Assembly (NCBI GenBank): GCA_903873475.1
Contig: CAIQON010000062.1
Coordinates: 1-37,702 of the forward strand
Direction: 5' to 3'
DNA from: an uncultured bacterium
GTDB taxonomy: Bacteria > Pseudomonadota > Gammaproteobacteria > Burkholderiales > CAIKXV01
Length of the DNA: 37,702 bases
A model generated the notes under the pieces. The model was given only the letters and a program-made list of their open reading frames with translations. It made no database searches and was not told the DNA's origin. The translations under genes were made by a program, and so were the position numbers. Positions 1-37,702 of this stretch are shown piece after piece; positions within the stretch are counted from its first letter, which is position 1; each line of letters starts with the position of its first letter.

Positions 1-792
1 CTCGATCAGGTCGATGGTGTCCTCCGGCAGCCCGAGCAGCCCGGCGAGGATGCGGCGGTTGGCGAACGGCATCTTCGCCGCGCCCGAGACCACCAGCCTG
101 CCGCTGCCGGCATCGCGCCGGGCGAGCAGGCCGCGCGTCTCGATCGGCGAGGCGAAGTGTCGATGTACCCGGAAGCGCTCGCGGCGTACATGAGGGGCCG
201 AGCGGAACAGTGCCTCGATGTCCGACGCGTCGCCGCGCACGGCCTCGAGGCGCACCACGGCATTGCTGCCAGCCGAATCGGACAGCAGGACGCGGTCGTC
301 GGCGTCCAGCCCGCCATCGACTACCGCCGCCAGCGCTTCGATCTCGACGGCAATCGCTTCCAGTGCATCCTCGGCCAGTGCCTGCGTCTCGGCCACCACC
401 ACGGCCAGCGGTTCGCCGACATAGCGCACCCTGTGCACGGCGATCACCGGCTGCAGGAAGGGCTCCGCCTCGGGCAGCGGATCGAGCAGCATCGGGATGC
501 GCGGCATCGTGCCGCGGCCCGGCCCGGCGATGCCGTCGATCACCTCCGCGGCGGCGAACGCATCGCGCACGCCCGGCATCGCACGGGCTGCTGTCACGTC
601 GACGCGCAGCAGCCGACCGTGCGCGACCGCGCTGCGCAGCACTACTGCGTGCAGCTGGCCGGGCAGGTGCAGGTCGTCGACGAAGGCGCCCGCGCCGCGC
701 AGCAGCCTTGCATCCTCGACACGATCGATGCCCTGGCCGATCAGCCGCGCCTGGGTGACGGTGGAGTCGCTGAAGGGTGCCGGGTCGTTCAA
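1..792 (-). CDS. Xanthine dehydrogenase/CO dehydrogenase-type molybdopterin-binding large subunit, 5' part only
   Basis: The gene runs off the left edge; 264 codons are present. The visible protein opens with the family's N-terminal stretch (IGQGIDRVEDARLLRGAGAF) and continues through the alpha/beta hammerhead domain, including VRYVGEPLAVVVAE. This subunit normally binds the molybdenum cofactor and hydroxylates a carbon centre, working with an FAD subunit and a 2Fe-2S subunit. Neither partner is in the window, so they may lie beyond the left edge. I place the start at a TTG (792-790) because a perfect AGGAGG lies 9 nt upstream and no ATG fits. The Mo-binding C-terminal domain is outside the window, so the substrate cannot be guessed. 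The family call is firm; the specific enzyme is not. Confidence 0.85.
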   Translation of the reverse strand, partial: MNDPAPFSDSTVTQARLIGQGIDRVEDARLLRGAGAFVDDLHLPGQLHAVVLRSAVAHGRLLRVDVTAARAMPGVRDAFAAAEVIDGIAGPGRGTMPRIPMLLDPLPEAEPFLQPVIAVHRVRYVGEPLAVVVAETQALAEDALEAIAVEIEALAAVVDGGLDADDRVLLSDSAGSNAVVRLEAVRGDASDIEALFRSAPHVRRERFRVHRHFASPIETRGLLARRDAGSGRLVVSGAAKMPFANRRILAGLLGLPEDTIDLIE

Positions 793-856
793 CTGCGATT
801 GCCTCCTGGGTGTTGCCGAGTATGCCAGCGGCGGCGGTTGCCACCGGGGCTCGCCA

Positions 857-886
857 TTGACAAGGCCCGGAGGCTCGGTCAGCCTC
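857..886 (+). promoter_or_regulatory. Candidate promoter with overlapping palindrome upstream of the hydrolase gene
   Basis: A perfect -35 hexamer TTGACA lies at 857-862 in the divergent gap between two genes. About 17 nt downstream, where a -10 would sit, is the palindrome GAGGCT-N5-AGCCTC (870-886). The -10 itself is poor (CAGCCT). The arrangement would suit a repressor site over a weak promoter, but this is inference from position alone. Confidence 0.3.
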
Positions 887-925
887 GCGGCGGTGTCTGC
901 AAGGGCAATGCGCGAGGGGAATGCG

Positions 926-2209
926 ATGGCAGTGACGAAGAAGATACCGGGCAAGCGCAGGGCGGCGTCGGGGCCGGCCAGGCCGCGCGAGCCGCACATG
1001 CAGCGCATGGAAGACCAGCGCTGGCTGGTCGATGCGACGATCCGCTCGGTCGGCGTCGAGTGGGACCAGCCACGGCTGAACAGCTATGGCACCGCCTGCG
1101 GCCCACTCGCCTCCGGCGACCTGGCTGCGGTGCGTGCGCGCGTCCAGAAGTACAGCGACATCAACCCGGCCTTCGAGGGCGTCGCCCGCCGGCGCGAGGC
1201 AGTTGCGAAGAAGGCCGAAGCTGCAGGCCATGAGGCCACCGCGCGCGACAACTGGTTCATCGCCTCGGTGTTCTGGGCCGCGTCGCAGTGGACGCTGCTG
1301 TCCAACGATGCGCACAACCTCGCGAACAACGTGCGCAAGCGCGAGTGCTTCGAGGCCTACGCGAAGAACGCCGACCATATTGTCGAGGCGGCGTGGATCC
1401 CGCTGCCCGGCGGTGGCCGCCTGCCCGGCTGGTTGCACCTGCCGCATGACTATCGCGGTGGCAAGGTGCCGGCGATCGTGTCGATTCCCGGCATGGACGG
1501 CTTCAAGGAAGCCAACGTTGCGCTGGCCGGCGACCGCTGGCTGTCGCGTGGCATCGCGGTGCTGGTGCTGGAAGGGCCGGGCCAGTACGAGGCGGTCCTC
1601 GGTGGCGTGCCCTTCAGCATGGACGCCTGGAAGGCGACCGGCAAGGCAGCCTACGAATGGATGAAGGCACGCAGCGAAGTCGATCCGACGCGCATCGGCA
1701 TCATCGGCAACAGCTTCGGCTCGTTCTTCGCGACGCTCGCCGCCGCCTGGGAGCCGCGCTACTGCGCTGCCGCGATCACCTCGATCTGCCTCGAGCCCGC
1801 CGGCGAGACCATCTTCCAGAAGGCGTCCCCGACGTTCAAGCATCGCTTCATGTACATGTCGGGCTTCACCGACGAGGCGAGCTTCGACCGCATGCGCAAG
1901 ACGATGACGCTCGAGCCGCATGCGAAGCGCATCCGCGTGCCCTTCCTGTGCGTGGCCGGCGAGCGCGACGAACTGTGCCCGGTCGAATGGGCCTACCGTA
2001 CGCTCGATGCGATGCGCGGCCCGACGCAGCTGATGGTGTACCAGGAGTCCCGGCACTCGGTCGGCAACGTGCCCTCCACCGTGCTCGGCCCCAATCCGCC
2101 GTCGATGAGCGCCGACTGGATGCTCGATCGCCTGAACGGCGTTCCCTTCGAAAGCGCTCGCCTGTTCGTCGAGGCGAACGGCAACGTCGTCACGAGGAAC
2201 ACGCCATGA
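926..2209 (+). CDS. FrsA-like alpha/beta hydrolase
   Basis: A 427-residue cytoplasmic alpha/beta hydrolase with a long helical N-terminal region (about 1-150) and a catalytic domain after it. This architecture is typical of the FrsA/2,6-dihydroxypseudooxynicotine hydrolase group, which cleaves esters or C-C bonds of 1,3-diketone-like compounds. The nucleophile is Ser263 in GNSFGS; likely partners are Asp348 (GERDEL) and His377 (ESRHSVG). The start is set at 926 because AGGGGA ends 5 nt upstream; in-frame codons further up (ATG at 908 and beyond) lack this support. It overlaps the following Bug gene by 4 nt (ATGA), so the two are probably co-translated and may act on one imported compound. The substrate is unknown. 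Confidence 0.85.
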   Translation: MAVTKKIPGKRRAASGPARPREPHMQRMEDQRWLVDATIRSVGVEWDQPRLNSYGTACGPLASGDLAAVRARVQKYSDINPAFEGVARRREAVAKKAEAAGHEATARDNWFIASVFWAASQWTLLSNDAHNLANNVRKRECFEAYAKNADHIVEAAWIPLPGGGRLPGWLHLPHDYRGGKVPAIVSIPGMDGFKEANVALAGDRWLSRGIAVLVLEGPGQYEAVLGGVPFSMDAWKATGKAAYEWMKARSEVDPTRIGIIGNSFGSFFATLAAAWEPRYCAAAITSICLEPAGETIFQKASPTFKHRFMYMSGFTDEASFDRMRKTMTLEPHAKRIRVPFLCVAGERDELCPVEWAYRTLDAMRGPTQLMVYQESRHSVGNVPSTVLGPNPPSMSADWMLDRLNGVPFESARLFVEANGNVVTRNTP

Positions 2210-3201
2210 ATCGAGGAATGATCGTCCGTTCGCTGTTCACTGCAGTGCTGGGCAGCACGCTGCTTGCGGCCGCGAGCGCGAGTGTCGCCCAGTCCGCCTT
2301 TCCGGCCCGGCCGGTGCGCATCATCGTCACCTTTTCCGCGGGCGGTGCGGCGGACTTCACGGCCCGCGTGGTCGGCGAGCGCCTGAGCGAACTCTGGAAG
2401 CAGCCGGTGGTGGTCGAGAACCGTATCGGAGCCGGCGGCAACATCGGCGTCGAGGCGGTCGTGCGTGCAACGCCCGATGGACATACGCTGCTGCTCGCGT
2501 CTTCTGCGCAGCCGATCAATGTCGCGCTGTATCCGAAGCTGTCCTTCGACCTGTTCAAGGACCTCACGCCGGTGGCGCTGGTCACGGTGTCGCCGATGGC
2601 GCTGGCCGTGAACCCTAAGGTGAAGGAGACCGACCTGCGCGCGTTCACCGCGAACATGCGCGCCAACCCGGGCAAGCTGTCCTACGCCACCTGCGGCGTG
2701 GCCACCTCGCATCACTTCGCGTTCGAGCTGTACAAGATCCAGGCGAAGCTGTCGGCGTTGCACATCCCCTACCGCGGCTGCGCCGCGGCGGTGGCGGACG
2801 CAGCCGGCGGGCAGGTCGAGACGGTGATGTCTTCGCTGAACACGCTGCTGCCGCATCAGGCTTCCGGCCGCCTCAAGGTACTGGCGATCACCTCGCGCGA
2901 TCGTTCCGCGTCGGCGCCGGACGTGCCGACGTTCCGGGAGTCGGGCGTGCCCGAGCTCAAGGACTACGCCAGCAGCGTGTACTACGGCTTCATGGTGCCG
3001 TCGGCGACGCCGCGCGACATCGCGGCGAAGATCGAGGGTGACCTGCGCACGGTGATGGCGCTGCCCGACGTGGCGAAGCGGGTGTCCGGCGGCGGCCTGG
3101 AGGTAGCCTTCGCCAGCGGCAATGAAATGGGTGCGCTGATGCGCGCCGATGCAGAGCAGCTGCGCAGGATCGTCGAGGTCGCGGGCATCAAGCCCGAGTG
3201 A
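2206..3201 (+). CDS. Bug/TctC-family periplasmic solute-binding protein
   Basis: A 331-residue protein with a signal peptide (charged N-terminus, hydrophobic core, cleavage near ASVAQS) followed by the family opening FPARPVRIIVTFSAGG. Later family marks are VVVENRIGAGGNIG and IPYRG. Bug proteins bind small carboxylates or amides in the periplasm; many have no dedicated TctAB membrane subunits, and none is seen here. The ATG overlaps the stop of the hydrolase gene, so the two form an operon. An internal ATG at 2218 is a weaker alternative, since it has no spaced ribosome site. The family is certain; the ligand is not. Confidence 0.9.
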   Translation: MNRGMIVRSLFTAVLGSTLLAAASASVAQSAFPARPVRIIVTFSAGGAADFTARVVGERLSELWKQPVVVENRIGAGGNIGVEAVVRATPDGHTLLLASSAQPINVALYPKLSFDLFKDLTPVALVTVSPMALAVNPKVKETDLRAFTANMRANPGKLSYATCGVATSHHFAFELYKIQAKLSALHIPYRGCAAAVADAAGGQVETVMSSLNTLLPHQASGRLKVLAITSRDRSASAPDVPTFRESGVPELKDYASSVYYGFMVPSATPRDIAAKIEGDLRTVMALPDVAKRVSGGGLEVAFASGNEMGALMRADAEQLRRIVEVAGIKPE

Positions 3202-3216
3202 CGGGGCGCACCTCGG

Positions 3217-4686
3217 TCAGTCGAACCCGGGGGGTGGGGTGAAGCCGCGGTGCGTGCGTTCGAGCAGGCGCGCGAGCGCGATGCAGCGCAGGTCGGCGTA
3301 TTCGGGGCCGATCACCTGCAGGCCGATCGGCAGCGCCTTGCCGCACGTCGACCACCCCGCCGGTATCGTCGTCGACGGCAGGTTCGCCGCAGATGCGAGT
3401 CCGATCCAGAAGTAGGTATCCGCCATCGGCCGCTGGATGCCATCGACATCGAGCGTGTGCATCGGCTTTGGCAGCTCGCGGATGTGCGGGAAGGCCGGTG
3501 TCGGCGACACCGGCGCGATCAGTGCATGGTGCCGGGTGAAGAACACCTCCCAGGCATCGCGCAATCGCTGGCGCTCGGCATTGCGTTCCAGCCATTCGCG
3601 ATGGGACTGGGTCAGGCCGCGCAGCATCAGGGCTTCATAGCCGCGATCGTCGGTGTCCAGCGCGGCGGCCGCGGGCGCGAGTGCAGCGATCGATGCCCGG
3701 TCGCGGCGGAACGCTGTCGAGCCGCGGGCCAGGGCGAGGAACAGTTCGTAGTAGTCGCGCGACGGCATCGGCAGCGGCGGATCGATCACGACCGTCGCGC
3801 CGAGGTCCTGCAGTCGCGCGGCGATCTCCTGCGTGGTGCGCGCCGTGTCGGCATCGACCGGGAAGTCCGGATCGCTGGTGACTACCGCGATCGTGCATTC
3901 GCCGGGCGACGGCAGGTCGGCGGCGGGCAGTTCCAGCGTCCATCCACGCGCCGCCGTGCCGTCCACGCCGGCGAACAACTGCATCGCCAGCGCGAGGTCT
4001 TCCGTCGTGCGCGCCAGCGGTCCGACCACGTTCACGTCGTCGGCCGGCAGCCCGGGTTCCAGCGCATGCCCGCGCACCGGCACCACGCCCCAGGTCGGCT
4101 TGTGTCCGTACACGCCGCAGAAATGCGCTGGTATCCGGATCGAGCCGCTGTTGTCGCTGCCCACCTCGAGCGCGCTGAAGCCGGCCGCGAGCGCGGTGGC
4201 CGAGCCGCCGGACGAACCGCCGGGTGAGCGCGTGGCATCCCATGGATTGACGGTGGCGCCATAGGCGTCGTTGAACGTCTGCCAGTCGGCGAGGTCGAGC
4301 GGCACGTTGGTCTTGCCGAGCACGATCGCACCCGCCGCGACCAGCCGCTCCACCACGGCGGCATCGGACGCAGCGCGGTGCCCCAGCCGTGACGGGCGCC
4401 CGAACGTGGACGGCGTGCCGGTCCAGTCGAAGCATTCCTTGATCGTCACCGGCACGCCATGCAGCGGCCCGGTCGCGGCACCTGCGCGCAACGCGGCATC
4501 GGCTGCATCCGCCTGCGCGAGCGCCTCGGCGCCACGCAGCAGCACGACCGCATTCAACGCCGGGTTGAACCGCGCGATGCGGTCCAGGCAGTGCGCGACC
4601 AGCGTACGCGAGGACAGCTCGCCGCGGCGGATGCGTCGGGCGAGTTCGGCGGCGCCGAGGTGGTGAAGGGCGGTGTCGGGGTTCAG
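3217..4686 (-). CDS. Amidase-signature hydrolase with no standard start codon
   Basis: An amidase-signature enzyme convergent with the preceding Bug gene. Counting from the first standard start in frame (TTG at 4557), the catalytic Lys is residue 40 (VTIKE), the cis-Ser 115 (GGSSGGS) and the nucleophile Ser 139 (GSDNSGSIR); the 24-residue Ser-Ser spacing is normal for the family. Clear family homology continues 43 codons further upstream to about 4686 (ALHHLGAAELARRIRRGEL), but the frame holds no ATG, GTG or TTG before the stop codon at 4749-4747. A CTG at 4686 is the nearest conceivable start, and no ribosome site is evident. The 5' end may have been damaged by the adjacent toxin-antitoxin insertion, or a base may be missing. 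The enzyme would hydrolyse a C-N amide bond of unknown substrate. Confidence 0.75.
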   Translation of the reverse strand: MNPDTALHHLGAAELARRIRRGELSSRTLVAHCLDRIARFNPALNAVVLLRGAEALAQADAADAALRAGAATGPLHGVPVTIKECFDWTGTPSTFGRPSRLGHRAASDAAVVERLVAAGAIVLGKTNVPLDLADWQTFNDAYGATVNPWDATRSPGGSSGGSATALAAGFSALEVGSDNSGSIRIPAHFCGVYGHKPTWGVVPVRGHALEPGLPADDVNVVGPLARTTEDLALAMQLFAGVDGTAARGWTLELPAADLPSPGECTIAVVTSDPDFPVDADTARTTQEIAARLQDLGATVVIDPPLPMPSRDYYELFLALARGSTAFRRDRASIAALAPAAAALDTDDRGYEALMLRGLTQSHREWLERNAERQRLRDAWEVFFTRHHALIAPVSPTPAFPHIRELPKPMHTLDVDGIQRPMADTYFWIGLASAANLPSTTIPAGWSTCGKALPIGLQVIGPEYADLRCIALARLLERTHRGFTPPPGFD

Positions 4687-4691
4687 GAGAG

Positions 4692-4865
4692 ATGTCCGTG
4701 GATCGTGTGCCGGAACGGGCAGGCGCAGGCAGGGAATCCCCGCCTTTTACCCGCTTTCGCGCTGCGCTGCGACGCCAGGACGGCGCCAACATCCCCCACG
4801 AGCTGCGCGAGCATCCCAAGGGCGCATTGAAAGGAGCATCATTTGATGATAGTTTTGATGCCTGA
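4692..4865 (+). CDS. Small hypothetical ORF (57 aa) upstream of vapB
   Basis: An open frame from ATG 4692 to TGA 4865, with AGGAG only 2 nt from the start. It encodes a charged 57-residue peptide ending in GASFDDSFDA. It runs through the putative vapB promoter and stops 26 nt before vapB. I do not recognise it. It may be a remnant of an older gene, a short antitoxin-like peptide, or chance. Its start is directly back-to-back with the broken 5' end of the amidase. Confidence 0.25.
   Translation: MSVDRVPERAGAGRESPPFTRFRAALRRQDGANIPHELREHPKGALKGASFDDSFDA
4827..4861 (+). promoter_or_regulatory. vapBC promoter with nested palindromes
   Basis: This is an AT-rich patch in a GC-rich neighbourhood. 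A -35-like TTGAAA (4827-4832) is followed after 17 nt by TAGTTT (4850-4855). Inside the spacer lies the palindrome CATCA-TT-TGATG (4837-4848). The motif TTTGATG recurs as TTTTGATG (4853-4860), so GCATCA at 4836-4841 also pairs with TGATGC at 4856-4861. Antitoxins of this type autoregulate by binding such palindromes; that this is the VapB operator is inference. Confidence 0.45.
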
Positions 4866-4891
4866 AGACCCTGCCGAAAAGGAGAGCATCC

Positions 4892-5092
4892 ATGCGTACG
4901 ACGATCAACATAGACGACGACCTGCTGGAGCGGGCGGCCCATCTGATGGGTCCGATCGATCGCACGGCCCTGGTGCGGGAGGCGTTCAAGGCGCTGATCG
5001 AGCGCGAGAGCGGCCGCCGCCTTGCAAGGCTGGGTGGCAGCCAGCCGGGGCTGGAAGCCCCGCGCCGGCGCCGGGTTGCAGCGCCGAATTGA
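4892..5092 (+). CDS. vapB: VapB-type antitoxin, ribbon-helix-helix family
   Basis: A 66-residue protein beginning MRTTINIDDDLLERA, the pattern of DNA-binding VapB/DUF2191 antitoxins in which the first beta strand is followed by two helices. The C-terminal part, rich in Arg and Pro, would wrap the toxin's active site. A good ribosome site (AAGGAGA) lies just upstream. It overlaps the toxin gene by four bases (TTGA), so antitoxin and toxin are translationally coupled. It should neutralise VapC and repress the shared promoter. The C-terminus (about residues 45-66) is unusually proline- and glycine-rich but still open. Confidence 0.85.
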   Translation: MRTTINIDDDLLERAAHLMGPIDRTALVREAFKALIERESGRRLARLGGSQPGLEAPRRRRVAAPN

Positions 5093-5457
5093 TCCTCGCG
5101 GACACGTCCGTCTGGGTGAATCATTTCAGGCGCGGCGATGCCCTGCTTGCGGAACGGCTGGAACGCGGCGAGATCCTGATGCACCCGCTCGTGCTGGGAG
5201 AACTGGCGCTTGGCCAGCTCGAGGACCGGGCTTCACTGCTTTCGCTGCTGGCAGACATGCCGATGGCGGTGGTCGCGGAGCCTGCCGAAGTTATGCTGTT
5301 CATCGAGCGGCACCGCCCGTCCTGCACCGGGCTCGGCTATGTCGACGTCGCCCTGCTGGTGTCGGTCGTGCTCAGCGAGCACGCGACGCTGTGGACACGC
5401 GACAGGCCCATGCAGGCGGCCTGCGAGCGCCTCGGGTGCTCGGCACCGCAGGCCTGA
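5089..5457 (+). CDS. vapC: VapC toxin, PIN-domain ribonuclease
   Basis: A 122-residue PIN-domain protein. The four acidic residues that bind Mg2+ in VapC RNases are all present: Asp5 (ILADTS), Glu39 (LGELALG), Asp86 (GYVDVALL) and Asp105 (TRDRPM). VapC toxins cleave tRNA or rRNA when the antitoxin is lost. The start is a TTG overlapping the stop of vapB, which would keep toxin synthesis below that of the antitoxin. The protein has normal length and intact catalytic residues, so the module looks functional. It probably arrived by transfer next to the damaged amidase. Confidence 0.88.
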   Translation: MILADTSVWVNHFRRGDALLAERLERGEILMHPLVLGELALGQLEDRASLLSLLADMPMAVVAEPAEVMLFIERHRPSCTGLGYVDVALLVSVVLSEHATLWTRDRPMQAACERLGCSAPQA

Positions 5458-5467
5458 CCGCCAGGCC
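5451..5467. terminator. Possible bidirectional hairpin between vapC and the SDR gene
   Basis: The perfect inverted repeat GGCCTG-ACCGC-CAGGCC sits across the vapC stop codon, in the 32-bp gap between two convergent genes. Three more base pairs can form after a one-base bulge. There is no T-tract, so the terminator role is inferred from position. Confidence 0.3.
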
Positions 5468-5489
5468 CTGCCCGCATCCCGGTGCGCGA

Positions 5490-6272
5490 TCAGCCGCGTC
5501 CGACGAACGGCATGGTGGTCGGCAGGATCGTCACCGACAGCACGTTGACATCGTTCGGCATGCGAGCGATTTCGCGTACGGTCGCTGCGATATGCGCCAG
5601 GTCGAGCCGTGTCTCCGGGCGCATCGATCCGTCGGCCTGCAGCGCCCCACCCTCGACATGCGCGGTCATCGCGGTCGCGGCATTGCCGATGTCGATCTGG
5701 CCTACGGCGATGCCATGTGCCCGGCCATCCAGTGCCGCGGCGCGCGTCAGGCCCAGCACCGCATGCTTGGTCGCGGTATAGGCCACCGACTCGGGCCTGG
5801 GTGCGTATGCGGCCAGCGAGCCATTGTTGATGATCCGGCCACCCTGCGGCCGCTGCGACTTCATCAGCCGGAACGCCCGTTGCATGACGTAGAACATGCC
5901 GTCGACATTGGTCCGCACCGCATCGCGCCAGTCCGTGTCGGACACCTCGTCCACCGGGCGGTGCGGCGGGAACACGCCGGCGTTGTTGAACAGCAGGTCG
6001 AGCCGGCCGTAGCGCGACCGGATGATCGAGAACAGGTCGTCGACCGAGGCGGGGTCCCCGACATCCACCGCAGCCGCCAGGGCGCGCGCCCGCTGCGCTT
6101 CGCTCGCCGTGCAGGCCTCTACCGCGGCCGTGGTACGCGCCGCATCGCGTGCCGCGAATACCACCTGCCAGCCGTCCTCGAGCAGCGCGCCGGCGCATGC
6201 GGCGCCGATGCCACGCGACGCACCGGTGACCAGTGCCACCCGGCCATGGCCGCCACCGCTTGCGGTCACCAT
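5490..6272 (-). CDS. Short-chain dehydrogenase/reductase linked to phosphonate catabolism
   Basis: A 260-residue classical SDR. The cofactor loop TGASRGIG (17-24), NNAG (96-99), Ser152, and Tyr165-x-x-x-Lys169 are all present, so it should be an active NAD(P)-dependent oxidoreductase. The start at 6272 overlaps the end of the aldehyde dehydrogenase gene by 7 nt (ATGGTGA). It is the last gene of a three-gene operon with a phosphonoacetaldehyde dehydrogenase and a PhnZ-like oxygenase. By context it may oxidise or reduce a hydroxyphosphonate or an aldehyde in that route. The exact substrate is not known, and SDR sequences alone do not reveal it. Confidence 0.85.
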   Translation of the reverse strand: MVTASGGGHGRVALVTGASRGIGAACAGALLEDGWQVVFAARDAARTTAAVEACTASEAQRARALAAAVDVGDPASVDDLFSIIRSRYGRLDLLFNNAGVFPPHRPVDEVSDTDWRDAVRTNVDGMFYVMQRAFRLMKSQRPQGGRIINNGSLAAYAPRPESVAYTATKHAVLGLTRAAALDGRAHGIAVGQIDIGNAATAMTAHVEGGALQADGSMRPETRLDLAHIAATVREIARMPNDVNVLSVTILPTTMPFVGRG

Positions 6273-7729
6273 GGCAGGGAGTAGGTCTTGACCGTGGTGA
6301 AACTGCGGCAGCATTCCTGTACGCCTTCCTTGACGCCGGTGCCCGAGTCCTTGATGCCGCCGAAGGGCGTCACCTCCAGGCGGTATCCGGGGACTTCCCA
6401 GATGTTCACCGACCCGACCTGCAGTTCGCGCACGAACCGCATGATGTCGTCGAGCCGATTGGTACAGACGCCGGAGGACAGGCCGAACGCCGTCGAATTG
6501 ACCTTGGCGATGGCGTCGTCGACGTTCGTGAAGGTCATGATCGGGGACACCGGACCGAAGGTCTCTTCGCGCACCAGTTCCATGTCGCCGCTGACCCGGT
6601 CGAGCAGGGTCGGCGAGTAGGATGCACCGCTGCGCAGGTTTCCGTGCAGCAGGCGTGCACCGCGCGCCACCGCGTCGGCGACGCGGCGCTCGAACAGCAT
6701 CGCCGCACGTTCATCGATGACGGTACCCATGTCGACTTCCGGGTCGAGCGGATCGCCATGGCGGAAATTGCGGGTGATGTCGACCATTGCCTCGGTGAAC
6801 GGCTCGACGATGCGCTCATGGACGAAGATGCGCTTGACCGCCGTGCAGCGCTGGCCCGAGTTGCGGTACGACCCGCTCGCAGCCAGAGCCGCGGCGCGGC
6901 CGATGTCTGCGTCGTCCATGACCACCAGCGGATCGTTGCCCCCGAGTTCCAGCACCTGGCGGCGATAGCCGGCCCGGGCGGCGATCCTGCGGCCCACGGC
7001 TACCCCGCCGGTGAACGTGATCAGTTCGGCGCAGGGGTTGTCGATCATCTCGTCGCCGATCTCGGCCGGGTCACCCGTGACCACGCTGAGCATCTGCGGC
7101 GGCAGGCCGGCCTCGTAGAGCAGGTCGGCGAGCAGGAGGGCGGAAAGCGGCGTCTTCTCGCTGGGCTTGAGCACCATCCGGTTGTTGGTGGCCACCGCCG
7201 GCGCGACCTTGTGGATCACCTGGTTGAGCGGATGGTTGAACGGCGTGATCGCCGAAATGACGCCGAGCAGAGGCTCGCGCATCGTGTGCACCCGGCGTGA
7301 ACGCCCGTGCGCGGTCACGTCGCACGAGAACGACTGACCGTCGTCGAGCAGGGCCTGTTGCGCCGCGAACAGCAGCACGTCGCTGGCCCTGCCCACTTCA
7401 TAGAGCGAATCCCGGATGCACAGCCCCGACTCGAGCGTGATGGTTCGCGCGATCGCGTCGCGCCGCTCGGCGACCAGCGCCGCCGTGCGCGACAGGATCG
7501 TGTTGCGTTCGTGCCTGCTGAGTACCGGCACGTAGCGGTGGGCGATGGCGAAGGCATGGCGCACCTGGTCGACCGTCGCGCGCGGCACGGTGGCGATCAC
7601 CTCTCCCGTCCAGGGATAGCGCACCTCGATCACACGGTCCGAGTGCACGCGCTCGCCCGCGATCCGCATCGCTTCAACCGACGAGGGGCTGCCCGGGCTG
7701 CCCACCGTCTCGGCGCGTACCCCCGTCAT
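6266..7729 (-). CDS. phnY: Phosphonoacetaldehyde dehydrogenase
   Basis: A 487-residue aldehyde dehydrogenase with catalytic Cys295 (SGQRCTA) and general base Glu261 (LELGGN). The stretches around GVISAITPFNHPLNQV and the C-terminal end VKTYSLPW match the phosphonate-specific subfamily that oxidises phosphonoacetaldehyde to phosphonoacetate with NAD+. Arg114, His166 and Arg294 appear to correspond to the phosphonate-binding residues described for the Sinorhizobium meliloti enzyme; this is from memory of that work. The start is placed at the ATG that overlaps the HD gene's stop (ATGA), because the upstream extension is antisense-like sequence. Phosphonoacetate hydrolase (PhnA) and the transaminase PhnW are not in the window, so they must be elsewhere or be replaced. 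Confidence 0.88.
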   Translation of the reverse strand: MTGVRAETVGSPGSPSSVEAMRIAGERVHSDRVIEVRYPWTGEVIATVPRATVDQVRHAFAIAHRYVPVLSRHERNTILSRTAALVAERRDAIARTITLESGLCIRDSLYEVGRASDVLLFAAQQALLDDGQSFSCDVTAHGRSRRVHTMREPLLGVISAITPFNHPLNQVIHKVAPAVATNNRMVLKPSEKTPLSALLLADLLYEAGLPPQMLSVVTGDPAEIGDEMIDNPCAELITFTGGVAVGRRIAARAGYRRQVLELGGNDPLVVMDDADIGRAAALAASGSYRNSGQRCTAVKRIFVHERIVEPFTEAMVDITRNFRHGDPLDPEVDMGTVIDERAAMLFERRVADAVARGARLLHGNLRSGASYSPTLLDRVSGDMELVREETFGPVSPIMTFTNVDDAIAKVNSTAFGLSSGVCTNRLDDIMRFVRELQVGSVNIWEVPGYRLEVTPFGGIKDSGTGVKEGVQECCRSFTTVKTYSLPW

Positions 7730-8286
7730 GCCGGCAGCAGGCAACGTTCGATCACCGTCATGAAGTGGGAAAGCGGTGCGGTTTCGCAGTCGGCCTTCTT
7801 GCCGAGGTCGTCCCAGCGGCGCAGGTCGATGGCATTGCGCGCATGCGGCAGGCGCTCGAACGCCTCGGCTTCGGCGGGCTGCATGGGGCCGCCCTGGAGG
7901 TGCAGTGTCCGCGTGGACACCCTGGACAGGCCTTCGAGATAGCCCGGATCGCGTGCGCACAGGTAACGCTTCGCCTGCACATGCAAGGCGACCGGTTGCA
8001 CGACGTCGTCGCCGAACCAGCGGGCCAGCCAGTCAGCGCCCAGTGATTCATGGCGGTCGTCCTCGCCGGTATCCAGGGCCGTGGCGGCGTCGCCGTGCAG
8101 CATGTGTCCGATGTCGTGCAGCATGGCTGCGGCTACCATGGCATCCGTCGACCCGGACGCCTGCGCGAGCGAGGCGCACTGCATGGCGTGCTGGATCTGG
8201 TTCACCTGCTCGCCGTAGACGAGAGTGCCGTGCGCCGTATAGAGACGCTCGATGGTTGCCAGGACGGACGAAGAATCTGCGTGCAT
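7726..8286 (-). CDS. PhnZ-like HD-domain oxygenase of phosphonate degradation
   Basis: A 186-residue HD-domain protein of the type found in phosphonate operons. It shows the ligand series His33, His57-Asp58 (LHDIGH), His79, His102 and Asp160, the pattern of mixed-valent diiron HD oxygenases rather than ordinary phosphohydrolases. A Tyr24/Glu26 pair lies just before His33. PhnZ cleaves the C-P bond of 2-amino-1-hydroxyethylphosphonate with O2. It overlaps phnY by 4 nt and is the first gene of the operon. The start at 8286 fits the family length; a longer in-frame extension to 8475 reads across the regulatory gap and is unlikely. PhnZ normally needs a partner 2-oxoglutarate hydroxylase, which is not adjacent here. 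Confidence 0.82.
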   Translation of the reverse strand: MHADSSSVLATIERLYTAHGTLVYGEQVNQIQHAMQCASLAQASGSTDAMVAAAMLHDIGHMLHGDAATALDTGEDDRHESLGADWLARWFGDDVVQPVALHVQAKRYLCARDPGYLEGLSRVSTRTLHLQGGPMQPAEAEAFERLPHARNAIDLRRWDDLGKKADCETAPLSHFMTVIERCLLPA

Positions 8287-8350
8287 GGTCACTGCAACTT
8301 CCGGTTGGTTGATCACGCTTCGGAGGTTAGCGGGCGCACCGCCGCCGGAC

Positions 8351-8379
8351 ATGACAGCTGGATGAACCTTTGGTGAAAG
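8351..8379 (-). promoter_or_regulatory. Candidate Pho box array upstream of the HD/phnY/SDR operon
   Basis: Reading the minus strand there are three 7-mers in exact 11-bp register: CTTTCAC (8379-8373), GGTTCAT (8368-8362) and CTGTCAT (8357-8351). The last is a perfect match to the PhoB half-site, the first matches at five or six positions, and the middle one shares TCAT. They lie 65-93 bp upstream of the HD gene and point toward it. A convincing -10 at the expected distance is missing; GCTAAC lies 19 nt beyond. PhoB binding is inferred. Confidence 0.45.
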
Positions 8380-8428
8380 CTGCGGTCCGGCGCTTGACCT
8401 GCCGGCCCGTGCCGCCGACGCTACTGCA

Positions 8429-9613
8429 ATGAAACACAAGGCAGGTGATGCGCGACTGGTCGCGATCCTGGGCACCGCGCAGACCCTCGGCTGGGCGTCC
8501 TCGTACTATCTGCCCGCGATGCTGGCCGAACCCATGGCGGCCGACCTCGGCGTCAGCCCGGTCACTGTATTCGCTGCCTTCTCGCTCGCGTTGCTGGTGT
8601 CCGCGCTCGTCGGGCCGCTCGCTGGCCGGAAGATCGACGTCGGCGGCGGTCGGCCGGTCCTGGCGGCTGCCAGCCTGGTGTTCGCCGGCGGTCTCGTCGT
8701 GCTTGCGCTGGCCCAGGGTCCGATCGGGCTGTTCCTCGGCTGGGCGGTGATCGGACTGGCGATGGGCTCCGGCCTGTACGAGGCCGCCTTCTCGACCCTC
8801 GTGCGCCTCAGGGGCAGCGACGCGCGGGCCACGATCACCGGCATCACGTTGATCGCAGGGTTCGCCAGTACCGTCGGCTGGCCACTGTCTGCCGTGATGG
8901 AGGCGCACCTGGGCTGGCGCGGCGCCTGCATCGGATGGGCGCTGCTGCACCTCGTCGTGGGCCTGCCGCTGAACCTGTCGCTGCCCCGCGCCACCCGCGT
9001 CGTCCGTGCCACCCCCGATGCGCAGGCACAGCCCGTGCCGGACACCGGAGCGGTGCCCGTACCGGGGGCAGCGCTGGCTGCGGTGCTTCTGGCCTTCGTG
9101 TTCGCCGTGACCTGGTTCATCAGCACTGCGATGGCCGCGCACCTGCCCCGCCTGCTGCAGGATGCAGGCGCCTCGCTGGCGATGGCGGTGGCGCTGGGTG
9201 CGATCGTCGGCCCAGCCCAGGTCGCGGCGCGGCTGCTCGAGTTCGGCTTCCTGCGCCATGTGCATCCGCTGCTCTCGGCGCGGTTGGCCGCGCTCGCCCA
9301 CCCGCTGGGCGTCGTGCTCATGGCAGCCGGGGGTGCCGCGTTCGCGCCGGCGTTCGTGCTGCTTCACGGTGCAGGCAACGGCATCCTCACCATCGCCAAG
9401 GGCACGCTGCCGCTGGTGCTGTTCGGCCCCCAGGGCTACGGCCTGCGCCAGGGATGGCTGACCCTGCCGGCACGCCTGTCGCAGGCCATCGCCCCGCTCG
9501 CGTTCGGCGCGGCCATCGACCGCTGGGGGGCTGGCGCACTCTGGCTGTCCGCCTTCCTGGGTGCCGCGGCCCTGGGTGCCCTGCTGCTGATGCCGAAGGT
9601 AGCCCCGCGCTGA
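8429..9613 (+). CDS. Major facilitator superfamily transporter
   Basis: A 394-residue integral membrane protein with about twelve hydrophobic segments arranged as two six-helix halves. The central loop at about 190-215 is rich in Pro, Ala and Arg. The loop after helix 2 carries GPLAGRKIDVGGGR, a variant of the MFS motif A. It is divergent from the HD oxygenase and lies 95 bp upstream of phnC. It may move a phosphonate, or a product of its breakdown, across the inner membrane. Substrate and direction cannot be told from sequence. It does not look like GlpT or UhpT, which are longer organophosphate antiporters, so assignment to the phosphonate regulon rests only on position. Confidence 0.8.
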   Translation: MKHKAGDARLVAILGTAQTLGWASSYYLPAMLAEPMAADLGVSPVTVFAAFSLALLVSALVGPLAGRKIDVGGGRPVLAAASLVFAGGLVVLALAQGPIGLFLGWAVIGLAMGSGLYEAAFSTLVRLRGSDARATITGITLIAGFASTVGWPLSAVMEAHLGWRGACIGWALLHLVVGLPLNLSLPRATRVVRATPDAQAQPVPDTGAVPVPGAALAAVLLAFVFAVTWFISTAMAAHLPRLLQDAGASLAMAVALGAIVGPAQVAARLLEFGFLRHVHPLLSARLAALAHPLGVVLMAAGGAAFAPAFVLLHGAGNGILTIAKGTLPLVLFGPQGYGLRQGWLTLPARLSQAIAPLAFGAAIDRWGAGALWLSAFLGAAALGALLLMPKVAPR

Positions 9614-9637
9614 ATGCAGCGGGTGCCCGGTACGGCG

Positions 9638-9682
9638 CTGACACATAACTGTCCCGGTCCTGTCACGAACGGTTGCTACCTT
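9638..9682 (+). promoter_or_regulatory. Pho box array and promoter of the phnCDE operon
   Basis: Three direct 7-bp half-sites occur with perfect 4-bp spacers: CTGACAC (9638-9644), CTGTCCC (9649-9655) and CTGTCAC (9660-9666). The PhoB consensus half-site is CTGTCAT/C, repeated every 11 bp. A -10-like TACCTT (9677-9682) begins 10 nt after the last half-site, as in PhoB-activated promoters where the box replaces the -35. The phnC start is 27 nt further on. The repeats are seen directly; control by PhoB under phosphate limitation follows from the known motif. Confidence 0.8.
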
Positions 9683-9708
9683 GCGCCTCTTACTGACGGA
9701 GACAGGCA

Positions 9709-10527
9709 ATGCTCGAGATCCAGCAGATTGGTAAAGCGTTCGGAAAAGTTCACGCGCTGAAGTCCGTGAGCCTCGAGATCCCGCAGGGCCAGATGGTCGG
9801 GATCATCGGCCGGTCCGGCGCAGGCAAGTCGACGCTGCTGCGCATGATCAATCGCCTTGCCGAACCCACCTCGGGAACGATTACCTGGAAGGGCGAGGCG
9901 GTCAGCGCGCTCCGTGGCAGGGCCCTGCTGCAGTGGCGTGCGCGCTGCGCGATGATCTTCCAGCAGTTCAATCTCGTACCGCGCCTGGACGTGATCACCA
10001 ACGTGCTGCTGGGTTGCGTGTCCCGTCACGGCACCCTGCCTTCCCTGGTCAAGCGCTTCACCGAGGCGGAGCGGGCCATGGCCGTGCTGGCGCTGGAGCG
10101 GCTCGACTGCGCGCATCTGGCGCTGCAGCGCGCCGAGACCCTGTCTGGCGGCCAGCAGCAGCGCGTGGCGATCGCGCGCGCGATGATGCAGGACCCGGAC
10201 ATCCTGCTGGCCGACGAGCCGATCGCCTCGCTCGATCCGCGCAGCGCCATCCAGGTGATGCAGGCCCTGCGCTCGATCAACCGCGACGATGGCATCACGG
10301 TGATCTGCAACCTGCACACCCTCGACACCGCGCGCCAGTACTGCGACCGGATCGTCGGTATCGCCAGCGGTGAAGTGCTGTTCGACGGCGGGCCGGCCGA
10401 ACTCACCACTGAAACGGTGCGCCGCATCTATGGCGTCGAGGGTGACGCGGCCGGGTTCGACGAATCCGCGACCTCCACCGCGGCTGGATTCGAGCCGCCC
10501 GCGGTGGCCCAGGCCGCAGCCGCCTGA
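9709..10527 (+). CDS. phnC: Phosphonate ABC transporter ATP-binding protein
   Basis: A 272-residue ABC ATPase that powers phosphonate import with PhnD and PhnE. Walker A is GRSGAGKST (34-42), the signature LSGGQQ starts at residue 145, and Walker B LLADEP lies near 166-171. The sequence style ([27 protein letters not shown]) is that of PhnC. GGAGA lies 7 nt before the ATG. The C-terminus carries an extra Ala/Pro-rich tail of about 25 residues after the usual PhnC end, without a recognisable domain. It is the first gene of the operon behind the Pho-box promoter and is followed after 41 nt by phnD. Confidence 0.95.
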
Positions 10528-10568
10528 TCCGCCCCCCCATACCTCAACACCCACAGGGAGAAGTTCCA

Positions 10569-11486
10569 ATGTTCGCAAGCAACCGCCTCCTGGCCGCAGG
10601 CCTGCTCGGCATCGGCGTGGCGCTGTCGTCCGCCGCCAGCCACGCACAGGAGTGGAAGAAGAAGTATCCGGTGGTCGGCTTCAGTTCCGTGAGTTCCGAG
10701 AACCAGTCGGCGACCCAGGCCCGATTCAAGCAGCTGGCCGATGTGTTCCGGGAGAAGCTCGGCGTCGAGCTGCGTATCTACACCGCCACCGACTACGCTG
10801 GCACCGTGCAGGCGCTGACGTCGGGGCAGATCCAGATGGCGCAGGTCGGTGCGAGCGCCTACGCCTCGGCCTGGATCGATTCCAACGGCCAGGTCGAGCC
10901 GCTGGTGACCAACCAGGAAGTCGACGGTTCGCTCGGCTATCACTCGATACTCATCGTCAAGGCGGACAGCCCGTTCAAGCGCCTCGAGGATCTGAAGGGC
11001 CGGTCGCTCGCCTGGGCCGATCCCAACTCCACGTCCGGCTTCCTGATTCCGCTCGTTTCGCTGCGCGCCATCGGTATCGAGCCCGACAAGTTCTTCAGCA
11101 AGACGCTGTTCTCGGGTGGCCATGAGCAGAGCGTGCTCGGCGTCATCAACAGTCAGTTCGACTCCAGCTTCACCTGGTCGTCGAAGGGCCACAACGCCGG
11201 CCAGATCCGCGCGATGGTTGACCGCGGTGTGCTCAAGATGGATCAGTTCCGGGTCATCTGGGAGTCGCCGCTGATCCCGAATCCGCTGGTGGTCGTGCGC
11301 AAGGATCTCCCGGCCGACATGCGCCGCGACCTGCTCGCGTTCTGGACCGACCTGGCCAAGACGCATCCGCAGATCGCCGAACTGGCCGCGCGCGGCAAGA
11401 CCGCCGGTTTCGTCCCGGCTACACACGAGATGTACAAGCCGGTGCTCGATGCCGCGCTCGAAGTGCGCAAGAACCGGAAACGCTGA
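10569..11486 (+). CDS. phnD: Phosphonate ABC transporter periplasmic binding protein
   Basis: A 305-residue PhnD-family binding protein. A signal peptide with cleavage near SHAQE is followed by YPVVGFSSVSSENQSAT, then the ligand-domain marks SGQIQMAQVG, LAWADPNSTSGFLIP and FSGGHEQSVLGV. It captures phosphonates, or related phosphorus compounds, in the periplasm for PhnE/PhnC. A GGGAG ribosome site lies shortly before the start. It is intact and full length. One base after its stop a second, broken copy begins, so this gene is probably the working binding protein of the operon. Confidence 0.95.
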   Translation: MFASNRLLAAGLLGIGVALSSAASHAQEWKKKYPVVGFSSVSSENQSATQARFKQLADVFREKLGVELRIYTATDYAGTVQALTSGQIQMAQVGASAYASAWIDSNGQVEPLVTNQEVDGSLGYHSILIVKADSPFKRLEDLKGRSLAWADPNSTSGFLIPLVSLRAIGIEPDKFFSKTLFSGGHEQSVLGVINSQFDSSFTWSSKGHNAGQIRAMVDRGVLKMDQFRVIWESPLIPNPLVVVRKDLPADMRRDLLAFWTDLAKTHPQIAELAARGKTAGFVPATHEMYKPVLDAALEVRKNRKR

Positions 11487-11487
11487 C

Positions 11488-12398
11488 GTGAGGCTCGCCT
11501 GGATCGCAGCGCCGCTGCTCGCCCTGCTCGCCGCGTCCGCCTCGGCACAGGACTGGCGGGTGAAGTACCCGGTGGTTTCCATGAGCGCGGTCAGCTCCGA
11601 AAGCCAGGGGGCCACCGAGGCGCGCTTCAAGGACTTTGCCAAGGTCTTCAAGGATCGCTTCGGGGTCGAGTTGCGCATCCACATCGCCTCGAGCTACTCG
11701 GGCACGATCCAGGCGCTCACGTCCGGACAGATCCAGTTCGCCAATCTCGGCCCCGCGGCCTATGCGGCGGCGTGGATCGATTCCGACGGTGGCGTCGAGC
11801 CGCTGGCGGCGGCAAAGGAGGTCGATGGCGATGTCGGCTATCACTCGCACCTGATCGTGCGCTCCGACTCGCCCTTCCAGAAGCTCGAGGACCTGAAGGG
11901 GCGCAGCCTCGCCTGGGCCGATCCGAACTCGGCTTCGGGCTACCTGATCCCTCTGGTTGCGTTGCGCGCCACCGGCATCGAAGCGACGAAGCACTTCGGG
12001 CGCACCGTGTTCTCCGGCGGCCATGAACAGAGCGCCCTGGGCGTGGTCAACGGCCAGTTCGACAGCGCCTTCGTGTTCGGGGCGCGCGACCCGCTCGCGC
12101 GCGGCGTGCTGCACATGATGGCCCAGCGCGGCGTGCTCGATACCATACCAGCCGGCTGCGCGTCGTCTGGCGCTCGCCCTTGATCCCCGGGTCGCCGGTC
12201 ACCGTCCGCAAGGACCTGCCGGCGGACATGAAGCGCGACATCCAGAAGCTGTTCGTCGACCTGTACTCGCTCGATCCCCGCATGGCCGAGATCGTCGCGC
12301 GCGGCAAGACGCAGGGCTATGTACCGGTCACTCATGAGATGTACCAGCCATTGCTCGATGCGGTACAGGAGCAACGGCGCATGCGGCGGAAAGGGTGA
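11488..12398 (+). pseudogene. phnD: Second phnD copy, interrupted by a 5-bp tandem duplication
   Basis: A PhnD paralogue starting at GTG 11488, with its own signal peptide (cleavage near ASAQD) and the family marks SGQIQFANLG, LAWADPNSASGYLIP and FSGGHEQSALGV. After GVLDT the frame runs into TGA at 12181-12183, while the true C-terminal part (RVVWRSPLIPGSPVTVRKD to RRKG, ending 12398) continues in another frame. The break coincides with a direct repeat ATACC-ATACC (12140-12149). Removing one copy restores an uninterrupted frame whose spacing matches the intact PhnD exactly (nine residues from GVL to Trp in both). It is therefore a recent frameshift, a phase-variable site, or a sequencing error. 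The truncated product (231 residues) would lack the last quarter of the fold. Close similarity to the neighbour indicates tandem duplication with divergence. Confidence 0.85.
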
Positions 12399-12400
12399 CC

Positions 12401-13279
12401 ATGGCCACCACGGCTACCGGGCTGGAAGCAGTACGCGCGTTCGAGTCGAACTGGCGGGCGTTGCAGGTGCGCAAGCGCTGGCTCACGCTCGGCTACGGCC
12501 TCGTGTTCGCCGCCGTGTTTGCCGCGTCGGCATGGGTCGGCGAGTTCAACCTGGTGAAGCTGTTCCAGGGGCTGCCGCGCATCCATGAGTATGTTGCCAA
12601 GACCCTTCCGGTACTGACCCTCGAAAACTTCTGGGGCGATCTGTCCGAATGGTTCTACGGCCTTCCCAAGTGGCTCATGCTGCTCTGGGAGACCATCCTG
12701 ATCGCCTACATCGCCACGCTGCTGGGCACGCTGGGCGCCCTTGCCCTGTGCTTCCACGCGGCGCGCAACCTGTCGCGCGGTGGCACCAGCTACTGGATCG
12801 CCCGGCGCGTGTTCGAGGTCGCCCGTACCATCCCGGAGCTGGTGTTCGCTCTGGTGTTCGTGTTCGCCTTCGGCATCGGGCCGCTGGCCGGCATCCTGGC
12901 CATCGCCATCCATTCCATGGGGGGGAGCGGCAAGCTGTTCGCCGAAGCGGTGGAGAACATCGACATGAAACCGGTGGACGGCCTGCGCGCAACCGGCGCG
13001 AACTGGGTCCAGACCATCCGTTTTGCGGTGCTTCCCCAGGTGCTGCCGAACTTCACATCCTTCAGCCTGTGGCGCTTCGAGATCAACGTGCGCTCGGCTT
13101 CCATCATCGGCTTCGTCGGCGCTGGCGGCATCGGCCAGGAGTTCTACACGGCCATCAGCCGCCTCTACTACGAAGACATCAGCGCACTGATCATCCTCAT
13201 GGTCGGTACCGTGATCCTGATCGACATGGTGTGCGAGCGGGTGCGGCATCGCCTGATCGGCAAGGAGGGTTTCGCATGA
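12401..13279 (+). CDS. phnE: Phosphonate ABC transporter permease (first copy)
   Basis: A 292-residue inner-membrane permease with about six hydrophobic segments and the binding-protein-dependent EAA loop (EAVENIDMKPVDGLRATGA) that contacts the ATPase. FGIGPLAGILAIAIHS and IIGFVGAGGIGQE are PhnE hallmarks. The ATG at 12401 follows an AAGG six bases upstream; a GTG at 12395 in the same frame overlaps the preceding stop and is an alternative. It pairs with the second PhnE to form the heterodimeric channel, as in other phn operons that carry two phnE genes. Confidence 0.93.
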   Translation: MATTATGLEAVRAFESNWRALQVRKRWLTLGYGLVFAAVFAASAWVGEFNLVKLFQGLPRIHEYVAKTLPVLTLENFWGDLSEWFYGLPKWLMLLWETILIAYIATLLGTLGALALCFHAARNLSRGGTSYWIARRVFEVARTIPELVFALVFVFAFGIGPLAGILAIAIHSMGGSGKLFAEAVENIDMKPVDGLRATGANWVQTIRFAVLPQVLPNFTSFSLWRFEINVRSASIIGFVGAGGIGQEFYTAISRLYYEDISALIILMVGTVILIDMVCERVRHRLIGKEGFA

Positions 13280-14148
13280 CCCCGCGTATCTCCGGAATCG
13301 ATGCGGCGGCCATCGCGCGCGCGCGCGCGATCAGCCCCGGTGCCTTCGAGCGTCCCCTGCGCGAGCGGATTCCCGGGCTCGCGGCGGGTGCACTGTTCGT
13401 GGCGCTCACCGCCTACTGCATCGTGCTGTTCGAAATGTCGCCTGTGCGCCTGTGGGCAGGCTTCGGCAAGCTGCTGGAAGTGGTCGGGCAGATGTTCCCC
13501 CCCACCGCCAAGGGCGCAGCGCTCGACTATGCGTACGCGATGTTGCAGACGGTGGCGATGGCGCTGATCGGAACGGTCATCGCTGCGGTGCTCGCGGTAC
13601 CACTGGGATTCGCCTGCGCACGAAACATGGTGCCCGGGTGGATCGTCCGCTTCGTGTTCCGGCGCTCCAGCGACATGCTGCGTGGCGTCGACCAGCTGGT
13701 CTGGGCGCTGATCTTCGTGCGCGCGGTCGGCCTCGGCCCGCTGGCCGGTATCCTGGCGATCATCATCGCCGACACCGGAACCCTCGCGAAGCTGTACTCC
13801 GAGGCGATCGAGAACATCGACCGCAAGCCGGTCGAAGGGCTTCGGGCGTCGGGCGCGAGCCCGGTGCAGACTATGCGCTTCGGCGTGATCCCGCAGGTGC
13901 TGCCGATCATGCTGTCGAACATCCTGTACATCTTCGAGTCGAACACGCGCTCCGCGACCATCCTCGGCATCGTCGGCGCCGGCGGCATCGGATTCTTCCT
14001 TGCGGACCGCATCCGGACGATGCTGTGGGAGGAAGCCTGCTTCATCATGCTGATGATCCTCGGCACGGTGTACGTCATCGACTGGTGCTCGAAGCGCCTG
14101 CGCGCGAAGATCACCGGCGGTACGGACACGCCCACCGTCATCCATTGA
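13276..14148 (+). CDS. phnE: Phosphonate ABC transporter permease (second copy)
   Basis: A 290-residue PhnE-family permease overlapping the first by ATGA, with AAGGAGG seven bases before its start. The long open frame continues much further upstream, but that part is antisense-like; the true N-terminus is MTPRISGIDA. It has about six membrane segments, an EAA loop (EAIENIDRKPVEGLRASGA) and the ATILGIVGAGGIGFF motif. It differs clearly from the first copy, so the pair probably forms an obligate heterodimer rather than being redundant. Confidence 0.93.
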   Translation: MTPRISGIDAAAIARARAISPGAFERPLRERIPGLAAGALFVALTAYCIVLFEMSPVRLWAGFGKLLEVVGQMFPPTAKGAALDYAYAMLQTVAMALIGTVIAAVLAVPLGFACARNMVPGWIVRFVFRRSSDMLRGVDQLVWALIFVRAVGLGPLAGILAIIIADTGTLAKLYSEAIENIDRKPVEGLRASGASPVQTMRFGVIPQVLPIMLSNILYIFESNTRSATILGIVGAGGIGFFLADRIRTMLWEEACFIMLMILGTVYVIDWCSKRLRAKITGGTDTPTVIH

Positions 14149-14158
14149 CCGCCTGCGC

Positions 14159-15652
14159 GTGAATCACGGGCGGCCGAACGTCCTGCTGGTCGTCATCGAC
14201 CAGCTGCGCGCCGACGCGCTGGGCTGCATGGGCAGCCCCTGCGCGCACACGCCGAACATCGACCGGCTGGCAAGGCGTGGCGTCCTTTTCGCGAGGCACC
14301 ATGCCCAGGGCGCGCCGTGCGGGCCGAGCCGTGCATCGATGGCGACTGGCCAGTATCAGATGAGCCACCGGGTGGTCAACAACGAGACGCCGACGGCGGC
14401 CCACCTGAAGACCCTGCCCTGGTTCCTGCGCGAAGCCGGATATGAACCGGCGCTGGTCGGGTACACCACGACGCTGCCGGACCTGCGTGCGTTGCACCCC
14501 GGCCTGGCCCGGCCGCGCACGCATTCGATCGCGGCCGGATGGGACGTCGTGAGGGACTTCGAAGGCGATCGACGGCACTACCTGGCCTGGCTTTCAGGGC
14601 AGGGCTATTCCGTGGGCCCGGACTATGCCGAGCTGTTCCGCTGCGCCGAGACCGTCGGCGATGCCAGCCGCTTCCCAGCCGCGCCGATCGCGGCCGAACA
14701 TACCGACACCGCCTGGTGCGCCGATGGCGCGCTCGACTACCTCCGCGTCCGCGCCGGGCGTCCCTGGTTCCTGCAGCTCGGGTTCTTCCGGCCACATCCG
14801 CCGTTCATGGCGACGGCCCCCTTCGACGCGCTGATCGATCCGGGCCGGATCCCGCCGCCCGTGCGAGCGGCGAGCGTGGCGCATGAAGCGGCGGTCCATC
14901 CACTGAACCGGCTGCTGCTCGAAACGCTCAGGGCCGGCACGTCCGTGACCGGCATGGCGGGGCTGTCCTGCGACGTCTCGCCCGACGACCTGCGCCGCAT
15001 CGCCGCTGCCTATCACGGCCTGCTGGCCGAAGTCGACCACCATCTCGGGCGCGTGCTCGACCATCTCGACGCGACCGGGCAGTCCGACCATACGCTGGTG
15101 ATCCTCACCTCCGATCACGCCGAGCAGCTGGGCGACCATCATCTGCTGAGCAAGCGCGGCTACTACCCGTCCTCGTACCACGTGCCGTGCATCGTGGCCG
15201 ATCCGCGGCGTGAGGCGGATGCGACGCGCGGCAGCACGGTCACCGCCTTCAGCGAGAACGTCGACCTGCTGCCGACCATCCTCGACTGGCTCGGCCAGCC
15301 GATCCCCGAACAGTGCGATGGACGTTCGCTGCTCGCGTTCCTGCGCGGCGCGGTGCCCTCAGGCTGGCGCAGGGAGGCGCGCTGGGAGTACGACTTCCGC
15401 GATCTCGCCGGCGGGAAGGCGCCATTGCTGCTCGGTATCGCGCGCCACCAGTGCAGCCTCGCGGTCATCCGCGACGCCGACTACGCCTACGTGCACTTTG
15501 CCGCGCTGCCGCCGCTGCTGTTCGATCTGCGCCAGGACCCCGCCTGGCTGGTGAACAGGGCCGATGATCCCGCGTTGCGCGACGTGGCGCTGGACATGGC
15601 CAGGCGCATGCTCGACTGGCGCCTCGCCCACGCCGACCGCACGCTGACCTGA
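14159..15652 (+). CDS. Phosphonate monoester hydrolase/arylsulfatase-like enzyme
   Basis: A 497-residue alkaline-phosphatase-superfamily hydrolase starting at GTG. The nucleophile motif CGPSR (Cys54-Arg58) fits a formylglycine-generating C-x-P-S-R site. The metal ligands Asp14 (VVIDQ) and Asp319-His320 (TSDHAEQLGDH) are present. The overall pattern resembles phosphonate monoester hydrolases (PehA type) more than secreted sulfatases. There is no signal peptide, so it should act in the cytoplasm on imported esters, freeing a phosphonate for C-P lyase. It lies 10 bp behind the second phnE, so it is the last gene of the Pho-controlled import operon. A sulfatase or phosphodiesterase activity is the alternative. 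Cys54 must be converted to formylglycine by a separate enzyme, not seen here. Confidence 0.8.
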   Translation: MNHGRPNVLLVVIDQLRADALGCMGSPCAHTPNIDRLARRGVLFARHHAQGAPCGPSRASMATGQYQMSHRVVNNETPTAAHLKTLPWFLREAGYEPALVGYTTTLPDLRALHPGLARPRTHSIAAGWDVVRDFEGDRRHYLAWLSGQGYSVGPDYAELFRCAETVGDASRFPAAPIAAEHTDTAWCADGALDYLRVRAGRPWFLQLGFFRPHPPFMATAPFDALIDPGRIPPPVRAASVAHEAAVHPLNRLLLETLRAGTSVTGMAGLSCDVSPDDLRRIAAAYHGLLAEVDHHLGRVLDHLDATGQSDHTLVILTSDHAEQLGDHHLLSKRGYYPSSYHVPCIVADPRREADATRGSTVTAFSENVDLLPTILDWLGQPIPEQCDGRSLLAFLRGAVPSGWRREARWEYDFRDLAGGKAPLLLGIARHQCSLAVIRDADYAYVHFAALPPLLFDLRQDPAWLVNRADDPALRDVALDMARRMLDWRLAHADRTLT

Positions 15653-15673
15653 CACCCGTCCGTTCGCCAGGCT

Positions 15674-15697
15674 GCGTACGCCGACACCGGCGTACGC
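15674..15697. terminator. Strong hairpin between convergent phn operons
   Basis: A perfect 10-bp inverted repeat, GCGTACGCCG and CGGCGTACGC, with the 4-base loop ACAC. It sits in the 63-bp gap between the convergent hydrolase and phnM genes. No T-run follows on either strand, but the position and stability suit a bidirectional transcription stop. Confidence 0.6.
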
Positions 15698-15715
15698 CCC
15701 AGCGAGGCAGGTCGA

Positions 15716-16873
15716 TCAGACCACGCGGCGGCCCGATCGCCAGACCGCGCGCACCACCGGGTGCATGCGGCCTGCCTGCCCTTCGACCAGCCTGACCTGT
15801 ACGAGGTCGGCCCGCTTGCCAACGGCGATCTCGCCCCGATCGTCGAGTGCGACCGAGCGGGCCGGGTTGCGGGTCACCAGGTTGACGGCCTGCGGAATGT
15901 CGAACCCGGCATCGTCGACAAGGCGAAACGCGGCCATCAGCAGGCTCACCGGGATGTAGTCCGAGGACAGGATGTCGAGCAGGCCGAGCCTCGCCAGTTC
16001 GATCGCAGCCACGTTGCCCGAATGCGAGCCGCCGCGCACCACGTTCGGGGCGCCCATGAGCACCGACATGCCGAAGGCGTTCGCCGCCCGGGCCGAGGCT
16101 TCCCGGGTCGGGAACTCGCAGATGGCAACGCCGTCGGCATGTGCTTCGTCGACGTGTTCGAGCAGCGTGTCGTCATGGCTGGCCAGCGCGATCGCGCGCT
16201 GCTTCGCGTATTCGACGAAGTGCCTGCGGTGCGGGGCGGCGTAGCGTTCCTGCACATGCTTCGCATTGACCACCTGCGCCTCGAACTTCGCGTCCGACCA
16301 TCCCTTCTTGCCCGTGTAGTAGATGCGTGCCTGCTCGAGGTTCTCCCACTGGCGCTGGCCGGGCGTGTGGTCCATCAGCGAGATCAGGCCGACGCGCGGA
16401 TGGTCGATGAAGGGCTCGAACAGCGACAGGGTGTTGGCCGCCGCCAGTTCGCAGCGAACGTGCAGCAGGTGCTCCACGCGCAGCAGGTCGGCCGCGCTGG
16501 CGCTGTCGATCATCTCGACCACCTCGGCCCAGCCCTGGCCGCGCAACGCCTCTTCATCGATGTCGCCCACGCCCAGCGAGTCGTAGACCGTCGTGATGCC
16601 GGAGGCGGCCAGTTCGGCGTCATGCGCGAACAGCGCGGGCAGTGCCGGCCAGCGTACCTTCGGACGCGGCATCAGGTGCCGTTCGAAATTGTCGGTATGC
16701 AGTTCGACCAGGCCCGGGATCAGGAAGTCGCCATCGATGTCCTGCGTGGCCGAGACGCCGGTGCCTCCGGCGGCAATCGCCGCGATGCTGCCCCCGGCCA
16801 CCGCCAGCGTGCCCTGCACCACCTCGTCGCCGAGCACGAGCCGGGCACTCTTGAATACCATGTCACTGTTCAT
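15716..16873 (-). CDS. phnM: Alpha-D-ribose 1-methylphosphonate 5-triphosphate diphosphatase
   Basis: A 385-residue amidohydrolase-fold protein with the metal-binding opening GLVELHTDNFERH, followed by SLMDHTPGQRQW, LASHDDTLLEHV and VMGAPN-type motifs (VLMGAPNVVRGGSHSGN) of PhnM. It removes pyrophosphate from the ribose triphosphate phosphonate made by PhnGHIL, before C-P cleavage by PhnJ. The start ATG overlaps the phnL stop (ATGA). It is the last gene of the phnGHIJKLM operon and ends just before a strong hairpin. Confidence 0.95.
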   Translation of the reverse strand: MNSDMVFKSARLVLGDEVVQGTLAVAGGSIAAIAAGGTGVSATQDIDGDFLIPGLVELHTDNFERHLMPRPKVRWPALPALFAHDAELAASGITTVYDSLGVGDIDEEALRGQGWAEVVEMIDSASAADLLRVEHLLHVRCELAAANTLSLFEPFIDHPRVGLISLMDHTPGQRQWENLEQARIYYTGKKGWSDAKFEAQVVNAKHVQERYAAPHRRHFVEYAKQRAIALASHDDTLLEHVDEAHADGVAICEFPTREASARAANAFGMSVLMGAPNVVRGGSHSGNVAAIELARLGLLDILSSDYIPVSLLMAAFRLVDDAGFDIPQAVNLVTRNPARSVALDDRGEIAVGKRADLVQVRLVEGQAGRMHPVVRAVWRSGRRVV

Positions 16874-17622
16874 CTTGACCCCGGTCCTGGCTGGAAGCAG
16901 TCCATGTCGAGAACGCGCGTGGCGACCTGCTCTCGGATGTGGGCATCGTGGAAGATCCCGATCACGGTCGTCCCGCGCTTTCGTACCTCGTTGATCAGTG
17001 CCACGACGGTCGCGCTGTTGCTGGCGTCGAGCGATGCGGTCGGCTCGTCGAGCAGCAGCACCGGCCAGTCACGCACGAAGCTGCGCGCGAGGTTGATGCG
17101 TTGCTGCTCGCCGCCGGAGAAGGTGGCGGGCGCCACGTGCCACAGGCGCTGCGGTATGCGCAGGCGCAGCAGCAGGTCCTGCGCCTGCCGGTGCGCGTCG
17201 CGCAGTGCGTCGGAGTCTGCCCCCGTACCGGCCAGCAGCGGTTCAGCCACCACGTCGAGCGAACCCACGCGCGGCACGGTACGCAGGAACTGGCTGACAT
17301 AGCCGATCGTCGAGCGGCGCACGGCCAGCAGGGTCTGCGCACTGGCATGGGTCATGTCGACCTCGGCCCCGGCCTGCACGCCGTCGTCGTGCTGCACGTG
17401 GATCGATCCGGTGCTGGCGCGATAGTTCGCATAGATCAGCTTGAGCAGCGTGCTCTTGCCTGCGCCCGAAGGCCCGTCCAGGGCGATGCATTCGCCGCGG
17501 AAGGCTTCGAACGCAACGCCTTCCAGGACGGGCAGTTCGATGCCGCCCTGGTTGTGCAGGACGAACCGCTTGGACAGGCCGGATACCCGCAGCAGGGGCT
17601 TCATGGCAGCGGCGGGCATCAT
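16870..17622 (-). CDS. phnL: C-P lyase complex ABC-type protein PhnL
   Basis: A 250-residue ABC ATPase homologue that is part of the C-P lyase machinery, not of a transporter. Walker A is GPSGAGKST, the signature FSGGEQQR, and Walker B LLLDEPTASLD. The stretch YVSQFLRTVPRVGSLDVVAEPL is typical of PhnL. It is required with PhnGHI for displacing adenine from ATP by a phosphonate. The ATG at 17622 overlaps the phnK stop; MKPLL at 17604 is a possible alternative start. It overlaps phnM by 4 nt. Confidence 0.95.
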   Translation of the reverse strand: MMPAAAMKPLLRVSGLSKRFVLHNQGGIELPVLEGVAFEAFRGECIALDGPSGAGKSTLLKLIYANYRASTGSIHVQHDDGVQAGAEVDMTHASAQTLLAVRRSTIGYVSQFLRTVPRVGSLDVVAEPLLAGTGADSDALRDAHRQAQDLLLRLRIPQRLWHVAPATFSGGEQQRINLARSFVRDWPVLLLDEPTASLDASNSATVVALINEVRKRGTTVIGIFHDAHIREQVATRVLDMDCFQPGPGSR

Positions 17623-18398
17623 GGCTGCAGCACCGAGGACACCAGCAACTGCGTGTACGGGTGCTGGGGATCGTCGAGGACCTGGTCGGTCAGGCCGGTC
17701 TCCACGACGCGGCCCTCCTTCATCACCATCATGCGGTGCGCCAGCAGACGCGCCACGGCCAGGTCGTGCGTGACCACGATCGCCGCCAGCGACAGGCCGC
17801 GGGTGAGCGTGCGCAGCAGGTCGAGCAGCTTGGCCTGGACGCTCACGTCCAGGCCAGAGGTGGGCTCGTCCATGAACACCAGCCGGGGCCGGGTGACCAG
17901 GTTGCGCGCAATCTGCAGGCGCTGGCGCATGCCGCCGGAGAAGGTGGCAGGCGTGTCGTCGATCCGTCCGGCGTCCATCTCGACCCGCTGCAGCCAGTTC
18001 GCCGCCTCGGTGCGGATGCGGCCGTAGTGGCGCTCGCCCAGGGCCATCAGGCGCTCGCCGACATTCGCCCCGGCGGAGACGTTCATGCGCAGCCCCTGCA
18101 CTGCATCCTGGTGCACGTAACCCCAGTCGGTACGGGCCAGCAAGCGGCGCTGGGCCTCGGACATCGAATACACGTCGACCATGCCATCGTGCCGGGTCAT
18201 GAATTCGACGCGGCCGGCATCCGGCTTAACGCGCGCCGCGACCGCATTGAGCAGTGTCGTCTTGCCCGAGCCGGACTCGCCGACCACCGCGAGCACCTCG
18301 CCCGGCCACAGGTCGAACGAGACATCGTCCACGGCCCGGCGGGCACCGTAGTGCATGGTGACGCCCTGGACGCGAAGAAGCGGTGGGTTAGCGGTCAT
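17619..18398 (-). CDS. phnK: C-P lyase complex ABC-type protein PhnK
   Basis: A 259-residue ABC ATPase homologue with Walker A GESGSGKTT, signature FSGGMRQR and Walker B VFMDEPTSGLDVSVQ. PhnK docks on the PhnGHIJ core near PhnJ. The start is set at MTANPPLLRV because it overlaps the phnJ stop by 11 nt; an upstream in-frame extension lies inside phnJ and is not needed. The C-terminus DDPQHPYTQLLVSSVLQP is the normal family end. It overlaps phnL by 4 nt. Confidence 0.95.
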   Translation of the reverse strand: MTANPPLLRVQGVTMHYGARRAVDDVSFDLWPGEVLAVVGESGSGKTTLLNAVAARVKPDAGRVEFMTRHDGMVDVYSMSEAQRRLLARTDWGYVHQDAVQGLRMNVSAGANVGERLMALGERHYGRIRTEAANWLQRVEMDAGRIDDTPATFSGGMRQRLQIARNLVTRPRLVFMDEPTSGLDVSVQAKLLDLLRTLTRGLSLAAIVVTHDLAVARLLAHRMMVMKEGRVVETGLTDQVLDDPQHPYTQLLVSSVLQP

Positions 18399-19260
18399 CG
18401 TCCTGCCTGTTGAGTCTGCAATGATCGGTGTCGGAACAGACGAACATGTGCCCACCGCTGTCGTCGGTGATCACCTCGTCCAGGAAGCTGTCGGTCGCAC
18501 CGCACAGCGCGCACGGTTCCGTCCAGCGCTGCACCTCGAACGGGTGGTCGTCGAAGGCGAGGCTCTCGACGCTGGTCCAGGGCGGTATCGCGTAGATGCG
18601 CTTCTCGCGCCCGGCCCCGAACAGCTGCAGGGCCGGGTTCATGTGCATCTTCGGGTTGTCGAACTTCGGGATCGGCGACGGCGCCATCAGGTACCGACCA
18701 TCGACCATCACGGGATAGTCGTAGGTGGTGGCGATATGGCCGAAGCGTGCGATGTCCTCGTAGAGCTTCACGTGCATCAGCCCGTAGTCGGCCAGCCCGT
18801 GCATCACGCGTGTCTCGGCCTCGCGCGGCTCCAGCTTCTGCAGTGGCTCCGGCAACGGTACCTGGTAGACGATGACCTGCCCGTCCTGCAGCGGCGTCTC
18901 GGGGATGCGGTGCCGGGTCTGGATGATCGTCGCCTCGGTCGTGACCGAGGTAACCGCTACCGCCGTCGTACGCTGGAAGAAGCGCCGGATATTCACGGCG
19001 TTGACGGTGTCGTCGGCGCCCTGGTCGATCACCTTGAGCACATCGGCGGGCCCGATGATGGATGCAGTCACCTGGATGCCGCCGGTACCCCAACCGTAGG
19101 GCAGGGGCATCTCGCGTGAACCGAACGGCACCTGGTAGCCCGGGATCGCCACCGCCTTCAGGATCGCGCGGCGGATCATCCGCTTCGTGCGTTCGTCCAG
19201 GTAGGCGAAGTTGAAGTTCGCATCGCGCTCGACGGGCGGCGGCAGGTCGCTGATCTTCAT
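18388..19260 (-). CDS. phnJ: Alpha-D-ribose 1-methylphosphonate 5-phosphate C-P lyase
   Basis: A 290-residue radical-SAM-type enzyme that splits the carbon-phosphorus bond. The four cysteines of the iron-sulfur and thiyl-radical site are present: Cys250 and Cys253 (CALC), Cys275 and Cys281 (CSDTDHC). Gly41 in AIPGYQVPFGSRE corresponds to the glycyl-radical Gly32 of the E. coli enzyme. The start MKISDLPPP overlaps the phnI stop by ATGA. Sequence identity to the E. coli protein looks very high through PKFDNPKMHM and LQLFGAGREKRIYA. All key residues are intact, so the pathway should be functional. Confidence 0.97.
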   Translation of the reverse strand: MKISDLPPPVERDANFNFAYLDERTKRMIRRAILKAVAIPGYQVPFGSREMPLPYGWGTGGIQVTASIIGPADVLKVIDQGADDTVNAVNIRRFFQRTTAVAVTSVTTEATIIQTRHRIPETPLQDGQVIVYQVPLPEPLQKLEPREAETRVMHGLADYGLMHVKLYEDIARFGHIATTYDYPVMVDGRYLMAPSPIPKFDNPKMHMNPALQLFGAGREKRIYAIPPWTSVESLAFDDHPFEVQRWTEPCALCGATDSFLDEVITDDSGGHMFVCSDTDHCRLNRQDDDR

Positions 19261-20348
19261 GCCGCCTCCGCGCCGGATGCCGGCATGGTTGCGCGCATCT
19301 TGCGCACCAGTTCGAGTTCCGACTGGAAGTCGACGTAATGGGGCAGCTTCAGGTGCTGCACGAAACCGGAGGCTTCGAGGTTGTCGGTGTGCGAGAGCAC
19401 GAACTCCTGCATCTGGGCGGGCGAATCGGCGGCCTCGCCGAGTTCGGTGGCGCGTAGCGCCCGGTCGACCAGTGCCATGCCCATGGCCTTGCGCTCGCTG
19501 GCGCCGAAGGCGAGCCCGTAGCCGCGCGTGAACTTCGGCGGCTCGGTCTTCGACCCGGCGAACTGGTTGACCATCTGGCATTCGGTGATCTCGATCTCCC
19601 CGATCGACACCGGGAAGCCCAGTTCCTCGGGCTCGATCTCGACGTCGACCAGCCCGAAGCGGATCTCCCCGGCGAACGGGTGCGAGTTCGCATAGCCGCG
19701 CTGCGTCGAGTAACCCATCGCGAGCAGGAAGCCCTCGTCGCCGCGCGCGAGGTTCTGCAGCCGTGCGGCACGGTCTGCGGGGAAGCTGATGGGCACGCGG
19801 GTGAGGTCGACCGGCTCCGGATCGCCAGGCGAGGGTTCATGGCTTTCGATGAGCCCCTCGTTGCCGAGCAGGTCGACCACGCGGGGTACCGACCCTGCCT
19901 CAGCCTGCACCGGAGTCTCGGGTGCTGCCTGTGCCTCGCCCGAGGCCGCCAGCGTGAAGTCGAGCAGGCGCTGGGTGTAGTCGTAGGTGGGTCCCAGGAC
20001 CTGCCCGCCGGGCAGGTCCTTGAACGTGGCCGAGATCCTTCGCCACAGGCGCATGTCGGCGGTGTCCAGCGGCAGTGCATAACCGAGCCTGGGCAACGTG
20101 GCGCGATAGGCCCTGAGCAGGAAGATCGCTTCCACGAGGTCACCGGCGGCCTGCTTGATCGCCAGCGCGGCCAGTTCCGGATCGTAGACCGACCCCTCGC
20201 ACATCACGCGATCGACCGACAGCCGCAACTGCTGCTGGATCTGATCCAGGGTCAATTCCGGCACCGAGGCATCGCCGCGGCGCGCCTGCGCGAGCAGCGC
20301 ATAGGAATTGAGGATTGCGCGTTCGCCACCCTTGACTGCAACGTACAC
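19257..20348 (-). CDS. phnI: C-P lyase core subunit PhnI (nucleosidase)
   Basis: A 363-residue PhnI. The real start is a GTG at 20348, giving the family N-terminus YVAVKGGERAI; the upstream ATG-led extension is out of family and lies in phnH. Conserved marks include LLAQARRGD, LLAMGYSTQRGYANSHPFAGEIR and SHTDNLEASGFVQHLKLPHYVDFQSEL. With PhnGHL it couples the phosphonate to the ribose of ATP. It begins one base after the phnH stop and overlaps phnJ by 4 nt. Confidence 0.95.
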   Translation of the reverse strand: MYVAVKGGERAILNSYALLAQARRGDASVPELTLDQIQQQLRLSVDRVMCEGSVYDPELAALAIKQAAGDLVEAIFLLRAYRATLPRLGYALPLDTADMRLWRRISATFKDLPGGQVLGPTYDYTQRLLDFTLAASGEAQAAPETPVQAEAGSVPRVVDLLGNEGLIESHEPSPGDPEPVDLTRVPISFPADRAARLQNLARGDEGFLLAMGYSTQRGYANSHPFAGEIRFGLVDVEIEPEELGFPVSIGEIEITECQMVNQFAGSKTEPPKFTRGYGLAFGASERKAMGMALVDRALRATELGEAADSPAQMQEFVLSHTDNLEASGFVQHLKLPHYVDFQSELELVRKMRATMPASGAEAA

Positions 20349-20349
20349 G

Positions 20350-20961
20350 TCAGCCTTCCAGCCGCGTCGTGCGCGGCAGTGCAGCCAGCGCGTCGGCGCT
20401 GGCGAAGAACACATCGACACCGCAGGGGAAGCCGGCACGGTTCTCGGCCCACTGGCTGGCGAACGTGTCGCCGATGCCTTCGGCCGAAAGCCATGCACGG
20501 TCCTGGATGCCCGGGCCGGACAGGCTCCAGCCGCTGCCGGCCGTCAAGGCGGTGCATTGCACGACCAGGGTGGCCGAGCGGTCCGGATACGATTCGCTGC
20601 CGGCACCGAAGTGCGCGAGGGGCGGCAGGTCGGCGCCGCTGGCGGCGAGTACGAAGTCGGCCGACTCCGGCGCATCAACGATCGTGCATCCGGTGTGGAA
20701 ACGCAGGAAGGCGCCTGCGTTGCCGCCGCGAAGCGCGGGCGACAGCCAGAGCCGCGTATCCTGATCGAGCAGCGCAAGCAGGATGGCCGCAGCGGGGCGA
20801 TGCATCCCGGCAGGAGCGGACAGGAGCACCGACGGTTCCACTGTGATCACCTTCCCTGGATGCGACAGCGCATCCAGGCAATGGCGGAAGACCGTCTGGC
20901 TGCCGAACGAGGCATCGTCGAATCCGGCGGCGAGCCCGGACAGATCGAGCGTGGTATTCAT
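20350..20961 (-). CDS. phnH: C-P lyase core subunit PhnH
   Basis: A 203-residue PhnH with the family openings LSGLAAGFDDASFGSQTVFR and LDALSHPGKV, and the C-terminal GVDVFFASADALAALPR. PhnH is a core structural member of PhnGHIJ with a PLP-transferase-like fold that lacks the cofactor. The start MNTTLDLSGL overlaps the phnG stop by ATGA; the longer open frame is antisense-like sequence of phnG. The phnI start follows one base after its end, so coupling is tight. Confidence 0.94.
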   Translation of the reverse strand: MNTTLDLSGLAAGFDDASFGSQTVFRHCLDALSHPGKVITVEPSVLLSAPAGMHRPAAAILLALLDQDTRLWLSPALRGGNAGAFLRFHTGCTIVDAPESADFVLAASGADLPPLAHFGAGSESYPDRSATLVVQCTALTAGSGWSLSGPGIQDRAWLSAEGIGDTFASQWAENRAGFPCGVDVFFASADALAALPRTTRLEG

Positions 20962-21425
20962 GCGCCGGCCTCCCGCGCGACGGTGAAGAACTCGACGCGT
21001 GTCGACTGTGCCTGCTGCTGCATGCGTGTGCGGGCATCTTCCGCGGAACGTTCGAGCGGTGCGACCAGCGACCGCTGCGCCGCCTCCCGATGCAGCGGTG
21101 ACTGCAGCAGTGCATCGGCGAGCGCAGCCAGTTCGGCATGCCGGTGCGAGCGGCCTCGCACATAGGCAACGCCGGTTTCTCCGGTGGCCAGGCGCAAGGC
21201 GCAGCGCGTGACGGTCACTTCGCCGAGGTTGAACCTGTCCCCGGTGCCACCGATCCTGCCGCGCAGCATGAACAGGCCCGTTTCGGGCCGGCGCAGCCAT
21301 TCGTGGGGTGCGGGTGCCAGGGCGCCGATGCCCTGCTCGAGTTGATGGAGGGGGGCACGGGCCAGAAGGCCCATCCAGTGACGTCGTCCGTTCGCATCCG
21401 GGGACCCGTCAACCGATTGCAACAT
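20958..21425 (-). CDS. phnG: C-P lyase core subunit PhnG
   Basis: A 155-residue PhnG recognised by RRHWMGLLARA, RPETGLFMLRGRIGGTGDRFNLGE, the conserved TRCALRL and GVAYVRGRSHRHAELAALADAL. It is the first gene of the C-P lyase operon. The start is uncertain: ATG at 21425 is chosen, but TTG 21443 and GTG 21431 are in frame, and no strong ribosome site is visible for any. The promoter should lie in the divergent gap shared with the DUF1045 gene, where I see no clear Pho box. Confidence 0.92.
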   Translation of the reverse strand: MLQSVDGSPDANGRRHWMGLLARAPLHQLEQGIGALAPAPHEWLRRPETGLFMLRGRIGGTGDRFNLGEVTVTRCALRLATGETGVAYVRGRSHRHAELAALADALLQSPLHREAAQRSLVAPLERSAEDARTRMQQQAQSTRVEFFTVAREAGA

Positions 21426-21488
21426 GGCCACGCTATCGTCCAATCACAAAGTGCGGTGCAACTGCCGCGCGAAAAGAATGGAGAGGTT

Positions 21489-21533
21489 ATGCCGCAATCA
21501 TTGCTGTCTCGTGACCGTCCGGTTACGCGATGA
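21489..21533 (+). CDS. 14-codon leader ORF coupled to the DUF1045 gene
   Basis: A 15-codon frame (MPQSLLSRDRPVTR then TGA) preceded by a strong ribosome site, GGAGAGG (21480-21486). Its stop overlaps the start codon of the next gene (ATGA at 21530-21533). The downstream gene has no Shine-Dalgarno of its own. The small frame may therefore recruit ribosomes and pass them on. It may instead be a misplaced start of an unrelated reading, so it is only tentative. Confidence 0.4.
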   Translation: MPQSLLSRDRPVTR

Positions 21534-22240
21534 CGCATGCACCGTACCGCTGCGCGATCTACTTCGCGCCCGACCCGCGTGGCGAATGGGGGCGCTTCGG
21601 AAGCACCTGGCTCGGACGCTGTGCGGCCGATGGCCTGCCGAGAGTTCCCTTCGAGGTTCGCAGCGCCGGCGCGCCGGAACTCGAACGGATGACCGCAGCC
21701 CCTCGCCGCTACGGCTTCCATGCCACGCTGAAGCCACCGTTCAGGCTTGCCGATGGCAAGGATCGCGAATCACTCGTGCAGGCACTGCGTGCCGAATTCG
21801 AAACCGTCGAGGCTTTCGATCTGCCACCGCTCGAACCGCGGTGCCTGGGGGACTTCATCGCGCTGGTTCCCGCCGACGGACATCCGCGAAACGAAGACGT
21901 GGCGGTGATCGCCGCCCGCTGCGTCACGGCTTTCGATGCATGGCGCGCGCCGCTCACCGAGGCGGAGATCGCCCGCCGTGCCGTGGATCCCGCGGATGCG
22001 CGTGCATCCGAACTGATGTTGCGATGGGGCTACCCGTCGGTGCTCGATCGATTCCGCTTCCACCTCTCGCTCACCGGTGCGCTCGATGCCGGCGAGGTCG
22101 TCCGATCAGGCCCGCTGCTCGAGGACATCGCGCGCCTGCTGCCCGCCGTCCCGATGCGCTTCGATGCAGTCTGCCTGTTCGAAGAGGCGCAACCCGGCCA
22201 CCCGTTGCGGCTCGTCGAGCGAATCGGGTTCCGGCCATGA
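21530..22240 (+). CDS. DUF1045 phosphonate-operon protein, 2H phosphoesterase-like
   Basis: A 236-residue protein of the DUF1045 family found almost only in phn operons. It carries two H-x-T/S-type motifs, GFHATLKPPF and FRFHLSLTG, as in 2H phosphoesterases that hydrolyse cyclic phosphates. It opens with PYRCAIYFAPD and ends near FEEAQPGHPLRLVERIGF. One reasonable role is opening of the cyclic ribose phosphate left by PhnJ, a job done by PhnP in E. coli; phnP is absent here. That role is inference. It overlaps phnN by ATGA and is transcribed divergently from phnG. Confidence 0.85.
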   Translation: MTHAPYRCAIYFAPDPRGEWGRFGSTWLGRCAADGLPRVPFEVRSAGAPELERMTAAPRRYGFHATLKPPFRLADGKDRESLVQALRAEFETVEAFDLPPLEPRCLGDFIALVPADGHPRNEDVAVIAARCVTAFDAWRAPLTEAEIARRAVDPADARASELMLRWGYPSVLDRFRFHLSLTGALDAGEVVRSGPLLEDIARLLPAVPMRFDAVCLFEEAQPGHPLRLVERIGFRP

Positions 22241-22863
22241 CCGGACGACTGGTCATGGTGGTTGGCCCGTCGGGGGCTGGCAAGGACAGCGTGATCGACT
22301 GGGCGCGCACGCGCCTGGCTGCGGCGGAGGTCGCGCATGTGCGGTTCGCGCGGCGCACCATCAACCGCCCCGAAGACGCCGGGGGTGAACGGCATGCCGG
22401 GGTCGATGACGCAACGTTCGAGCGGATGCGCCTGGCCGGGGCTTTCGCACTCTCGTGGCGGGCGAACGGACACGCCTACGGCATCGGCATCGAGATCGTC
22501 GAGTGGCTTGCCGCTGGACATATCGTGGTGGTCAGCGGGTCCCGTGCCGGCTTGCGTGACGCAGCCGTGCGCTTCCCGGGGCTTGAAGTGGTGACCATCA
22601 CCGCCCCGGAAGCCCTGCTGCGCCAGCGGCTGCTCGACCGCGGGCGCGAATCGCCGCGCGAGGTCGATGCGCGGCTGGAACGCGCACGCAGCGTGACGGT
22701 CGCGCCGGACCTGCCGGGCATCACGATCGTGAACGACCGGACGCTCGACGAAGCGGGTGCCGTGCTGCTCGACTGCCTGTTGCGGCCGCCCTATGCCGAA
22801 CGGCCTGCCAGGAACGCAAGCACCACCTTCGCCGTCGCATCCGGATCGGTGCCGGCGGCGTGA
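22237..22863 (+). CDS. phnN: Ribose 1,5-bisphosphokinase
   Basis: A 208-residue P-loop kinase with GPSGAGKDS near the N-terminus and the PhnN marks FARRTINRPEDAGGERH, FALSWRANGHAYGI and VVVSGSRAGL. It phosphorylates ribose 1,5-bisphosphate to PRPP, recycling the sugar from C-P lyase. The last 24 codons (about 22791-22863) run past the usual family end and overlap the oppositely directed hydrolase gene. It overlaps the DUF1045 gene by 4 nt, forming a two-gene operon. Confidence 0.92.
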   Translation: MTGRLVMVVGPSGAGKDSVIDWARTRLAAAEVAHVRFARRTINRPEDAGGERHAGVDDATFERMRLAGAFALSWRANGHAYGIGIEIVEWLAAGHIVVVSGSRAGLRDAAVRFPGLEVVTITAPEALLRQRLLDRGRESPREVDARLERARSVTVAPDLPGITIVNDRTLDEAGAVLLDCLLRPPYAERPARNASTTFAVASGSVPAA

Positions 22864-23582
22864 TAGCCGTCGATCGGGATGATCTCGAGCTGCGAGCCGG
22901 GGATCGTCTGCTGCCAGCGTGACATCGTCGCACGGTCCTTGCCGGGGGCGTTGGTGCCGATCACCAGCGTCGGGCACTGGATGCGCTGGATGTCCTCGCG
23001 GATGTCGATCGCACCGACCCAACGCAGGTAGGCCTTGGCAGTGGAGAGCGCGGTCGCACCCATCATGTCGACCCACCAGTCGATACCGCGCTCGGGCATC
23101 CGGCTGCCGAGCCGGTTGCGCATCGTCTTGCGCGCCCAGCTGCGCATGCCGTGCTGCTCCATGTGTTCGACCCAGCCGGCGCCGGTGGGCGGCGTGACGA
23201 TCGAGCTGCAGAGCGTGAGCGTCTTCACCAGGTCGGGTCGGTTCGCCGCCAGCATCGCGCTGCTGATGCCGCCGCTCTTGCCACCGACCACATGCACCGG
23301 TCCGCCGCCCGCGACATGGTTCACGATGCGCACCAGGTCGTCGACGAACAGCTCGGTCGACAGCGGGAAGTCTTCCACGACCGGGCCTGACTTGCCGAAG
23401 CCCCGCTGGTCGATGCGGATCATCCGGTAGCGGCGCGAGAAGTGCGGCACCCAGGCCCGCCACGCGTCGTGGTTCTCGGTGAAACCGTGCACGAACAGCA
23501 CGGTCTCGGGCGTGGCCCACGCGTCGGTATGGTCGTCGATCGCGTAGAACAGTTTCGTGTCTGGCAGTTCCAGGAAAGGCAT
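22791..23582 (-). CDS. Alpha/beta hydrolase
   Basis: A 263-residue alpha/beta hydrolase. The oxyanion loop VHGFTENHDAW, the nucleophile elbow VGGKSGG (Ser103) and the catalytic His241 (IDGYHAAGTDP) are in order. No signal peptide is seen. Its 3' end overlaps phnN by 73 bp in the opposite direction. The Bug gene immediately upstream on the same strand suggests an uptake-plus-hydrolysis unit unrelated to phosphonates. The substrate is unknown; esterase, dienelactone-like hydrolase and C-C hydrolase remain possible. Confidence 0.85.
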   Translation of the reverse strand: MPFLELPDTKLFYAIDDHTDAWATPETVLFVHGFTENHDAWRAWVPHFSRRYRMIRIDQRGFGKSGPVVEDFPLSTELFVDDLVRIVNHVAGGGPVHVVGGKSGGISSAMLAANRPDLVKTLTLCSSIVTPPTGAGWVEHMEQHGMRSWARKTMRNRLGSRMPERGIDWWVDMMGATALSTAKAYLRWVGAIDIREDIQRIQCPTLVIGTNAPGKDRATMSRWQQTIPGSQLEIIPIDGYHAAGTDPDATAKVVLAFLAGRSA

Positions 23583-23594
23583 GGTCCGGTCCTC

Positions 23595-24575
23595 CTATTC
23601 GGGCTTGATGCCGGCGTGGCGGATCACCTTCGCCCACTTGTCGATGTCGGCGCGGATCACCTTCGCGAACGCTGCAGGCGTGTTTCCGACAGGCATCGCG
23701 CCCTCGTTCGACACCAGCTTCACGAAGTCGGGCGAGTTCACCACCTGCACCACTTCGCGGTTCAACCGGTCGATGATCGACGCGGGCGTCCCGGTGGGTG
23801 CGAGCAGCCCGTTCCAGCCCAGGGCTTCATAGCCGGGCACCGACTCGCCGATCGCCGGCACGTCGGGCAGCGACGGCAGCCGCTTCGGACTGCTCACGCC
23901 CAGCGCACGGATGCGTCCGGACTGGATGTGCGGCAGCGCCGAGGCGACCGAGGCGATGAAGTAGTACTGGATCTCGCCCTGGATCAGCGCGGTCAGGATC
24001 TGCGGGCTGCCCTTGTACGCGACATGGGTGCCGTTCAGCGCCGTGGTCGATGACAGCAGTTCGGCGGCCAGGTGGCCGATGCTGCCGCGGCCCACTGATC
24101 CGTAGTTGAGCCTGGATGCCGGGTCCTTCGACATCGCGATCAGGTCCTGTACCGTCTTCGCGTGGCTGTTGCCCGGCACCAGCAGCGTCGTCGATACCGC
24201 ACTCACCAGGGTGATCGGCGCGAAGTCGCGCACCGTGTCGTAGGGCAGGCTGGCATACAGGCTCGGATTCACGACATGGGTCGGGAACACCATCAGCAGG
24301 TTGTAGCCGTCTGCCGGTGCCTTGGCGATGATCGACGAGCCGACGATGCCGCTCGCGCCGGGCCGGTTGTCGACGATCACCTGCTGGCCGAAGCGTTCGG
24401 TCAGGCGCTGCCCGATCGCCCGGGCGAGGATGTCGGTGACGCCGCCGGCGCCGGAAGGCACGACGAAGCGGATCGGGCGCGACGGATAGGGTTCAGCGGC
24501 GCTGGCCACGCCGGGGAGGACAGGCAGCGTGGCGAGGGCGATCGCGATGGCCGACGCGGCTTCAGGGTTCGACAA
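23595..24575 (-). CDS. Bug/TctC-family periplasmic solute-binding protein
   Basis: A 326-residue binding protein with a signal peptide (cleavage near ASAAEP), then YPSRPIRFVVPSGAGG, VIVDNRPGASGIVG and VAYKGSPQ. The start is a TTG at 24575; GGAGG six bases upstream supports it. It lies 12 bp before the alpha/beta hydrolase gene and 63 bp after a second Bug gene, so three genes appear co-transcribed. The two neighbouring Bug proteins are only distantly alike, which argues against recent duplication. The ligand is unknown. Confidence 0.9.
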   Translation of the reverse strand: MSNPEAASAIAIALATLPVLPGVASAAEPYPSRPIRFVVPSGAGGVTDILARAIGQRLTERFGQQVIVDNRPGASGIVGSSIIAKAPADGYNLLMVFPTHVVNPSLYASLPYDTVRDFAPITLVSAVSTTLLVPGNSHAKTVQDLIAMSKDPASRLNYGSVGRGSIGHLAAELLSSTTALNGTHVAYKGSPQILTALIQGEIQYYFIASVASALPHIQSGRIRALGVSSPKRLPSLPDVPAIGESVPGYEALGWNGLLAPTGTPASIIDRLNREVVQVVNSPDFVKLVSNEGAMPVGNTPAAFAKVIRADIDKWAKVIRHAGIKPE

Positions 24576-24638
24576 GGGGATCCTCCGGCGATCGGATGTG
24601 CTGATCGGCGGCCGTACGGATGCGGCGCGCCGACCCCG

Positions 24639-25664
24639 CTACTGGGTGAACTTGCGCATCGTGCGCACTGCCTCGCCGATGCGGCGCGCGTCGGCTTCCA
24701 GGAACTTCTGGAACTCCGGCGAATCGAGATAGGCCACGGGCGTGAGCACCTTCGACATCGCGGTGCGGTAGTCCTCGCCGCTGGCCACCTGGCGCACCGC
24801 GTCGCGCAACTGCCGAACCACGGCATCGGGCGTGCCGCGTAGCGCGAACAGCCCGACCCAGAAGTAGAACTCGACGTTGTAGCCCGACTCGATCAGCGTT
24901 GGCGCCTCGGGGAACATGGGATTGCGCTCCGCGCCCCAGGTGGCAAACACCCGCACCTTGCCCGCCCTGACGTAGGGCGCAGCGAGCGCCGGTGGCGAGG
25001 ACCACATGGTCGCGTGCCCTGCGAGCACGGCCGTCATTGCCGGCGCGCCGCCTACATAGGGCACGTCCTGCAGGCGAATGCCGGCTGCGTTCGCGAACAT
25101 CTCCATCGGAATATGCGACGGCCCGTAGACGCCCGAGTGCGAGTACATCATCTCGCCAGGCAGTCGCCGCGCCGCAGCGACGAGTTCCTTGACCGACTTC
25201 CACTGCGCGGCCGGGTTGGCCACCAGAATCGACGGGTCGGCCGTCAGGCGTGCGATGGGCAGGAACTGCTCGCGGGTGAAGGCGGGCGCCTTCTTGAAGA
25301 GCGCATCTACCTCGGGGAGGATGTTGTAGGACGGCAGCGTGGCGAGCAGCGTGTAACCGTCGGGCTTGGCTGCTGCGGCGGCGGCCATCCCAAGCGCGCC
25401 AGCCGCACCCGGGCGGTTGACGATCAGCATCGGCTGCTTGAGGAGCTTTTCCATCTGCGCCGCCAGCGGGCGCATCGCAAGGTCGGCGCCGCCGCCGGGC
25501 GGGAAGGGCACGATGATCGTGACTGGCCGCGTCGGGAAGTTGTCCTGCGCCATTGCAGGCGCGGGCGCTGATGCAGCCAATGCGGCAGCAAGTACGGCAA
25601 CGAGCGGTGGCAGTGCGATCAGGGACAATGAACGGACCGAATGGGGCTTGCGTATCTGGATCAT
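24639..25664 (-). CDS. Bug/TctC-family periplasmic solute-binding protein
   Basis: A 341-residue binding protein with a long signal peptide ending near APAMAQD, then FPTRPVTIIVPFPPGG, MLIVNRPGAAGALG and VPYVGGAPAMT. The start at 25664 (MIQIRKPHS) has GGGAG eight bases upstream. It heads the operon behind a TATAGT -10 element and faces a divergent two-domain aldolase gene. The domain layout is the normal two-lobed Bug fold, slightly longer than usual through the signal region. The ligand is unknown. Confidence 0.9.
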   Translation of the reverse strand: MIQIRKPHSVRSLSLIALPPLVAVLAAALAASAPAPAMAQDNFPTRPVTIIVPFPPGGGADLAMRPLAAQMEKLLKQPMLIVNRPGAAGALGMAAAAAAKPDGYTLLATLPSYNILPEVDALFKKAPAFTREQFLPIARLTADPSILVANPAAQWKSVKELVAAARRLPGEMMYSHSGVYGPSHIPMEMFANAAGIRLQDVPYVGGAPAMTAVLAGHATMWSSPPALAAPYVRAGKVRVFATWGAERNPMFPEAPTLIESGYNVEFYFWVGLFALRGTPDAVVRQLRDAVRQVASGEDYRTAMSKVLTPVAYLDSPEFQKFLEADARRIGEAVRTMRKFTQ

Positions 25665-25700
25665 CGTCGGGACTCCCGATCTGGCTGCGGACGGAGCGCA

Positions 25701-25788
25701 ACTATAAGCAAACTTCCTGCCCGATAGTAGGCTTTCGCGCAGGTGTGCGCGTGATGCCAACTGCGTGATGCCAAGTTGCGATCACACC
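25701..25788. promoter_or_regulatory. Divergent control region with tandem 12-bp repeats inside an inverted repeat
   Basis: GCGTGATGCCAA occurs twice, at 25749-25760 and 25763-25774, a perfect direct repeat with 14-bp period. The pair is flanked by the inverted repeat GGTGTG (25742-25747) and CACACC (25783-25788). On the minus strand a -10-like TATAGT (25706-25701) serves the Bug gene. On the plus strand TTGCGA (25776-25781), 17 nt and TAGCCT (25799-25804) may serve the aldolase gene. A shared activator or repressor site is inferred. The rest of the 190-bp gap shows nothing recognisable. Confidence 0.5.
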
Positions 25789-25854
25789 TTGCCGATGCTA
25801 GCCTGCGCGGCTCACTGTTGCGCATCGACGATGCGCGGAACCGGGCCCGCCGTC

Positions 25855-27291
25855 ATGATCGGAACACGCTTCAACGAAGACCTCGCACAGGTCTGCCGCA
25901 TCCTTGCGCAGCACCGGATGCTCGATCTCTGGGGTCATGCCAGCCTGCGCGTGCCGCGGTCGGAGGTGATCGCGGTGACGCCGCGCTTCCACAAGGGCGT
26001 GCTGCCGCAGACGATCACCGGCGACGACATCCTGGTCTGCGACCTCGACGGGCGAGTGCTGGAAGGGCGGGGCGAGCTGCCGCTGCAGTTCGCGGTCGAC
26101 CTCGCGCTGTATCGCGCGTCGCCGAACACCGGGGCCTGCATCGCCAGTTCACCGAAGACCGCGCTGGCCGCTGGCATCTCGGGGGCGAGCTTCCAGCCGA
26201 TCACCCACATGGAAAGCGAGACGCTGTTCCGCAAGCCGGCCAACCTGCCGGGCGACCTGGCGACCGGCGAAGCCGGCGATGCCACTGCGGCCCTCGCCGC
26301 CGAACTGAAGCGCGCCGGCCTGGTGCAGCAGCGCGGCATCGCCGTCTGGACCAGCGGCGTCGATGTGTTCGACGCGCTGACCGTCGCGTACCACTATGAA
26401 TACCTGGCGCAGGCGAACCTGGTGCTCGCGGGCACCGCACGGCCGGTGGCGGCGGTCGCGCAGCCCGATTCCGAGCGGCTCTGGTCGCAGTTCTCCGGGC
26501 AGCACCACTACATCGAGTTCCTGCAGTCGCTGGATCCGGGGCCTATCGCGCATCCGTGGCATTCGTTCGTCGCTGCGCACGTTCGTCCGGACGATCCGCA
26601 TGGCGAACTGAAGGCGGCGATCGCGCTGAGCTGCCGCGCGCTGTGGACACGCGACACGCTGGTCGCCTTCCTCGAGCACATCAGCCATCGCCTGCCCGAG
26701 CCCGACCGCTTCCTGATGAGCGCCGCGCACAGCTTCCGCGACATGCTGCCGGAACACCTCGTGCTGCTCGACTTCCGCGCCAACTGGCTCGATGGCCCGA
26801 AGCCACCGAACTTCAAGTGGTTCCATGCCCAGTTGCTGGCCGAGCGCACCGATGCGCAGGCGGTGGTGCATACCCACGACCTGTACGGACGCGCCTATGC
26901 CGGGTCGATCGACCGGCTGGTGCCGGCCAGCCCGATCGGCCTGCGCATCGCTACCCTTTCGCTGCCGGTGTATCCGCGCTGCGACCTGATCGTCGATGCC
27001 GAGGTGCGCCGGCAGACGCTCGATGCGCTGGGCACCGGCCCGATCGTGCACGAGGTCGGGCATGGCACCGATTTCGTCGCGACCACGCTCGAGCAGGCGA
27101 CGGTCGATGCGATCCAGCGCGAACAGTTCCTTTCTCTGCACAACCTCGCCGAGCGGTTCGGCACGCCCCGTCCGCTGCCTGCGGCGACCGTCGAGCGCCT
27201 CGCCACGGTCGAGCCGTCCGCCGACGACTGGTGGTGGTTCCATACGGCCGAGATCGGCGCCGTGCGCCGCAGCGCCGGTGGCCTGAACTGA
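25855..27291 (+). CDS. Two-domain class II aldolase/adducin-fold protein with a degenerate first domain
   Basis: A 478-residue protein that reads as two class II aldolase domains in tandem. Domain 1 (about 5-195) keeps landmarks such as WGHASLRV and DDILVCDLDGRVLEG, but the zinc-binding HTH is replaced by ASSP near residue 98 and the NHG loop by TSG. Domain 2 (about 250-440) keeps His339-x-His341 (VVHTHD) and GHG (402-404). One active site per chain is therefore expected. Class II aldolase folds cleave or epimerise sugar phosphates, or decarboxylate hydroxy acids. Start codons at 25831 and 25855 are both possible and neither has a clear ribosome site. It leads an operon with an AtzG-like protein and an amidase. 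Confidence 0.75.
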   Translation: MIGTRFNEDLAQVCRILAQHRMLDLWGHASLRVPRSEVIAVTPRFHKGVLPQTITGDDILVCDLDGRVLEGRGELPLQFAVDLALYRASPNTGACIASSPKTALAAGISGASFQPITHMESETLFRKPANLPGDLATGEAGDATAALAAELKRAGLVQQRGIAVWTSGVDVFDALTVAYHYEYLAQANLVLAGTARPVAAVAQPDSERLWSQFSGQHHYIEFLQSLDPGPIAHPWHSFVAAHVRPDDPHGELKAAIALSCRALWTRDTLVAFLEHISHRLPEPDRFLMSAAHSFRDMLPEHLVLLDFRANWLDGPKPPNFKWFHAQLLAERTDAQAVVHTHDLYGRAYAGSIDRLVPASPIGLRIATLSLPVYPRCDLIVDAEVRRQTLDALGTGPIVHEVGHGTDFVATTLEQATVDAIQREQFLSLHNLAERFGTPRPLPAATVERLATVEPSADDWWWFHTAEIGAVRRSAGGLN

Positions 27292-27313
27292 AGCAACCAG
27301 GAAAGCAACGTCC

Positions 27314-27508
27314 ATGACCGACCAGGAACTCGCCGCGCAGATGAAGTTCGCGCACGGCATCGCCATCGACCCCGCTTCGGCGCTTGCCGCGGCAAGCCTC
27401 GTCGCCAGCCTCAACACCACGGTGCGCGACGCGGCGACCGCGAAGCTCGCGTTCGAGGACGAGCCCTCGCACTACCTGGCACTGCTCGCCGCGGGCGGGA
27501 AGCGATGA
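27314..27508 (+). CDS. AtzG-like (DUF4089) small amidase partner
   Basis: A 64-residue acidic helical protein beginning MTDQELAAQMKFAHGIAID. It resembles AtzG, the GatC-like partner that wraps and stabilises the amidase AtzE. It sits 22 bp after the two-domain aldolase gene and overlaps the following amidase by ATGA, exactly the context expected for such a partner. GC-rich but intact. The function is inferred from this pairing and from general similarity. Confidence 0.7.
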   Translation: MTDQELAAQMKFAHGIAIDPASALAAASLVASLNTTVRDAATAKLAFEDEPSHYLALLAAGGKR

Positions 27509-28917
27509 GCCAGGATCTCGCCGGGCTCACGCTGGTCGAACTCGCGACCGCGATCGCGGAGGGCAGCATCACCTCGGTCGCGGCCACCACATGGTCGCTC
27601 GAGCGGCTACGCCGCATCGGACCGCAGCTCAACTGCATCGCGGTGCTGTCGGACGACACGGTGCTCGCGCAGGCCGAAACGCTCGACCGCGAGCGCGCGG
27701 CCGGCAAGCTGCGTGGCAAGCTGCATGGCGTGCCGCTCGCACACAAAGACCTGTTCTATCGCGCGGGCCGCGTCGCCGCGTCGGGCAGCAAGGTGCGCGC
27801 GGGCTTCGTGCCCGACACCACCGCCACCGTGCTGGAGCGGCTCGATGGCGCCGGTGCACTCGACCTCGGCTCGTTGCACATGTGCGAATTCGCCTACAGC
27901 CCGACCGGCTTCAACCAGCAGATGGGCCATGCCCGCAATCCATGGGATCGCGAGCGCGTGCCCGGTGGTTCATCCAGCGGCTCCGGTGCTGCGGTCGGCG
28001 CGCGCCTGGTGCACGGCTCCCTGGGCTCGGACTCCGGTGGTTCGCTGCGCCATCCGGCCTCGCTGTGCGGGCTCTCCGGCCTGAAGCCGACCCAGACCCG
28101 CGTGCCGCGCTTCGGCGTGCTGCCCCTGTCGCATTCGCTCGACTGCGTCGGCCCGCTGGCGCCGGCCGCGCGCGACGTGGCACGGCTGCTGTCGGTGATC
28201 GCCGGCGCGGACGTGCGCGATGCGACCGCGTCGACGCAGCCGGTGCCCGACTACGAGTCGCTGCTCGATGGCGACATTTGCGGGCTGCGCATCGCGGTGC
28301 CGGACAACTACTACTACGACACCGTGGCCGATGAAGTGCGGGCGCTGCTCGAGGCTAGCCTCGACGTGTTGCGCGGGCTGGGTGCGAGCGTGGTGCGCGT
28401 GACCGTGCCGGACATCCCTCAGGTCAATTCGCTCGCGCAGCTGGTGATGGCCGTCGAGGCTGCGACCGTGCATCGCAAGTGGCTGGCGGAGCGGCGCGAC
28501 GACTACGGGGCGATCGTGCGCAGCCGGGTCGAGCCCGGGCTGCTGGTGTCGGCCGTGCGCTACTGCGAGGCGCTCAACCTCCGTGCGCGCATCACGTCGG
28601 AATTCATCGACGCCACGCTGGGCCAGGCGGACGTGCTGCACCTGCCGGCGGTGACCATCCCGGTGCCGACGATCGACGAGACCACCACCGATGCACCCGA
28701 TCGGGTGAATGCCCGGCTGGGTGCCATCACGCATGCCACGCGCGGCATCAACTACCTCGGGCTGCCGGCCGCCAGCGTGCCGATGGGCTTCACGGCCAAC
28801 GGCATGCCGGCCGGGTTCCAGCTCGTCGGCCGGCCGTTCGACGAGGGCGGGCTGCTGCGCGTGGCCGATGCCTACCAGCGGGTGACCGACTGGCACCGGC
28901 GGCATCCAGGGCTCTGA
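27505..28917 (+). CDS. AtzE-like amidase-signature hydrolase
   Basis: A 470-residue amidase with catalytic Lys81 (LAHKDLF), cis-Ser156 (GGSSSGS) and nucleophile Ser180 (GSDSGGSLR), correct 24-residue spacing included. It overlaps the small AtzG-like gene by four bases, so the two are likely to be made as a complex. AtzE-type enzymes hydrolyse carboxylated ureas such as 1-carboxybiuret; here the neighbours (an aldolase-fold protein and a divergent Bug gene) suggest a different amide. The substrate is unknown. Confidence 0.87.
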   Translation: MSQDLAGLTLVELATAIAEGSITSVAATTWSLERLRRIGPQLNCIAVLSDDTVLAQAETLDRERAAGKLRGKLHGVPLAHKDLFYRAGRVAASGSKVRAGFVPDTTATVLERLDGAGALDLGSLHMCEFAYSPTGFNQQMGHARNPWDRERVPGGSSSGSGAAVGARLVHGSLGSDSGGSLRHPASLCGLSGLKPTQTRVPRFGVLPLSHSLDCVGPLAPAARDVARLLSVIAGADVRDATASTQPVPDYESLLDGDICGLRIAVPDNYYYDTVADEVRALLEASLDVLRGLGASVVRVTVPDIPQVNSLAQLVMAVEAATVHRKWLAERRDDYGAIVRSRVEPGLLVSAVRYCEALNLRARITSEFIDATLGQADVLHLPAVTIPVPTIDETTTDAPDRVNARLGAITHATRGINYLGLPAASVPMGFTANGMPAGFQLVGRPFDEGGLLRVADAYQRVTDWHRRHPGL

Positions 28918-28930
28918 GCCGCGAAGCGCC

Positions 28931-28969
28931 CGATCATCCTCGACTGCCGGGCGATGTTCCGGATGATCG
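28931..28969. terminator. Inverted repeat between convergent genes
   Basis: CGATCATCC (28931-28939) and GGATGATCG (28961-28969) are perfect complements separated by 21 nt, within the 78-bp gap between a plus-strand amidase and a minus-strand deacetylase. The large loop and missing T-tract weaken the case for a classical terminator, but position favours one. Confidence 0.35.
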
Positions 28970-28995
28970 AAGACCTGCAGGCGCCCGAGTGCGGC

Positions 28996-29892
28996 TCAGC
29001 TGCCCGGCACGATCCCCGCAGGCAGAGACTCGACGTACTCGCAGATGCTTCCCGGGTGGGTCAGCCATATCTTGTCGCGGTGCCTCAACACATGCTCGAT
29101 CACGCGCCGGAACTGGCGTGCACGGTACGGCTGGCCGAGGATGAAGCTGTGCAGCACGAGCGGCATCACCAGCGGCCGGCGCTCTGACTCCTCGAGCATT
29201 TCGTCGAACTGGTCGATCAGGCTCTCGCAGTAGAGCTGCGACGGCGTGCGGCGCGACACGGCCTCGAACGAGTCGTTGAGCTCATGCGCGTACGGGACCG
29301 AGAGGATCGGCCCGTGCTTCGTGCGGAACCACACCGGCTGGTCGTCGAGCGGCCAATCCATCATGTAGCGGTAGCCGGCCTCCTTCAGCAGGTCGGGCGA
29401 CTGGTGGGTCTGGGCGATGTACGGCGCGAGCCAGCCGAGCGGCTTCTTTCCTTCGTGTGCCTCGATCGCCGCGGTCGCCTCGAAGATGCATTCGCGTTCC
29501 TGCTCGGGCGTCATGTCGCTCTGCCGCTCGACGTTGCTGCGGCCGTGGCCGACGATCTCGTCGCCGCGCTCGCGGAAGGCGGCGATCATCTCGAGGCAGT
29601 AGTTGTACAGTGCGGTGTTGATCAGCAGCGCCATCGGCAGCTCGTACTTCTGCGCCATCTCGAGCAGGCGCCAGGCACCCACCCGGTTGCCGTAGTCGCG
29701 CCAGGCATAGCTGCGGCTGTTGGGCTGCGGCGACGGCGGGCCGTAGTCGTTGCCCAGGCCTTCGCCGAACGAGAAGTGCTCGACGTTCAGCGACAGGTGG
29801 ACTGCGAGCCGCTTGCCCCCCGGCCAGGAATAGTCGGGGCGGCGCGTGATCGCCGAGTAGTCGTATCGGCCATGGGTCTTCAGCGTCAGCAT
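28996..29892 (-). CDS. Polysaccharide deacetylase (NodB-fold) family hydrolase, allantoinase-like
   Basis: A 298-residue cytoplasmic protein without signal peptide. It has the NodB-fold pattern of the PuuE/allantoinase-like branch: LSLNVEHFSFGEG, DEIVGHGRSNVERQ, LGWLAPYIAQTHQSPDLL and VLHSFILGQPYRARQF. Members of this branch hydrolyse small cyclic amides rather than polysaccharides. The start at 29892 overlaps the MmgE/PrpD gene by seven bases (ATGCTGA). It is the last gene of a five-gene minus-strand operon. The substrate is unknown; Asp residues of the usual D-D-H site are partly replaced (NVEH), so the metal site should be checked. Confidence 0.8.
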   Translation of the reverse strand: MLTLKTHGRYDYSAITRRPDYSWPGGKRLAVHLSLNVEHFSFGEGLGNDYGPPSPQPNSRSYAWRDYGNRVGAWRLLEMAQKYELPMALLINTALYNYCLEMIAAFRERGDEIVGHGRSNVERQSDMTPEQERECIFEATAAIEAHEGKKPLGWLAPYIAQTHQSPDLLKEAGYRYMMDWPLDDQPVWFRTKHGPILSVPYAHELNDSFEAVSRRTPSQLYCESLIDQFDEMLEESERRPLVMPLVLHSFILGQPYRARQFRRVIEHVLRHRDKIWLTHPGSICEYVESLPAGIVPGS

Positions 29893-31268
29893 GTGCGGCC
29901 TCCGGTATCGAGCACGTGCGAGAACGTGGCGAAATTGTCGATGCGTTCGATGGCCATCAGCCCATCGAGCAGGCGTTCGGTGGCGTCCGTGCCCCACGCA
30001 GGGATGCCGAGTTCCCGGAACTTGGCCTTGAGCTCGTCGTCGGAGTGCGGCGTGGCCGGCTCGCCCTTGGTCACTACCGAGCGGCCTTCGTATGACGTGC
30101 CGTCGCGCATCACGATGCGCAGGTCGACCGGCTGCTCGGCCGGGTAGCGCGCGCTGTAAGCCGGGTCTTCCTGCAGGTCGACCTTCTTCGCGATCGCCTG
30201 GATCGCAGGGTTGTCGACCGCGGGCTGCTCGTAGGCGGCCAGGCTGGAGCGGCCATGGTGCAACAGCGTCGCCAGGATGAACGGCACCGAGAAGCGCGCG
30301 CCGAAGCTGGACACCACCGCCTTCTCGGCGAGCATCGCGCAGCGCGCATACGCCCGCACCTCGATGCGTTCGATCGCGGCCGGGTCGAGGCGGCCACCGG
30401 GCACCGCCTGCAGCAGGTCGAGCAGGGCATCGATCGCGGAGTGTGCGTAGCGGCCGGTCGGGTACAGCTTGAAGTAATTCAGCGCGATGAGCCATTCGCT
30501 GCCAAGGCCGTCCACGACCTTCTGCGGATCGAAGGCCTCGCCGTAGATGCGGCCATAGACGGTACGGTAGCTGTCGACCTCGCCGGTGAAGCCGCATTCG
30601 ACCAGGCGTGCCGCGGTCAGGCCCATGAAGCCGGAGTGGCCGGTGAAGATGTTGCGGACCGTCGCGCCGTCGAGCAGCGTCTGCCGGCTCGAGGCCATGC
30701 CCATCGTCGCCGACACGTTCAGCGCTTCGAGCATCTGCGCGGCGCTGAAGCCGCGCAGGCAGGCTGCCGCGACGGCGGTCCCGATCACGCCGTAGGTGCC
30801 GTGCGGATGTACTGCGATGCGCGTCGCGGTGGCGCGGCTCACGCGCGACGAGACCTCATAACCGAGTGCGATCGCGCGCAGCAGGTCGGCGCCGCTCGAA
30901 CCCAGCTGCTGCGCGAGTGCGACCGCACCCGGCACGACCTGGATGCCCGGGTGCCCGTGGGCGAACAGGTTGCCTTCGTCGAGTTCGAGCCAGGTGCCCG
31001 CGGTGCCGCCGAGCAGCGCCGCATCGAGCGGATCGGCCCGGCGGGCGGTACCGATCACCCAGGCACGGCCGGGCGCGCGACCCTCGAGATGGCGCTCGAC
31101 GAAGGTCTGCATCTCGGGCTGCGCCATGCCGGCGGCGATGACCGGGATGCAGTCGGCGAGGACCCAGCGCGCCTTGTGCAGGGCGGCCGGCGACATGGCG
31201 GACAGCGGCGTGTGGGTGGCGAAGTCGGCCAGCGTGACCAGCCAGGCCGGCGGCGTGCGGTCGCTCAT
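29886..31268 (-). CDS. MmgE/PrpD family protein
   Basis: A 460-residue MmgE/PrpD protein. Family marks include GGTAGTWLELDEGN, GHPGIQVVPGAVALAQ, ALGYEVSSRV, HPHGTYGVIGTAVAAA and LYPTGRYAHSAIDALLDL. Known members are 2-methylcitrate dehydratases, aconitate decarboxylase and iminodisuccinate epimerase, so it likely eliminates, isomerises or decarboxylates a di- or tricarboxylate. Full length and intact. It lies 63 bp downstream of the PhyH gene and overlaps the deacetylase gene, so all share one transcript. The precise reaction is unknown. Confidence 0.85.
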   Translation of the reverse strand: MSDRTPPAWLVTLADFATHTPLSAMSPAALHKARWVLADCIPVIAAGMAQPEMQTFVERHLEGRAPGRAWVIGTARRADPLDAALLGGTAGTWLELDEGNLFAHGHPGIQVVPGAVALAQQLGSSGADLLRAIALGYEVSSRVSRATATRIAVHPHGTYGVIGTAVAAACLRGFSAAQMLEALNVSATMGMASSRQTLLDGATVRNIFTGHSGFMGLTAARLVECGFTGEVDSYRTVYGRIYGEAFDPQKVVDGLGSEWLIALNYFKLYPTGRYAHSAIDALLDLLQAVPGGRLDPAAIERIEVRAYARCAMLAEKAVVSSFGARFSVPFILATLLHHGRSSLAAYEQPAVDNPAIQAIAKKVDLQEDPAYSARYPAEQPVDLRIVMRDGTSYEGRSVVTKGEPATPHSDDELKAKFRELGIPAWGTDATERLLDGLMAIERIDNFATFSHVLDTGGRTC

Positions 31269-31331
31269 CGTGCAGCCGCCTTCGACGGTGCCGGCGCCAG
31301 TCTCATCGGCGCACGCGAGGGGCGTGCATGC

Positions 31332-32162
31332 TCATTCTGCATCTGCAAGGTTCAGCTCCTTCTTCGATCCGAAGTAGTTCTTCATCACGGCGGCGTGGTA
31401 CTCGACCGCTTCCGGCGTACGGTCGCCCTGCGGGCGACGCTCGTGGTCGAAGTGGCCAAAGCGGTCGGTGCCACGCACCAGCATGCCGGTGAGGCGCGTC
31501 TTCCCGGTGAAGCGGCAGCGCGTCGGGATGTAGCTGATGCCCACGCCCAGCCTGCGGTCGTCGGAGAGGTTGGGTTCCGAGCCATGGATCGCCAGCGTAT
31601 GGTGCAGCGAGAACTGCCCAGGCTTCAGCGGCATCTGCACCGCCTTCGATTCGTCGATCTCGGTGTCGATGGCCTGCCGGCGCGGCAGCATGTGGTTGCC
31701 GGCGCCCTCGCGGATGCTGTGGCGGAAGCCGCCCCTCAGGTGGCTGCCCGGAATCACGCGCACGCAGCCGCTTTTTGCCGAGCTCTCGGACAGCGCGATC
31801 CATGCAGTGACCTGTTCCTTCGGCTCGAGCCCGAAATACGATGCGTCCTGGTGCCAGTCGACGAACGCGCCATCCTTCGCGCCCTTGAGCCACAGGGTCA
31901 ACGTGTAGATCAGGATGTCGCCGCCGATCAGGTCCTCGACCGCATCGAGCACCTGCGGATGACGCGCGATCTCGTCGACCCAGGTGAACAGCAGGTGCGA
32001 CTTCGAGCCCATGCCACCGATCTTCAGCGGGCCGAACGCCTGCTCCGATGCTTCCAGCCGATCGCGGAACCGGCGGGCTTCCGCTTCGCTCATCGCGGTG
32101 AGCGGCGACAGGAAGCCCTGCGTGCGCCAGGCCTCGACCTGTGCTTCGGTCAGGTGTTTCAT
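31332..32162 (-). CDS. Phytanoyl-CoA dioxygenase family Fe(II)/2-oxoglutarate oxygenase
   Basis: A 276-residue PhyH-family enzyme. The iron triad is His104-x-Asp106 (WHQDASYF) and His193 (AIHGSEPN), with a 2-oxoglutarate-binding Arg at 203 or 204 (DRRLGVGISYIPT). It should hydroxylate a small carboxylate. It sits 40 bp after a Bug gene and 63 bp before MmgE/PrpD in one minus-strand operon, so it probably works on the ligand of that Bug protein. It is the only 2-oxoglutarate hydroxylase-type gene in the window, which matters because the PhnZ-like enzyme usually needs one; a link is speculative. Confidence 0.85.
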   Translation of the reverse strand: MKHLTEAQVEAWRTQGFLSPLTAMSEAEARRFRDRLEASEQAFGPLKIGGMGSKSHLLFTWVDEIARHPQVLDAVEDLIGGDILIYTLTLWLKGAKDGAFVDWHQDASYFGLEPKEQVTAWIALSESSAKSGCVRVIPGSHLRGGFRHSIREGAGNHMLPRRQAIDTEIDESKAVQMPLKPGQFSLHHTLAIHGSEPNLSDDRRLGVGISYIPTRCRFTGKTRLTGMLVRGTDRFGHFDHERRPQGDRTPEAVEYHAAVMKNYFGSKKELNLADAE

Positions 32163-32202
32163 GCCTTCTCCTCCTTGGTCGTTGGCAGCCGCTGAACCGC
32201 CG

Positions 32203-33201
32203 CTACTGGATACGCGCGCCCGAGGCCTTCACCACCGCCGCCCACTTGGTGGTCTCGGCGCGCAGGAAGGCGCCGAATTCCTCGGGCGTGTTCGCGATCA
32301 CGGTGAGCGCCTGTTCTTCGAGCGACTTGCGCAGTTCACCCTTGAGCAGGCCAGCGACCTCGGTGTGCAGCCGCGCGATGACCGATGCCGGCGTACCTGC
32401 CGGGACCATCACACCGTTCCACGTGCTCACTTCATATCCCTTCACGCCGGCGTCGGTGACCGCCGGCAGGTCGGGGACGCTCGGCGCGCGCTGCAGGCTG
32501 CTGACCGCCATGCCGCGCAGCTTGTTCGACTTGATCATCGGAAGCATTTCGGGCAGCGGGTTGACCATCAGGCTGATGCGTCCACCCATCAGGTCGGCCA
32601 TGCATTCGACCGACCCCTTGTACGGCACGTGCACGATGTCGATCTTCGCCATGCTCTTGAACAGTTCGCCGGCGAGGTGCGACGAGGTACCGTTGCCGGC
32701 CGAGCAGAAGTTGAGCGTGCCGGGCTTGGCTACCGCCAGTGCGACCAGCTCCGACACCGTCTTCACCGGGATCGTCGGCGAGCTCACCAGCACCAGCGGC
32801 GCCGAGGTCATCAGCGTAACGGGTGCGAGGTCCTTCAGCGGGTCGTAGGTGAGCTTCGCGTACAGCGACGGGTTGATCGCCAGGCCCGGGAAGCCTGTGA
32901 GCAGCGTGTAGCCATCGGCTGGCGCGCGCACCACGAGGTCGGCGGCGATGTTGCCGCCAGCGCCGGCCCGGTTGTCGATCACCACCTGCTGACCTAGCGT
33001 CGCGGATAGCCGCTGCGCGACCGCGCGCGCGACGATGTCGCTGGTGCCGCCGGGCGCGAAGGGCGCCACCCAGCGGATCGGCTTCGTCGGGAAAGCGGGT
33101 GCACCCACCTGGGCACCGACCTGCATCGATGCGCTCAGCGCGAGGCAGCCGAAGGTCAGTGCGGCCGTATCCAGGCCCTTGCGGTGCAGCGTCGAAGCCA
33201 T
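32203..33201 (-). CDS. Bug/TctC-family periplasmic solute-binding protein
   Basis: A 332-residue binding protein. A signal peptide (cleavage near VGAQVGA) precedes FPTKPIRWVAPFAPGG, VVIDNRAGAGGNIA and VPYKGSVECMADL. AGGAGG six bases before the ATG is a strong ribosome site. It is second in an operon running SDR, Bug, PhyH, MmgE/PrpD, deacetylase. An unusual pair of cysteines is visible (NFCSAGNG and VECMAD), uncommon among the other Bug proteins here. The ligand is unknown. Confidence 0.9.
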   Translation of the reverse strand: MASTLHRKGLDTAALTFGCLALSASMQVGAQVGAPAFPTKPIRWVAPFAPGGTSDIVARAVAQRLSATLGQQVVIDNRAGAGGNIAADLVVRAPADGYTLLTGFPGLAINPSLYAKLTYDPLKDLAPVTLMTSAPLVLVSSPTIPVKTVSELVALAVAKPGTLNFCSAGNGTSSHLAGELFKSMAKIDIVHVPYKGSVECMADLMGGRISLMVNPLPEMLPMIKSNKLRGMAVSSLQRAPSVPDLPAVTDAGVKGYEVSTWNGVMVPAGTPASVIARLHTEVAGLLKGELRKSLEEQALTVIANTPEEFGAFLRAETTKWAAVVKASGARIQ

Positions 33202-33225
33202 GTGTTCCTCCTGTCGGGGTGGGGA

Positions 33226-33993
33226 TCAGTGGATGATGTAGCCGCCATCGATCACGATGTCCTGCCCTTGCAGGAAGGCCGGCGACGATGAGGCGAGGAA
33301 GAGCGCGAGCTCGGCGATTTCTTCCGGGCGGCCGAGGCGGCCGGCGGGCAGGTAGGGGGCGAAGCGCGCGGCCATCTCCGCCTCCGAGCGGCCGCCCACC
33401 ACGGCCGGTGTCGACACCGGCCCGGGGCTGATCGCGTTGACCAGGATGCCTTCGCGCCCGAGTTCGAACGCCATCGACTTCGCGAGATGGATGATCGCCG
33501 CCTTGGTCAGGCCATAGAGTGCGCGGCTCGGATACGTTACATGGCCGAGCTGGCTGGCGATGTGGATGATCCGCCCGCCACCCTGACGGCGCATGAGCGG
33601 CAGCACTGCCTGGCTGGCGAAGAACGGCGCGGCCAGGTTCACGGCCACGACATGGTCGAACTGCGCGCGGGTGTAGTCGCCGAACGGTACCGACGCACGT
33701 GCCGCGGCGTTGTTGACCAGGATGTCGACCCGGCCGAACAGGCGCTCGGCGGCCGCGACCATCGCGGCCGGCCCTTCCGACACGGACAGGTCTGCCTGCA
33801 GCGTTTCGATGCGACCACCGTCCCGTTCTTCCAGGCACAGCGACTTCGCCTCGTCGAGCCCTTCCGGCGTGCCTTCAGCGACCAGCAGCACCGCGGCGCC
33901 TTCGCGCGCGAAGCGGCGCGCGATCGCGCGGCCGATGCCCCCGGGAGACGAGGCCCCGGTGACGATCGCGCATCTGCCCTCGAGTGACGGCAA
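33226..33993 (-). CDS. Short-chain dehydrogenase/reductase
   Basis: A 255-residue classical SDR with cofactor loop TGASSPGGIG (12-21), NNAA (94-97), Ser147 and Tyr160-x-x-x-Lys164, and the usual C-terminal GQDIVIDGGY. The start is a TTG at 33993, supported by AGGGG five bases upstream; the much longer open frame above it is not SDR-like. It is the first gene of the five-gene operon and lies 24 bp before the Bug gene. The glycine motif carries two extra residues (SPGG), as in some 3-oxoacyl-ACP reductase-like proteins. The substrate is unknown. Confidence 0.85.
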   Translation of the reverse strand: MPSLEGRCAIVTGASSPGGIGRAIARRFAREGAAVLLVAEGTPEGLDEAKSLCLEERDGGRIETLQADLSVSEGPAAMVAAAERLFGRVDILVNNAAARASVPFGDYTRAQFDHVVAVNLAAPFFASQAVLPLMRRQGGGRIIHIASQLGHVTYPSRALYGLTKAAIIHLAKSMAFELGREGILVNAISPGPVSTPAVVGGRSEAEMAARFAPYLPAGRLGRPEEIAELALFLASSSPAFLQGQDIVIDGGYIIH

Positions 33994-34038
33994 CCTTGCC
34001 CCTTCTTTCCTTTGCGCTGCGTCGACCTGCAGGAGCAG

Positions 34039-34067
34039 GCGCGCAAGCTGCTTATCATGCGCGCAAG
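34039..34067. promoter_or_regulatory. Direct repeats spaced 20 bp upstream of the SDR operon
   Basis: GCGCGCAAG occurs at 34039-34047 and again at 34059-34067, exactly 20 bp apart, in the 215-bp gap before the SDR gene. On the minus strand a -10-like GATAAG (34056-34051) lies between the copies, with TTGTAG 17 nt before it as a weak -35. Two helical turns of spacing would put both on one DNA face. An operator is inferred. Nothing else recognisable is in this gap. Confidence 0.3.
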
Positions 34068-34208
34068 AATGCCCTACAACGAGGGCCGTCTCAAGTTGCC
34101 GCGCCGCCTCAGCCACCCGATCCCGTGCGCTCCGCCTGCGATCGCACGATCGGCATGATCGCCGGTTCGTATCGATGATGTTCGATATGAAGCCGGGGCA
34201 GGCGGCGG

Positions 34209-35567
34209 TCAGCGCAACGCCATCATCCAGCGCGCCCGCGCACACACGTCTCCATCGCGGCCGTGGCGCCCGATCAGTTGCAACCCGACCGGCAGGCCGT
34301 CCACCTGCATCAGCGGCAGGCTGAACGCGGGCAGCCCGAGGAACGTCGCGTAGACCAGGAAGCTGCGGCTTCCGGTCGCAGACAGCCCGATGGGTGCCGG
34401 GCCCGACGCCGAGAGCGTGACGATGCCATCGAAGCCGCGCATCAGCGTGGCGACCTTGCGCTGCATCGCCTCGCGTCCGGCGAGCCGATCTTCGTAGTCG
34501 GCCAGGGTCATCGCGAACGCCTGCGCCATACGGTCGTGCACCCGCTTCTCGATCAGGTCGCCGTGGCGCTCGACGTACTGGCGGTACGGCCAGCGCATCT
34601 CGTAGGCGGTGATGCCCAGGCAGCGCTCGGCGAAGGCCGGGGTGAGCGACGCTTCCAGCTCGGCAGCCGAGGCATCGCTGGAGGCGTCGCGCACATCCAC
34701 CCCTGCAGCGACAAAGCGCTGCATCAACGCGTCGAAGGCAGTCGAGGTGGCTGCGTCCAACTCGCGCGCCCATGCCTCGGTGCGCAGCCACAGCAGCCGC
34801 TTCGGTGCAGCGGCACGCGGCAGCGCCTCCGAGGCGCGCTGCAGCGGCGGTCGCGCCGGGTGCCCCTGTGCATGTGACAGGAAGGACGCGATGCGCCAGG
34901 TGTCCTCCAGCGACGAGGCGAGCACGCCCAGGTGGTCATGGGTGGCCGAGATGGGATGTACGCCCTGCATCGACAACGTGCCCCAGGTCGGCTTGAAGCC
35001 GACGATGCCGCAGAACGAAGCGGGGCGCAGCAGCGAGCCCTGGGTCTGCGTGCCCAGCGCCGCAGGCAGCATGCCGGCGCCGACCGCAGCGGCGGATCCG
35101 CTGGACGAGCCGCCCGGGGTGCGGGCCGGATCGAGCGGATTGGTCGTCTCGTTGGAGATCCCGCAGGCGAAGGCGGTGGTCACCGTCTTGCCGGGCAGTA
35201 CCGCGCCGCCGTCGCGCAGCGCCTGCACGCAGGCCGCGTCATATGCCGGCTGCCAGCCGGCGAAGGCGGGGCTGCCCATCTGGGTCGGCATGTCGCGCGT
35301 GTCCATGATGTCCTTGATGCCGATCGGGCAGCCATCGACCGGCGACAGCGGGGCGCCGCGGCGGTAGCGCTCGGTCGAGGCATCGGCCGCTGCGCGCGCC
35401 GCGTCGAGTGCCAGCGTCCTGAAGGCATGCACCGTCGGTTCGCGCGCGGTGATCGTCTCGATGCAGCGCTCGAGATAGGCGCGCGGCGTGTCGCGACCGC
35501 TGCGAAAGCGCGGCAGCACGGCGGTGAAGGACGGCAGGGGCTTCACGGATGTCTTCAAGGCCTTCAT
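34209..35567 (-). CDS. Amidase-signature hydrolase
   Basis: A 452-residue amidase with Lys85 (IGIKDIM), cis-Ser154 (GGSSSGS) and nucleophile Ser178 (GTQTQGSLLRPA), spaced as in the family. The start MKALKTSVKP overlaps the stop of the upstream Bug gene by ATGA; the frame stays open for hundreds of codons above it, but that is antisense to other genes. The nucleophile loop differs from the common GSDTGGS by carrying GTQTQGS, seen in a subset of amidases. It is co-transcribed with the Bug gene, so it probably hydrolyses that ligand or its product. Confidence 0.87.
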   Translation of the reverse strand: MKALKTSVKPLPSFTAVLPRFRSGRDTPRAYLERCIETITAREPTVHAFRTLALDAARAAADASTERYRRGAPLSPVDGCPIGIKDIMDTRDMPTQMGSPAFAGWQPAYDAACVQALRDGGAVLPGKTVTTAFACGISNETTNPLDPARTPGGSSSGSAAAVGAGMLPAALGTQTQGSLLRPASFCGIVGFKPTWGTLSMQGVHPISATHDHLGVLASSLEDTWRIASFLSHAQGHPARPPLQRASEALPRAAAPKRLLWLRTEAWARELDAATSTAFDALMQRFVAAGVDVRDASSDASAAELEASLTPAFAERCLGITAYEMRWPYRQYVERHGDLIEKRVHDRMAQAFAMTLADYEDRLAGREAMQRKVATLMRGFDGIVTLSASGPAPIGLSATGSRSFLVYATFLGLPAFSLPLMQVDGLPVGLQLIGRHGRDGDVCARARWMMALR

Positions 35568-36556
35568 TCCACGCTGATCTTCGCCGCCTTGACGACCTTG
35601 GCCCACTTCGCGGTCTCGGCGCGGATGTAGGCGGCAGTGCGGTCCAGCGTGTCGGCGACGGGTTCCATGCCCTGTCCGGCGAGCTTCGCCTTGAGGGCTG
35701 GCTGGCTCAGGATGCGGGCGACCTCGCTGTTCAATGCCTGCAGGATGTCCCTCGGTGTCGCCGAGGGCGCGAACATCGCATACCAGACATCCACCGCATA
35801 GCCGGCCACGCCGGCCTCGGCCATCGTCGGGATGTCCGGGATGCTGGCCGAGCGTTTCGCGCCCGAGGTGGCGAGCAACCGCAGCCGTCCCGAATCCACA
35901 TGCTGGCGCACGGAGATCACGCTGGCGAAGGTCATCGAGACCCGGCCGGCGACCAGGTCGGCCATGCCCGGGCCGGTGCCCTTGTAAGGCACATGCACCA
36001 GGTCGATGCCGGCGAGCATGCGGAACAGTTCCATCGCCATGTGCGGTGGGCCAGCATTGCCCGACGATGCATACAGCAGTTCGCCCGGCTTGGAGCGGGC
36101 CAGGGACACCAGTTCCTTCACCGACTTCACCGGCAGCGACGGGTGCACCACCAGAACGTTCGGGCCGTTGACCATCACGCTGACCGGCACCAGGTCGCGC
36201 TCCGGGTCGTAGGACAGGTTGCGGTGGGTGCTCGGCAGAACCGAGTGGCCGATCGAGATGGTCTTCAGCGTGTAGCCGTCGGGCGCCGAGCGCGCGACGA
36301 TATCGCCGGCGACCGCGCCACCGCCCCCGGGCCGGTTCTCGATCAGCACCGCTTGGCCCCAGCGTTCGGTCATGCCCTGGCCGACGATGCGCGAACTGGT
36401 GTCGACGCCGCCACCGGGTGTCGCGGACACCACGATGCGGATCGCCTTTGCGGGATACGCTTGTGCACCGGCCGTTCCCGCGCAGGTTGCGGACAGGACG
36501 ACGAGCATCGCAGGGAGGACAACCGGGGAGTGCAGCGCCAGGGTGGATCGGGGCAT
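35564..36556 (-). CDS. Bug/TctC-family periplasmic solute-binding protein
   Basis: A 330-residue binding protein with a signal peptide (cleavage near GTAGAQA), then YPAKAIRIVVSATPGGG, VLIENRPGGGGAVAG and VPYKGTGPGMADL. Two ATGs lie two codons apart; 36556 is preferred because AGAGG is seven bases before it, while 36562 is too close to it. It overlaps the amidase by 4 nt. It is divergent from a class II aldolase gene only 52 bp away, suggesting shared control. The ligand is unknown. Confidence 0.9.
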   Translation of the reverse strand: MPRSTLALHSPVVLPAMLVVLSATCAGTAGAQAYPAKAIRIVVSATPGGGVDTSSRIVGQGMTERWGQAVLIENRPGGGGAVAGDIVARSAPDGYTLKTISIGHSVLPSTHRNLSYDPERDLVPVSVMVNGPNVLVVHPSLPVKSVKELVSLARSKPGELLYASSGNAGPPHMAMELFRMLAGIDLVHVPYKGTGPGMADLVAGRVSMTFASVISVRQHVDSGRLRLLATSGAKRSASIPDIPTMAEAGVAGYAVDVWYAMFAPSATPRDILQALNSEVARILSQPALKAKLAGQGMEPVADTLDRTAAYIRAETAKWAKVVKAAKISVE

Positions 36557-36586
36557 CGACATGCCTCTCGCGTTTCGAAGGTGCTC

Positions 36587-36592
36587 TATGAT
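36587..36592 (+). promoter_or_regulatory. Candidate -10 element for the class II aldolase gene
   Basis: TATGAT matches the -10 consensus at five of six positions and lies 16 bp before the start codon, in a 52-bp divergent gap. No good -35 is visible, so an activator may be needed, or the match may be chance. Confidence 0.25.
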
Positions 36593-36608
36593 GCCATCGG
36601 GAGGAGGC

Positions 36609-37430
36609 ATGGACGACATGAACGACAGGATCAACAGCATGGATGCAGCCCTCGAGCCGGCAGCATTCGCGATCGAGCCGGGCAGCGTGCGTGCGCGCGT
36701 GTCCGCGGAAGAGTGGGCGGTGCGCATCGACCTCGCGGCCTGCTACCGCTGTGCCGCGCTGTACCGGATGACCGACCTCATCTACACCCATATCTCCGCG
36801 CGGGTGCCGGGCCCGGACGAGCACTTCCTGATAAACGCGTTCGGCCTGACCTGGGACGAGATCACCGCGTCCTCGCTGGTGAAGGTGAACCTCGATGGCG
36901 AGATCATCGATGATCCGACCGGGCTGGGCATCAACCGCGCCGGCTACGTGATCCACGGCGCAGTGCATCGGGCCCGTCCCGACGTGGCCTGCGTGATGCA
37001 TACGCATACCGCCGCCGGCATCGCGGTGTCCGCGCAAGAACAAGGCCTGCTGCCGATCTCGCAGCACGCGATGCGCTTCCATGGCCAGCTTGCTTACCAC
37101 GACTACGAGGGCGTGGCGCTCGACCTCGACGAGCAGCAGCGGCTGGTGCGCGACCTGGGCGCGCACCGCGCGATGATCCTGTGCAACCACGGGCTGCTCA
37201 CCGCCGGCGAGACGATCGCCCAGGCGTTCGACCTGATGTACTACCTCGAACGTGCCTGCACCGCGCAGGTCGATGCGCTGGCGGGTGGCTCGAAGCTGCG
37301 TATCCCGTCGGCCCCTGTCGCCGCGAAGGTGGCAGCGCAGTTCGCTAACCTGCCATACAAGAAGAAGCAGACCGAATGGCGCGCGCTGCGCCGCGCGCTG
37401 GACCGCAGCGATCCTTCGTACCGCGACTGA
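36609..37430 (+). CDS. Class II aldolase/adducin family protein
   Basis: A 273-residue single-domain class II aldolase fold. Metal ligands are His131-x-His133 (MHTHTAAG) and His194 (LCNHGLLTAG). Other marks are LTWDEITASSLVKVNLDGEI and the early MTDLIYTHISARVPG. Unlike the tandem protein near 26 kb, its single site is complete. Proteins of this type include aldolases, epimerases and sugar-acid phosphate decarboxylases, and many are found beside Bug genes. The start at 36609 follows GGGAGG by four bases; ATG 36618 is an alternative. It is the only gene of its transcript visible here. Confidence 0.88.
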   Translation: MDDMNDRINSMDAALEPAAFAIEPGSVRARVSAEEWAVRIDLAACYRCAALYRMTDLIYTHISARVPGPDEHFLINAFGLTWDEITASSLVKVNLDGEIIDDPTGLGINRAGYVIHGAVHRARPDVACVMHTHTAAGIAVSAQEQGLLPISQHAMRFHGQLAYHDYEGVALDLDEQQRLVRDLGAHRAMILCNHGLLTAGETIAQAFDLMYYLERACTAQVDALAGGSKLRIPSAPVAAKVAAQFANLPYKKKQTEWRALRRALDRSDPSYRD

Positions 37431-37448
37431 GCGGACCGCCTGCAGCGC

Positions 37449-37702
37449 TCAGTCGTGCGGCTTGGCCAAGTTGTTCACGTAGTTGGTGAACAGGTTGATC
37501 GCCACCAGCGCGGCGATGTCGACCATGCGCGCATCGTCGATGCCGGCTGCGCGCGCGGCATCGACGGCTGCGTCCGGGACATGGCCACTGCGATCCTTCA
37601 CTGCGCGCGCGAACGCGAGGGCGGCGGCCGCCAGGGGATCGGTGGATTCGAACCGGCGCGCGGCATCGAGCTCTGCGTCGGACAGGCCCGCTTCGCGACC
37701 GA
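37449..37702 (-). CDS. Carboxymuconolactone decarboxylase/AhpD-like protein, 3' part only
   Basis: The last 84 codons of a gene that starts beyond the right edge. The visible end includes LSDAELDAARR, LAFARAVKDRSGHVPDAAVD and the typical VDIAALVAINLFTNYVNNLA. This is the C-terminal half of the CMD/AhpD all-helical fold. The catalytic CxxC region, if any, would be upstream of the visible part, so decarboxylase, peroxidase partner and other roles cannot be separated. It is convergent with the class II aldolase gene, 18 bp apart. Confidence 0.75.
   Translation of the reverse strand, partial: GREAGLSDAELDAARRFESTDPLAAAALAFARAVKDRSGHVPDAAVDAARAAGIDDARMVDIAALVAINLFTNYVNNLAKPHD

Follow-up and report, generated by a model that had tools for sequence, protein, structure and literature searches.

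In this genome, two genes for phosphonate-binding proteins stand side by side and the second is split across two reading frames, which raises the question of whether the break marks a gene that is switched on and off, a paralogue recently lost, or an error in the assembly. Within the window, i.e. the whole 37.7-kb stretch of DNA that was analysed, the forward strand carries a phosphonate transport operon comprising phnC (9709-10527), the ATPase of a phosphonate ABC transporter (TIGR02315, 322.9 bits, over the cut-off), phnD1 (10569-11486), an intact binding protein of 305 amino acids whose nearest solved structure is E. coli PhnD (3p7i, E 5e-29), phnD2 (11488-12398), the permease genes phnE1 (12401-13279; TIGR01097, 278.5 bits), which lies 3' of the lesion, and phnE2 (13276-14148; TIGR01097, 285.7 bits), and, as the last gene, a PehA-like phosphoric/sulfuric ester hydrolase (14159-15652; PF00884; NF045661, 563.7 bits, under the cut-off of 900). 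The C-P lyase genes phnM, L, K, J, I, H, and G follow on the opposite strand (15716-21443). No RNA families were found in the window, no promoter or terminator signals above chance were detected in 9500-15800, and a search of plasmids returned no close DNA relatives.

An earlier reading, made from the sequence alone, had placed the two phnD genes one base apart and the loss of frame in the second at an ATACC-ATACC doublet, and both observations hold. The TGA of phnD1 (11484-11486) is followed by a single C (11487) and by the GTG start of phnD2 (11488), whose frame stays open for 218 codons (11488-12141), up to ...RGVLD. Translation would then continue into an out-of-frame tail of 13 residues (12142-12183) and end at a premature stop (12181-12183), the corresponding open frame spanning 11449-12183. 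The remaining C-terminal part, 83 codons and a stop (12147-12398), lies in a frame offset by 5 bases. These N- and C-terminal parts, which we handled as separate pieces in all analyses, align column for column, with neither gap nor overlap, to both the relatives and phnD1, and the residue-for-residue fit to the paralogue that had been pointed out earlier is confirmed (GVL to Trp spans nine residues in each). The doublet itself is exact at 12140-12149 on the forward strand, with one additional base of period-5 identity giving an 11-bp tract, and ATACCATACC occurs once in the whole 4.53-Mb assembly. Exact 5-bp doublets are common, with 42 start positions in the window, and the repeat per se is unremarkable; judged from the alignments, it is beyond chance that it falls exactly where phnD2 has 5 bp more than every relative with the gene.

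By its profile matches, phnD2 descends from the PhnD family (TIGR03431/PF12974), since its two pieces match consecutive parts of the profile (positions 9-193 with 177.9 bits and positions 213-286 with 66 bits), but it encodes no full member as it stands. In this scoring, which covered phnD1 and the two phnD2 pieces, phnD1 exceeded the TIGR03431 cut-off of 261.1 bits (269.6 bits) and neither phnD2 piece did. The gene order phnC-phnD1-phnD2-phnE1-phnE2 provides the neighbourhood used to recognize the family, with phnC and phnE nearby. The motif DPNSASG is found in phnD2, both in the window (11488-12398) and at loci L010-L013, vs. DPNSTSG in phnD1, L014, and E. coli PhnD, and may indicate that the second binding protein differs in its ligand preference.

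Comparison with relatives establishes the direction of the change. The window is collinear with the genome G003 at 86-92% identity across nearly its full length, and a single ATACC unit within an open frame of about 290-300 codons was found in G003, G008 (locus L010), G004 (L011), and G010 (L012) within the genus, as well as in L013 and L014 beyond it, with one genome per species. Since no relative with the gene departs from this pattern, the 5-bp gain in phnD2 is, on this alignment evidence, derived and private to this genome; the broken frame is shared by none of them, and the intact allele has no repeat at the lesion site in any relative. The frame of phnD2 is thus broken relative to intact orthologues, as in a pseudogene. 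In a sample of 399 genomes from the order, phnD1 and phnD2 were found paired only in this genus, where 5 of the 11 genomes carry both, and a search of the same 399 genomes for a phnD2-type binding protein at E 1e-60 returned no match outside the genus. The loci L013 and L014, which come from another collection, also have a gene of the phnD2 type; in L015, phnC and phnE flank just one phnD. Across the operon, phnC and phnD1 (9700-11500) are about 3-8% diverged from G003, and phnD2 together with most of the remaining operon (11600-15700) is mostly about 7-14% diverged, a difference in which the lower values might reflect recombination or stronger constraint. The higher synonymous divergence of phnD2 (0.36-0.51 to G003, vs. 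about 0.19 for phnD1) was weighed as a possible sign of decay and set aside, since the remaining operon genes span values that include it.

The region downstream of the lesion is undecayed. When the window was compared to positions at which G003 and G008 agree, we counted 40 synonymous vs. 6 amino-acid-changing differences before the lesion, and after it 13 synonymous differences vs. 2 conservative amino-acid changes (I to L and D to E); neither a stop nor another indel was seen there. The dN/dS ratio 3' of the lesion was 0.03-0.04 against both G003 and G008, so that the relaxed selection or further decay associated with pseudogenes is absent. This part is 98% identical to G008. Over the whole branch, an unselected downstream part should have gathered 18-39 amino-acid changes; the few observed therefore date the lesion to the final 16-26% of the branch (95% bound), unless it is an assembly error, which would give the same undecayed picture as a recent event. 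Judged from these substitution patterns, the lesion is either very young or an error. The sequence-only reading had offered a reversible switch, a fresh pseudogene, or a sequencing error, and of these proposals the freshness of the lesion is strongly supported, both by the intact, single-unit relatives and by the undecayed downstream part.

To gauge how often such lesions occur in this assembly, we aligned 542 kb of it to 1.2 Mb of G003, obtaining 204 kb of matched sequence, and required codon-position-3 enrichment on both flanks of each candidate frameshift. This coding-filtered scan replaced an unfiltered one that was dominated by spurious open frames and gene junctions. Credible internal coding frameshifts in the 204 kb amounted to two in this genome, the 5-bp gain in phnD2 and a 1-base loss at position 4243 of contig C116, and one or two in G003; a candidate 2-base gain on contig C320 was discarded, as it sits at a gene end beside a stop codon. 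The loss on C116 (L131:4243) consists of one base missing beside a GGGG run; the open frame that it interrupts, about 466 codons long, is otherwise intact and lies in a stretch 98% identical to G003.

We consider it probable that phnD2 is a nascent null allele of this paralogue, created by a slippage duplication and still young, either in this lineage or in the sampled population. The main competitor, that the organism has one unit and an intact phnD2 and that the second unit is an assembly or consensus error, is in our view unlikely, although it draws on several observations: the genome is a draft of 407 contigs with an estimated contamination of 5.73%, phnD2 is intact in every relative having the gene, nothing 3' of the lesion has decayed, and the assembly contains another lone frameshift, the 1-base loss beside a G run. 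Against it, coding frameshifts are rare, at a level like that of the better-assembled G003, and, in line with slippage, exact tandem differences of 6-14 bp separate this genome from G003 at other places, running in both directions. To our knowledge, an exact 5-bp tandem gain is also not a typical base-calling error. The rarity of frameshifts and the presence of other tandem differences thus favour, at the level of sequence comparison, a real slippage event.

Two further readings fare less well. A phase-variable contingency locus, in which gaining or losing an ATACC unit would toggle phnD2, fits the exact tandem form of the lesion and the difference of exactly one unit from the intact relatives, and the phnE gene of E. 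coli K-12 reverts by similar slippage; reversal by unit loss, which the sequence-only reading had proposed, is thus physically possible. The further step to a gene that switches is unsupported and, in our estimate, very unlikely: with no repeat at the site in any relative, the intact state offers no substrate for slippage, the tract of two 5-bp units is 11 bp long vs. about 23 bp in K-12 phnE, the assembly contains one allele only, and doublets of this size are frequent by chance. Nor was a repeat tract found that is kept and varies in number among relatives, as would be characteristic of a contingency gene, each relative, at one genome per species, having a single unit. Programmed ribosomal frameshifting or another form of recoding, through which phnD2 would yield both a short and a full product, could account for the good conservation of both frames; yet there is no conserved recoding site, because the frame is uninterrupted in relatives, a slippery run at the site was not found by eye, and we regard this reading as improbable in the extreme. 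What is left is an ordinary event, a very young tandem-duplication frameshift or an assembly error.

If phnD2 is a young null allele, the following course of events can be proposed. Replication slippage would have added a further copy of a 5-bp unit to the second gene of the tandem phosphonate-binding-protein pair, shifting the frame after residue 218 and ending translation 13 residues later. In a model of the intact G008 orthologue (mean pLDDT 83, eight sequences), the part past the truncation includes strands at 222-227 and 235-239 and helices at 244-260, 262-268, and 281-300, and an alignment of phnD1 with E. coli PhnD (3p7i) places a conserved IW-SPLIP segment in the lost region. A working binding protein would not be expected from the truncated gene, since two core strands and the C-terminal helices would be missing. 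The second gene is probably a redundant paralogue, and uptake would then rest on the intact phnD1. A polar effect is also conceivable: the phnD2 stop lies 2 bases ahead of the phnE1 ATG in G008, and in this genome translation of phnE1 could drop because that of phnD2 would halt about 217 nt upstream instead of 2. Reversion by loss of one unit would be possible in principle, as in K-12 phnE. For annotation, phnD2 should not be entered as a short protein but treated as a very recent null allele or an assembly error.

The closest known parallel is E. coli K-12, whose phosphonate transporter is rendered cryptic by 8 bp inserted in phnE; selection easily yields revertants from which slippage has removed the 8 bp (PMC6469041; PMC4759930). 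In both cases, a phosphonate ABC transporter gene is silenced by a short, frame-shifting tandem duplication and related strains are intact. Yet the gene affected here encodes the binding protein instead of the permease, and the repeat consists of two 5-bp units, whereas the MG1655 phnE tract has two full copies plus 7 of the 8 bases of GCTGGCGT, i.e. about 23 bp. Likewise, the intact phnD2 allele is free of repeats while the intact K-12 allele still bears them, an intact paralogue adjoins phnD2, and restoration of the gene by loss of one unit has been proven by experiment in K-12, while the phnD2 allele is known from sequence. The K-12 phnE gene and phnD2 are two cases of different kinds and do not demonstrate recurrent silencing; the broader notion that short, revertible tandem duplications silence genes for phosphonate uptake time and again, with part of a population keeping the system off but recoverable, strikes us as exceedingly doubtful. 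At most, phnD2 would add a second natural example in which a short tandem duplication disrupts a phosphonate transporter gene, this time in another subunit and an unrelated lineage. As in simple-sequence contingency loci, the frame is set by the count of a short tandem unit, although those loci have many units that are kept across strains, and phnD2 has a second unit in this genome alone, all relatives having a single one. Compared with nascent pseudogenes of redundant paralogues, we see no difference in kind: one change breaks the frame, selection is otherwise purifying, and an intact paralogue lies next door.

Elsewhere in the window, similar long open frames at about 2200-3200, 23595-25760, 32203-33201, and 35564-36727 share about 65-72% DNA likeness with many places in G003, and resemble what we take to be tripartite tricarboxylate (Bug-type) binding proteins, a putative assignment. 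A 9-bp exact tandem doublet (GGGCTGCCC twice, 7686-7703), absent from G003, is located near the start of a long open frame on the minus strand.
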